From: Lathyrus oleraceus
Taxonomy: Eukaryota; Streptophyta; Magnoliopsida; Fabales; Fabaceae
Length of the DNA: 64,000 nt
Reading direction: 5' to 3'
Assembly (NCBI RefSeq): GCF_024323335.1
Contig: NC_066580.1
Span: 143,458,188 to 143,522,187 of the forward strand
Position numbers and translations under genes: made by a program. The notes beneath the pieces are model-generated. The model had not been told where the DNA came from. It was given only the letters and a program-made list of their open reading frames with translations, and searched no databases. The stretch's first letter is position 1, and each line of letters begins with the position of its first letter. Shown here piece after piece: positions 1 through 64,000 of this stretch.

Positions 1-336
1 ATTTCCCCAGGAAGTGTTTTCCCCACAGACTCTCCTCACAGAGCCTCGCCGAACAAAGTTTCCATAGTTGATACTCCCCCCGCAAGGTCAACTTTTCAAG
101 CAGCCAATTTATTTTTGGTGGCTCATTGGTCCCGGCAGACGGATCATTCCCCACAGAGCATTCAAGGATTGATACAGCGATCTGTTCCCTACCGGAGTTT
201 GCTTCCCCAAGCAGATTTCTTTTTACACCATGCATAACATTTGCATTTGCATGCATATCATATCAAGCATACACATAAGCTGATAAACAGGTTCTTCCAA
301 GCAGACTGAAGAATTACTTTACAACCAAGGTCATGA

Positions 337-640
337 GATCCAGCCAGAGGATCAAGCGTGAGTGATCCAGCCTGAGGGTCGTTTTGAAGATTCAGCCTGA
401 GAATCGTTTTCCAGTGATCCAGCCTGAGGGTCATTTCGAAGATTCAGCCTGAGAATCGTTTTTCAGTAATCCAGCCTGAGGGTTATTTCGAAGATTCAGC
501 CTGAGAATCGTTTTCCAGTGATCCAGCCTGAGGGTCAGTTCGAAGATTCAGCCTGAGAATCGTGTTCCAGTTATCCAGCCTGAGGGTCATTTCGAAGATT
601 CAGCCTGAGAATCGTGTTCCAGTAAGCCAGCCTAAGGCTC
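337..640 (+). repeat. 52-bp tandem repeat made of paired 17-nt hairpins
   Basis: Five full 52-bp units start at 364, 416, 468, 520 and 572, followed by a partial unit from 624. A related single hairpin sits at 337-353. Each unit has two half-repeats, each a 5-bp stem around the 7-base loop AGCCTGA. Examples are GATCC/GGGTC at 364-380 and GATTC/GAATC at 389-405. At 468-484 both outer bases change together to AATCC/GGGTT. At 624-640 the third pair becomes G-C (AAGCC/GGCTC), although its outer pair is A-C. The non-Watson-Crick T-G pairs are all G-U wobbles on the plus (sense) strand. Confidence 0.9.
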
Positions 641-875
641 AATTTGAAGATTCCCTAGTGAAGTCGCCTACAAGCTTTATTTCCCCAGCAAGCCCAATTG
701 AGGAGTCGTTACAACATGTTCTAGCCCGAAGAATATGTACGAAGCCCAAAAGTGGAATATTCTCGAAGCTGCATATCTAATATGAAGGTTGGGTGTAGAT
801 TTCAAAATAGGGTCAACCAGCGCATGCCTCAGATGCGGGATCCTAATGATGGGAATTTATCATCAGAACAATCCA

Positions 876-1206
876 GATCTAGCCAGAGGATCGAAGTAGA
901 TTCAGCCAGAGAATCGAAACAAAGAAGATCTAGCCAGAAGATCGAAAATCGCAACAATTCAGATCTAGCCAGAAGATCGAAGTAGATTTAGCCAGAGAAT
1001 CAAAGGAAATAGATTCAGCCAGAGAATCGAAACGAAGGAGATCTAGCCAGAAGATCGAAGAAGATCTAGCCAGAAGATCAAAATCGTATCCAGCCCGAGG
1101 ATCAAAATTAATATCCAACCAGAGGATTAAATTGAGTATAGGTTCAGCCAGAGGATCGAAACTCCAGATTAAGCCAGAAGACTGATTCAGATCCAGCCAG
1201 AGGATC
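876..1206 (+). repeat. Interspersed hairpin array, loop AGCCAGA
   Basis: At least nine well-paired copies of a 17-nt hairpin lie here, separated by irregular GAA-rich spacers: 876-892, 899-915, 927-943, 962-978, 984-1000, 1012-1028, 1040-1056, 1063-1079 and 1190-1206. More degenerate copies lie between 1087 and 1180. The loop AGCCAGA is constant while the stem alternates between GATCT/AGATC, GATTC/GAATC and GATCC/GGATC. Both inner stem positions covary. This is the same family as the 52-bp repeat upstream, with loop base T replaced by A. Confidence 0.9.
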
Positions 1207-1360
1207 GGAAGAAAGATAAACAGCGCGGTGTATTTCCGCGTTTTTGTGGTGTTCTCGGAGCGCAAGTTTTCGGTCTGTCTTTGGTATTCAATCACAGCTC
1301 ACCCCGTTTGTCTGATAAGCTGTCCGCTTTCATCCTACTCGGGTTAGCTGATGATTGAAT

Positions 1361-1369
1361 AGGGGCAGT
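1361..1369 (+). promoter_or_regulatory. Polypurine tract of E1
   Basis: AGGGGCAGT lies immediately before the TG of the LTR. It shares the core AGGGGCA with the tracts of E2 (12919-12930, minus strand) and E3 (40627-40638). In LTR retrotransposons this tract primes plus-strand DNA synthesis. Confidence 0.8.
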
Positions 1370-1470
1370 TGTAACACCCCAAAATTTGTTCTCCTCATTC
1401 ATGCATTCATTTAACATTTCATATTGCATTTCATCATGTCAATCAGAATTAGATCCAAGAAACTTTATTT

Positions 1471-1660
1471 AAAAAAAAAATTAAAAAAATTAAAAAAAAA
1501 CGAAAAAAACAAAAAAAACAAAAAAAAATTAAAAACGAAAAATAAAACGAAAAAATTTAAAAAAAAATTTAAAAAAAATTTAAAAAAATTTAAAAAAATA
1601 AAAATAAATAAATAAATAAAAAATAATAATAATAAAAAAATAAATAAAATATAATAGAAA
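1471..1660 (+). repeat. A-rich low-complexity tract in E1 LTR
   Basis: About 190 bases consist largely of A runs broken by single T, C or G bases. The tract lies just upstream of the TATA-like box. It creates a spurious lysine-rich open frame, which I do not accept as a gene. Confidence 0.9.
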
Positions 1661-1713
1661 AACTTGGACTTGGACCTCTCTCATTTGAGCCCACAAAGCC
1701 ATGAAAATCAGAT

Positions 1714-1721
1714 TATAAAAG
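1714..1721 (+). promoter_or_regulatory. TATA box of E1 LTR
   Basis: TATAAAAG is followed by a purine-rich leader-like sequence. Its position about 345 bp into the LTR fits a U3 promoter. There is no direct evidence of transcription. Confidence 0.5.
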
Positions 1722-3486
1722 AGGGAGATCAGACAGAAAAAGGAAGAGAAACAAAATACTCTAAGGTTTCCTTGAAACAAAACCCTTGACAAAACCTGGA
1801 GAGAAACCTGACAGAGAACTCAGAGCAACCCCCAGGCAGCTCTGAAAAATTCAATCTGACTCACACACTTTCATCTCACGCAAACCCTAACATTGCCTTG
1901 CAAACCCAGCCGTGCCATTTGATTTCAACCGGTCTCTCCCATCAGGTTTGCCTCATTCCCATGATTTTATGCTCTTAATTTGGATCATCTGAATGTATGA
2001 GGTATGATGGATGAATTTCATTATGTTTTTGCCCACGGGTTTAATTATGCATGAATGGGTGAAACCTATGCCTTGAATGTTTAATCACATGATTTCTGAA
2101 ATGTATACCACAGGGTTTGAGGTTTCTGAAACCATACTGTTATCCATGAAAAAAATGCTTATCGTGTTTCACTAACCCTTTTGTTGAGTTTTTGTGAGGG
2201 CTCACAGACTCTTGCAGAGATGGTTTGCGTGGTTTTCCCACTTTATTTGTGGGATACCCCCTGGAGGTTCATTCTGACTACCTGTACTGACTCACCTTTC
2301 TTTAATGGCATTAGCTTGGGAGATCCTTGGGTTTCTTACTCCTTTAATTGATGTTACTTCGGATCTTTATCCGTGTGGTACTTTTACCTCTTTTTCCGCA
2401 TTTTATCGCTTTCTTAGCTGGAAGACCTCGATATGAGGCATTTGTTTTCTTTTGTTTATTTACTTCTGAGCCCCTTGTTGGCACATTTACTTTATACATG
2501 TTTGTTTTGTATGTGTTCGAATCCCTGCAGGTAGCGCGGTTCCTTCGTCAAGGACTTCCTTTTTGCCCTTGAGCATCCCAAACCCTAAAACCCAAAGCAA
2601 CACGTTAACTCCTTCTACTACAGGCGAGTAAGTCTCCAAAGGTCGAGCATCCGGTAGATTACGTAGTGACGTCGTTCGTCCAAAACCCAATCTATAACCC
2701 CATAGTTAGTCGAACTACGTTTTGCTCTGATTCTCATTCCAGATGAGATACGTAGGCATAAGACGCGATGTCTTCGCGAGCACACATCCCCCCAATCCGG
2801 GTCAGCCGAGCTACGAAGACTCTGATTCTCATATTCAGATGAGATACGTATGCAGTGGATGCGACATCCGCGCGAGTCATTTTCATTTAACCCTTTTTTT
2901 TGGTAAACAGCACAAGATAAACTCACACCCTTTAGACAAGAACTACAAAAGTGGATCCCGTAGAGTACTACGGATGCGTAGGGGTGCTAATACCTTCCCT
3001 TCGCATAACCGACTCCCGAACCCAAGATTTGGTTGTGAGACCCCGTCTTGTCCTTTCCTTTTTCAGGTTTACTTCGAGCGTTTCCTTTCCCTCCTTTGGG
3101 ATGAATAACGCACGGTGGCGACTCTTCTGTCATTTTCTTTCGCCGGTTTTTTTTTCGCGCACTGTATTTTTCAGGTTGCGACAATGGAGAATCTTGTGAT
3201 TTACAAAATAGTTCAAATGGCTCATTTTAAAATTCACCACCATGATCACTTCTTACCTTTAAAGTTTTAGATTATTTTTCAGTTTTTACTTATATGTAGA
3301 AGACGGTGAACACATCATATGATTCATCCTTGGTTCTCAGAAATTTAACCCAAGTCCATCTTCTATAGTCATTAACAATGACTACACCATATTTCTTCCC
3401 ATTGATTGATGCAATACTATCAGGACCAAACAAATCAATGTGAAACAGCTATAAGTGTCTAGAGGTAAGGATAATGTTTTTGGTTT

Positions 3487-3775
3487 GGCAAGATACCTTT
3501 TTTGGTCCCTTAACTATACCATTGGGTTCTTATTGGTCCCTTAATTATTTTTTGTGTCAGATTGGTCCCTAAACTTTTAAAATGTGTCATGTTGGTCCTT
3601 TTTGTCTAATTAACGACAAAAAAATTCAAAAATTGGTCGTTATTCGGCACTAATTAGACAAAAGGACCAACATGATATGTTTTAAGAGTTATGGGACCAA
3701 TATGAAACGAAAAATAATTAAGGGACCAATTTGAACCCAAGGCTATAGTTAAGGGACCAAAAATGGTATTTTTCC
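3487..3775. mobile_element. Mutator-type MITE with 9-bp target duplication
   Basis: A 289-bp foldback element lies inside the copia-1 integrase region. Its ends are inverted repeats: the left end reads GG-CAAGATACC followed by TTTTTTGGTCCCTTAACTATA, and the right end carries the complement with few changes. The inner arms are also largely complementary, giving a long hairpin with a short centre. The direct repeat TTTTGGTTT flanks it at 3478-3486 and 3776-3784. A 9-bp duplication is typical of Mutator-like transposons. It has no coding capacity. Confidence 0.85.
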
Positions 3776-4726
3776 TTTTGGTTTTGAAAGAAGTTTTACT
3801 GATTTTCCCTACTTGGCATGCTCTACAAAGAGCATCTAAGTGATAATTGAGATATGGCAATCCTTTAACAAGTTTTAAGTTGCTAAGTTTAGATATTAAT
3901 CTCCAGTTAGCATGATTTAACCTTCTATGTTGGATCCACTTCTCATCACTCACTAATAGAAGGCAGATTACTTTTTGATCAACTAATTTAGAAAAATTAA
4001 TTTTATAAACATTGCCATTTCTTTTACCTTTGAACATTATGGACTTTTCATATTCATTCATGACTATGGCGTTATTCATATTAAACATGACTTCATAATC
4101 ACTTTCACAAAATGACTAATGCTTAGTAGGTTATGTTTAAGTCCATCTACAACCCAAACATTATTAATTTAAATAGAGGATTTACCAATAGTACACATAC
4201 CATTGATCTTTCCTTTCTAGTTTCCTCCAAATCACACAGTTCCTCCATCTTTCAGAGTTAAGTTTTGGAACATAATCTTTTCTCTTATGATATGTCATTA
4301 GCAGCCACTGTCCAAGTACCCTGACTATTGATTTGTTTCTCCCTTGAAGCATACCTGTAGCAAAGATAATTTGAGATTTAGGTACCCATAATCTTATGGG
4401 TCCTTTATGGTTAATTCTGATAGGTTTATTCTTACTTTGTACCTTTGCTTTCATATGGTAAGGTTTAGTATTATTCAAGACTTTTGATTTAAAAATTTAT
4501 TGTCTTGAATAAGCATTGACCTTAGGTTCTGATCTTTTCAAAGTCTTAGCTCTTGTTACCTTAGGTTCTGGATCCTTCATAACCTTTTACTTTAGAGTCT
4601 TAGGCTCTAGTTTCTTTATAACCCTTAACTCAGTAGCTTTAGGTTCTGACTGATTCAGAACCGTTTCATTTTCAACACCAGGTACAAAATAAGGGTCGAG
4701 CCCTTTCTGAGAAGAGCTTGAAGAGG

Positions 4727-4743
4727 GGTGGGGGGGGGGGGGG
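4727..4743 (+). repeat. Poly-G run
   Basis: A run of thirteen or so G bases lies in the old copia-1 gag region. It reads as a proline run on the minus strand. It may be an assembly-sensitive homopolymer. Confidence 0.85.
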
Positions 4744-6380
4744 TATGTTGGTTTTCTAATGGTTTCAAACCTTGGATTAAAATATTTTTGAGAGTAACCA
4801 AGGCCTTCCCCTTTGCTTCTACTTACTCCATAAATAATGGAAGCAAGTTTAGTTATGTTGAAGCCATTTATGATAAACTCTTGAAGAGCAATTCCATGCT
4901 CATTAAGAGGTTTATCAGACACTTATTTTACTAGAGCAATATGATCCTTTTCTATAGCATCATTTTTATTTCAAACAAAATTTAATTCTTGCTTCAAAAT
5001 ATCATATTGCTTTTTCAATATTTTCATGTGTTTGTCTTTCTCTTGACATCTCCTCATGAGATCTTGAATAAAAGTAATTAAATCAAAACGAGATAGTTTA
5101 GAAAATACTTTGTCTTCTTCCTCAGACTTTGATCCAGGATTTGAGTCAGATTCTGCTTCTGAAGATGTAAGAGCCATGAATGCAAGGTTAGCTTTCTCTT
5201 CATATTTTCATAGTCTTCCTCGTTGTCAAGTTCATCCAATGTTGCCATGAGACTTTTCTTGAATCTATTCTAGAAGCTATCCTTTTGAAATCTTCCCTTC
5301 TTTAGTTTGTCCTTTTGTAGCTCAGGACATTCAACAATGAAGTGACCATGCTTCTTGCAGTTGAAGTATCCTTTCTAATCATCCTTCTTCTCTCCAGAGC
5401 CAAATCCTCTGAAGTTACTGCTTCTGCCAAAGAATATCTTGTTCTTCCTGGCCAGATCCTGAAACCTTTTAATGATGAAGGTCATTTCCCCATCATCTGA
5501 GTCATCTTCAAAACCTTCTGCATAAGAAGATTCTTCATAATCCCAGACTTGAGGAGCCTTTTCATTTTTAGAAATAGATTTCAAAGTTAGAGGCTTTAAT
5601 TTCTAACAAGTTCATCTCTATTGAGCTTCATCTCATGAATCTGAAAATTTCTGATAAGACTCTCAAGACATAATGTGTTTAAGCCTTTAGCTTCCTGAAT
5701 GGTTGTCACTTTAGGTCTATATCTGACAGGAAGACTCCTAAGAATCTTCTTGACATAATCAGATGTAGTGTAGCTCTTGTTCAGAACCTGAAGACAGATA
5801 CAAGAACTTGAAACCTAGAAAACATTATTTTAGTGTTTTCATCCTCCTTAATTTTGATCAGCTCATATTGTTAAACTAGAAGGTTAGCCTTAGCTTCCTG
5901 AACTTGTTGAATTCCTTCATATGTAGCACATAGGGATTTGAAAATTATCTTAGTTGTAGATTTGTCAGTGAATTTGATGTACTCAAAATGAGGTAGAGCA
6001 TCAACCAAGACGCCTCTAACTCTATGATATTTTATATAGACCTTTTTCTGAGCTGGTGTGACAGCTTTTCTATCAAACACCATTCCAACTCCATTGAATG
6101 GAATATCAATGCCATCTTCTAGAATATATTGCAACCCATCATCAAGGCCTATGATATGAGTATACACCTTGCTCTACCACCATTCAAACTCAGTAGAGTC
6201 TCAAACGAAAGTTGGAGGTCTAGCTGTATAGTTTTTTCTTTTTTGGATTGCTATAATCATGACTTATAACAACATGAGGAGTAGGAGTACCACTCCTAAA
6301 TTCAAATACACTAGACATGATTCAATATGTTTTTCTCAGGATTTTTTTTGTACCACTAATAAGGGTTAAGCGTAGATTGT

Positions 6381-6392
6381 GCTCTGATACCA
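6381..6392 (-). promoter_or_regulatory. Primer binding site of copia-1
   Basis: On the minus strand this reads TGGTATCAGAGC, the usual initiator-methionine tRNA complement found in plant copia elements. It lies two bases inside the LTR end at 6395 and upstream of the Gag remnant. Confidence 0.85.
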
Positions 6393-6394
6393 AC

Positions 6395-7015
6395 TGAAGG
6401 TGAGAAAAAACACAAGAAAGGGGGTGAGTTGTGTTGGCTTTTTCTTTCTTTTTAGACTCTTAAGTCATATTCTTAACATAAGGTTGTAGAGTCTAATTCA
6501 GTCAGAGGTATGCAGCAGATATAAAATGCAAGAATGAAGAATAACACATAGAGTTATCTTGGTTCCTCTCTCAACTCGAGAGTAACCCAATCCCCTTGTA
6601 CATACAAGATATTTTCACTACAATCAGATGAGATTAAAATTTTCTCAAACGCATAAGCAAGAGACTTCCTTTGCTCAAACACACAAGTAAGAGGCTTCAT
6701 TTTCTCAATCACACAAGCAAGAGACTTCTTTTGTTAAAACACTAAAGTAAGAGACTTCCTTTTCTTAAGCATGCAATCAAGAGACTTCCTTTGCTCAAGC
6801 ACACAAGCAAGATACTTTTAATGCTCAAAAATTATGAAAGGGAAAACACAATGTTTCAACTAAAACTAAAAAACACAATCACTTCATACTAAAAAGAAAG
6901 TGGAACTTAACACAATACTCAAATGATTCCCACCATATTATCACATAAAAAAATACCCTCGATGTATACGTGGTTTTTCAAATCATCTCGTCGTCACAGG
7001 TTTCACACTTAGAAA
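6395..7015 (-). mobile_element. 5' LTR of copia-1, interrupted by copia-2
   Basis: The LTR starts next to the primer site at TGAAGGTGAG (plus strand) and runs rightward until the copia-2 insertion near 7015. Its remainder probably continues at 28045, because AGAAA before copia-2 and AGAAG after it look like a slightly mutated target duplication. It contains a 30-bp minisatellite. The far end was not found. Confidence 0.6.
6656..6835 (+). repeat. 30-bp minisatellite, six units
   Basis: Units begin at 6656, 6686, 6716, 6746, 6776 and 6806. Each has the form AGCAAGAGACTTCCTTTGCT followed by a CAAACACACA-like tail. The last unit is degenerate. The repeat lies within the copia-1 LTR. Confidence 0.9.
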
Positions 7016-7139
7016 TTTTGTGTATTAATTCAAACTTAATTAGTTAGTTACTTAAATGTATATATAATAACTACTGGTGTAGTTATATAAAAATATATCT
7101 CTTTCATAACAATCATCCCTTCTTATTCAATATTCATTA

Positions 7140-7200
<61 letters not shown>

Positions 7201-7277
7201 CTTACCTTCCACTCCAACACTCTATATATCTTTCTCTCAATTAACTTTCGCAATTGCAAGTTGCAGTAACACCAACA
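7016..7277 (+). mobile_element. 5' LTR of copia-2
   Basis: A short LTR of about 260 bp begins TTTTGTGTATTAATTC and ends ACCAACA. It is matched by the 3' LTR at 27833-28044. The left copy is longer mainly because a CT microsatellite has expanded. TG could be placed at 7019 instead of 7016. Flanks AGAAA (7011-7015) and AGAAG (28045-28049) suggest a 5-bp duplication with one change. Confidence 0.8.
7139..7198 (+). repeat. CT microsatellite in copia-2 5' LTR
   Basis: About 60 bases of CT with two small interruptions. The matching position in the 3' LTR near 27958 has only a short CT run, so the expansion postdates insertion. Confidence 0.95.
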
Positions 7278-7279
7278 TA

Positions 7280-7291
7280 TGGTATCACGAG
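7280..7291 (+). promoter_or_regulatory. Degenerate primer binding site of copia-2
   Basis: TGGTATCACGAG lies three bases after the LTR end. It resembles the copia initiator-methionine site TGGTATCAGAGC with an altered tail. Confidence 0.6.
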
Positions 7292-7321
7292 ACTGGTTCT
7301 TATCCAAAATCAATAGTGATT

Positions 7322-10300
7322 GTAGCTATGGTTGGAATAGGTGGCAACAACTTCCTTACAAATCTTCTTGTTCATGATGGCAAGAATTGGGAAAATGGTG
7401 CATTCAGATGAGAGTCATCTTCAATGTTCACGATGTATTCAAGTATGTAACATAGGGCTTCAACCGCTAGAAGAAAATGTGACTGATGCTCAGAAAGTTG
7501 CATACAAGGAATCCAAGAAGAAAGATCAGAAGGCCCTATTTTACATTCAACAATGCATTGAATCTAGGGTGTTTGATAAAATAGCTCATGCTACAACTTT
7601 GAAAGAAGCACAGGATATGTTGAAAAATACTATGGTGGAGATGCGAAGGTCAAGAAGGTGCGCCTTCAATCTTTGAGAAAGAAGTATGAAATGTTGCATA
7701 TGAAAGAGAGAGAAATGATATCATATTTATTCACAAGGGTTCAAGAATTAACCAATCTTATGAAGAAGTCTGGAGAGACGTTGACATTGTAAATGAAGTT
7801 GAAAAGGTACTTTGAAGTATCACTCCTCAATATGATATAATAGTAGTAACAATTGAGGAAACCAAATATCTGGAAACAATTAATATAGAGAATCTGCAAG
7901 GATCTCTTGAAGCCATAGAACTGAGACTGAATCAAAGAGAGATAGATAAATATTTTGAATAGACCCTGATTTCTCATTCAAGAAAGGGAGGTTCTGATGA
8001 CATGAAAAGAAGGTGGAATCAGGGAAAAGGAAATAACCAGAGAGAAGCCGCACCAGATAGAAAAGAGGAGAAGAAGTTTGAAGAAAGAACTCGATCCTCT
8101 AAAGGAGGAGGATGATCTAGCAAATTTCAAAATAATAAAAAAAATTAAGACAAGAGAAATATTTGATGCTTCAATTGTAAGAAGTATGGTCACTTTGATT
8201 CAAATTGCTAGTTTGGAAAGGGAAAAAAAAGATTGGTGCAGAGGAAGCTAACATAGGGCGAGATGATTCAGATTTAGATCCTATCATGTTGATGATAACT
8301 ACCTTTGAAGGGACTCCATGTCATACTTAGACTCTGGTTGTTCAAACCATGTGACTGGACACAAGGGGTGTTTGACTGAATTTAACTCAAACAAGAAGAC
8401 AAGTGTGAAGCTGGTAGATAGCAGAAGCTTAATGGTATAAGGCATGGGCAAGAATTTCATACAAAGAAAGGAAGTAAAAACATCATTGATATAATATGTA
8501 TCATTTGTCCCTGGTATGCAATGTAATCTGCTGAGCATTGGTCAGTTGGTAGAGAAAGGATTCTCAGTAATCATCGAAGGAAGCTCATTCAAGCTATATG
8601 ACAATAAGAAAAGAATGGTTATGAAATCAACTCTGACCAGAAACAAAATCTGGAAGGCTAATTTAAAGGCCTCATAATCACACTGTCTTTATTCATCAAT
8701 TCCCGATGAAGAAAGCTGACTTTGGAATAAAAGGCATGGGCATCTGAATTTTAGAAGTGTAGGCAAGTTGAATAGTATGAAGTTAGTAGAAGGATTGCCT
8801 AAGATAGTGACACCTGATAAAGCATGTGACATGTGCATGCTTGGGAAGCAAAGTAGGTTACCTTTTGTGAAACAACTGACAATGAGAGCCAAACATGTAT
8901 TGAATTTAGTTTCATCTAACATTTGTTATCCTTTTGAAATCCTTTTTTATGGAGGAAGCAAGTACTTCATATCATTTGTAGATGAATTCAGTATAATGTG
9001 TTGGGTGTACCTGATAAAGACCAAAGTATAAGCTTTAAACATGTTCAAAAGGTTTAAGGTTATGGCTAAAAAATAGAGTGGAAGACTGATTAAGATACTC
9101 AGGATAAATGGAGGAAGGGAATACAATTTCCATGAATTCAAGAAGTTTTGTCATGAAAGTGGAATCTTGCATGAAGTAACCCCCATACACACCTCAACAC
9201 AATGGTATGGATGAAAGAAGGAATAGAAGCTTGGTTGAAATGGCTAGGAGCATGCTGAAACAAAAGTTATTACCTCATAAATGCTGGGGTGAAGTAGTGT
9301 CTACTGCTGCTTATGTTCTAAATAGATGTCCTACCAATAATTTAAAGAATCAGGTGCCAGAAGAATGTTGGTCAGGATGCAAGCCATGCATCACTAATCT
9401 CAAGGTATTTGGATCATTATGCTATAAACATGTTCTAGATGAAAAAAGAACCAAACTTGAAGATAAAAGTGAACATATAATCTTAGTTGGTTACCATCCA
9501 ACTAGAGCATATAGGTGATATAATCCAGTTACTGAGAAATTAGTGGTTAGTAGAGATGTAATCATCATAGATGTAGAATCTTGGGATTAGAGCCAAGGTG
9601 GAGAAAGAACAAGAGTGGTTCCAATGCAGGATCCAATGAAGTTTGATTCTGATGAAGTGAATCCAGTCTTAACTAAGACTACAAATGATGTAGTAAATTC
9701 TACTCAAAGGGAAAGATCAACCAAAAATAGACAGATACCTGCAAGCTTAAATGATTATGAAATTGTGCTTGGTAATATAATGGACAAGGAAGGAGAAATA
9801 ATACACTTTGCAATGTTAACAGATGCAGAACCACTAAATTATCAGGATGCAAAGCAAGACAAAGCTTAGAAAGATGCAATGGAGGAGGAACTCATTTAAA
9901 TTGAAAAATGTGGCACATGGAAACTGACTCAACTACCTGAAAGAAAGAAGTCAATTGATGTGAAGTGGATTTTCAAAGTAAAGTTGAATCCATAAGGAAC
10001 AATAGTGAAGCACAAACCAATACTTGTGGCAAGGGGCTTCCTTCAAATACAAGGTTTAGATTACTATGAGGTATTTGAACCAGTGGCGAGACATGAGACT
10101 ATAAGACTTATAGTGGCATTAGGTTATAGTAGAAGGTGGACTTTGTCACACATGGATGTAAAACCTTCCTTTCTAAATGGTCCTCTTGATGAAGAGGTAT
10201 ATGTGCCTCAACCTCCCGGTTTTTAAGTAAAGGGGAAAGAGCATATGGTGTATAGACTATACAAGGCTTTGTATGGTTTGAAGCATGCACCAAGAGCCTG

Positions 10301-10743
10301 GAACAAGAGAATTGATTTTTTCTTCATCAGACATGGCTTTAAAAAATGTTCAGTTGAGTATGGTGTGTATGTAAAATACAAGCAAGGTGAAATACTATTG
10401 GTGTTATGTTTGTATGTCGATAACCTCTTGATAACTGGAGAACCTCAACTGGAAATTGAAGACCTCAAGAGTACAATGAAGTCATAATTTGAGATGTCAG
10501 ATCTGGGTAACTTATTCTACTTCCTTGGTATGGAGTTTCTATACAAAGAAGGTGGAACAATCATGCATCAAGCAAAGTATGCTACTAACTTGTTAAAAAG
10601 ATTCAACATGTTGAACTGCAGTGTTTCTATGACTCCTGTTGAATCAGGTCAGAAGTTTGAAGAAGACAATGATGAAGAAAGGGTAGATGCCACCCTGTAC
10701 AAGCCAATGATTGGATCATTGAGGTACCTATGCAATAGTTGGC
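7322..10743 (+). pseudogene. Copia-2 polyprotein remnant, part 1 (Gag to RT)
   Basis: Plus-strand Ty1/copia polyprotein with several stops and frameshifts. Gag lies at about 7341-8220, including a GLQPLEENVTDAQK stretch and a CCHC knuckle (CFNCKKYGHFDSNC) near 8164-8208. The protease motif LDSGCSNHV is near 8328-8354, with the integrase region at about 8700-9520. The RT starts near 9950; its VDVKWIFKVK string and the FLNGPLDEEVYVPQPPGF stretch are visible. The catalytic YVDD of RT reads YVDN near 10408-10420, so the enzyme would be inactive even if the frame were open. The frame is split after LCNS by the E2 insertion at 10743 and resumes at 26885. Confidence 0.85.
10739..10743 (+). repeat. 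Left target-site duplication of E2 (TTGGC)
   Basis: TTGGC directly precedes the left LTR and is repeated at 26880-26884. Removing E2 and one copy rejoins the copia-2 RT frame, so the insertion point is exact. Confidence 0.95.
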
Positions 10744-11980
10744 TGTCATACGGTGAACTGGACCTTATTGGATATGTAATCGCAATGTCGTGGTTAGCAA
10801 GAGTCGCCACCGACTTTTCTTTTATCCCGTAAGGAAAGGTGGAAAAGAACAGGAAAGACCTTAATTTTAAATTCTTAGGTTCGGGAGGTACTTTATACAA
10901 AGGGAAGGTATTAGCACCCTTTGTATCCATGGTTATCCATGGGCTCTTAATTGCTCAATCATTTATGTTTTTCTTGTTTAAAAAAAGTGGTTGAGAAATG
11001 TATGAAAAATGTTTTGAAAACGAGAATTTAACTTTGTAATGATTCTTGCATGAATGTATACAAAGTGGTTATCTCGTATAGTTTTTTTGAAAGTAGTTTA
11101 GAAAAATATAACTCGGCAATGATCCTAGTACGGATGTATGCTAAGTGGTGATTTTCTAAAAAAGGATGTTTGAAAGGTGTGAGGTGTGAAAAGGATTTTT
11201 TTATGAATGAGCAATTAAGGTTACACCTGTCCGAGGTCTTTCCGGGCATTTCCTATCCTTATGAGGGTAAAACTGTCCTTACTATTGAGAAGTAAGTAGT
11301 TTTATCCTGGGGATGTAGAAGGGTCATCGTAGGGTCATCGATTGGTCATTGAAGGCAACAGTTGTGAGGATACCTTAGCATTCGAAGGGACTATCATCAT
11401 TTAACCGTAGGCTACACCGAAGGGTCATCGAGGGACAAAATCGTATTTTCGAAGGCAACATCCGAGGGACTATGATTTATTTTATGATGATTTAATCGAA
11501 GGGCCATTGCTAAGTGTATCCCCACATTCGCGGGACACGACCGTGATATCGAAATTGTGGGGTAATACAGAGAGGTCCGATATCGTTTATTTAAAGTCCA
11601 TGTTTTAAGTTCATTAGGTAATTATGGTGGTACCGCCTTAAATCGATACATTAAAATCAACACATTAAGGATCACTACATTGAAATTAATTAGGCAATCA
11701 ATATGAATCTTCACATTAAAGTGAAACAATTTAGAATCCATCTCCATGAAAGCTTCCCATGCATAAAGCGGAGTACCTAGCCGGCTATTTCTTCGGAAGT
11801 ATGCTAGCCTTTACACCATGAACACACGGATTAAAGCATCGAGATAAAATATAATTGGAAATTGCACCATAAGATAAATATAACAGCCAGGAATTTAAGC
11901 CAAATAATGCAGAATCATCATTAGGTAAACATAAAATGGGCAGCAAGAAGGCAAAGCAGCCCCTGGCCCGGTCGCCTCTG

Positions 11981-12031
11981 CTTCGCCTAGCGAAGGCTCA
12001 GCGAAGGCTCGCTGCGGGCTCGCCTAGCGAG
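11981..12031. repeat. GC-rich dyads in E2 LTR, cluster 1
   Basis: The hyphenated palindrome CTTCGC-CTA-GCGAAG is at 11981-11995 and CTCGC-CTA-GCGAG at 12019-12031. Extra GCGAAGGCTCGC and CTAGCGAGCG half-sites lie near them. The surroundings are AT-rich. The same cluster occurs in the other LTR 13961 bp to the right. Confidence 0.9.
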
Positions 12032-12578
12032 GAGCTAGCGAGCGGCCACGGGTTTGAAATTTGAGAACATTAGGACCTCAACCTGCAGCATGGCTTATGG
12101 CATCCAACACATAATTAGATGGTTCAGTTTCACAATATTCAAGCACATTTAAATTCTCATGCAAAACTCCAAAATATTTATGAATTCAATTATAATATCC
12201 TCCACGAATTAAGAACATGAAGTGATACCATATGCCAAGTGAGAGTACAAAACGATATCACATGCAAATTAAGACACTAAAGTGGTACCACATGCAAAAT
12301 AAGGACACAAAGTGATAATCATATGCCAATTAAGAAACTAAAGCGATAATAGTGAGGCAAACCTGTTTGCAAATCGAGTTGCAACCTTGAATTGGCGAGC
12401 CGGATTGAGTTGGGCGACGGTAGCTTCGGAGCGGGTAAGCGGCCTTCAGGGTTTCCGCCTTCTGAACTCTTTGGACCAGCAGGGTTTCGGTGCTAGGGTT
12501 TTCTCGGGATCTCTGTGTGAGTGTCTCCGGGTGAGTGAGTCCGTCTCTGTGTGTTCTTTTTCGTGGCAGAGGAGCATG

Positions 12579-12586
12579 TATTTATA
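12579..12586 (-). promoter_or_regulatory. TATA box in E2 LTRs
   Basis: On the minus strand this reads TATAAATA. The same box occurs at 26540-26547 in the 5' LTR, which would drive the element. The distance to the LTR start (about 335 bp) fits a U3 promoter. Confidence 0.6.
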
Positions 12587-12648
12587 GTAGTGGTAATGGT
12601 GACCTAGTGGGCTTAAAATGAGGTCCAAAAATCTCAAACTTTCGCAAG

Positions 12649-12780
12649 CTTCGCTAGGCGAAGGAATTGCTCGCCTAGCGAGCAAACTAGGTCTGGGCTT
12701 TTTTGCTGGATCTGATGCTTCGCTGGGCGAGTGGCATGATGCAATGTTCGCTAGGCGAAGGAGCTGCTCGCCTAGCGAGC
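12649..12780. repeat. GC-rich dyads in E2 LTR, cluster 2
   Basis: Four dyads occur: CTTCGC-TAG-GCGAAG (12649-12663), GCTCGC-CTA-GCGAGC (12669-12683), TTCGC-TAG-GCGAA (12747-12759) and GCTCGC-CTA-GCGAGC (12766-12780). One imperfect copy lies near 12719. The two stem types differ by compensated base pairs. Confidence 0.9.
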
Positions 12781-12918
12781 CAGTTATTTTGGGCCGCCTG
12801 TGGATTGGGCCTGTTGTGAGTGGGCTTTTGTCCATTTGATATCAGTGCCTTGCAGAACAAGTCAGAGGGTCTTGGAAAATGCTTTGTAATATCAACGGGC
12901 AAATTTTGGGGTATGACA

Positions 12919-12930
12919 GCTGCCCCTGTT
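12919..12930 (-). promoter_or_regulatory. Polypurine tract of E2
   Basis: On the minus strand AACAGGGGCAGC directly precedes the 3' LTR. It shares AGGGGCA with E1 and E3. Confidence 0.85.
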
Positions 12931-13100
12931 CAATATTCTCGAACCGAGAGAGTAGAATGGCATATGCCGTTCGTGGTCTGGAGGTGAAAGATTATTGAAC
13001 ACTTAGAATGCCCCAAAAATTTGCACTTGTCCATTTGTCTTGACGGAGATGGGCTTAAAGATGCCATCCAAGAAACTTGCTGAGGAGATTTCCAGATTGT

Positions 13101-14500
13101 GTCGTACGTTAGACGATATCTAGAGACATGGGTGTCACACCGGGTCATACATCAGACCGTATAGTGAACCCTCCATTATGCTGTTGACTTCGCTGGGGAG
13201 TCAGAGTATGCTATACTGCTGGGGATAAGGGATCAGAATGGATCATACGTTAGACCGTGTCTGAATACCAGAGTGAGCTGTTCATTAGGCGGATGACTTT
13301 GCTGGGGATGAAAGATCAGAATGGATCGTACGCTAGATCGTATCTGAGTCGCAGAATGAGCCGTACGTTAGGCTGAGGCTGCTGAAAAGGGAGTAGTCGT
13401 ATACTAGACTACCATTCAGGAATGTACCTGTCCGAAGGTAGCACCTGAGAAAGGGAGTAGCCGTATACTAGACTACCATTCAGGAATGTACCTGTCCGAA
13501 GGTAGCACCTGAGCAAGGGAGTAGCCGTATACTAGACTACCATTCAGGAATGTACCTGTCCGAAGGTAGCACCTGAGAAAGGGAGTAGCCATATACTAGA
13601 CTACCATTCAGGAATGTACCTGTCCGAAGGTAGCACCTGAGAAAAGGAGTAGTCATATACTAGACTACCATTCAGGAATGTACCTGTCCGAAGGTAGCAC
13701 CTGAGAAAAGGAGTGGCCGTATACTAGACTACCATTCAGGAATGTACCTGTCCGAAGGTAGCACCTGAGAAAGGGAGTAGCCGTATACTAGACTACCATT
13801 CAGGAATGTACCTGTCCGAAGGTAGCACCTGAGAAAAGGAGTAGTCATATACTAGACTACCATTCAGGAATGTACCTGTCCGAAGGTAGCACCTGAGAAA
13901 AGGAGTGGCCGTATACTAGACTACCATTCAGGAATGTACCTGTCCGAAGGTAGCACCTGAGAAAAGGAGTAGCCGTATACTAGACTACCATTCAGGAATT
14001 TACCTGTCCGAAGGTAGCACCTGAGCAAGGGAGTAGCCGTATACTAGACTACCATTCAGGAATGTACCTGTCCGAAGGTAGCACCTGAGAAAGGGAGTAG
14101 TCATATACTAGACTACCATTCAGGAATGTACCTGTCCGAAGGTAGCACCTGAGCAAGGGATGAGGGCCTAACTTGGTCGTACATTAGACTGTATTTGAGC
14201 AGCATCTGGTCTAACTTGGTCGTACATTAGACTGTATTCGAGTTGAAGAAGGTCCAACTGGGTCATACATTAGACCGTGTTGGGAGTAGTTGAAGATCAG
14301 AATGGATCGTCCGTTAGATCGTATCTGAGTGGAAGGAGTTATATGATGAGCTGAATCAGAATGAACCGTATGCTAGGCTATATCTGATAGTATTTGTATA
14401 TGTTGTATTTGCAATGAATATTTGGGATGGGCTTATAGATGCCATCGTTAGGAGGATGTCAGAATGGATGTTGAGATGTATCTGAAGAAGAAAGTAGTCG
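13101..14500 (-). repeat. Hairpin array of E2 3' UTR
   Basis: Hairpins share an 8-base loop close to (G/A)TAYRYTA on the plus strand and differ in their stems. Well-paired copies are GGTC/GACC at 13143-13158, GATC/GATC at 13324-13339, AGCC/GGCT at 13359-13374 and GTAGTC/GACTAC at 13393-13412. A further GGTC/GACC copy lies near 14263-14278, a GATC/GATC copy near 14304-14320, and GTAGTC/GACTAC again near 14485-14505. Some copies have one mismatch. The array includes the 64-bp tandem block. Confidence 0.85.
13391..14158 (-). repeat. 64-bp tandem repeat, 12 units
   Basis: Unit starts are 13391, 13455, 13519 and so on every 64 bp to 14095, with no length change, 768 bp in total. Each unit holds two dyads: a GTAGYC/GACTAC stem around GTATACTA or ATATACTA, and TACCT/AGGTA around GTCCGA. 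Variant bases show that units 5-7 and 8-10 repeat the same order, which suggests one duplication of a three-unit (192-bp) block. Confidence 0.95.
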
Positions 14501-15527
14501 TACGCTAGACTACACCTCGGAATGTACCATATGCTAGGCAGTATCTGAGGGATATAGTTGAATCTTGAATGTAATTGATAAAGATGTCCGTCTGAATGGA
14601 CCTTTGTGTTGGTTGTATCAAGAGGATAATTAACCTGAAAAATAAAGTTAGCTTCATGCCATGTCATGATGCATGAGATGCAAATGTTGTATGCATGCAT
14701 GTGCTGTGAAGTGATGTAATGAGTGAATTAGGCGTCTGGAATGAATGCGAGCTTTGTATGCATGTATATGTTATGAAATGATGTAATGTATATGATGCGG
14801 AATGAAAATTGTATGTAGGTATGTGATGTGAAATGATGTAATGAATGCATTAGGCGTCTGAAACATTCTTCCAGGGGACACTACTGGGGAGATAGATCTC
14901 AGTCTGCTGGTCGGAGACATTGGTATTGATGGCCCTTCCTTAGCTGGGGATTCGGGTTCTGTCCAACGGGGCCTGGCTGGGGATAGAAGGGATGACCTTT
15001 CGGTAGGGCGATGCCGGCCTCTTCTGGGGAATAATTGGCGTGGCCGGGGAATCGAATTAGTAACAGCCTCCTTGGAAAGCGTGGTTAGACCTTCTCCTCG
15101 ATCCTGAAGTCGTGTAGTAATTGCTATTGCTATTTTAGGCATGCATTTTTGTAAACATGGGTCATATTCAAGTGCATAAGTCAATTCAAGTTAAATTAAT
15201 GGACGTTTACGCAAACAAAACAGAAAAGGTAAAAACAAAAGCATCTTTTTGGAAATGAAATTGTATTGATTTTGAAAGAGGGCCTATAAACAGGCAATTC
15301 GTGTACAAGGAGACAGAAATCCTAGTAAGAGGAAATTGTCAAGACAACAAAAAGAAAGCTATGCAGAATAAGTCCTATTGATTTTGATTCCACTACTGTC
15401 ATTATGTCTTCAAGCATCTCATCTCCTGCTGTCGGATAGAAGTGATTGGCTTGTTCAGTCCCTGGAACTTGGTTGAAGCTGGCAGAGAACGGGACATAGT
15501 CATACGCTTTAATCCCTAATTTTTGCC

Positions 15528-15699
15528 TGGACCGCCTTTTCAGGTTTTCTGTCCACCGGGATACCCCTTTTTGCCCAAGCCGCCTTTTCAGGTTTTCGAC
15601 TTGCCGGGTATACGTCTTTATATATTTATCCCTAACTTTTGCCCGAACCCTTTTGGTTCGCCGGGATGCCCTTACTTTTGCCTAGGTACGTCGACCTAG
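15528..15699 (-). repeat. Post-pol hairpin modules of E2 (four copies)
   Basis: Just after the pol stop lie four stem-loops, each followed on the sense strand by GGCAAAA. Their stems differ: TGGAC/GTCCA (15528-15555), CAAGYC/GRCTTG (15576-15603), CGAACC/GGTTCG (15644-15660) and CTAGGT/ACCTAG (15682-15699). The first two also contain an inner CCT-GAAA-AGG hairpin on the sense strand. E3 carries the same module at 36849-37057. Confidence 0.85.
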
Positions 15700-15709
15700 C
15701 GGGTCTCTT

Positions 15710-18700
15710 TTATGCGTAGTATTTTTTAACTATGTCCGCGTTCACAGGATGCGGGAAGTCCTCGCCATCCATTGTAGCAAGTATCATGGCTCCACCGGAG
15801 AATACCTTCTTAACCACAAATGGTCCTTCGTATGTGGGAGTCCACTTACCTCTGGGGTCACCTTGTGGTAGGGTGATACGCTTGATCACCAAGTCGCCTA
15901 CCTGATACACCTGTCTCTTGACCCTTTTGTTAAATGCTTGGGTCATGCGCTTCTGGTATATCTGCCCGTGACAAACAGCCGCAAGTCTCTTCTCATCAAT
16001 CAAATTTATCTGATCGAGTCGAGTCTGGATCCATTCATCTTCATCTAAGCCCGCCTCTTTCATGATTCTTAGAGAGGGAATCTGAACTTCCACTGGTAAA
16101 ACGGCTTCCGTTCCGTAGACTAAAGAGAAAGGAGTTGCCCCTGTCGAAGTGCGTACTGAAGTGCGATAACCATGGAGAGCAAATGGTAACATCTCATGCC
16201 AGTCTTTGTACGTTACCGTCATCTTTTGTATGATCTTCTTGATGTTCTTATTAGCAGCCTCCACGGCGCCATTCATCTTTGGCCGGTACGGAGAAGAATT
16301 ATGATGCTTTATTTTGAACTGCGTGCAGAGTTCAGTAATCATCTTGTTGTTCAAATTAGTACCATTGTCAGTGATAATCCTTTCAGGGATGCCATATCGA
16401 CAAATAAGACTATTCTTGATGAACCGTGCCACCACATTCTTGGTGACAGAAGCGAATGAGGCTGCCTCTACCCACTTTGTGAAGTAATCAATAGCGACGA
16501 GAATGAAGCGATGTCCATTAGAAGCCGTAGGTTTAATCTCTCCAATCATATCGATGCCCCACATTGCAAAGGGCCAAGGCGCTGTTAACACGTTCAATGG
16601 AGCAGGAGGTACATGTACTTTATCCGCATAGATCTGACACTTGTGACAGGTTCTGGAGTGATGGTGGCAATCAGCTTCCATGGTAGACCAATAATACCCT
16701 GATCTCAGAATCTTCTTGGCCATGGTATGTCCATTAGGATGAGTCCCAAAAATACCGTCATGCATGTCTTCCATAATCTTTTCCGCTTCCTTTTTATCCA
16801 CACAGCGAAGCAAAGTTGAATCATGATTACGTTTGTACAATACTCCATTACTCAGAAAGAATTTAGCGGAGAACTTCCTCAGGAATTTTTTGTCCTTGAC
16901 GGATGCCCCTTCAGGGTATTCCTGAGTCTCTAAATATCTTCTTACGTCGTGGAACCAAGGTTTCTCCTGTACCTTCTCAGCGTTAAGTCCATAACAGTAT
17001 GCTGGTTCATCTAACCGTCCAATGGTAACCATGGGAGCTTCACCGTCCCATCTGACTCTGAACATAGATGACATGGTAGCTAATGCGTCTGCCAACTGAT
17101 TCTCCTCTCGTGGAATATGTTCAAATGTAATCTCTTCAAAGTATGGGATTAATGTCATCATCCGCTCTCGATAAGGGATGAGATTTGGATGTTTAGTCTC
17201 CCATTCTCCGTTGATCTGACTGATTACCAAGGCCGAATCTCCGTACACACTCAAAAGCTTGATTCGCCAATCTATAGCAGCTTTGAGTCCAAAAATACAT
17301 GCTTCATACTCAGCCATATTATTGGTACAATGAAAACATAGTCTAGCTGTGAAAGGCGTATGGTAACCCTTGGGAGAAATGAGTACAACCCCAACACCAT
17401 GGCCCAATGCATTAGAAGATCCATCAAAGACCATAGTCCATCGGGATCCCCATTCGGATCCCTCATCTGGTTTAGGTTTTTCATTATCAGCAACAAACAT
17501 GACATCCTCATCTGGGAACTCAAAATTCATAGATTGGTAATCATCCACCGCTTGATGAGCCAAATGATCAGCCAGCACGCTTCCTTTGATTGCTTTCTGG
17601 GAAGTGTACTGGATATCGTACTCTGTTAAGATCATCTGCCCTCTCGCTATTCTTCCGGAGAGAGCGGGCTTCTCGAACATGTATTTGATGGGATCCATCC
17701 TAGAAATCAACAAAGTGGTATGATTCAACATATACTGTCTTAGTCGGCGAGCAGCCCAGGCCAAAGCACAGCAAGTTCTCTCGAGCAGTGAGTATCTTGC
17801 TTCACAGTCGGTAAACTTTTTGCTCAGGTAGTATATGGCATGCTCTTTTCGACCAGACTCGTCATGTTGCCCCAATACGCACCCCATTGAATTTTCTAAC
17901 ACGGTCAAATACATGATTAGAGGTCTTCCTTCAACTGGTGGTATCAAAATTGGAGGTTCCTGGAGGTAGTTCTTGATTTTGTCAAAAGCTTCTTGGCATT
18001 CATCATTCCATGTCATCTCTTGATTTTTCCTCAGTAATTTGAAGATGGGTTTGCAGGTAGCGGTCAAGTGGGAGATAAATCGAGCAATGTAGTTCAAGCG
18101 TCCCAAGAAACCTCTGACTTCTTTCTCCGTACGGGGAACTGGCATTTCTTGAATAGCTCTCACTTTAGCCGGGTCAACCTCAATTCCTTTACCACTGACA
18201 ATAAAGCCTAAGAGTTTACCGGATCTTACTCCAAAAGTGCATTTGTTCGGATTCAATCTCAACTTGTACTTCTTCAGCCTCTCGAACAGTTTGTATAAAT
18301 GATCGAGATGCTCTTCTTCAGTATGAGATCTAGCTATCATGTCATCCACATATACCTCTATCTCATGATGAATCATATCATGGAACAAAACCACCATAGC
18401 ACGCTGGTATGTTGCCCCGGCGTTCTTTAGACCGAACGGCATTACTTTGTAACAGAAAGTGCCCCATTGCGTCACAAACGTAGTTTTCTCCATGTCCTCA
18501 GGTGCCATCTTAATCTGGTTATAACCCGAGAATCCATCCATGAATGAGAATACTTTGTGTTGAGCGGTGTTATCTACCAGAACATCAATGTGCGGGAGTG
18601 GAAAGTCGTCTTTGGGACTTGCTTTATTCAGGTCTCGGTAATCTACGCACATTCGCACCTTACCATCCTTCTTTGGCACTGGCACCACATTAGCAACCCA

Positions 18701-19181
18701 TTGAGGATAGGAAGTAACGGCTAGGAAACCGGCATTGAATTGTTTCATAACCTCGGCTTTGATTTTCTCAGACATTTCGGGACGCATGCGGCGAACCTTT
18801 TGCTTGACAGGACGGCAGCCTTCCTTCGTAGGCAGCCGATGCACCACTATATTAGTATCCAACCCAGGCATGTCTTCATAAGACCAGGCGAAAACCTCTA
18901 CATAGTCATGCAACATCCGAACCAATCTTTCCTTGACACTGCTTTCCAATCCTGCTCCTATTTTGACTTCTTTTCTGTCTACCTCAGTACCCAGATTTAC
19001 AATTTCGAGGGACTCTTCATGCGGCTGTATAGTCCTTTCCTCTTGCAGTAACAATCTGGCAAGCTCTCCAGGGACTTCACAATCTTCCTCACTTCCATCT
19101 TCGGCTTGGTAGATTGGATTTTCAAAGTCATAATGAACAGTAGCGGAATTATTATCAATAGGATCCAGAGTGAGTACGGAT
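15710..19181 (-). CDS. pol: E2 pol: RT, RNase H, archaeal-type RNase H, integrase (exon 2)
   Basis: This frame encodes the replication enzymes of E2. Numbered from a TTG at 19054, RT spans about 80-350 with YVDD at 235-238. A first RNase H (365-500) is degenerate, because the expected catalytic Asp region reads LTVLENSMG. A second RNase H (538-665) keeps D544, E582/E584, D606 and D656. Integrase has the HHCC zinc site ending C803-x2-C806 and the catalytic triad D835, D896 and E932. Paired RNase H domains are typical of the Tat clade. The frame stays open upstream of 19054 to 19181, where a TTGCAG acceptor lies, so translation is expected from a spliced fusion with Gag-protease. No stop interrupts this exon. 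The C terminus ends VKKYYA. Confidence 0.92.
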
Positions 19182-19416
19182 CTGCAATTTGTTACGTGAG
19201 TGTGTGTAAGAAAGCATAGCTTGTTTGAAAGACGACAGGAAAAAATAAAGAGCGCAACATTTGAATGCGAAAATGTCCATTGATTTATTGAATATGAAAA
19301 TATGCTTATGAAATGACAAAACCCTTAACAAATTAGCTATTGTGCCCCGGGTATAGACACGATGCTTTAAGAAGTTCAATTAGAATTTGCAATGCTAAAT
19401 AGACAATAACAATTAC
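19182..19416 (-). other. Predicted intron between protease and pol of E2
   Basis: On the minus strand a donor AGGA|GTAATT at 19416 and an acceptor TTGCAG| ending at 19182 bound 235 nt. Unspliced RNA stops at the TAA at 19415-19413, directly inside the donor. Removing the intron joins the codons in phase, giving SFSQE then SVLTLDPID, and the frame is open into RT. An alternatively spliced intron at this place is known for Ogre elements. The exact sites here are my inference. Confidence 0.75.
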
Positions 19417-22400
19417 TCCTGACTAAAGGAGATCGGGATAGTGTCTTCAGCCTTCCAATTATTGAGTCCGTCGCCAATTGTTGGGTAGATCCAACTATCC
19501 AGGTCGCAATCACTGTCAGCATCTTCTACAACATTGATTTGATCTTTGACCGTCTTCTGAGGGTTGAATCCCAGACCAGCTTTGTCAGACTTGTACGGTA
19601 CGTTGATCAGTTGACCCCAGCCAGTACAGCCACCATCTTCAACCACAGCTTGAGCATCTTTCAGAGAAATCATAGCAGGAGGAGCACGAGTAACCTTGGG
19701 CATACAGGGAGTTGGCTTAAGGACAGGATCGGGCGGGGAAACCACTTCAAATGACTGAGTTGGAGTCTCGAAGAATTCACCATCCATCTCAACGTATCTG
19801 AAGGTATGCACACTACTGACAATGTATTCTTCCTCCCCACACACAGTGACGATCTTGCCCTCTATTGGATACCTCAGCTTTTGATGGAGGGACGAAGCCA
19901 CGGCACCTGCCTCATGAATCCAAGGGCGCCCCAGTAGGCAGGAGTAGGCAGGTCGAATGTTCATTACATAAAAGGTAGTGTTGAAAACTTGAGGTCCTAT
20001 CTTGATAGGGAGAACAACTTCACCGTGGACAACACTCTTTGCACCATCGTAAGCCCGCACCACAATGTCACTAGGCTTCAGTTCAACGCTCTTGCAGTCA
20101 AGTTTCTCGAGCACGGTTTTTGGTAACACATTCAAAAAAGAGCCATTATCGATCAGCACATGAGACAGGGTGATCCCTTTACACTCAATGGAGATATGCA
20201 GAGCCTTATTATGGTCCTTTCCCGCTGGTGTCAGGTCAGCATTGGAAAAACCTAGGCCACCGTCGACAGTCAGATTAACAACATAATTTTCGAACTGATC
20301 GACGGAGGTCTCCTGAGGTACATGGGCAGTCTTCAGGAATTTTATCAAGGCATTGGCATGAGATTCAGAAGACAACAACAAGGACAACATCGAGATTTTG
20401 GAAGGAGTGTGCCCCAACTGCTCTACCACATCAAAATCACTCTTGCGGATGATTTTCAACACTTCTTCCATTTCTCGTTTGGCAACGTCTTCAGTAGTAT
20501 CTTCGACCGGTGTCTCTGACTGAGAAGGATTGACTGGTTCCTTTCTTCGAGTCTCAGAAGCTGGGGGTGAGATCTCTGGAGAGAAGATCCTTCCGCTTCG
20601 AGTAATTTTACTAGTCCCAACGATGTCATTAGGATTAGCAGAATCACCAACTTGCTTTACGCCATGGATATAAACCTCACCTCCATAATTCCACGGAATG
20701 GCCTTGCTTGAGGAGTACGGTATTGGGCCAGGTGCAGTAATGATCAGGGGAGCTACCTTGGGCTCAGCAATGATCTTCACAGGTACTCTGGGAGCGGTAA
20801 TCTTAACCGGAACTTTAGACCTTGCAATCATAGATATTTCTTCAATAGGGTTTTCCGTTTTAGAAACCCTTTCAAAGAGAATTGTACGGTCGTCCATCAA
20901 CCGTTGAATGCCATTTTTCAATTTCAAGCAGTCCTCGGGCCAAAGTGTGCAGAGATTGCAATCTTCAGTACAACCTGGAAATAAACCAGCTTGCAATAAA
21001 TTCCTCTTTATGATCGGGAGAGGAGACGTTAAGTCCGCTACAGTAGTAATGAGAGAATCGTCATTGAGAGCATTAACAGCCTTGTCATGATTAGGCATAG
21101 GTGCATTGATGACATTAGGAGTCTCCGGAGGCTCGAACTCAATTTCCCCAGCATCGATCATGTCCTGAATCTTATTCTTCAACAGCCAACAATCATTTGT
21201 ATCATGCCCGGGGCTATCGGAGTGATATGCACACCTGGCATTGGGATTATAACGAGGCGAAGCAGTGTTGACATTTGCAGGAGGACCTCTGAGAGTGATT
21301 AGGTTTACCTTCAGCATACTTTGCAGTGCTTGTGCTAAAGTCATATTGAGCTTGGTAAACTGCCTTCTTGGTCTGTCTTGTCTTTGCTGGAAGTTTTGAG
21401 CTGGCGGGGCTGCGATCGTCACTGCTCCGATGGCATGGTCACCGATTTTCTTATTATGATTCTTTTGACCATACACAGCATTCGATTCATTCTTCCCATG
21501 GTAGGACTTTTTACTGCTTGTAGAAGTAGCTGCCTGTAATTTTCCACTTCGAATGCCGCTCTCCACCCGTTCACCTGTCAGTATAAGTTCAGTGAAACCT
21601 GATGAAGAACTCCCCAGTAGGTGGCTGTAGAATGGGCCAGTCAGAGTACCCATGAACAGGTCTACTAATTCTCGGTCAGTCATAGGGGGTTTGACCCTGC
21701 CGGCCAAATCTCTCCATTTCTGAGCATACTCTTTGAAGCTTTCTTTAGATCCCATGGCCATATTCTGCAACTGTAGCCGAGTAGGTGCTAATTCAGAATT
21801 GTACTGGTACTGCTTGTAGAAAGCCGTTGCTAGATCAGTCCAGGTGCGGACGTCAGAGCTCTCGAGCTGATAATACCATTCCAACTGAGTGCCAGATAGA
21901 CTCTCTTGGAAGAAATGGATCCACAGTTTCTTATCAGTGGTATGCGGCTGGATCTTTCTCACATAAGCCCTTAGATGCATCTGAGGACAAGACGCACCAT
22001 CGTACTTATTGAAAGTGGGGATTTTGAATTTGCGAGGAATGGTCACGTCGGAGACCAGACCCAAACTTTCGAAATCCAGACCAGGTGTCTTCTGACCCTC
22101 CATGGCTAGCATGCGTTCTTCCAGCAATTTGTACTTATCATCTCTTGGAGAGTACTGTTCATTTTCATACTCCTCATCATCATCCTCAGGGTTAGAGAAA
22201 TCAACATTCTCCTCCTCTGAATCATTTTCCGCCCCCTATTCTGGGCCATTCGGGATTCCAAATTTGATTCCCGTAGCCTGTCCTTTACGCCTTCTGCCCG
22301 GGTTAATGAAGCTCACAGCTTTCTTGTCCTTCTTCTTTTCAGCCAAAAGAGCCTTCAGCTCCTCCTGACCCTTGGACAAGCTTAGCATCATCTCCTTGAA

Positions 22401-22448
22401 TTGAGCATTCTGAGTCTGGAGATCTTTGACAGTCTGTTCGAGATCCAT
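19413..22448 (-). pseudogene. gag-pro: E2 gag-protease with one in-frame TAG
   Basis: A 1012-codon frame runs from Met at 22448 to TAA at 19413, interrupted only by TAG at 22238-22236 after codon 70. The first 70 residues are a Gln/Lys-rich, probably coiled-coil leader (MDLEQTVKDLQ). After the stop the acidic linker and the retrotransposon Gag domain follow (LWIHFFQESL, EYAQKWRDLAGRV, ELVDLFMGTL). A zinc-knuckle-like C-H-H-C set (CAYHSDSPGHDTNDC) sits near residue 300 of the downstream part. The protease motif LIDNGSFLNVLP comes near residue 650; Asn after Asp is usual in this clade as far as I recall. Internal Met codons at about 22127 could start a shorter product. A single C-to-T change of CAG would explain the stop; readthrough cannot be excluded. 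Confidence 0.88.
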
Positions 22449-22637
22449 TTTTCTGTTTAAGAGGCAGACCGTGAGAATATGGTCCTTTAGAACACCTGTT
22501 ATGCAATGTTATGTTATGCGATGCAATGTATGAAATGTTTTCAAGGACTTTTGGAATTTAACTCTGCATAAATCCCCAACAAGAGGGAAATGTTTTATTG
22601 CTACTTTTTTTTTATCATAATAGTAAAAATACAAAGC

Positions 22638-23966
22638 TCAAGTCTCCCAGGGGCGACTTCTTTTCGGGCGAAGATATGCATTGAGTCTTCGTTCCTCATT
22701 AAGCTGACTGGTGAGCTCTAACACTTTCTTCCTTTCTGCATTGAACTGAGCTTCGAAAGTATCTCTCTCTTCTCTCAACTGGGTCCAGGATCTTTTCAAT
22801 TCCTCAACATCAGTAGGCATATCTGGATAAGGAATGATCTGGGAAGTAGCTCCTTCGGCCTCTGATTCAACAGTCAATGGTCCGACTGCAAGATATGGCA
22901 TGACAAGTTCGCGAGCTCTGGTGCGCACCCATCTGAGATAAGGCTCCATAGGAATAGAATTTTTCTTTCCTAAATTGCTTCTTTTCACCATGCCCCAAGC
23001 TCGTACAAACCTTTGGCGGAGACCTTGAGAGTCATTGTCATAGTCAAACACTGTACCTTGAATAATCATTTCATGTGGACCATCTCTTCGAGCATGCCCA
23101 AACTGACGTAGGGCTAAGGCAGGATTATAAGTAATACCTCCCCTTATCCCCAGGAGTGGTACATTAGGGAATTCTCCACAACGGTCGATGAGGGTGACGT
23201 TTTCTCTGAGATTGGAACACCAACGGATGTCTGAATGGGAGAGTGCCATTGTCCTTTGAGACCATTTCAGATTTCGATCATTCTTCAAGACTGATTGAGG
23301 GAGGTGCGAAATAAACCACCTAGACAACAAAGGTACGCAGCACATGAGAGTCCCTTGCCTCCTCATAGTACGAGTGTGAAGGGAATGCAAGACATCCCCA
23401 AGCAAGGTAGGCACAGGATTATGTGTGAGGAATATCTTAATAGCATTCACATCTATGAATTGGTCCGGATTAGGGAATAGCACCAAACCATAGATTAGCA
23501 ATGCTAAAACATCTTCAAAAGCATGGACATTCACAACTTTTAGGAATTCTCGGGCCTTACTTATCAGAAATTTGGCAAGTAAACCTTTCGTTCCACTCCT
23601 TGTTACCCAATTGGTCTCAATGTCAGATTTTGTCATGCATAAAGCTGCGGCAACTTCTTCAGACTTTGGCATCTTTTCTAAACCACTGAAAGGTATTTGG
23701 TCCAGGATAGGTATCCCGAGCAGCTGGGAGAATTCTTCTAATGTGGGTACCAACTGATAATCTGGGAAAGTGAAGCAATGATGTTTAGGATCGAAGAACT
23801 GGAATAGGACTCTCATCATATCTTCCTTGAAACCAGTGGTAACTAAGTTGAGAAGATGACCATGTTTCTTGTTTAACTGAGCATGATCGGGAAGTTCTAA
23901 CACCAAATCCTTGAGTTGAGGAGAGATCGTTACAAGATTGATCCGGATAGTCTTCCTGGAAGCCAT
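22638..23966 (-). CDS. E2 ORF1, Ogre-specific protein of unknown function
   Basis: An intact 442-aa frame lies between the 5' leader and gag, in the place of the extra ORF1 that defines Ogre elements. The Met at 23966 is the first in frame and I see no upstream coding. The body has WCSN, LPQSVLKN and GIRGGITYNPALALRQFG strings common to this family and looks like a globular domain. The tail (about 375-425) is Glu/Arg-rich with heptad spacing, probably a coiled coil. The end is basic (RPKRSRPWET). Its role is not known. A distant relation to plant mobile-domain proteins is possible, but I cannot test it here. The spacer to gag is about 190 nt. Confidence 0.85.
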   Translation of the reverse strand: MASRKTIRINLVTISPQLKDLVLELPDHAQLNKKHGHLLNLVTTGFKEDMMRVLFQFFDPKHHCFTFPDYQLVPTLEEFSQLLGIPILDQIPFSGLEKMPKSEEVAAALCMTKSDIETNWVTRSGTKGLLAKFLISKAREFLKVVNVHAFEDVLALLIYGLVLFPNPDQFIDVNAIKIFLTHNPVPTLLGDVLHSLHTRTMRRQGTLMCCVPLLSRWFISHLPQSVLKNDRNLKWSQRTMALSHSDIRWCSNLRENVTLIDRCGEFPNVPLLGIRGGITYNPALALRQFGHARRDGPHEMIIQGTVFDYDNDSQGLRQRFVRAWGMVKRSNLGKKNSIPMEPYLRWVRTRARELVMPYLAVGPLTVESEAEGATSQIIPYPDMPTDVEELKRSWTQLREERDTFEAQFNAERKKVLELTSQLNEERRLNAYLRPKRSRPWET

Positions 23967-24017
23967 AACCTGTTTAACAGAGCAAAGCTAAATTCCTAAG
24001 TCCTTGAAATGGTTAGT

Positions 24018-24103
24018 ATGATGATGCTATGATGTTACGATGTTACGATGTTACGATGTTATGATGTTATGATGTTATGATGTTATGATGTTATGATGTT
24101 ATG
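24018..24103 (+). repeat. 9-bp minisatellite in E2 5' leader
   Basis: About nine copies of GATGTTAYG-type units occur, changing from TTACGATG to TTATGATG from left to right. It lies between ORF1 and the primer site. Confidence 0.9.
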
Positions 24104-24682
24104 TAAGCACAAACATGTCACACAACAATCATTCCTAGGTTTTAGGGCTTGCATGAGTTCCACAGGTAAGTACCCCCCCCCCACTGAAGTTTGGTTGGTT
24201 CAACCTGTCCTAGAATAGTAACCGGGTTCTAGAAGGATCTCAAATCATCGACCTTTCCTTAAGTCCACTTCAGTGCAACACCAAGTGGTTGACCGAAGCT
24301 TCCCTAAAGTCCAATCTCAAAGAGTGTAGTATCGAGTATCAACCAACCTCAGTCGGAACCGAAGCCAGTTATCTCACTACTTTCTAAAGGCTAGGATGAG
24401 TCAATTAGGGTTCTAAAGGTTTGGTTAATGCTTTGATGACACCACGCGGAAGCCAAATTTTTCCTCAAGTGAACATGAGGAACATCAGGACGACCAAAGT
24501 GCCACATTAACCGTAGCCATCATTTTGACCATTCCAGTATACGCCGGATAGTCGCGATGATCTATTGCTACTTACCTAAGGTACACTAGATCCGGGTGTA
24601 GGATCTTTCACTCAGACAATCCCTTAAAACGAAAGAACAAATTCAAACATAAATGATTTTTAAGGTGGACCTCTCTTTATTA
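24104..24682 (-). mobile_element. 5' leader of E2
   Basis: About 580 bases of untranslated sequence lie between the primer site and the minisatellite. A C-run of about eleven bases is at 24173-24183. I see no gene. It probably holds packaging and dimerisation signals, as in other LTR retrotransposons, but none can be identified. Confidence 0.7.
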
Positions 24683-24700
24683 TCCCCAGCAGAGTCGCCA
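24683..24700 (-). promoter_or_regulatory. Primer binding site of E2
   Basis: On the minus strand TGGCGACTCTGCTGGGGA begins four bases after the 5' LTR end. Ogre elements are described as using an arginine tRNA primer and this sequence fits that class. E3 has the same site with one base changed (44335-44352). Confidence 0.9.
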
Positions 24701-24704
24701 GTTC

Positions 24705-26879
24705 TGTCATACGGTGAACTGGACCTTATTGGATATGTAATCGCAATGTCGCGGTTAGCAAGAGTCGCCACCGACTTTTCTTTTATCCCGTAAGGAAAGG
24801 TGGAAAAGAACAGGAAAGACCTTAATTTTAAATTCTTAGGTTCGGGAGGTACTTTATACAAAGGGAAGGTATTAGCACCCTTTGTATCCATGGTTATCCA
24901 TGGGCTCTTAATTGCTCAATCATTTATGTTTTTCTTGTTTAAAAAAAGTGGTTGAGAAATGTATGAAAAATGTTTTGAAAACGAGAATTTAACTTTGTAA
25001 TGATTCTTGCATGAATGTATACAAAGTGGTTATCTCGTATAGTTTTTTTGAAAGTAGTTTAGAAAAATATAACTCGGCAATGATCCTAGTACGGATGTAT
25101 GCTAAGTGGTGATTTTCTAAAAAAGGATGTTTGAAAGGTGTGAGGTGTGAAAAGGATTTTTTTATGAATGAGCAATTAAGGTTACACCTGTCCGAGGTCT
25201 TTCCGAGCATTTCCTATCCTTATGAGGGTAAAACTGTCCTTACTATTGAGAAGTAAGTAGTTTTATCCTGGGGATGTAGAAGGGTCATCGTAGGGTCATC
25301 GATTGGTCATTGAAGGCAACAGTTGTGAGGATACCTTAGCATTCGAAGGGACTATCATCATTTAACCGTAGGCTACACCGAAGGGTCATCGAGGGACAAA
25401 ATCGTATTTTCGAAGGCAACATCCGAGGGACTATGATTTATTTTATGATGATTTAATCGAAGGGCCATTGCTAAGTGTATCCCCACATTCGCGGGACACG
25501 ACCGTGATATCGAAATTGTGGGGTAATACAGAGAGGTCCGATATCGTTTATTTAAAGTCCATGTTTTAAGTTCATTAGGTAATTATGGTGGTACCGCCTT
25601 AAATCGATACATTAAAATCAACACATTAAGGATCACTACATTGAAATTAATTAGGCAATCAATATGAATCTTCACATTAAAGTGAAACAATTTAGAATCC
25701 ATCTCCATGAAAGCTTCCCATGCATAAAGCGGAGTACCTAGCCGGCTATTTCTTCGGAAGTATGCTAGCCTTTACACCATGAACACACGGATTAAAGCAT
25801 CGAGATAAAATATAATTGGAAATTGCACCATAAGATAAATATAACAGCCAGGAATTTAAGCCAAATAATGCAGAATCATCATTAGGTAAACATAAAATGG
25901 GCAGCAAGAAGGCAAAGCAGCCCCTGGCCCGGTCGCCTCTGCTTCGCCTAGCGAAGGCTCAGCGAAGGCTCGCTGCGGGCTCGCCTAGCGAGGAGCTAGC
26001 GAGCGGCCACGGGTTTGAAATTTGAGAACATTAGGACCTCAACCTGCAGCATGGCTTATGGCATCCAACACATAATTAGATGGTTCAGTTTCACAATATT
26101 CAAGCACATTTAAATTCTCATGCAAAACTCCAAAATATTTATGAATTCAATTATAATATCCTCCACGAATTAAGAACATGAAGTGATACCATATGCCAAG
26201 TGAGAGTACAAAACGATATCACATGCAAATTAAGACACTAAAGTGGTACCACATGCAAAATAAGGACACAAAGTGATAATCATATGCCAATTAAGAAACT
26301 AAAGCGATAATAGTGAGGCAAACCTGTTTGCAAATCGAGTTGCAACCTTGAATTGGCGAGCCGGATTGAGTTGGGCGACGGTAGCTTCGGAGCGGGTAAG
26401 CGGCCTTCAGGGTTTCCGCCTTCTGAACTCTTTGGACCAGCAGGGTTTCGGTGCTAGGGTTTTCTCGGGATCTCTGTGTGAGTGTCTTCGGGTGAGTGAG
26501 TCCGTCTCTGTGTGTTCTTTTTCGTGGCAGAGGAGCATGTATTTATAGTAGTGGTAATGGTGACCTAGTGGGCTTAAAATGAGGTCCAAAAATCTCAAAC
26601 TTTCGCAAGCTTCGCTAGGCGAAGGAATTGCTCGCCTAGCGAGCAAACTAGGTCTGGGCTTTTTTGCTGGATCTGATGCTTCGCTGGGCGAGTGGCATGA
26701 TGCAATGTTCGCTAGGCGAAGGAGCTGCTCGCCTAGCGAGCCAGTTATTTTGGGCCGCCTGTGGATTGGGCCTGTTGTGAGTGGGCTTTTGTCCATTTGA
26801 TATCAGTGCCTTGCAGAACAAGTCAGAGGGTCTTGGAAAATGCTTTGTAATATCAACGGGCAAATTTTGGGGTATGACA
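24705..26879 (-). mobile_element. 5' LTR of E2 (2175 bp)
   Basis: The same sequence as 10744-12918, shifted by 13961 bp, with three visible base differences. On the minus strand it ends CCGTATGACA next to the primer site. Its promoter would transcribe leftward. It carries the same dyads and a PBS-like TGGCGACTC at 24762-24770. Confidence 0.95.
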
Positions 26880-27832
26880 TTGGCCAAATATCAACTTTGA
26901 TGTAGGAGTATTGAGAAGATTCATGCATGATCCAAGGAAGTATCATTTACTAGATGGAAAAAAAGTACTAAGATGCATAAAGGGAACCTTGAGGCATGGT
27001 GTATTTATCTCATATGGAAGAAAGATAAGCAAAGAAGAGGTGGTATGATTTTCTAATTCAGACTGGTGCGGTGACAGATTGGACATGAGAAGTACCAGAT
27101 TTTATGTCTTTAAGTTTCAAAGATCTCCAATCTCTTGGATCTCTAAGAAGCAACCTGTTGTGGCTCTGTCGAGCTGCGAGGAAGAATATATTTCTAGTTG
27201 TTCAGCTACTTGTCAAGCTGTTTGGATTGAAGTTGTACTTATTGAACTTAGAGTAAACATTCAAGTATCAATCAAGCTCTTTGTTAACAACAAATTTGCA
27301 GTAAAGTTAGCTAAGAATCATGTCTCTCATGGAAGATCCAAGCATATTTAAACAAGGTTTCATTACATAAGAGAGCAAGTGAATAAAGGAAGGTTTGTAG
27401 TGAGATATTGTCCTACCAAGGACCAGATTATTGATATCTTGACTAAGGTTGTAAAAGGAGTACAATTTTATAAGCTTAAGATAGACATGGGAATGGTAGC
27501 ATTTGATTCAGAGGTTGGAACGACTTCTAGATCACTAACCTCTGAAGGTTTGATGGCTTTTGAATCATCATCCTCTGAAGGTGTCAGAGGCTGGAACAAC
27601 CTAGCCTCTGAAGGAGTCAAAGGATGGAGCAGTCAGACCTCTGAAGCTTTGATAGCTTCTGAACCATCATTCTCTGAAAGAGTTAGAGGTGAGAACTACG
27701 TTTGAACCTATAGCCTATAAAGTAGATTTTGAAGCATGGCTAGAGCTTGAAGCAGCTTCTAAAGATTGGTTGGAGTCTGAAGTATCAACTTCTATTGTGT
27801 ATGACTTGGTGAAAGTTTGAATTTAGGGAGTG
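26880..27832 (+). pseudogene. Copia-2 polyprotein remnant, part 2 (RT end and RNase H)
   Basis: After the second TTGGC the copia-2 frame resumes with a WPNINFDVG string, completing the RT C terminus. The Ty1/copia RNase H follows: SNSDWCGDRLDMRST near 27055-27100, SWISKKQPVVALSSCEEEYI near 27135-27195, and KHI then YIREQV near 27340-27380. Stops interrupt it at about 27045 and 27350. A serine/glutamate-rich tail with repeated SEGV-type words runs to 27703. A purine-rich tract (TTTAGGGAGTG) precedes the 3' LTR. Confidence 0.85.
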
Positions 27833-28044
27833 TTTTGTATATTAATTCAAACTTAGTTAGTTAGTTACTTAAATGTATATATAATAACTATTGGTGTAGT
27901 TATGTAAAAATATATCTCTTTCATAACAATCATCTTTTCTTATTCAATATCCATTACTCTCTTTTTTCTTCCCTTCCACTCCAACATTCTCTCTATCTTT
28001 CTCTCAATTAACTTTCGCATTCGCAAGGTGTGATAATACCAACA
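27833..28044 (+). mobile_element. 3' LTR of copia-2
   Basis: It matches the 5' LTR from TTTTGTATATTAATTC to ACCAACA with scattered substitutions and without the CT expansion. Divergence is clearly higher than between the E2 LTRs, so copia-2 is older than E2. Confidence 0.85.
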
Positions 28045-28589
28045 AGAAGTGAATGCTTACATACCGCACACAAACATGTTATTGTTTCCGATCAAAACTC
28101 CACATCATTTCACCCTTGCAGGTTGCATACTTATGGGGTTGTGATACACCATGCATTTTAACAAATTCAAAGCATTAATGTAAGAAATTCATCCTTATAA
28201 GCTTTGTGTTGGAGGGTTTATGGATAATTATAAGTCTTATAATTAGTTCAACATATACATTGGGATGGTATAAATCTCAATAATCAAACCTAATAGATCA
28301 TGATCCAAAAATATTAAGCAAGAAGACATTGGCATATGTGTGAGTTTACTTGGTCAAAGCCATGAAAAATATGATCTTGGAAATAGAGAATCAGTGGAAA
28401 TTAACACACATGAAAGAGAAGCATAAACGAACCCATGAAGACAAATGAAAAGAAGTTACAAATTCTCTGTATATAGAGACTCATCACATAACAAAGAACT
28501 CGCTCACTATTTACGCAAATACTAAACACCTAGATTAAAAGGTTAAGGCTCTCACATGTTGGACAAATGAATATAAACATAAGAAATGA
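28045..28589. other. Unassigned, probably rest of copia-1 LTR
   Basis: AT-rich sequence without an open frame or clear repeat. It should be the continuation of the copia-1 LTR after the copia-2 insertion. I could not find its end. Confidence 0.4.
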
Positions 28590-29440
28590 AGGAGGTGAAT
28601 TATGTTGCTTTGAAAAATAATGTCCTATTAAAACAAAATCTTTGGAAAAAGTAATTATTTAAAACAATTTTGTAACTTAAACAAATATAAGCAGCGAAAT
28701 AAATAAATAAAGAGAAATCAGAGTGAAGAAGAGATGAAGGCACGACGGAAATAAAATAAAAAATAATAAAAATAAAAGGAGATAAGAGATAAGAAATATG
28801 CACCAAAGATTTATAGAGGTTCAGCCTAACCACTTGGCATACTCTCCTCAAGAATTTCTTCTTGAGATTTTCCATTATAGGTGTTAGTTTTTCATAAGTT
28901 ATGCCTACGAACATTCTTATAAGCAAACTTAGAGTTTTACACTGGTTATCCTCCAAATAAAACACGAGATTTTATACCAGCCTAATCTTGAACCAAATGA
29001 GAGATTTTACATCAGTCGGCGCTCACAAACTAAACAAAGATTTGTACAAACAATCTCACAAACCATATGAGAACTTTTACACCAGGAAAAGATCATAAAA
29101 CAAGGATATATTTTCATGGACAATCTCACGAACAAAACAACAACTTCTTACAAAGAGATTTTTTACAAGAGAAAAAATCCTCTTGCATAAATTACAATAT
29201 TACCCCTACACAAGAATACACAAGAAAATCCTCACTGATATTTTTTACTCCTAAAGCACGACAGTAATTTTAGTGGGAAATAAAAAACAATAAGAGAAGG
29301 AGTAGGGTGAGAAAGACTCAAAACATGTTTTCTAGTGTGGTTTGAAAGTGAGGAGAGCCATTTATTTATAGGAGAAAAATCTGACTCAAAAAGGAAAACT
29401 ATCAATGGGTTTTTTAATGCTTATAATCGATTATAACTTA
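28590..29440 (-). mobile_element. Degenerate copia-type LTR fragment
   Basis: It begins with GAAGGAGGTGAATTATGTTG, close to the inner LTR end of copia-1, followed by a GGTTCAGCC...CTCCTCAAGAATTTC segment common in SIRE-like LTRs. A TATA-like sequence on the minus strand lies near 29360-29370. No coding sequence or matching partner was found. Repeated ACACCAG/GAGATTTTACACC phrases occur at 28930-29090. Confidence 0.5.
29421..29436. repeat. 16-bp perfect palindrome
   Basis: TTATAATCGATTATAA is a perfect dyad. Related AATCGATTA and AATCAGTTA words recur at about 29566-29600. It lies in or beside a copia LTR fragment. Confidence 0.85.
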
Positions 29441-30291
29441 GGTCTACAGTATTATATGATTCATAAAATGACAACCCTAATTATAAAAAAGGAAGCCCTG
29501 TAGCAGCTAGTGTCATAATCAATAATTATGAGTGTTTTTAACTGGTTAGGAAGCTTTAACCCTTGCTTTAATCGATTAGGTGAAAGTATTAATCAGTTAG
29601 GTGGTGTATATAAGCATCTTAAGAGTTTATGAGCACCATTTATTAATCCCACAAGCACCTTGATGGTTTCTCTAAGGGTTTTAAGAAGTTTTATCAAATA
29701 GAGAGATTAAAAGAACTTTTAGGTAAGTGTGTGCATTTCCTTAGTAATATAGGAATTACTTGAATATCTTTTATAAGATTCTGATCACTCAGACATGAAT
29801 CAGGCAAGCTTTCACACTTCGCGTCTTTCATAAACTCTGAATCTTCAATATCCCTTGCTTAATTATTAGTGGTTCGGTACTTCATCTGGGGTTTGACTTC
29901 TTCTATCTAATGTGGCTTGATATAAATTCTTGATAGACACCATCATCAAAGATATTTGTTTGATTGGAGTTCATCAAAGATTCCATCAAACTCCACTAAC
30001 ATTAGGTGTTATCCTTAAGAGATTGGCTTTGACATCTTGGTCTCCCTGGCATAACAACTTGATCATCACTTCAGATGAAAACTTCTCCTCATAGTATTGT
30101 CATTATCATAACCATATAAGTCAGCTAACTGCTCTTAACATTATACCTACAAGCACATAGATCCACATCACCATCTTTGCAAATCAAAGAAAGAAGATTT
30201 GCATGTATAATCTTCGTCGGCTGGCCATCAATCTAGAGCAGGTGGCAACATACAATATATTAGAGACCGAAGCCTTGATCATGATACATCG
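29441..30291. other. Unassigned intergenic or decayed repeat sequence
   Basis: AT-rich sequence with no open frame above background, no terminal repeats and no recognisable motif. It is probably decayed retroelement sequence. Confidence 0.4.
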
Positions 30292-31335
30292 TGTTGGGTG
30301 AATATATATGTAGAATGGTTTATAAGAATGGGGGTTGAATGTACATTTCCCTTTTTAAAAATTGAAATTCTGGTATCAGATATGAGATGTCGAAGGTAAT
30401 GTCACTACACTAATATCTAAATAACAAGTGAAATATGAACAGAATAAAAATCAGGAAACAATTGAAAAACGACACAAGCAATTGTTAACCTAGTTCGGTG
30501 CCAACACACCTACGTCTAGGGGCTACCAAGCCAGGAAGGAAATCCACTAAACAGAATTAGTTCAAAGACTCTCAGCAAACAACTTCAAGTTATAGTCTTT
30601 TCACCTAATCTCTACCCGTGTGATTTCTATCTAAGAACTCTTAGAAATGAGACTCTACTCACTCCCCCTCAATCACAATAGTGATACTAGAACAAATACA
30701 AAAAAAAAAGACACACTTCAATGACACACACTTGATCTTGCATGAAAGCTTCAATCAAGTAAACAAATACACTCGTACTTCAAAGCTTAGAGTGAACAAA
30801 TTACAACTCAAAAACTCGGTCCAATTCACACATCAACAAGATGGATGAATGGCTCACAATTCACAAACTCACACAAGACTAAAAACCTAATCCTCACTCA
30901 CTTCACGTTCGTATCTTCTTGTATGTTACACAGGGTTTACAAAGTCTTTAAATAGAAGCTTTCTAAATGGGCCTGGGCAGCATGAAACCCTAATTCTATT
31001 TATTGAATATTTCCTAAGAAATAGCAACTAATCATTCCTTTTAGTGAGACAGAATATTCTGGCTTTAAATAGAATTACTTCTTGAATAACGCATGCAATC
31101 TCCACATAAGCACACAAAGACTTGCATGAAAAGCGCAACAACAAAATACATAACATTCAGAGTGAATGTTTTGTATGCACATGTCGTAACATCGGATCTG
31201 ACATCTTGAATAAATCCTACACAACCATATTAAACAATCTGCAGAAAGCTGATATCACATGTCAAGACTACAAGCGTGACATCTTGCAATAACACTAAGT
31301 TTTACCAAAATTGATGTCAATCCATAGAACCAACA
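30292..31335 (-). mobile_element. Copia (SIRE/Maximus-like) solo or truncated LTR, 1044 bp
   Basis: The ends are TGTTGG and CCAACA, a good LTR inverted terminal pair. Inside is the CCTAGTTCGGTGCCAAC and CTACGTCTAGGGGCTACC region that I associate with SIRE/Maximus LTRs. Flanks CATCG and AAAAT do not match, so a target duplication is lacking and the LTR is probably a remnant of a larger element. The strand is inferred by analogy with copia-1. Confidence 0.65.
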
Positions 31336-31607
31336 AAAATATTTTTCAAAACAAATTTGAAAGCGAAAGTAAAATTTTTTTAAAAAAATTATAGTGATTA
31401 TGTGATAGATAAATGTATAGTGTATATCTTAAGGAATTGCAAGCCAATGATGAAATAACTAATAACAATGAAAAAGTTAATCAAATTAAATTCCAATAGA
31501 AAAATTTCAATATAATTGGATCAACTGACTAAATATTCTAAAATTACAATACTAGCAAAACTACAAATTTACAAAACTAGATCTAACAAACCTACACTTA
31601 AACAATA

Positions 31608-31858
31608 CTCCATTTGTTTCAAAATGAGTGTCCTTTAAGGTTTTTGCACGTAGATTTAGAAATGTAATAATATTGTAATAAGATATTACACTTTTATTAA
31701 ATTAACCTTATAAATATGTTGAAAGTAGTGTATATAGTAATAATTAAAGGACACAATTGGAAAAATAACAATCATTTCTACATTGAAAAATGAGAATGAC
31801 ATTCATTTTGAAACAAATTTTATTTGCTAAAATGACAGTCATTTTGAAACAGATGAAG
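31608..31858. mobile_element. Stowaway-like MITE (251 bp)
   Basis: A TA dinucleotide flanks both sides (31606-31607 and 31859-31860). The termini are inverted repeats of about 25 bp, left CTCCATTTGTTTCAAAATGA and right its complement with about three differences. Size, TA target and CTCC-type ends fit Tc1/mariner-derived Stowaway MITEs. There is no coding capacity. The TIR differs somewhat from the classic CTCCCTCCGT. Confidence 0.7.
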
Positions 31859-31860
31859 TA

Positions 31861-32179
31861 AATCTCTATGAACGTGAAATAAACCTAACCTCATGCAAAA
31901 TACTGAAAAACAATAAAACTATCATGCAAAATCTAAGCAAAAAATAGAGAGAAAGAGTTAGAGATATAGTACGTCACGATTTATATTGGTTCAATATTTC
32001 TTCCTTGCATGCACCTAATCTAGTCTATGATGGTAAACCATCCTAAATTTATTATAGTCTTTCATTGTAAAATTTATGATGTTCTTTGATACATATGATA
32101 AGCAAAACAAAATTTAAAATACTTAGAAATAACCACTAAGTTATAGAGACTAACTTTTGATTCTTCTCCAACTATACAA
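31861..32179. other. Decayed LTR-like sequence
   Basis: AT-rich, non-coding. A CACGATTTATATTGGTTCAAT phrase near 31975 resembles the interior of SIRE-type LTRs. No boundaries can be given. Confidence 0.35.
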
Positions 32180-33218
32180 TGTTGGTGTAAGCCCTAGAGG
32201 CCAATACTTTTGGTACTTGTATCGAATTATTTATTAATAATAAAAGGCTTTTTCTTTATTATGTTTGTTTAATAAAGTCCCTAGAATAGCTAGTTCGTTT
32301 AATGTATCAAGTGTGACTTAATCATGAGATCACATTAAACATAAGGACATTATTCTTAAAGTATCCGTCGTCGAGCTTTATTGTGAAGTGGGATAACATT
32401 AAAGCATTAAGACTATTATGTATATAGACTGATGATCACATCTTATGGATCATGGATAAGGAGTTATCAAGTCTTAAACATAGGTATGAATATTAAGAGT
32501 AATATTTATACTGGATTGACCCACTATGAGAATACTATATAGAATGTTATGCAAAGTGTCATAAGTTATTCTCATGGTGATAATGGTGTATACCACCCTT
32601 CGACCTGAAACCACTATGGACCTTAGATTTAGAGTCGAGTGCCTTATTGCTGATCAAACATTGTCCGTAACTGGATGACCATAAAGACAGTTGATGGATA
32701 CTCCACGAAGCATGCTAAGGGACATGAGTGGCCTAAATGGAATTTGCCCATCCTGCGTAACAGGATAAATGCCTATGGGCCCAATATTGAATTGGACAAG
32801 GATGACACGGTATATGCCTTGTGTTCAATATAGACATAAGGGAAAAAGGTTAATTGTACACATAAGTATTATCACAAAAGGATTTTTCATATCACATGAC
32901 ATTTTCAGGTCTTGGGTAACAGTGATGTGTTGCTAGATACCGCTCACTGTTTATTATGTTAAATACGTGATTTAATATGATTGGCAATGCCGCGAAAACC
33001 TACAGGGTCACACACAAAAGGACGGATTGATGAGAGATAGAGTAACTAAGGAATACTGTAATGTACGGTGCCCTTAAGTGAATTGTAGAACATCGTAAGG
33101 TACGGTGTACTTAAGTAGAATACGAAATATGGTAAGGTACCACGCGCTTAAGTGATTTTTGCATATTATAAGATATGGGCCACATACACTTGAGTGGGCT
33201 TTTTAGCTTGCAGCCCAC
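32180..33218 (+). mobile_element. LTR fragment cut by E3
   Basis: It starts TGTTGGTGTAAGCCC and has no coding frames. Repeated GTAAGGTACGGTG...CTTAAGTG phrases occur near 33060-33170. The sequence stops where the E3 LTR begins, so E3 probably inserted into it. The family is uncertain; I lean to copia. Confidence 0.5.
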
Positions 33219-36200
33219 TGTAAGACCCTAATTTTGACCCTAAGATCCCTCATGGCATCATGTGATTGCGCAAATGCATTGCCTCAAGGATCATAGCATG
33301 ATTGGTTCCTTAACCCTAGGGTTGGGACTTGTGTGAGTGTTTTGAGATCACCAAGCATGCTTGTATTGTATATTATTACTTTTCTTATTTGATTACTAAC
33401 CAAAAGCACAAAAATATGTCACTAACTCTTTTTGTTTTGAAGCTCAAGTGATCATGTGCTCCAATGCTCCTAAGAGGCTCCTAAGCCCAATACAATGGCT
33501 AGATGAAGATGAGGAAAAGCATGAAAATGGTACACAAATCTCCTAATCATCATATATGTCTCCCAAATATCTCAATTTTCCAATTTGATCAAGATAACCC
33601 AAAGGGCCTGAGGATTGTTTCCCAAGGAAACCCTAACTCCATTATGCTTTGAATGAGCCTTGTCCATGAAGCAACCTCAACCTATGATAAAATTTAATCA
33701 ATGTAAGTTATTTTATTCATCATTTTATGCATATATGAGCCTATTTTAGGATCCTCAATCATTTATTCATCAAGATTGGAAGTTTGGCCTTGAAAAGTTG
33801 ACCAGTCAAGTCATCTGACTAAGCTGAGCACCATTGAGATATAACTTTTGATGTGTTTGTAAAATGAAGATGACCCCAAGATAAAATATGTTCTTACGAA
33901 CCATATGCACAACTTTAATGTTCATAAAAAATCCATTTGAAACTTTTAAGGTCATCATTCATTTAAAAACATTATAGGTTATTTTGATCGAAACCCTAAT
34001 TTTGGGTTAACTTACCAAGGGTAGAACTTCCTTAATTTTTATGATTTTTGGGTGCAAACAAATGCATTGGAAATCTTGATATGTCTACTTCAATTTTTAT
34101 GTTGTACAAAATTTCATAATCCTAAAATAGATACATGTGATAATACAAAACATTATAGGTCATATTGGACCTAATTCATTGAACTTGAAAAACTATCCAA
34201 CTTCAAATGCCCATAACTTTGTCATAGAAAATCCAAATGATGCAAAATTTGAGTCTACATTGATCATCATGAAAAGATATACAACTTTTATATTGGAGGT
34301 TTTTCCATTTGAAGCTTGCATCATGAAAACAGAGGGGTTTGATTGAGCTTACTTTTGGTGAAATTTTTCAAATGTGACTTAAACATGTTTTGTGCGTGGA
34401 TTTTCACAGCCAGCTTTCATCAATTTCCAAATGCCAAATTAATTTTTTCCTAACATAACTTTTGTTCCTTATTTCAAGGGCTTTCCAACCATTACTCACA
34501 ATGCTCTTTTGGACTTACCATTTGGGAGTTTCGAAGACCTTTCCATTCATGTGCATTTTGGTATTTCATGTTATAACTTGGTATGCAAGTTGATTCCACT
34601 TCATGTACACGTCCAAATCCATTCCATATGAACTCAGCAAGATGTTTCACTCATCATTGGGCCTCACACGCGCCTATACAGGCCCATGCATCCAATTTCA
34701 ATTTGCCATGCACACATGAGAAGTGTGGTCATTTGAGACTTTCAGCTATAAATAGAGTTTCCCTCTCATTCATTCATCAACCTTTTGGAGATCTGAATTG
34801 CTGCAACATTGAAACCATAGCCATACCAAAGGAATTTCTTCAAAAAATTTCTCACTTTCGAGCTTGAAATTCAGCATCATTAGCTGATCTTCAAAGCTTA
34901 ATTCCTTAGCCTTTCACTTCCACTGCATCCCTATAGCAAAGAGGAGCCAAGATCTTGAAGAAATCGTGGCCTGAAGTGATCCAATTCAGAGGTATACATT
35001 CAAACTTTTTGGATCTAGAACTCTCAATCCAATGTAGTATCCTTGTGTTTGTGTGTTTTTCTGAAGTCCTCACACTTGAGGCAAGCCAATGGTGGTTTCA
35101 ATTTTCCATTTCGTGCACTTTCAGTTTGAACACCATGATCTTCCACTTCACATTTCTCTCAATATAGGAAGAGTGAGGAAGATCCATGGATACAGTGGTG
35201 ATCTCCATCACACGAGCTTCATTTCCATGTCCTTACTTTCCATTTTTGTTAAACATTTTTTCTCTGCAACTGGTGGCTGGATTCTGTTGGCTCGCCGGAG
35301 AAGACGGTGGTTTCCACCACCACCACAACGTGTCTTGTCTCCTGGCCCTTGGATCACCTTGCCACGTTTTAATCTTGATCCTCCATTGTGTTTACTTGTT
35401 TTAATTCATAATGTTGCGTGTTTGACTCAAGTGCACGTTGCGCCCTCAGATCTGGACAGTCCATTGATGCCACGTTAATTAATGAGGTGCATCACGCGAT
35501 TGTGGTTTTTTCCATTTAATTCATTTTCTTTTATTTTCAGTTAATTCATTTGATTTTCAAAAATTCATTAAAAAATTATTTGAAGTCATAAAAATATGAG
35601 ACCAATTCCAAAAAAATTCTTGAAAAATCTAATTTCATATTTTGATTTTTAATTATTTTTGTGACTTCATTTAATATTTTTTGTGAATTATTTGGTTTTT
35701 AATAGTTTTAATTCATTTTAAAATACTTTCTGACTTTTTAAAAATCCAAAAATATTTTCTTAGCATTTATGGATCATGATAAATCAATGAAAAATAGTCT
35801 CATCAAATTCTTATTTGATTTGAGATTTATTTGAGATTTTAATCCATTTTGTGTTATTTTCAATTGTTTTTAAATACTTTCTGGTTTCAAAAATTTGTGA
35901 AAAAATTAGTCAAAGTTTGTTTGACTATGTTGAACCTATGAGAATTTAATTGGACTTTTTAAAGTTGATTTGAATTGAACTTGAGGTTTGACCTTATTTG
36001 ATTATTTTTTATTTGCATTTTATTTTAATTCAAAAATACCAAAAAAAATATTGTTGACTTGTTGACTTGTAATCTTCATTTCTTTTCTGTTTAGTGTTGA
36101 TTGATGTTGGTTTGATCCATATTTGGTCAATTGGAATTGATTGATATATTCTTTTCCCCTCCCTTTCATCTTCATCCCATTATTTCCATCAATGGCCAAT

Positions 36201-36420
36201 GAGTTAAGTTCTTATGGTTGGTCTTGACAAATGAGAGGTTTAACCTTCTTTGATCCAAACCAAGCTCAACTTGATCCATGATCAAGTGAGTTGTTTTATG
36301 TCCAAGATAGGTTGCTTCTTGGTAAAGCAAATAACTTAAAGACAATACAAGGCCCTTCCCCTTTTGTTTTGGCATGGCAAGTTTATGGAGCTTGGCTTAC
36401 TAGTCATGATCTCTAACTTG
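33219..36420 (+). mobile_element. E3 left LTR, truncated at its 3' end
   Basis: It starts TGTAAGACCC and matches the right LTR (from 40639) closely up to about 35505. Beyond that it carries about 900 bp of AT-rich LTR-type sequence absent from the right copy, while lacking the U5 end with its TACGTAGGCA and TGGCGACTC modules. A TATAAATA box is at 34747-34754. It passes directly into the integrase tail near 36420-36450 without a primer site, so a large deletion has removed its 3' end and most of the internal region. Open frames of 60-130 codons here are shared with the other LTR because of sequence identity, not because they code. Confidence 0.75.
34747..34754 (+). promoter_or_regulatory. TATA box of E3 left LTR
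   Basis: TATAAATA. At the same place in the right LTR (42166-42173) the sequence is TATAACTA, so that copy of the box is altered. Confidence 0.55.
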
Positions 36421-36449
36421 TGTTATTTGCATATATTTATATTGACCGA

Positions 36450-36827
36450 CCTCAGATAGGTGTGACTAGTATATTGATGGAAGCCAAGTCGACAGAGGCT
36501 GAATGGGTTCAGAGTCGTTATGACCAGCTGAATTTGATTGAAGAGAAGAGATTAACTGCCATGTGCCATGGTCAGTTATATCAACAGAGGATGAAGGAAG
36601 CCTTTGATAAGACGGTCAAGCCTCGTGTGTTCTGAGAAGGTGACCTCGTACTCAAAAAAGTCTTGTCTTTCGCGCCCGATTCCAGGGGCAAGTGGACTCC
36701 AAACTATGAAGGTCCATATGTTGTTAAGAAAGCCTTTTCGGGCGGTGCTTTGTTGCTTATAACTATGGATGGGGAGGATTTCACTCGTCCTGTAAATTCA
36801 TATGCAGTCAAGAAATACTTCGCCTAA
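36450..36827 (+). pseudogene. E3 integrase C-terminal remnant
   Basis: This is the only coding remnant of E3. LMEAKSTEAEWVQSRYDQLN and EEKRLTAMCHGQLYQQRMK correspond to the end of Ogre integrase, and the same part of E2 pol reads RTRLDQINLIDEKRLAAVCHG. A stop replaces the residue after KPRVF near 36635, and the frame then continues through GKWTPNYEGPYVVKKAFSGG to VKKYFA and TAA at 36825-36827. Everything upstream (ORF1, Gag, protease, RT, RNase H, integrase core) is missing. Confidence 0.85.
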
Positions 36828-36848
36828 AAATAAAAACAGAATAGCTTG

Positions 36849-36940
36849 CTAATTTGAAAACCCGAAAGGGCGGTTTAGGCAAAAAATGAGTGTCTCGGTG
36901 GATTGAAAACCCGAAAGGGCGATCGAGGCAAAAGTTAGAG

Positions 36941-37023
<83 letters not shown>

Positions 37024-37057
37024 GCTAGATTGAGTACCTCACCCTTGGGAAATCTAG
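36849..37057 (+). repeat. Post-pol hairpin modules of E3 (three copies)
   Basis: Three stem-loops follow the pol stop. The first has CTAATTTG/CGGTTTAG arms (36849-36878) with seven of eight pairs. The second has GATTG/CGATC arms (36901-36924). The third has CTAGATT/AATCTAG arms (37025-37057). The first two enclose CCC-GAAA-GGG. Each 3' arm is followed by GGCAAAA, as in E2. An AT microsatellite has expanded between the second and third. Confidence 0.85.
36941..37020 (+). repeat. AT microsatellite
   Basis: About 80 bases of AT repeat with one C. The length may be uncertain in the assembly. Confidence 0.95.
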
Positions 37058-40000
37058 GCAAAAATTAGGGATTTGGCAAGTAATTGCATCCTGACAAGAC
37101 TTTGTTCAACTGTTGTCTATCAAAGATTCTCACTCAGTCATCGTCAACTGAAGCTTCAAATACAGTGGATTCAGAGTTGGTGGAGAAACGGTCATTATGT
37201 TCAATGTAGCCCTTTTTTCCATGAATATCACTAATTTCAAATTTGTAAAGATCCATGGAGTCTCGCCATTTGCAGACTACCATTCTCTTAAATAAATTTG
37301 AGTCTTTATCCAATCCTTGGCACTCTTATTTGTTTCTGTTTAACAAATGTTTGCATGTTTTTAATTGATAAATATCATTGTTTTAAACAAATAAAGTTTT
37401 CATAATCAAACTGTTTTAAACAAAATGAACATTCACAATGACTAGAAGGATAAGCGAAATGTCCTGAGTGCTTTCCCAAAGATAGCATGATTAACAAAAG
37501 GTAAGACATTTATTCATATTCTGGCATTCTTATATCCTCTTCATCAGCTTTCAGTTGTCTCCCCATCGAGCGCAGAAAGAATAGTACATCATCAGCTTCC
37601 CAGAGGGTCTGGTCTGAGAAGTTCTCTCTGATGGCAGTAGATTGATCTGTCTTATTAGATTTCTTTCTCCTAGCAGAGTTTGTGGATGTTCATCCAACGC
37701 ATTCCCGGATAGTTTGTTTATGCATACATCTTTGTTTCCCCCGCTGAGTCTCAGCAATCCATGATTGGTTTTATGGTTGATCTGTGGATGATCCCTTCGG
37801 TTGCAGTTCTTGCCTTGATCTTCTAGAGACGTGTATCCCTCTATATCTGGCACTAGAATTTGTGTTTTTGTCAATTATATGGTTGTCGTCCCTTGTGTGG
37901 ACTGACCTAAAATCCCTTATGGATTGATAAAAATTGATATGCTATCTACTCACGAGGAAGTTTGTCTTTCCCCATTATGAGTAGAAGTTCCCAGCAGAGT
38001 AAGCGTTGGTTCCCTGCAGAGATATCTTTCTAGATATTTGTCTCCTCGGCCGGAATTTTCCTATAGCAATTGGTGAAGGGATTGTCTCCCTTTTCATCCC
38101 CGGCATGTCGTTTGTTGACGAAGGATTCATTCCCAATTTCCTCCGCCAGGGTAGTTCCTTTGAGAACATTTGCAGCTTATCCCCAGTAGATTTGCCTGAT
38201 CCGAGTTTGATGATTGGTGTCTTTTCTGGGTCTAAATATTTCTTCTAGCATTGAGAGATGATGTTGAATATGCATATTTCCTTCCCCAGTGTAGCAAAGT
38301 GCTATTTCTCCCCTTAGCAGATTTTCCTCTCCAACAGATAGAAGGGAGTGTTTTGATTGATGTGCATCTGGTTGGTGGTTGTTCCCCATGGAGTCTCACA
38401 TCATTCCTTGATAAAGTTCCCCAGTAGATTTTCTTCTCCGACGGATCTTATTGTTATTTGACCACCTATCCCCGAGAGAATTAATGGAATCTCCCAGACA
38501 GATCTTTTGCGTCTTCCTTATGTCAGGATTGTTCGCCCTTGGAAGACTCCTCCTGTGCAGGGTGTTGTTTCTCGCGGTTGGAAGCTGTGACTTTGCCTTT
38601 CCCCAGCTGTGGTCGATGTCTTCCCGTGTTTATTCTTCTTCCAGAGATAATCCCCACCAGAGTTGAGTTCTCTGTTTGGTTATCTTCTTTCGCTACTCCT
38701 CAATACATCTTCTTTGTATCCTCAACGAGTGTAGCTTTGGGATAGGGTTTGATATCCCCGATGATTTATTTTCATCATGCTCGGGTTGTTCCCAGAGTTG
38801 AGCTCTCCAGTAGGGTTCTCCCTTCTTGTTGAGACGCTATGTCGGGTGCCCACTCTTGATTCTCAGACTTGTTTGGGTTAGATATGTCTGTTTGTCAGCA
38901 TTGATCATACTCAAATCATGCATATACATGCATAATCATAGCATTCAAATATTCATGTAGCATTCTTTGCCATATATCCTTGTTTGTTATCTCCTGTTAT
39001 TGGTGAAATATTATTCCCCGAGCAGATGGATGTGTCTGATCTCTCCATATAGAGTCAGCCCCATAGGCAGAAAGTGTTTATCTTTCCTTCTTTATTCCCC
39101 ACTGAGATATGTCTTCATGGATGATTATTGTTTCAGTTTTCTCCCCAGTTGTGTATCGGGATGGAATTACCCCCCTGAGTTATATCCTCATTGGGTTGAG
39201 TCTTGTTTGATTGTGTCTTTCTAGTTTGTTCCTAGATTGACTTTCCTTTCTTGTTATCCCCTGCATTTTCCCTGTGTTTCAGTTGTTCAATTGCTCAGTA
39301 ACCAGTAATTGTTCATCTTTTTTCCCCCAGCGGATCTTGTGGCCTTCTACCCAGTAACTGGTGGTTGTAAGTCCTATTTATATGGTTTTCTACCCAGTAA
39401 CCGGTAGATGTAATCCCCTCTTTGTTGGTTATCTTTACCCAGTAACCGGAATTGATATTCCTTCATTTTTTTAGTATACCACCTAGTAACTGGTGATATA
39501 TCTCCTGGATAATTGTTTTTGTCAGGCAATTTATCCCTTGCGAGTCATATTTCATTTACCCTTGTTTGGTAATGATTGTTTCTCCTTCTGATTGGTCATC
39601 ATTTTATACCCAGTAACCGGTATCCCGATGTCCTTTTCTTTTCGGTCGATTTATCCTTCATTAACCCAGTAACCGGTTGTGGATAATCTTCTATGCGAGT
39701 ATGTTATCTACGATATGACGGTAATAGATAATATGTCTCATGCGCTCTTCAGTTGAAGTCTTTTTCTTCCCCAGTCGAGTAAGATTCGTATTTCCTTGTG
39801 GAATCGAATGTTCATCCTGTAAGTCGAGTTTGCTTTTTCAGCCCTCCTTTCGGATGCTTAGTGTCTTGGATATGTTCCCAATTCACGCCTGGTTGGTCAC
39901 CTATTATATGCTCAGTAACCGGTATCCCTGGTGTTCCTTCCTTCTGCTCCCTATTATGACTTTTTGTCCCCTGTGGAGTCAGACTTTCCTGAGTTGAGAT

Positions 40001-40626
40001 GTGCTTTTTTTGGTCCTCCTCAGATGTTTCGGACAATTGATATCTTTCACCCTTATACCGGTCTTAGATATTCCTTCTCCTTGAGCGTGTTGTTCTCTCA
40101 CCCAGTGACCGGTGTTTTGATAACATGTCTCTCTTTGAGTTTATTACCCAGTAACCAGTAATATCTCGTTGTTTCTTTCTCAACTGAGTCCTTTGTGGAC
40201 ATCCCCGTCTGAGTTTGGATTTTTATCCGATGTATCAAATATGGATAGTTTTGCTGGATTGGTGTATTCTCCAATACGTGCATCTTTGCGTCAGCTCGAG
40301 TCCTTCCATCGATTTATTTTCGTGGAATCCCTTCGTGTCTCTCAGCAAGTTTTCAAGTCGTGACCTGCTCACGCATTTTTACCTTATTTCCCCCCAGAGT
40401 CTCTGTCTCCCTAGTGAGTGTGTTACTCCTATGGATTTTTCAGTTTCTCCTGATTTCTTTTCATTTGTGGCAATTATCCACCATGAAGATTTTATTTTTA
40501 CATACATACATTCGCATCATGAGGTCTCTTAGGGACCAAAATTCGTCTCTTTGTTATTATTTAAGCCCATTCTATCTCGTCGAGATGAAGATTTTAACCT
40601 TCATATCTCCGGCTAGAATGACCTTA
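37058..40626 (+). mobile_element. 3' UTR of E3
   Basis: About 3.6 kb of pyrimidine-rich, non-coding sequence. Many degenerate TTCCC-AGYAGA-type modules are spread over 37550-40400 (for example TCCCAGCAGAGT at 37989-38000). Between 39288 and 40163 they alternate with a hairpin array whose loop is CAGTAACY. Several short open frames exist on both strands, but none shows protein-like composition. The stretch ends in a polypurine tract. Confidence 0.8.
39288..40163 (+). repeat. Hairpin array of E3, loop CAGTAACY
   Basis: Nine or more hairpins share the 8-base loop CAGTAACC or a one-base variant, but have different stems. They are CAATTGCT/AGTAATTG (39288-39311), CTACC/GGTGG (39347-39364), CTACC/GGTAG (39390-39407) and TATA-c-CACC/GGTG-a-TATA (39475-39500). 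The rest are ATACC/GGTAT (39606-39623), TAACC/GGTTG (39662-39679), ATGCT/GGTAT (39908-39925), CACC/GGTG (40099-40114) and TATTAC/GTAATA (40142-40163). Copies near 39435 and 40050 are imperfect. Spacing is irregular (about 40-240 bp), so this is not a simple tandem repeat. Confidence 0.9.
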
Positions 40627-40638
40627 AATAGGGGCATC
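40627..40638 (+). promoter_or_regulatory. Polypurine tract of E3
   Basis: AATAGGGGCATC precedes the right LTR and shares the AGGGGCA core with E1 and E2. Confidence 0.8.
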
Positions 40639-43600
40639 TGTAAGACCCTAATTTTGACCCTAAGATCCCTCATGGCATCATGTGATTGCACAAGTGCATT
40701 GCCTCAAGGATCATAGCATGATTGGCTCCTTAACCCTAGGGTTGGGACTTGTGTGAGTGTTTTGAGATCACCAAGCATGCTTGTATTGTATATTATTACT
40801 TTTCTTATTTGATTACTAACCAAAAGCACAAAAATATGTCACTAACTCTTTTTGTTTTGAAGCTCAAGTGATCATGTGCTCCAATGCTCCTAAGAGGCTC
40901 CTAAGCCCAATACAATGGCTAGATGAAGATGAGGAAAAGCATGAAATGGTCCACAAATCTCCTAATCATCATATATGTCTCCCAAATATCTCAATTTTCC
41001 AATTTGATCAAGATAACCCAAAGGGCCTGAGGATTGTTTCCCAAGGAAACCCTAACTCCACTATGCTTTGACTGTGCCTTGTCCATGAAGCAACCTTAAC
41101 CTATGATAAAATTTAATCAAGGGAAGTTCTTTAATTCATCATTTTATGCATATATGAGCCTATTTGAGGATCCTCAATCATTTATTCATCAAGATTGGAA
41201 GTTTGGCCTTGAAAAGTTGACCAGTCAAGTCATCTGACTAAGCTAAGCACCATTGAGATATAACTTTTGATGTGTTTGTCAAATGAAGATGACCCCAAGA
41301 TAAAATGTGTTCTTAAGAACCATATGAACAACTTTCATGTTCATAAAAAATCCATTTGAAACTTGGAAGATCATCATTGATTTCAAAACATTATAGGTTA
41401 TTTTGACTAAAACCCTAATTTTGGGTCAACTTACCAAGGGCATAACTTCCTTAATTTTTATGATTTTTGGGTGAGAACAAATGCATTGGAAATCTTGATA
41501 TGTCTACTTCAAATTTTAAGTTGGACAAAATTACATAATCCTAAAATAAATACATGTGATAATACAAAACATTATAGGTCATATTGGACCTAATTCATTG
41601 AATTTGAAAAAGTACCCAACTTCAAATGCCCATAACTTTGTCATAGAAAACCCAAATGATTCAAAATTTGAGTCTAAATTGATCATATTGAAAAGATATA
41701 CAACATTTATGTTGGATGTTTTTGAATTTGAAGCTTGCATCATGAAAACATAAGGGTTTGATTGAGCTTACTTTTGGTGAAATTTTTCAAATGTGACTTA
41801 AACATGTTTTGTGCTTGGATTTTCACAGCCAGTTTTCATCAATTTCCAAATTCCAAATTAATTTTTTCCCAACATGACTTTTGTTCCTTATTTCAATGGA
41901 TTTCCAACCATTACTCACAATGCTCTTTTGGACTTACCATTTGGGAGTTTAGAAGACCTTTCCATTCATGTGCATTTTTGTATTTCATGTTATAACTTGG
42001 TATGCAAGTTGATTCCACTTCATGTTCACGTCCAAATACATTCCATATGAACTCAACAAGATGCTTCACTCATCATTGGGCCTCACACGCGCATGTACAG
42101 GCCCATGCATCCAATTTCAATTTGCCATGCACACATGAGAAGTGTGATCATTTGAGACTTTCAGCTATAACTAGAGCTTCCCTCTCATTCATTCATCAAG
42201 CTTTTGGAGATCTGAATTGCTGCAGCATTGAAACCATGGCCATACCAAAGGAATTTCTTCAAAAAATTTCTCACTTTCGAGCTTGAAATTCAGCATCATT
42301 AACTGATCTTCAAAGCTTAATTCCTTAGCCTTTCACTTCCACTGCATCCCTAGAGCAAAGAGGAGCCAAGATCTTGAAGAAATCGTGGTCTGAAGTGATC
42401 CAATTCAGAGGTATACATTCAAACTTTTTGGATCTAGAACTCTCAATTCAATGTAGTATCCTTGTGTTTGTGTGTTTTTCTGAAGTCCTCACACTTGAGG
42501 CAAGCCAATGGTGGTTTCAATTTTCCATTTCGTGCACTTTCAGTTTGAACACCATGATCTTCCACTTCACATTTCTCTCAATATAGGAAGAGTGAGGAAG
42601 ATCCATGGATACATTGGTGATCTCCATCACACGAGCTTCATTTCCATGTCCTTACTTTCCATTTTTGTTAAACTTTTTTTCTCTGCAACTGGTGGCCGGA
42701 TTCTGTTGGCTCGCCGGAGAAGACGGTGGTTTCCACCACCACCACAACGTGTCTTGTGTCCTGGCCCTTGGATCACCTTGCTACGTTTTAATCCTAATCC
42801 TCCATTATGTTTACTTATTTTAATTCATAATGTTGCACGTTTGACTCAAGTGCACACTGCGCCCTCAGATCTGGACAGTCCATTGATGCCACGTCAATTA
42901 ATGAGGTGCATCACGTGGCTGTGGTTTTGTGTTTGTTTTGTGTGTGAACCAAATGCAAAAAGGAGAAAGGACTTAGAATTAGGACTTACCTATCCTTAAA
43001 GGAGTTCAAGAGCAACTAGGCCTCATGCCTTTAGAATGCTAAATTTGTTTAAGAGCAACTAGGCCTCATGCCTTTAGAATGCTAAATTTGTTCAAGAGCA
43101 ACTAGGCCTCATGCCTTTAGAATGCTAAATTTCAAAGTTGATCTCAAAGGACTTCTCCATCAAACCTATTCTTTGTCCATTCCCCTTATTGTGTTGTGAA
43201 CTTTTTGATGTTTGCTTTTGTGTGATAGGGATCCCACCTTGAGATTGTAAAAAGAGGACAATTGTCATGAATAGCCAAGTTAAGAGACAAGCCAAGTGGA
43301 GATCCTAGGAGCTTGAATTCAAATTGTGTGATTGCTTATTTGTGTGTGCTAAGTCCCAAAGGAAAGGAGCATCTTTAGTCATCTCTATGACTTCAAGAAA
43401 AGGAACTCAAAGGGTTTATCTTTTCCCTCTTATCTTTGTATGCTTTAGGACTAGCCCTTCTCTTCTTCTCCCCACTCTAACCAAGCCAAAATCATTTTTC
43501 TAAACTTTGACTTTATTTCAAATTAGAAACCTATGCCTTAAGCCTTTGAATTTTCAAAAACTATCTTCATTAATACTCATTGTGAATAAACCTTAATCCA

Positions 43601-44328
43601 ACTTTGACTTCATTTTTGTAAATAAATCTAATTTGTAAATATAACTCACTTCAAGTTGTTTTGTGGTTTCAATGGTCACTTGTTAAATCTTTTTCAGAAA
43701 CATTAGTAATAGGTTTGAGTTATCATAGTGGTTGATGTAAAGCTCACCTCATCCTTAGTGTTGGATTATAAGCCTTTCATGCTTACTATAGGGTTAACCC
43801 CTCACTAGCATGTTGAAGCCTTCCTCACATGGTGGATTGTTGGTTTAGGTTGAGTATTCTCCCTTTAATAACAAAAGACATTAAGGCTTTTGATCAAATC
43901 AATTCACCAATCTTTGACATTTTTACCCCGAACTACGAGGTTTTGATCCTCCTTTGTGATGGTACGTAGGCAATGGGTTCATCCATTCAAACAACAAATT
44001 TGTAAATATAATCTATTCTCTTCTCATCCCTCCAATATGTTTGCACAAATCTTTTCAAAAATACCAACCTACAACACATATTTGCAAAAGGGTTCCCTTA
44101 GAGTACTAAGGATGTTTTGGGTGCGTAAAACCTTCCCATTTCATAACCAACCCCCTTACCCAGATCTCTGACATTTTTATTAGTTTTTTATTTGAAAAAC
44201 TTCTTACCTTGGCTTTTGTTCGCTTTTTAGCCTTTCCTTTGGACAAATAAAAGTGTGGTGGCGACTCGAATTGTATGTTTACTTTTGGTTTAGTCAATAA
44301 AATTAAAAGTAACGAAAACCCCGCTACA
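40639..44328 (+). mobile_element. E3 right LTR (3690 bp)
   Basis: It starts TGTAAGACCC and ends CCGCTACA. It matches the left LTR to about 42924, lacks the following AT-rich 900 bp and has the complete U5 end. The U5 module shows GAACTACG (43928-43935), GGTACGTAGGCA (about 43960), a GGGTGCGTAAAACCTTCCC string near 44117 and TGGCGACTC at 44259-44267. A 43-bp triplication lies at 43011-43135. A primer site follows at 44335, so this LTR also serves as the 5' LTR of a second internal region. Confidence 0.85.
43011..43135 (+). repeat. 43-bp tandem repeat, three units
   Basis: Units start at 43011, 43054 and 43097 with AGCAACTAGGCCTCATGCC. It lies in the E3 right LTR. The corresponding part of the left LTR is deleted. 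Confidence 0.9.
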
Positions 44329-44334
44329 AAAAAG

Positions 44335-44352
44335 TGGCGACTCTGTTGGGGA
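44335..44352 (+). promoter_or_regulatory. Primer binding site after E3 right LTR
   Basis: TGGCGACTCTGTTGGGGA, one base different from the E2 site, starts six bases after the LTR end. Its presence shows that internal leader sequence, not flanking DNA, follows this LTR. Confidence 0.9.
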
Positions 44353-45000
44353 ATTAATCTCTCTAGTGGGTTTAGCCTACTTTCTGCTTGTATGTGTTGT
44401 ATGTTTATACTTATTTGTGGCATATTTTCGTGCAAATTTGGGATGAATGTATTATTTGTAATGTATGAATTGCTTGATATATTAATTGCTTGTATGCTTG
44501 GTGGTTTCTTGTGAGATGAGTTCTATACCCGAACTCGAGTGCACTTATCATAGGAGAATGGCATAGTCTTGTTGACTTGTGTGGAGTTATTCCTTAACAA
44601 GTTAACTTGCAAATCCATTCGCTTGGTGGAGGTCTTGTTGGGATCAATAATGTCACACGAGTAGTCGTGGTTAGGCATTACTCTTTCCAATAAACCTTAG
44701 AAGCCAAGAACCTTAGATACCTAGCCCATCTTGGCCTATTTTAGGGCGTAGTGCGAAGGTCGTTCAAGTGTAAGACTTGAGGCGATTGTTACACGATACT
44801 ACATTCATAAGAGTCTCTCTTGAGAATATGTTTTGGAGGACGAGTAGTCGTTTTATCCGATAATATCCGAAAGATGGGATGATGACTATGGAAACCTTTT
44901 TAGAACATGATTGTCAGGTTTAACCATAGTACACTTCCGTTGGGTGGTTCTTAACCATAAAATCCTTATGTAGAAGCATTTGAGCAGTTGCAATTTCATT
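44353..45000 (+). mobile_element. Leader of a second Ogre-like internal region
   Basis: Non-coding sequence following the primer site and resembling the long 5' leader of Ogre elements. ORF1 and Gag never appear, so the region is truncated somewhere around 45000. I cannot place the break exactly. Confidence 0.55.
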
Positions 45001-45706
45001 TCTCTCTCTCACTCAAGACCTTCATTCGTAGCAACTAGCACTGAGATTGAAGGAATCCGTTCGTGTGGACTGAGTAGAGGCGTTGTCATCGTTCAACGTT
45101 CGTGATCGCTCCGTAGATCTGCATCAAAGGTTACAATCTCCACAAGAGGTAACGATTCTATCACTGATCATGCCCATTCCTAAGGATCACTAATGGAGAA
45201 ATTTTTAATTCCGTTGCATTTTGGATCGCTCTTCTCCTTTATACAAAACCCATAAGACTTCTAAAATCTCAAAGATCTGTGATTTTAAGCTAATTCATCT
45301 TCACAATTCACAAGCACTCCATGCTCTAATTCTATAGCAAGCTTCACTCGATCCTACGGGGATTCACCTTGTTTGAGAATTTGACATGGTGATAGGTGCT
45401 AGAAACTCCATAATCTCTTTGGAGGAGATTTCTTCTTTTTCTTCAATGAAAATCTCTCATCATAAATCCAATAATCTGGTTTTCTTTCTTGAAAACATTC
45501 ACAAAAATCATTAGCACCTATAATGAATCACCTTACAACAAGAACTAATACTCTCTTCTAGATTTGAGCAACACTCATACGCGCTAATGGTGTTTAGAGT
45601 TTGAGGTAAAGATGAAATTTCAGAAAATCTTATACAAACCAAATTTGCACACAAGAAATTGAGTGTGTGATTGATGACGACAAAAGTTCTCAAATATTCT
45701 ATATTG

Positions 45707-45711
<5 letters not shown>

Positions 45712-45750
<39 letters not shown>
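45712..45750 (+). repeat. GA microsatellite
   Basis: About 20 GA units. Confidence 0.95.
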
Positions 45751-45753
<3 letters not shown>

Positions 45754-45850
45754 ATATATGGGCTAGAGAATGAGTACAAAATAGTGAAAATGACCATTTA
45801 ATTCGAGTTAGAGACTTATAATTGAAACAAATCTAATAAGAGAAGGAAGT

Positions 45851-46130
45851 GAATCATGATTCGAGTGATGTGATTCAAAACACACTTAACCATAGTTTGA
45901 ATCATGTTTCTAAAACTGATTTGAAAAATAAACAATTCATTCATGATTTGAATCAAATTAATTTATGATCTGAATCACATTTTCAGAAATCAAATTCCAA
46001 TTTCACATTCGTGCTCAAGATTCAAATCATGTTTCTCGAACCAACTTTTGGAAAATGAAAAAGCTTCATAATTCAAGTCAAAACTCTGCATGATTTGAAT
46101 CATATCTGCTAGACATTCTTGATTTGAGTC
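45851..46130. repeat. Cluster of TGATT/AATCA dyads
   Basis: Perfect or nearly perfect dyads are GAATCATGATTC (45851-45862), TGATTTGAATCA (45944-45955 and 46091-46102) and TGATCTGAATCA (45966-45977). Half-sites such as TTGAATCATG and TTCAAATCATG lie between them. Confidence 0.75.
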
Positions 46131-46600
46131 ACAAACTTCATGTTTTGAATCAACCCACATTGAGTTTTGGTCAAATTACAATTTTATGCACTAAAAAAAT
46201 GTATGCATAAAACATAATTATTTTAAAGAAATGTGACGCATTTTTTTGTTGAAAAACTCAATTACTAAAATAATAAACATAAAGACAATCTAAAAAAACA
46301 CCTTTAAAAATAGGTACATGTACATCCCGGAATTCCCTAAAACCGGGTTGGTAAAATAAACGAGTATGAAGAGGCAAGTAGGTCGAATGATCGTACTCAT
46401 GCATACAAGTCGGACCCGATGTCAGTGCTAGGATACCATGTGAAAAGTTACAAGAGACGGTTACAGAATGTTCCATGATGACATAAGAGTTACAGATTGT
46501 CGTACCGTAAATTTTGATCACCTTTTCATTTTTATTTTTAACCGACACTAACACATCCAGAGCATATCAGTCATCTGGTAAAATAACCTAAAAAGTCAAA

Positions 46601-49049
46601 GGGAGACCATTTTGATTTCTTAGTCCCTCTTAGGAGTTGATTTTAGTTTAGGGGTATTATTTAGATTTTAAGAAAAAACGTAATTTGTAGGAGCATGCTA
46701 AAAAGGGTATTATTATTAATTTTTAGGAAAGTTAGTAGGGTTAGTAATCAGGATAATATGTCTTATTTATTAAAAAACTCAATTAATTAGGGGTAGTATT
46801 TACTTAATAAAAGTATAAATTGATGAAATTATAGAGGTTTTAATATTATTAATATAATTAACTCTCATTAACATATTAGTATTATGATTCCATTTTATTT
46901 CAACTAAGTACATTGGCAAAAATTGGTAAAAAAGGACTTCTAAGAAGTTGGAATGGAAAGGTCATGTGTTCAACTCTCACAAAGTCTCAAACTTTTTCTC
47001 AAGGGTTCCAAACTTTATTTTTGCATTTTAATTCTTTCTACCTCTTTTTAATTTAATCTTTTGGCCATATGATGATTTCTGATGGCCGTTTCTATTTATT
47101 TTTTCTTGTAAAAATTATTTGATTAAACTCTCTCACCGAGGATTACAAAGTCCCAATTTTTTCTATAAAAATGTTTTCTACTTTTTATTTTTCCAAAACC
47201 ATATGATAATCATCTGATGGTTTGTTTTTCTATTTCATTATTCTTTTATTTATTTTTTATCGTTTTTTAGATTATCTACTAATATACTTTTTATTTTTCT
47301 TATAATTTAATAATAATTTATAATAAAAAAATTGTAAATAATATGAACCAATTACTACACCACCACATGATGATTATCCGATGGTTTTTTCTTATTTTTT
47401 TTTATTATTTTTGTTTTTTTAATTATAATTTAGATTATTTATTAACACAACTTCTTATTAATAACCTAGAATAATTATTTTACTAATAATTTATAATTCT
47501 TGTAAATATTACACAAACCAACTCAATCATATTAAACGTTTATATTCCTCTATCCACAATCTACAAATTATCTATCATAAAGTTGTTGTTCTACACAATA
47601 AAGAATAACAACACTAAACCCTAAAACTCCTACCGATATCTATTCTATCAAAAGTAAAGGGAAAAGATCGGATCAAAAGGCAAAGATTATAATTGGTGGC
47701 GTGAAGAAGGTGAAAAGCTCAAAAGAAATTATTTTGCTCATCGAGGACAATTTCTTCCCCGTAGGTTGATTTTTGTTTTAACCTCTCAATAATAATTTAT
47801 GCTTGCTTATATGGATTGGAATTGGTATCAATTTGGTTTTCGTTATATTTAATTTTTGTACATGTTTTGATTAAACTTTATATAAAAAATAAAATAAAAA
47901 GAACATAGCAATTTTCTAAACAAATTTAAAATCATTTTAAGTTGGTATTATAAATCTAATTCCTAACAAAAATCAATTATTTTTAAATCAACTTTATTCA
48001 ACTTTTCTAAACCAACTTTTTAAATCATTTTTTCTAACAAATATCAGAAAGTTAATTATTTTGAACAAATCTTATTTTTACTAATATCACAAATTTTTTC
48101 TTAAAAACTATTATTATAAATAATTTTTTTTAACAAACATCAGAAATCTTTTATAACTAAAATTCTGAAATAATTTATAAATCAATTTTATTTTCTAACA
48201 ACATTTTTTAAAGTATCATAATAGAAAATGAATACAACCAAAATGTATAATCTATTTCCAATTAACAAAATCCTAATTTGTTTCAAAATCACTAACCAAA
48301 GTTAATTTTCAAGTCAAAATCATAATATATAATTAGAGGTTTAATTAGGATTAGGCTTAATTCTATAATTAAATATAATTGGATTAATAATTAGTTAATA
48401 ATTAATAATTCCCATTTAATATAATTAACAAGGAATATAAAACAGGATTAATTATTAAATATTAATTAATTAGGGAACTTGAGTTAATTTATGAGATAAC
48501 TTTTGGATAATTTTGGGATAGTCGAATCACTTCTTGGGATAAGTTTAGGGTTTTGATTATCTGATTAGGGATAATAATTAAGAGATAAGGGATATAAAAT
48601 ATAATATTAACCTTTATAATTAACTTATTTTTTATTTAACATAAAATAATTATACATCTATTATGAGTTTATTTTCTAAATCAAACTAATAATTATATAT
48701 TTGCAAATAATTAATTGAGATAATTTTAGGGATAATATGGGATAAGGTTATGGGATAAGGGATAAAAAATTATGGGATAATTTAGGAATATATTTAGGGA
48801 TAATAAATAGGGATACATTTTTAGGATTTTAGGGATAAGGGATATAACCATTGGGTTTACATAATTACCCTTTTAATTTATTTTCTTAAATAAATTAATA
48901 ATTATATTTTTATAAATAATTAAATGGGATAAAATTCTATAACAATTTCAAGGGATAAAAACAAAGGATAAAAACAAGGGATACATCAAGGGACAAACAT
49001 ATATATAATATCACGATTATATAACATCACTATATGTTTGTTAAAATAA

Positions 49050-49120
<71 letters not shown>

Positions 49121-49894
49121 TATGGATTTATATTCTTAAATCAAAATAGTATTTTTTTTTATCAATCAAAAGAGGTACGTCATATGAATATATAATATTT
49201 ATTTTTAATCAATAATGGGAATAATCATGAGATAAATCTCTAAGAAAATTTTAGGATTTAAGGGATAAATAATTAGGGATAAGGAATATAATACTTGGGT
49301 TTATATAATTATCTTTTAATTTATTTTCTTAAATAAATTAATAATTATAGTTTTGCAAATAATCAATTGGGATAAAATCAATCTAAAGTCACCTCAAACT
49401 ATAAGTCCTCTACTTTAGTGCATTGAGGCATTTTTCAAAATCAATTACTTCTCCGCCCCCGATGCGTGAGAACTTTTAAGGGATAAAAACAACCAATCAA
49501 CCAACAATTTTAAGACGAACTACGGGACTCTGATCCTTCAATAAATTTGAGGATACGTAGGCATAGAGTTGTAAGACTCTAGCGAGTATAATAATCAAAA
49601 ACATTTCTTAGGGATTCCCTTATTAAAATGATAAAACATTTTTGTAAATAAATAGACAATTAAACAATTAATAAATATTAAGGCAAATGTTCCTTAGAAA
49701 CACATTAATCTTAGAACTAAAGGAGGATCACATTGAGTACAATGGAGGTAAGGGGTGCCTAACACCTTCCCCTTACTTAACCGACTCCTAAACCCAGTAT
49801 CTCACCTTTAGTTCATAGGTTTTATCATTATTTCCTTGTTCCTTAGGAACGAATAAAGGATGGTGGCGACTCTGTAATTTTTCCATCCGCGACA
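46601..49894 (+). mobile_element. Ogre/Tat-type LTR (right end at 49894, left end uncertain)
   Basis: The right end reads CCATCCGCGACA and is preceded by the U5 module seen in E1-E3: CGAACTACGGGACTCTGATCC (around 49515), GGATACGTAGGCA (around 49552), GGGTGCCTAACACCTTCCC (around 49751) and TGGCGACTCTG at 49864-49874. No primer site follows, so this is a 3' or solo LTR. The body is very AT-rich, with many GGGATAA words between 48500 and 49300. I could not fix its left boundary; 46601 is approximate. Confidence 0.6.
49054..49117 (+). repeat. AT microsatellite
   Basis: An AT run of about 64 bases within the LTR. Confidence 0.95.
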
Positions 49895-50380
49895 CAGATA
49901 TTTATGGGAAAGGCGTTACCATACAATTATAAGGGTGGAGGACGTTACCTAAGGCTACCTTTACGAGGGATATGAGGAGGAAAGCATTAATGGATCATGG
50001 ATGATTCGAGCCATATAAATAGGGGGTTCTTTAGATAAAGAAGGATAAGCCAAAAATCACCTAAGAGCATACACAAACAGACACTTAAAACCAATCATTT
50101 AGGGCTCTCCCCGACAAATAATAGAGAAATCAACCTTTTAGTATTTTTAGCAAGAACAATGTGGGGCCTCGATAAAACTTGCCCAGGACACACAAAATTA
50201 ATTATCAAAGTTGCTAATAGTATAGTTGTGTGATGTCCAGATCATCTCCCAGCCAAAGTGATCCACCTCCGCCATTAGATATACTTAATTGCTCGTAGTG
50301 GTGGAAGCTATCTGTCAACAAAATGAAACCTTGCAAGATAATGTTCATGTTTTGAAAATATAAAATCAAAAGGAGGGGGC
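49895..50380 (+). mobile_element. Probable promoter part of E4 LTR and leader
   Basis: TATAAATA at 50014-50021 is followed by a short leader, then by Gag remnants of E4 from about 50380. A 5' LTR end and primer site could not be recognised. The upstream part may have been cut by the LTR that ends at 49894. Confidence 0.45.
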
Positions 50381-53300
50381 GCAGAGGAGGAGCCTCTAGA
50401 TTCCCAACCTTTATCCGAGGTTATCTTAGATGATCAAGTCCCAGAGAACTTCAAACCACCATCGATGGTGTCTTTTCATGGTAAAACCGACCCACGAAAG
50501 CATATAATTGCGATCAATAATCAGATGGCAATTGTAGGGGCTTCCAACTCTCTTAAGTGTAAACTCATGGTCAGTACCTTTAAAGAAGGAGATCTGAGAT
50601 GGTATATGAGCTTACCTTGATTCTCGGTCGTTAGCTATCAGGACTAAACTAAAAATATGGTACAATACTTTTCAGTAAGCAAACAAGAAAGGTGTTGACT
50701 ATCAGTTTGTTTAATATTCGGCAATGATACTCAAAATCCCTTATAGGGTATCTGGATAGGTTCAATGAAGAAAAAATTAAAGTGTCTCATCCGAATAAGG
50801 AAATGTTCATGGGAGCATTTCAACATGGTCTCAAAGTCGGGCAGTTCAATGAATCCTTAGCTCAAAAGTCAGCATCCAGCATGGATGAAGTTATTACCAT
50901 AGCAGAATGTTACATAAAAGGGAAGGAAGGTGACATGGAAAAGAGATCCCGAGATGCCAAGGAAAAAATACGAGTTAAAGAGGGGGAATCTGGGCATAGG
51001 AAGTACTATCCAAAGTCCATACTTAAATATCGGACAATGATGAGGCCATCTCAGCATCCGTTTGACAAAGAAGTCGGTTATACACCATTGAATGCTAAAC
51101 GGGAGGATATCTTGAGAGACGTCTATCATCTCAAATTAGTTCCCATGTCAGGGCGTCAAAAAGGGGTCCACGACGTGATGGGAACAGATGAGAATGTATG
51201 GTGCGCATACCATAGACTTCGTGGACACCATGCAGAGAATTGTCATTAGCTAAAAAAAAGAAATTGAAATCTTAACTCAGAGAGGTCGAATAGTTTCCAA
51301 CGTTAAAGACGTTGGAAGACAGCCAGGAAAGAGAAGTCTTTCCCATCCTATGCGAAAGAAGGGGAAGAAAATAGAGGAAGTCTATGAAACCCGGGTGAGT
51401 TGTCACACGTTGAACACCATTGTTGGAGGATTCCCAGGAGGAGGAGAAACTAGTTCAGCTAGAAAAAGGTATGCTTGGACAGTGATGCATGTCAGGAAGA
51501 AGTTGTCTTCATAAGAAGAGGAAAAATCGACCATAATCAATTTCTCTAGAAGAGATGCCGAAGGAGTATTGGCCCACGAAAATGACCCAATGGTGATCAA
51601 AGTGCATATCTGGGATTGTAGCACGAAACGAGTCTTAGTAGATCTAGGAAGTTCAGGAGGCGTTTTATATTGGGACGCGTTCAAGGGGATGAATTTTGAT
51701 ATTGTCGAGCCATTACCTTTTAAAGGTAATTTAGTCAGATTCTCAGAAGAACAGGTGCAGGTGCTGGGGAATTTGCCCGCAATAACGACTTCTGGCAGTG
51801 GAGACAACGTGAAAAGTGTCAAGGTGAGGTACTTAATTGTCAATGATACATCTCCCTATAATATTATTATTGGTAGGTTGTCATTCAATGCCTTTGAGGC
51901 GGTGTTATCCATGTTATACCTCACACTGAAATACCCTCTCGAAGATGGCCGAGTAGGAGCAGTAAAGGGTGATAAGGGGTTAGCAAGGAAGTGTTACAAA
52001 GATAGTCTAAAACTCAAAAGAAAAGCTTAAACTAAGGAACCAGTAAAAGATGGTCATTTAAAGGTGAACCTAGTTGGTATTGATCCAAGAGAGGATCTGG
52101 TAGAGGATAGCCTAACACCTATTGAGGATGTAAAGATGGTACATATTGGTAACCAATCATCACAGACAACTCAGATTAGTTCTGGTCTGTCTTCGGAGGA
52201 GGAAGCCAATATCATTAGAATATTGAGGGAGAACATAGACTTGTTCGCGTGGAAACCGATTGATATGCCCAAAATCGACTCAAGCATAGTTTGTCACCAT
52301 CTAGCGCTCGATCCGACTGTCAAACCCGTATCATAGAGAAAATGGAAGGTTGGCGAGGAGAAGAGAAGGGTTGTATAAGATGAAGTTGGAAAACTCATGG
52401 AGGTCGGTTTAATTCAGGAGATCAGGTATCCGACTTGGTTAGCTAACATAGTTATGGTAAAGAAAAAATCAGGGAAGTGGCGAATGTGCGTGGACTTTAC
52501 AGACTTCAATACAGCATGTCCTAAAGATCCTTATTTGCTTCCTCACATTGATCGACTCATCGACGGGGCCTCCGGTTTTCGTCTTCTCAGTTTCTTGGAT
52601 GCTTACTCGAGTTATAATCAAATACGAATGATTCCACCAAATGCACCCAAAACACCTTTTAAGACGAATAGGAATAATTATTACTATGAGGTGGTGCCTT
52701 TTGGGCTCAAAAATGCAAGGGTTGTCTACCAGAGACTGATGGATATGGTATTCTCTTCCCATATAGGGAGAAACCTGGAGGTGTACGTGGATGATATGGT
52801 GGTAAAAACCTTGAAAGGCTGAAAGCATGTCCAAGATTTAGAAGAGACATTTGCATCAATCAGAAGCTACAACTTGAGACTAAACCCAGACAAGTGTACT
52901 TTTGGGGTACAAGCAGGAACATTCATTGGGTTTATGTTAACCAACCGAGGAATAGAAGCAAACCCAGATAAATGCCAAGCAATCATCAATATGATAAGTC
53001 CATCAACAATAAAAGAGGTTCAACAATTGACGAGACGCTTGGCCGCTTTATCTTGTTTTTTCATTGTGATAAGGAAATCGACGAAGTTCCAGTGGACAGA
53101 AGAGTGTGAAGATGCTTTTAAAGAAGAAAAGTGTTTCCTATATGCACCTCCCATCTTGGTACGACCAAAGGAGGACCAGTCTTTTATCCTATATTTAGTT
53201 GTATCAGACAAGGCTATGAGCTTTGTGTTAGTTTAGGAGATGGAGAAGGGAGAAAAATCTAAATATGTTGTTAGTGAAGTGCTAAAAGGAATTAAGTTAT

Positions 53301-55277
53301 GTTACCAGAATATTGAGCATATCGCATTAACAGTAATGATTACAGCCTGAAAGTTCAGATATTATTTCCAAAGACACCCTATCATTAAACCGATTACCCT
53401 ATTAAGCAGGTTCTGAAGAAACCAGGTTTCGCAGGAAGAATGGTAGCCTGGGTGATAGTGTTGTCAGAATATGGTATAAAGTTAGTACCTAGAAGTAGCA
53501 TCAAATCTCAAGTACTTGCCAATTTTTTGATTGAATTAAGTGCTCCAGTTTTAGAAGAATCATCATGCAAGTGGACTTTATTTGTGGATAGGTCCTAGAA
53601 TATCAAAGGAAGTGGACCCGGGATAGTGTTAGAAGCATCAGGTGATCTAGTCCTAGCATATTATTTATGTTTTAATTTTCAGGCTAGCAACAACCAAGCG
53701 GAATATGAAGCTTTGATTGGAGGAATGAAGTTAGCAAAGGAGGTCGGAGTAACGCATTTGTTGGTTCAGACTAACTCTCAATTAATCACCATCCAAGTCA
53801 AGGGAGAGTTTTAGAAGAAGGATTCATATTTGGTTAGATACTTGCAAAAGGCTCTCAAGATGTCTCAAACATTTGAAGAATTTAAGATAAACCATATCCC
53901 CAATGAGGAGAACGCCAGAGCCTACCTTTTGGCATGGTTAGCAAGCACCAAAGGTGCTGGATTAAATAAGACACTAATTCAAGAAAATATGGGATCACCA
54001 AGTATAAATGTCGAGGAAATTATGACATTGGATAGTGCAAGGGGCTGGATGGATCCTATCATTCAGTACTAAACCCAAAATAATCTTCCTGAAGAAGAGG
54101 TGGAAGTTGGGTGCATTAAAAGGATATCTGCTAGATACCTAATCGTGGTCGGTAAGTTATACAAGATAGGAAGGTCGGTTCCCATGTTGAGGTGCATTTC
54201 GGAAGAGGGCACGATGTTCATCATGAAATAAGTATATAAAAGGATTTGTGGTAGTCACATCAGAGGAAGAGCATTTTTAGGAAAAATACTTAGAGTAGGA
54301 TGTTACTGGCCGAGCATGTTGCAGGATTGCACACAATTTGTAAGTCGGTGTGAGAAATGTCAAGTGTTCGCTCCTTTCATCCACTCTCCTACATAATTAT
54401 TGCATTCGGTATTCTCACCATGGTCGTTTAATCAATGGGGTTTGGATATTATGGGTCTATTTCTCGTGGTAGCTGTACATCTGAAGTTCTTAATAGTGGC
54501 TTAGATTACTTCACTAAATGGATGAAGGTAGAAGCAGTGACACAAATCACAGCGTAAAGATTACGCCGATTCTAGAGAAACATAATATGTCGGTTCGGCC
54601 TTCCCAGGGTTATTGTGTCGGTTAACGACACACAATTTGCCAGTTCATCAGTTATAGAGTTTTTCAAATATTTGGGAATACAAAATCAGTTTATTTGAGT
54701 GGAAATCCCATAAGAAAACGGTCAGGAAGAGGCGGCAAAGAAGATCATTTTGCCTAGGATGAAAAAGAAGTTGGATGAAGCCAAGGGCTTATGGGTCGAG
54801 TACCTGCATGAAATTTTGTGGTCTTGTCATACTACACCCTATTCAACTACTCGGGAAACCCCTTTCAGTATGGCTTATGGAGCCGGTGCAATGATATCGG
54901 TCAAAATCAACACTCTGACTTGGAGGCGTATTGCTTTTGATGAGAACACCAACTCAGACGGTCTGGATAATTCTGCAGATTTATTGGATGAAATCAGGGT
55001 AACAACTCACATAAGGGAGTTCGCAGCCAAACAGAGAACTGATATGAGGTTTAATATCAAAGTAAGTCAAGTGGGATTTCATAAATGAGATCTGGTGGTG
55101 AAGAGGGTGGTTGATCCCAAGAAGAAAGGCAAGCTAGCTCCGAATTGGGAAGGACCTTTCCGTATCCGTCAGAGGTTGAATAACGGGGCTTACAAGTTAG
55201 AAAGCTTAGAAGGTGTTGAAATACCCAGGACCTGGAATGTAACTAGTCTTAAGTTTTATCTTAGATATACTATGTAA
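50380..55277 (+). pseudogene. E4 Tat-lineage polyprotein, heavily mutated
   Basis: Plus-strand Ty3/gypsy polyprotein with many stops and frameshifts. Gag (50400-51249) shows FKPPSMVSFHGKTDP, LRWYMSLP and a CAYHRLRGHHAENCH zinc-like motif. Protease follows at about 51540-52030 (VLVDLGSSGGVLYW, with Leu where Thr or Ser is usual). RT is at 52190-53000, with YVDDM preserved near 52785. A gypsy RNase H remnant lies at about 53060-53560, and a second RNase H at 53570-53960 (NQAEYEALIGGMKLA; the later catalytic Asp reads Asn in QTNSQL). Integrase runs from about 54240 to 55277, with KCQVF, WGLDIMG and PNWEGPFRIRQR strings. It is closer to other Tat lineages than to Ogre. No product is expected. Confidence 0.85.
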
Positions 55278-55445
55278 TAAGCATCATAAATAAAAATTAT
55301 GGGAATTCACTATTTTCCCTTGCAAGGGCAGTGGTTTTTATTGAGGCACACATGGTTAAAACACATGTATTGTATAAAGTAGGGAGAACAGTCCTAGGAT
55401 TCAATCCAGGATGAAGTCCAAGAAACTTGAAGCCTCTGGCATAAT
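55278..55445 (+). mobile_element. E4 3' remnant
   Basis: Short non-coding sequence between the E4 integrase end and the E5 insertion. The rest of E4 would lie right of the window, beyond E5. Confidence 0.5.
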
Positions 55446-56653
55446 TGTTGAAAAGTATATCTTCGGCAAATATTTTTATATCGTATCCACAGAGATTGGT
55501 TGTTATTACCGCCGTTCTATAATCCAAATTGTTATAAGTTTAGAAAGTAACAAAGTTGTTTTGTTTGGAAAATTATCTTTTGAGTAAAATGTCACTAAAA
55601 TAATAAAATGGTTTTAATCAAATGTAAAAGCTTGGCAAGATTGGAGTTCACTATTCCAAGTGCTTATGATTCCTTATGATAACTATATAGATTTAAGATT
55701 ATTGATGATGTTCAAGTATCCTCTCAATGTCATTTATGTCTAAATGATATTGTGATAATCACTATATTGATCCTTAGACGATCTCTCCACCTAACTATCA
55801 ATATAGAAATCTTTAACGGTTGATACACAAGAAGAGTAATGAATAAATCTATCTCTACAACTTATTCACTACTTGAAAATCTATTTTATGTCAAGACTCA
55901 AATAATCTCTTTCAACAACTACTCAAATCTGATTTTCAACTTAGGGCAAAAATAGCATTCAATACATCAATAATCTTTTATCATATATATAAATCAAATG
56001 GAATACATAAACAAATGAGAATAGCTACTACCTCCAATCTTGACAAAATGGGGTTTAGCTCCTCATCATCATTTTCAAAAGCAAAATGCAATGGAAGAAA
56101 AACTTTGTTTTTCTCTCTTACAAAAAATATCAAAAGTATCAATGAATGTGTGAATGTGTTAGAATGAATATCACTTTCCATTCTGATTTTCTAAAAGGAT
56201 TGACATTTCCTGAAATGATCATTTTTCATCTAAGGCATAAAAGCTCCCCCAAGGCAGCACCAAAATGGAAAAACCAGCTGGTCATGAAAAACAGCACCAT
56301 TGGCCCAAAAGCAGCTTGCTGGATTCGCAGCCTTCGCGGCGCGAACTGAAGTTATCTCAGCTTCCTTGCTTTGCAAGCTTCATCCAAAGTCTTCCAAGTG
56401 GTATTCTTCCAAAATTGGGCCTCCAAATTGCATTCAACACCTCTTCCATATTATGATGTTGCATTCCAAAAGCTCTCTTATCAAAAAATTCTACAAAACT
56501 AACAAATATGTGAAATTTCTATTCAAAACAAAATAAATTAAACCTAATTGCATTTATACAAAATAGTGAGAATAAAAGTGTGTAATTACATCAAAACTTG
56601 GTAAAAGGGACCAATAAAATGATATAAAAAGTAGTACTAATTGGTCCCTAACA
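55446..56653 (-). mobile_element. 3' LTR of E5 (1208 bp)
   Basis: On the plus strand it begins TGTTGAAAAG and ends GGTCCCTAACA, so on the sense strand it runs TGTTAGGGAC to CTTTTCAACA. A TTCGC-GGC-GCGAA dyad lies at 56333-56345. Compared with the 5' LTR it lacks 18 bp at that dyad. Confidence 0.9.
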
Positions 56654-56667
56654 ACTCTCCCAAACTT
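56654..56667 (-). promoter_or_regulatory. Polypurine tract of E5
   Basis: On the minus strand a GTTTGGGAGAGT-type purine run directly precedes the 3' LTR. Confidence 0.7.
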
Positions 56668-58184
56668 AGCATTTTGTTTGTCCCTAAACAAAAGTTTCCA
56701 CCCTCACAACCAAAGCAATGACACAAAAGATCGAAGCAAGGATTTACCAAGGACATTCAAATGGTTCAAAAGTGTTTGGCACTTTTTCAATCCACCTATC
56801 TCAATTCTATACAAAACATGAATAAGAGAAATGGTTGAGTGCAAAAATCATTCCAAGGAATTCAAAGCCATATATGTCAGAATTGAATCAAACTTACACA
56901 CACATCATAATAATGATGAATAACATGAAGGGTTACTTTCACTCATCCAAGCAATTAAATCAACAACAACTCAAATCATACGGTTATCACAACGAATACC
57001 AAATCATATGAAAAATGAGAATCAAGAGGTCTTTCAAAGGTTGTAATGTGACTTAGGTTACAAGAAAGGATATGATTAAGAGAATTCCACAAAGTTGCCT
57101 ATCCTAAGGGAGCATTCCCAAACATTCAACTCTACACAATTTCCCTTTCTTTGATCCCTTTCTTTGATCCCTATCTTTTTCTTTTTCTTTTTCTTTTCAC
57201 ATCCACACAACCATGAGCATTTTCTTTGCTTTTTTTCTTTCTTTTCTTTTTCTTTGCTTTATGGTTTCAAGAGTGATTTCTTTTTCTTGTTTCTTTTCAT
57301 ATTTTTACCCTTTCATAAAAACTCACTTTTCCAAGTTTCTAATCAACTCTTCTTTCTTTACTCTCCCCAACTTTAGATTCCAAAACCAAATTTATTCAAT
57401 AATGCTCCCTACTTAGACATAAGCAAAAGGCAAAATTTGCAAACAACTCGGTTTGAGGGTTCAATTGATACGAAAGAAATTAGGATTCATTTATTCCAAA
57501 ATATTTCAATTAATTTAACAATGATCAAACAAATGAATCCTAAAATAAGCTCAAAGGGGTTTAACTAAGGATTACTCCTCACAAGGTTAGTTGATTCAAA
57601 CTTTTTGGTCAAGTGGTTTTTCTCAACAAACAATGCCTCTATCATTTTCAAAATTTTCACACAAAAATAGATTGATGCATGATTTAGCATGATAAGAATG
57701 AGTTGAAATAATGCTTGGTTTCCCGCATTTTAGTGTACAATGGAAAGCTTCCTCACAATTGGTTAAGTCCTATTTTGATTCAAAAATGACATATATTTCA
57801 ATGAGTTTATGATATGGAATTTGCACACGCCATCAAACTACTCATGTTAAGTCTAGAAAGCGATAAAGTGTACCTTGAAATGCCGACACTAATTCTTATC
57901 ATCACCACTCGAAGTGTCCTATGCTTCTTTCTTTGCGAATATTTCTTGGTTGCTTTAAGCTTGACTTAAGAGTAAGAACAATTAAACAAAAAATGTTGGT
58001 AAGCCAATTTGATTGTAACACACTTAAATCTCAAAGAGTATTCATGCAATTATCAAAACAACTAAAAAAAAACCAAAGTTTTGATGAACTAGAGCCACCC
58101 AAAAGTACATCAAAATTTTACAAAAGCAAAAATAATACAAAAAAAGCTCAAAATGAAAACAAACTCCTCAAATTCACCAACTTC
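56668..58184 (-). mobile_element. E5 3' untranslated region
   Basis: About 1.5 kb between the extra ORF and the polypurine tract. A pyrimidine-rich stretch at 57130-57260 (a long purine tract on the sense strand) might act as a second plus-strand primer. I see no gene or tandem repeat. Confidence 0.6.
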
Positions 58185-59369
58185 TCAATCTTCCTCCTCT
58201 TTGCCACCACCAACAGATCCAAGGACGTCCTCCATCTCCTCATTATGGTTTGCACCACCTCCTGCACCCCCCATAAAAGCTGGCCTGCCCTCAGGCCAAT
58301 TAGCATAAGCGACATATTCCACATGAGAAGGAAATGTGCGGGCTTCGGGTGCAAGGAACGTGTTCTGGAATTGTTGCTGCATAGCATCGAAGATAAATGA
58401 TTGAGACCTCCTAGAGGCCTCAAAGCTCTCACAACAATAATTGGCAAACGCCATCTGGTCGAAGACTGGAGTGGTGCGGGGTCGGGGTCTGGATGACGAA
58501 GTCCCAGCTCCTTCGGTTCTATCCATTTGGCTTTGGAAGAACCTATTCAGATAAGCATCGTTAATCACACTAGTGATAGAGAAGTGTACTTCATCCAGAA
58601 TGGCAACATTCGCCCGTCGGCAAAGTCCCATGATCAGCCCCGGGTATGCAAGCACACCTGCTTTACCACCAAATTTGGTTTCACTTATAGCCATCTTCCT
58701 CATTTCTCCCGCTATGATTGATGCTACATCCATAGATTTTCCGATCATAATATAGTACAACAAACACCCTACATCCAAAGGGATCGTGGTGCTGTGGCTC
58801 CTTGGTCGGATGTTGTTCAACAGCAGCACCAGAAATACCCTTGCTTCCAGATTTAGATTTTCTCTTTTCCAAGATTTTGGAAGTCCTTGATCATTTAGGT
58901 CAAATGATTTTCCTTTAAGGCACAGGGTAGCATTCACCGCTTGAAGATCCCAAACATTTGCCAATTCCTGGGTACGATACTCGCACCACTCGTTCTCTCC
59001 CAGGGTTAGAGGATTACCAAGATATGAGTTAATTGCATATCTCCCAAAAGAAATAATCCTGCCTCTTACCCTTGTTTGGTAGTTGAAAGCCACTCCCTCC
59101 TCAAGATGCATAGCGTTTGCATAGAACTCCCGTACAATATCATAATTGATCGCCGCCTCTGGTTCACAAAGTTTGGTCCACCTTCGTCTCTCAAAATTTG
59201 AAACCACATTCCGATAAGTCCCACCCGGTAATAAATGGATGAACCTTTCCGGTTGGATGGTTCTCTTGATTAAGTTTTCAAATCGTTCTTCGTGTTCGTC
59301 ACTTGTGAACCGTCTCAATGAACGGGGTTGAACGGAAGCCGTGGTTTTGGTTCTCTTAGACATCTGCAA
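58185..59369 (-). CDS. E5 extra ORF (Athila-type plant transposon protein)
   Basis: An intact 394-aa frame starts with Met at 59369; a second Met lies two codons on. It sits downstream of pol, where Athila elements carry an additional ORF once described as env-like. Recognisable strings are ERFIHLLPGGTY, IVREFYANA, RGRIISFGRYAINSYLG and MAISETKFGGKAGVLAYPGL, which match the 'putative plant transposon protein' type as I remember it. I see no signal peptide or clear membrane segment, so envelope function is not supported. A Gly/Glu-rich, acidic tail ends the protein. It is the best preserved reading frame of E5, while gag and pol are broken. Confidence 0.75.
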   Translation of the reverse strand: MQMSKRTKTTASVQPRSLRRFTSDEHEERFENLIKRTIQPERFIHLLPGGTYRNVVSNFERRRWTKLCEPEAAINYDIVREFYANAMHLEEGVAFNYQTRVRGRIISFGRYAINSYLGNPLTLGENEWCEYRTQELANVWDLQAVNATLCLKGKSFDLNDQGLPKSWKRENLNLEARVFLVLLLNNIRPRSHSTTIPLDVGCLLYYIMIGKSMDVASIIAGEMRKMAISETKFGGKAGVLAYPGLIMGLCRRANVAILDEVHFSITSVINDAYLNRFFQSQMDRTEGAGTSSSRPRPRTTPVFDQMAFANYCCESFEASRRSQSFIFDAMQQQFQNTFLAPEARTFPSHVEYVAYANWPEGRPAFMGGAGGGANHNEEMEDVLGSVGGGKEEED

Positions 59370-60110
59370 TAAGCATCAGAACAACCACACAACAAAACAT
59401 GAAGAGAGTTAACAATCAATCAGCATAAAACACAACACTGGAATTTCCCAGTTCGCGGCGCGAACCCTGCGAACCAGGAAATCTCCAGGAGCCTGCTAGG
59501 GTTCCAAGGATTTTAAGGTTTTTACTTTCAATCAGTCCTAATCACACTCTCTATCCTAATCCTATTCTGAATCCACATTAGACATGCAAGGTTGTTTCAA
59601 GTGTCAATTTCAATTTTCTACAAAACCCTAACCTTACCTAAATGAGAACCCAAAAGGAATGGAGAAGAGAACATGAGAAGAACAACATACTTTATTGAAG
59701 TGCACTTGAATCTTAGCTAACAACTGAGGATTTGGGAGGTGGGGAAGGAAATTCTTGAGTTTTTAGAGGTTTTGGAAGTTTTGGTAGTAAGAGTGGAAAA
59801 AGGGTTTATGTTTTGAAACTAAAAGAGTGACTTTGAAAATACCCTAACAGAACTTAAGTGGTTCTGCCACGCACCGTTCGCAGGGCGAACCTTGTTCGCG
59901 GTGCGAACAGAAGCTTTGCATTCAGTTCGCTGGGCGAACGATGGTCGCGAGGCGAACTGCAGTGGACATAACCCAATTTCACAGAATTTAACACAGCGGA
60001 ATATCAACACAGCAGAATTGAAAAAAAATGTAAAATGCAGACTTACAACGTTGGGTTGCCTCCCAACAAGCGCTTTGTTTAACGTCGTTTAGAGCTCGAC
60101 AATCCAATGA
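59370..60110 (-). mobile_element. E5 spacer between pol remnant and extra ORF
   Basis: Non-coding. It contains five or six GTTCGC-N3-GCGAAC dyads (listed separately). A sense-strand phrase AACGACGTTAAACAAAGCGC near 60085-60066 is what I would expect downstream of Athila integrase, so most of RT-RNaseH-integrase has been removed between here and 60120. Confidence 0.6.
59451..59957. repeat. GTTCGC-N3-GCGAAC dyads in E5
   Basis: The copies are at 59451-59465 (centre GGC), 59876-59890 (AGG), 59893-59909 (GGT, seven-base arms) and 59925-59939 (TGG). An imperfect copy lies at 59944-59957. The arms are constant and the three central bases vary. Confidence 0.92.
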
Positions 60111-60305
60111 TTAGCCCGATCCGGCTTTGTTGAGCAACTTCCTCAAGGGCTTTGTTGTCTTCAAGAGGTTCTTGATGAACCTTCGATAAAATCTGATACC
60201 ACCCATTTTCGGAACTACTTGCACAACACTCACCCATTCACCATCGGAGATAGAACAATTCATCTCGGCCTCTACTAGTTTGATAACTTCCTTCTTTTTC
60301 AGCAC
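60111..60305 (-). pseudogene. E5 reverse transcriptase remnant
   Basis: In frame with the protease frame after one stop, this gives KKKEVIKLVEAEMN, WVSVVQVVPKMGG, then directly FYRRFIKNLLK and PLRKLLNKA. In complete Athila RTs the first and last parts are separated by the whole catalytic core, so the core including the YVDD/FMDD box is missing, with a clean joint near 60185. A second loss lies before 60305 and a third after 60120. Confidence 0.8.
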
Positions 60306-62950
60306 TCATATCAATTGATTCTCTTCTTTTGTAGACAAGGTATTATTAATGATCACCGGTTTAGTGCAGTCATCACCAAGGAACACATACTTCAAATGTG
60401 GCTCAAGTTTTGGCTCTTTCACTTTCTTTGTCATATCCAAGCCTTCGTTTGTCTCTTCATGATAAACAAGCTCTCCACCAGGCTCTAATTCATGCAACAT
60501 TGCTTCGATCTCTTTTCCTTCATTTTTGGTCGAAACCTTGTAGACTCCGATAAGAGATTTTTCTGATGGATTAGAAACATGAACCTGGTTTGCAATCTCA
60601 ATTAGTCCCTCCTTGGTGGCATCGATTCGGAAGGAGTCATGCTTAACATTAGGATGCTTTTTGGCTTCAAAAAGATTGAAGGCTACCTCTTCATCTTGCA
60701 CCCTCACTTTCATTAGTCCATCATCAATATCAACCATCATTCGGGCCGTTTTCATGAATGGTCTTCCAAGAATTATAGGAACCTCACGATCCTTATCCAT
60801 GTCTACTATCACAAAATCTACCGGGAACAGGAATTTGTCCACCTTCACTAACATGTCTTGAGCAACTCCATATGGTGAAGTAGTAGACTTATCAGCTAGT
60901 TGTAAAGTCATCCTCATAGATTTGATCTCAACATTTCCCAATCTTTTAACAATGGATAGGGGAATTAAATTGATGCTAGATCCCAAATCAATCAAGCCAT
61001 TACCCATGTAGGTGTCTCCAATGGTGACCGGTAAAACGACTCGGCCCGGATCAGATTCCTTCCTTGGGAGAATCTTTTGAATGATGGCACTACAACGTGC
61101 ATCAAGCAAGATGGTTTTGTCTTCCACGTGTCTCCTTTTCTTTGTAAGAATATCCTTCATGAACTTTGCATACCGCGGCATTTGCTCTAATGCATCGGCA
61201 AATGGAATATTGATTTGAAGTTGTTTGAATATGTCCATAAACCGTGCATAGTGTCTAGCATTATCCTTCTTTGATGGTGCGTGCGGATATGGTAGATGTT
61301 GAACTGGAATGACATTCACTCCGTTGTCTCTTTTTTTCTTCTTCCTTGGCTCAATTTCCTTCTTCATTTCCGCTTCACACTGTTGTTCCTCCATCAATTG
61401 TTGGTTCTGCTGTTTTCACGACGTGAAGGGAGATCGTTGCGCGAACTGAGCAGTTTCTGCCACTTTCTCCTTTTCACAATCCACATCCTCATTTTCCAGC
61501 ACAGCATCCATATCATTCTCTACTGTAATTTCCTCACTTTTTCCACTTGTCAACTCTCTACCGCTTCTAGTAAAAATTGCTTTACAATGCTCTTTTGGAT
61601 TAGTTTGAGTGTTAGCGAAGAAAGAAGATCCTGCAGTTTGTTCCGACAGTTGTTTTGCAAGTTGACCTATTTGATTTTCCAAATTCTTGATTGCTGCTTC
61701 GTTACTCTTCTGATTTGCCATGGAAGCTTGCATGAATTGTTGAAGAGTGTCCTCTAGCTTGGAATTTCCTCCTTACGATTGTTGACCTTGAGAGTTTGGG
61801 TGTTGATAGGGACTTTGTTGCTGAAAATTTTGATTGTTGAACCTTGATGGTTGATAGCCTTGATTGTTCCTTTGGTAGCCTTGATTTTGATTGTTCACAT
61901 AGCTTACTTCTTCTAGTGGGGGGAAAAAACTAGTAGGATGATCTCCTTGACATAATTCGCAACATGCTACTTGATGTCAAGCTTGAGACCCTTGAATTTC
62001 CTTCATTTTCTATGGAAGCTTGGCCATTTGTTGAGTAAGCAACTCCACTTGTTGAGAGAGTAGCTTGTTTTGAGCAAGAATGGCATCATTGGTATTTAAC
62101 TCAAGAACTCCCGGTTTGCATTGTGAAGGACTACGGTCATGTTGACTTTGACGATCATTGAGTGTCATCCGGTTAATAATGACTTTAGCTTCTTCCGCAT
62201 TCTTTGACATAAGAGAGCCACCCGCGGTAGCATCCAAAAGTGTTCTGTGAGTTGATTGGAGCCCATTTAGAAAAATATGGATTTGAGTGAGCTCATCAAA
62301 ACCATGACCCTTGCATTTTCTCAACATTGACTTGAATCTTTCCCAAGCCTCATTTAGAGACTCGTTGCTTCCTTGAGTGAATACCGCAATAGCCGTTTTG
62401 GCTTCCATGAATCGGGATTGAGGGAAATATCTTTCTAAGAACTTTTCTTCTAGCAATTCCAATCCGTCATCACTCTTGATGCTTGATCAAGGTAACAGTC
62501 TTTTGCCTTTCCCACTAAGGAGTGTAGGAACATCCTCTTGAATAATGCTTCTTCACCCGTTTCATCAGTTCCAGTAGAACCCGCAATCTCATAGAATTTG
62601 ATGAGATGGGTATACGGATCTTCATGATCCATTCCGGTGAACGGAATTACATAGAGAAGTTGGAGGATTCCGGTCTTCATCTTCGTATTTCTTCCTCCAC
62701 GGGCAAATTGAGCATTCCTTCTTGGACTATTAGCGGATATTTCGGTACGATTGTCATCCGCCATGTTTCCGTCACAAGCTTCTACAACCACTTCTTCTAT
62801 TTGAACAAGTGCGAAAGTAGATGCTTCTTCTCTCCAATTCCTCTCTTCGGCTAGTTTCCTTCTTCTTCGTGTTTTGCTATTGAGCTTCCTAAGTGTTCTT
62901 TCAATTTCGGGATCGAATTGAAATTGCTCCTCGATAGCTTTTCCTCGCAT
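60306..62950 (-). pseudogene. gag-pro: E5 gag-protease, broken
   Basis: Gag begins at Met 62950 (MRGKAIEEQFQFDPEIE) and shows the Athila Gag core (YVIPFTGMDHEDPYTHLIKFYE, then KFLERYFPQSRFMEAK). A one-base deletion near 62455 shifts the frame. From 62462 to 60306 the frame is constant but has stops at 62010, about 61960, about 61775 and 61418-61416. A zinc knuckle reads CELCQGDHPTSFFPP (last Cys replaced). The protease motif is LIDLGSSINLIPLS near 60990-60950, and D-L-G is usual in Athila. The longest open piece is 61397-60306 (363 aa) and contains the whole protease. Confidence 0.85.
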
Positions 62951-63062
62951 GCACTAGAATCTACAAAACTAACAAACCAAGTGAAACACAAGAGGGATAG
63001 TAATAAAAGTAACAAAACTTAAAACAATGAATTATTGCAATGCTTGTAATATCGAACACCAA

Positions 63063-63080
63063 TCCCCGGAAACAGCGCCA
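63063..63080 (-). promoter_or_regulatory. Primer binding site of E5
   Basis: On the minus strand this reads TGGCGCTGTTTCCGGGGA, close to the aspartate-tRNA site common in Athila elements. It lies three bases from the LTR. Confidence 0.85.
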
Positions 63081-63083
63081 ATT

Positions 63084-64000
63084 TGTTGAAAAGTATATCT
63101 TCGGCAAATATTTTTATATCGTATCCACAGAGATTGGTTGTTATTACCGCCGTTTTATAATCCAAATTGTTATAAGTTTAGAAAGTAACAAAGTTGTTTT
63201 GTTTGGAAAATTATCTTTTGAGTAAACTGTCACTAAAATAATAAAATGGTTTTAATCAAATGTAAAAGCTTGGCAAGATTGGAGTTCACTATTCCAAGTG
63301 CTTATGATTCCTTATGATAACTATATAGATTTAAGATTATTGATGATGTTCAAGTATCCTCTCAATGTCATTTATGTCTAAATGATATTGTGATAATCAC
63401 TATATTGATCCTTAGACGATCTCTCTACCTAACTATCAATATAGCAATCTTTAACGGTTGATACACAAGAAGAGTAATGAATAAATCTATCTCTACAACT
63501 TATTCACTACTTGAAAATCTATTTTATGTCAAGACTTAAATAATCTCTTTCAACAACTACTCAAATATGATTTTCAACTTAGGGCAAAAATAGCATTCAA
63601 TACATCAATAATCTTTTATCATATATATAAATCAAATGGAATACATAAACAAATGAGAATAGCTACTACCTCCAATCTTGACAAAATGGGGTTTAGCTCC
63701 TCATCATCATTTTCAAAAGCAAAATGCAATGGAAGAAAAACTCTGTTTTTCTCTCTTACAAAAAATATCAAAAGTATCAATGAATGTGTGAATGTGTTAG
63801 AATGAATATTACTTTCCATTCTGATTTTCTAAAAGGGTTGACATTTCCTGAAATGATCATTTCTTATCTAAGGCAGAAAAGCTCCCCCAAGGCAGCACCA
63901 AAATGGCAAAACCAGCTGGTCATGAAAAACAGCACCCTTGGCCCAAAAGCAGCTTGCTGGATTCGCAGCCTTCGCGGCGTGAAGGTGGTTCGCGGCGCGA
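63084..64000 (-). mobile_element. 5' LTR of E5, partial
   Basis: It matches 55446 onward and runs off the window after 917 bp. At the TTCGC dyad it has 18 bases more than the 3' LTR (63979-63996), giving two dyads in a row. Confidence 0.9.

Follow-up and report, generated by a model that had tools for sequence, protein, structure and literature searches.

The 3' untranslated region (UTR) of E3, an Ogre-type element, raises a question: do hairpins that share one loop on differing stems constitute an RNA structure maintained by selection and, if so, what might read them? The sequence-only reading of this locus had counted nine hairpins with one 8-base loop at 39288–40163. The array is present on the plus strand and stands far above chance, but its count must be amended: we find ten copies of CAGTAACY, two of them with one base changed (TAGTAACT at 39484 and CAGTGACC at 40103), and a degenerate eleventh, CTTATACC, at 40052–40059 (Table 1). 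Throughout the window (the whole 64-kb stretch of DNA analysed), CAGTAACY was matched 10 times, compared with 3.0 expected, and none of 100 shuffles contained 10 or more. Eight of these matches lie in the E3 array on the plus strand; the remaining two are on the minus strand, at 5413 and 9527. With up to three mismatches allowed, ACCCAGTAACCGGT gave 11 matches versus 1.9 expected, 10 of them in the E3 array, all on the plus strand.

The stems that had been listed were all found at the locus. The hairpins often exceed those stems in length, owing to an outer stem beyond a small internal loop (e.g., at 40039–40072 and 40083–40131). The copy at 39440 has an inner stem of only 2 bp in the present element. 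Odd pairs had been described as G-U on the sense strand. At i = 0–4 of the ten copies, five are indeed G-U, but two C-A (39484, 40149), one A-A (39440) and two T-T (39440, 40103) also occur.

Table 1. Positions of the E3 hairpins and of the flanking features and companion arrays. Loops are in parentheses; the variants given for relatives of c2, c4, c8 and c11 were read from loci with the sense strand on plus only.
Feature	Position	Strand	Description
E3 c1	39288..39311	+	CAATTGCT(CAGTAACC)AGTAATTG, 8 bp; stem variants compared genome-wide
E3 c2	39347..39364	+	CTACC(CAGTAACT)GGTGG; 3' arm mostly GGTAG in relatives
E3 c3	39389..39408	+	TCTACC(CAGTAACC)GGTAGA
E3 c4	39430..39457	+	constant loop; weak inner stem GGAA (GGTA in 5/7 relatives read), outer TATC/GATA
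E3 c5	39474..39501	+	GTATACCACC(TAGTAACT)GGTGATATAT, one C-A mismatch
E3 hairpin without the constant loop	39542..39584	+	ACC(CTTGTTT)GGT, long outer stem
E3 c6	39606..39623	+	ATACC(CAGTAACC)GGTAT
E3 c7	39662..39679	+	TAACC(CAGTAACC)GGTTG
E3 c8	39908..39925	+	ATGCT(CAGTAACC)GGTAT, two G-U; GCC in 10/12 relatives read
E3 c9	40039..40072	+	loop changed to CTTATACC; inner ACC/GGT, outer GATATCT/AGATATT; relative L215 has the same loop
E3 c10	40083..40131	+	CACC(CAGTGACC)GGTG, long outer stem
E3 c11	40142..40163	+	TATTACC(CAGTAACC)AGTAATA, innermost pair C-A here; GGTAATA in 4/6 relatives read
E3 3' UTR	36828..40637	+	from the end of the integrase-like frame up to the LTR
E3 left LTR	33218..35509	+	95.9% to 40638-42928; truncated ahead of any primer-binding site
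E3 right LTR	40638..42928	+	aligned part; primer-binding site downstream at 44335
E2 hairpin array	13086..14554	-	23 hairpins, 8-nt loop TARYRKAY, at least 3 pairs
E2 element	10743..26879	-	Ogre-type; LTRs 10743-12918 and 24704-26879
E1 hairpin array	329..1215	+	22 occurrences of AGCCWGA (7 nt) at 342-1201, 21 with at least 3 flanking pairs

Pairing and covariation in the E3 array

Native arms were compared with swapped arms, a permutation control that models kinship among the copies only in part. For the 11 copies in the sense orientation, with arms of 10 to 25 nt, none of 100,000 permutations had an energy as good as that of the native arms; at 20 nt, the native sum was -96.5 kcal/mol, versus -46.8 kcal/mol (sd 8.0) after swapping. 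Likewise, 28 of 50 cells at outward positions 4–8 were Watson-Crick pairs, compared with 15.8 (sd 3.0) when the 3' arms were permuted over the ten copies (0 of 20,000). Covariation reached 0.382, above both the shuffled control (0.203, sd 0.038; 0 of 500) and the best slid register (0.220), as expected of a structured RNA under selection. Cells altered on both sides numbered 14, versus 6.1 in the shuffled sets (0 of 500). Pairwise identity among the ten copies was 0.906 in the loop (0.825 once c9 is included), 0.353 at arm positions 3–7 and 0.365 in the spacers. The stem-loop structure is well supported, and the stem-loops are very probably under selection.

Might the array instead have arisen by ordinary tandem duplication, since decayed, of a DNA-binding site or a protein-coding motif such as YPVTG, so that its complementarity is a by-product? 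The flanks common to c2 and c3 and to c6 and c8 would suit such an origin, as would some loop changes that, judged by eye, are silent in one frame. We nevertheless find it hardly credible, because pairing extends past the shared core and fails on arm swap (unless the arm-swap result is an artefact of relatedness), E2 loops contain stop codons (by eye) and stems differ between families. A coding origin in YPVTG repeats was rejected on the arm-swap result and on the spacings of the ten E3 copies, seven of nine of which are not multiples of three.

Folding energies gave a less uniform picture. The local folding z of E3 (-5.30) was the most extreme among 32 region-strands that we chose. Single E3 hairpins are weak as RNA, which counts against the explanation we prefer below: 36-nt pieces reached -4.9 to -8.3 kcal/mol, with the expected hairpin formed in 9 of 11, and in local context the second pair had a probability of 50% or more in 7 of 10 copies on the sense strand and 5 of 10 on the antisense. 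In 14 windows of 120 nt, the E3 region did not stand out (mean z -0.85 sense, -1.23 antisense).

The same design in other Ogre-type elements

Of the Ogre-type elements that lie within the window or reach into it, all three bear a hairpin array of their own in the 3' UTR, with about 10 to 23 hairpins each; the sequence-only reading had overlooked this design in the other two. E2 has the Ogre-type layout, an extra ORF ahead of gag followed by gag-protease and RT-RNase H-integrase. Its Pfam matches on the minus strand come in the order DUF7745 (1.7e-120), Retrotrans_gag, RVT_1, RNase H and rve, and the aspartyl protease match lies below the Pfam cut-off. We take DUF7745 to be a marker of Ogre ORF1, and TGGCGACTCTGCTGGGGA, at 24683–24700 on the minus strand after the 5' LTR, is the tRNA-Arg primer-binding site. 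Complementarity of the Ogre primer-binding site to tRNA-Arg is stated in a passage of PMC2206039. E1 and E3 were assigned to the Ogre type by the relatedness of their pol to that of E2. The array of E1 lies in the 3' UTR of an element with its pol outside the window, to the left; five pieces of its left flank have 74–83% DNA identity to E2 pol. The integrase end of E3, the sole recognised piece among its ORFs of at least 60 aa, is 66% identical to E2 over 62 residues; five ORF pieces in the E3 3' UTR had no Pfam match.

The E2 array includes a tandem array of a 64-bp unit (13382–14160) with one hairpin per unit, amounting to 12 of its 23 hairpins. An arm-swap of 12 of the 23, for which one of the 12 tandem copies was kept, gave 0–8 of 100,000 permutations as good in the sense orientation. 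For E1, 86 of 88 cells were paired over the 22 occurrences, and the arm-swap (10 distinct arms, 5 nt) gave 56 of 50,000 in sense versus 5,847 of 50,000 in antisense. A further locus, L212, carries ATTCAG in the loop at all 24 occurrences, with 95 of 96 cells paired. Thus, the claim that loop and pairing are kept while stem sequence is free, which arm-swap and covariation bear out in E3, recurs with three further loops: TARYRKAY, AGCCWGA and ATTCAG.

Loop-bearing hairpins in the window are confined to 3' UTRs, except for the two minus-strand sites at 5413 and 9527 (CAGTAACT), one of which is a weak model match (E 2.9). As a negative control, a fourth LTR element (55445–63983; Pfam Transposase_32 and aspartyl protease) had no folding excess (z +0.65). 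Among the first 12 listed 3' ends, 9 had z < -3 upstream of the LTR, versus 0 of 12 on the LTR sides. E1 (z -1.3) and L212 (z -0.9) have clear arrays, yet their folding energy is not extreme, which also counts against the preferred explanation. With a first de novo hairpin detector, E2 and E3 could not be told from shuffled sequence. A second one, at one loop length or another, scored E1, E2, E3 and 7 of 12 polypurine-tract loci above the highest of ten shuffles; it found no clear excess in L207, L208, L214, L217 and L218.

When the outer stem and loop of E2 were fixed and the inner stem left free, the host genome yielded 28,943 matches, versus none for the reversed control; this pattern, demanding an exact outer stem and loop, is biased to well-kept copies. 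In the first 100 matches, 395 of 400 stem cells pair (362 Watson-Crick and 33 G-U; the others are 3 A-C and 2 of other kinds). These matches comprise 17 distinct arm pairs (permutation p 0.00015), and a single stem, GATC/GATC, makes up 58 of the 100. The motif was sense in 207 cases versus 1 antisense among E3 relatives, and in 355 versus 44 among E2 relatives.

Could stems covary without selection? Template switching is known to perfect inverted repeats, and such switching by reverse transcriptase in hairpins would perfect palindromes with no function needed; some array hairpins without the constant loop would fit. This mutational account is quite improbable, as it would not preserve the loop, which is far more alike than arm positions 3–7 in E3 and also in E1 (0.924 versus 0.511; spacers 0.279), less sharply so in E2 (0.75 versus 0.526; spacers 0.28). 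Nor would the perfecting of palindromes maintain the internal loop beside the free stem, whose two positions are unpaired in 100 of 100 and 97 of 100 of the first E2-pattern matches. Single-step stem intermediates were also found.

Stems that change without compensation had been named as evidence against selection, and c1, the one hairpin compared genome-wide, gives a mixed answer. Among 28 variants in the first 100 listed copies, 6 were compensated on both sides, 8 went from wobble to Watson-Crick and 1 acquired a new G-U, but 13 were broken at one or more positions; broken c1 stems are expected in dead copies. The loop, too, can be lost, as in E3 c9 and in relative L215, where hairpins matched by eye have either CTTATACC or the tetraloop TTCG.

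The strand and the acting nucleic acid

Does the pairing act in RNA or in DNA? The strict sets favour sense wobble, with G-U versus A-C cells at 33 to 3 (E2-type) and 10 to 1 (E1). Among distinct arms at i = 0–3, the two are even (21 versus 24 in E3 relatives, 43 versus 45 in E2 relatives); classes recurring in at least four loci gave 2:2 and 5:3, and the c1 variants contained 6 new A-C versus 1 new G-U. Given the parity in the larger sets, wobble counts do not fix the strand. Antisense folds match sense folds in stability in E2 and the 12 listed 3' ends, and in the arm-swap of L147 antisense was stronger than sense.

These observations accommodate hairpins that work in single-stranded DNA, namely minus-strand cDNA during reverse transcription, for instance as sites close to the polypurine tract where synthesis pauses or strands are transferred. 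The pairs are mostly Watson-Crick, folding is seen on both strands, and the even wobble counts of the larger sets are in keeping with it. We regard this proposal as improbable. The strict sets speak against it, as does DNA folding: the seven stretches tried reached only -1.4 to -4.6 kcal/mol, and the expected hairpin was missing in two (one stretch was truncated within a hairpin). RNA is favoured over single-stranded DNA as the acting form, and the selected fold is probably RNA, presumably within the genomic transcript.

Candidate readers of the loops

Our preferred explanation, to which we assign a probability of roughly 0.4, is that each of the three Ogre-type elements has a 3'-UTR array with one family-specific loop on covarying stems, likely folded as RNA, in which the loop is predicted to be a site for the element's own Gag in packaging. 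A protein, possibly the coat protein that the element itself encodes, would recognise the element's genome by these loops; binding by Gag via the loop would gather genomic RNA for packaging. Loops would differ between families since every family would have to recognise RNA of its own kind. The role of Gag and of packaging is the most tentative part of this prediction, and a 5' position is usual for many of the packaging signals known, which counts against packaging for hairpins clustered in the 3' UTR.

The putative protein that reads the loop may alternatively be a host factor that binds selected RNA stem-loops to export unspliced RNA from the nucleus, to control translation, or to affect RNA stability or 3'-end formation, without packaging. 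The structural evidence all fits equally. Constitutive export elements of some retroviruses have a comparable 3'-UTR position, and partial splicing of Ogre RNA has been reported. This is a possible reading, less easily squared with four loops (CAGTAACY, TARYRKAY, AGCCWGA and ATTCAG) in one host, which would be easier with a partner that varies by family.

Known systems offer partial parallels. In MS2 and other viruses with a single-stranded RNA genome, dispersed packaging signals are many stem-loops sharing a recognition motif, said in PMC6281560 to cooperate in assembly. Set beside that description, the Ogre arrays likewise comprise many stem-loops built on one loop motif; in contrast, they cluster in the 3' UTR rather than being spread along the genome, belong to a plant LTR retrotransposon, often lie in tandem units and have a loop that differs by family, and their binding of coat protein is a prediction. 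The loop of the iron-responsive element is CAGUGN. The loop of E3 c10 begins CAGUGA, but E3 loops are 8 nt without a bulged C, and with one of 11 copies fitting, this candidate was rejected. No Rfam family reached its gathering score in 33200–42930. Motif scans of viral and of bacterial and archaeal contigs returned, among the loci examined, only chance matches or unrelated repeats, and a pol query had no match in viral contigs.

Retand belongs to a lineage close to Ogre. For its POL-3'LTR region, PMC11963269 reports antisense ORFs and repeats, and it calls unknown the origin and function of the tandem repeats that Retand elements and similar structures have in their 3' regions; the main text of that paper nowhere uses "hairpin", "stem" or "secondary structure". 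The word "hairpin" is also absent from PMC7004042. Hypervariable tandem repeats of Ogre 3' UTRs and the PisTR-A satellite are described as DNA repeats, from which satellites arise, in PMC9659126, and they share position and kind of element with the hairpin arrays. Among the matches listed for Ogre 3'-UTR repeats, neither titles nor abstract beginnings mention hairpins, a constant loop or stems that covary. By an estimate quoted from PMC2206039, Ogre-type elements make up 20–33% of the pea genome.

Many 3'-UTR repeat units are built of hairpins with a constant loop and variable stems; this suggests a role for the repeats that can be tested, may point to a cis-signal in a plant LTR retrotransposon, and perhaps offers a reason for the recurrent birth of satellites in Ogre 3' UTRs. 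A more specific version, which we hold rather unlikely, is a loop code in which tens of loop copies on varying stems would let each Gag pick its own RNA among co-expressed families, selection for copies driving the tandem repeats that seed satellites. On our preferred explanation, the tandem repeats would be multiplied binding sites. Multiplication of hairpins in tandem units is common: over 61 of 70 loci (nine overlapping loci were left out), 34 of 51 tandem-repeat arrays contain at least 0.7 loop-motif hairpins per unit, with about one to four per unit.

The E3 hairpin array

The 3' UTR of E3, an Ogre-type element, occupies 3.8 kb after the end of the integrase frame, which is retained (ORF end 36827; 66% identity to the Ogre-type element E2 over 62 residues). 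There, the sequence-only reading had described nine hairpins with one 8-base loop. The finding is real and larger than first described: the array is present, and it comprises eleven hairpins (c1 to c11), all on the sense strand. Ten carry the loop CAGTAACY or a one-base variant; the remaining one (c9) has CTTATACC. Several are two-tiered: a small internal loop separates the inner stem, about 3-6 bp long, from an outer one.

That reading had also held that pairing is kept while the stem letters are free. This was borne out: pairing continues beyond the common core ACC[loop]GGT with letters that differ from copy to copy, and permuting the 3' arms among the hairpins ("arm-swap") lends support. 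At outward positions 4-8, 28 Watson-Crick cells (a cell being one stem position pair) were observed, vs. 15.8 (sd 3.0) when the 3' arms of ten copies were permuted. For arms of 20 nt, native folding summed to -96.5 vs. -46.8 (sd 8.0) in the sense orientation and -83.2 vs. -45.5 (sd 6.6) in the antisense; in each case, 0 of 100,000 permutations did as well. Covariation (pair count, alignment A1) amounted to 0.382, compared with 0.203 (sd 0.038) after shuffling (0/500); the highest-scoring of six slid registers reached 0.220. The eleven hairpins were used to build a covariance model, which recovered all of them (E <= 0.0011), and no other match in the window fell below E 2.9.

The loop had a pairwise identity of 0.906 among the ten copies (0.825 once the eleventh copy is included); arm positions 3-7 had 0.353 and the spacers 0.365. 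Therefore, the loop was kept while the outer part of the stem diverged as much as the spacers without losing its pairing. The case for selected stem-loops is strong.

Folding of the array with pairs at most 70 nt apart gave z -5.30 on the sense strand and -4.09 on the antisense. The sense value was the most extreme among 32 region-strands whose regions we picked ourselves; 120-nt folding windows gave modest values only. As isolated 36-nt pieces, 9/11 formed the expected hairpin in the sense orientation and 8/11 in the antisense.

Coordinates of the features in the window (identity is between LTRs)
Feature	Position	Strand	Identity
Window	C2:143458188-143522187
E1 3' UTR, AGCCWGA occurrences	342-1201	plus
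E2 (Ogre-type element), LTRs	10743-12918, 24704-26879	minus	99.9%
E2 primer-binding site	24683-24700
E3, LTR pair	33218-35509, 40638-42928	plus	95.9%
E3 hairpin array	39288-40163	plus
Hairpins without the constant loop in the E3 stretch	39542, 39695
Primer-binding site downstream of E3 right LTR	44335-44352
Region around that site	44000-44911
Further LTR element	55445-63983		98.3%

The left LTR of E3 is truncated and is not followed by a primer-binding site. Such a site follows the right LTR, which thus seems common to the E3 3' UTR and the following internal region; around it, a folding excess appeared on the plus strand only (z -4.65 vs. -0.66). The further LTR element has frames with Pfam Transposase_32 and aspartyl protease, and its 3' part lacks a folding excess.

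The same design with other loops

Besides gag and pol, E2 has an additional ORF (DUF7745). Its 3' UTR holds 23 hairpins with the 8-nt loop TARYRKAY and at least 3 pairs, 12 of them lying one per unit in a 64-bp tandem array. A strict search for this type on both strands of the whole window found 17, all sense and all in the E2 3' UTR. Depending on arm length, arm-swaps of 12 distinct hairpins equaled the native arrangement in 0-8 (sense) and 0-12 (antisense) of 100,000 permutations. The loop-versus-stem contrast is weaker in E2 (loop 0.75, arm positions 3-7 0.526, spacers 0.28).

With outer stem and loop fixed and six letters per side left free, the E2 pattern had 28,943 matches in the host genome (reversed control, 0). 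Pairing was counted in the 100 listed first; these all lie at the start of C1, and 58 are GATC/GATC. The 400 cells of the four inner pairs comprised 362 Watson-Crick, 33 G-U, 3 A-C and 2 other; the next two positions were unpaired in 100/100 and 97/100. Reduced to 17 distinct arm pairs (68 cells), the counts were 51, 12, 3 and 2, respectively, the 51 comparing with a permutation mean of 35.5 (p 0.00015).

In the 5 kb preceding the window, the plus strand has an open frame of 688 codons, and five pieces of it match E2 gag-pol and the start of the E2 3' UTR at 74-83% identity; hence, the 3' UTR of a third element, E1, extends into the window. At least 3 pairs flank 21 of its 22 AGCCWGA motifs (7-nt loop), and 76 of 88 cells are Watson-Crick and 10 G-U. 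Identities were 0.924 (loop), 0.511 (arm positions 3-7) and 0.279 (spacers). Swapping 10 distinct 5-nt arms gave 56/50,000 in the sense and 5,847 in the antisense orientation. At L212, a 3' end elsewhere in the genome, ATTCAG forms a 6-nt loop in 24/24 occurrences, with 95/96 cells paired (arm-swap of 7 distinct 5-nt arms: sense 478/50,000, antisense 991).

The folded molecule and a candidate partner

The hairpins could fold as RNA or as DNA. In oriented loci, loop motifs were sense rather than antisense by 207 vs. 1 and 355 vs. 44, and paired loop motifs by 753 vs. 25. The strict data sets (the first 100 E2-pattern matches; E1) favor sense wobble. In larger sets of distinct arms (positions 0-3 outward from the loop), G-U and A-C numbered 21 vs. 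24 in E3 relatives and 43 vs. 45 in E2 relatives; for recurrent classes, the ratios were 2:2 and 5:3. As DNA, the seven stretches tried yielded only -1.4 to -4.6 kcal/mol, two without the expected hairpin. We therefore favor RNA as the likely folded form, although we do not call the matter settled.

Many copies of one constant loop on stems of free sequence are what selection by a loop-binding protein would produce. In having a constant loop in many copies, the arrays resemble the dispersed packaging signals of RNA viruses, which are described as a loop motif shared by many stem-loops (PMC6281560). Since the Ogre families seen here share a host but differ in their loops, the protein partner that we propose would most naturally be Gag; a host export or translation factor as loop binder fits the structure equally well. 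Full-text literature was searched for hairpins, stem-loops, the 3' UTR and PisTR-A in connection with Ogre, and for covariation and packaging signals in plant LTR retrotransposons; among the matches listed, no title or opening of an abstract reported these hairpins.

Occurrence in the host genome

Hairpin arrays are common among the Ogre-type elements examined. A polypurine-tract/LTR pattern, AGGGGCANCTGTNANACCC, had 45,845 matches (reversed control, 0); the first 100 listed included five or more junction types (CATACCC, AAGACCC after CATCTG or CAGCTG, AACACCC, AATACCC). By motif count, 7 of the first 12 listed places had one of these loops: five were E2-type, L213 had four YAGTAACY (two paired) and L212 had ATTCAG. 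At those 12 places, local folding of the 1.48 kb upstream gave z below -3 in 9/12 on the sense and 9/12 on the antisense strand, and the LTR side in 0/12 on each. Extreme folding energy was absent from L212 (z -0.9) and E1 (z -1.3) despite clear arrays, and likewise from L209 (E2-type) and L207. L207 is an Ogre-type 3' end in which, by eye, pol-like sequence apparently runs almost up to the polypurine tract; its hairpin-bearing 3' UTR may have been deleted.

Across 61 loci (9 overlapping loci left out), 34 of 51 tandem arrays had 0.7 or more loop-motif hairpins per unit: about one in units of 43-64 bp, two in 100 bp and about three to four in 141-145 bp. Six of the 17 other arrays were folded. 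Four 65-bp arrays formed hairpins with loop TGGTATAC or TAGTATAC and a second hairpin around TTCGGACA, the end letters of which can pair. In L147, the hairpin of a 51-bp array had a loop of 10 nt; no hairpin of this kind was seen in a 30-bp array.

The E3 stretch had 8,302 first-look candidates, of which 40 were scored (the window itself and 39 others at 89-95% identity). Three CAGTAACY within array spacing matched 2,759 times, vs. 198 for the reversed pattern. Some of the odd E3 arms proved private to it: the relatives read, all with sense on the plus strand, had GGTA at c4 in 5/7, GCC at c8 in 10/12 and GGTAATA at c11 in 4/6. The c1 pattern, with three free letters per side, matched 2,127 times (reversed control, 3). 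Among the first 100, 72 were GCT/AGT and 28 different: two-sided changes kept pairing in GTT/AAT (3), ACC/GGT (2) and ATC/GAT (1), wobble became Watson-Crick in ACT/AGT (6) and GCT/AGC (2), one had a new G-U, and 13 had lost pairing at one position or more, six of them through A-C.

L147, a diverged subfamily in which no more than about 700 bases align to the E3 3' UTR (77-92%), has eight such hairpins; arm-swaps gave, by arm length, 1,560-10,226 (sense) and 32-1,182 (antisense) per 100,000. In L215, the loop of the hairpins that match c11 and c8 by eye is CTTATACC or a tetraloop, TTCG or CTCG; these changed loops indicate that the hairpin can outlive its loop. In the c8-like ones, upstream of the polypurine tract, the 8-nt loop has given way to TTCG/CTCG closed by C-G. 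TTCG closed by C-G is a classic stable RNA tetraloop.

In bacterial genome contigs from several phyla (L127, L130, L131, L132, L134, L135), the CAGTAACCGGT motif occurs by coincidence within tandem heptamers, (AACCRGT)n.
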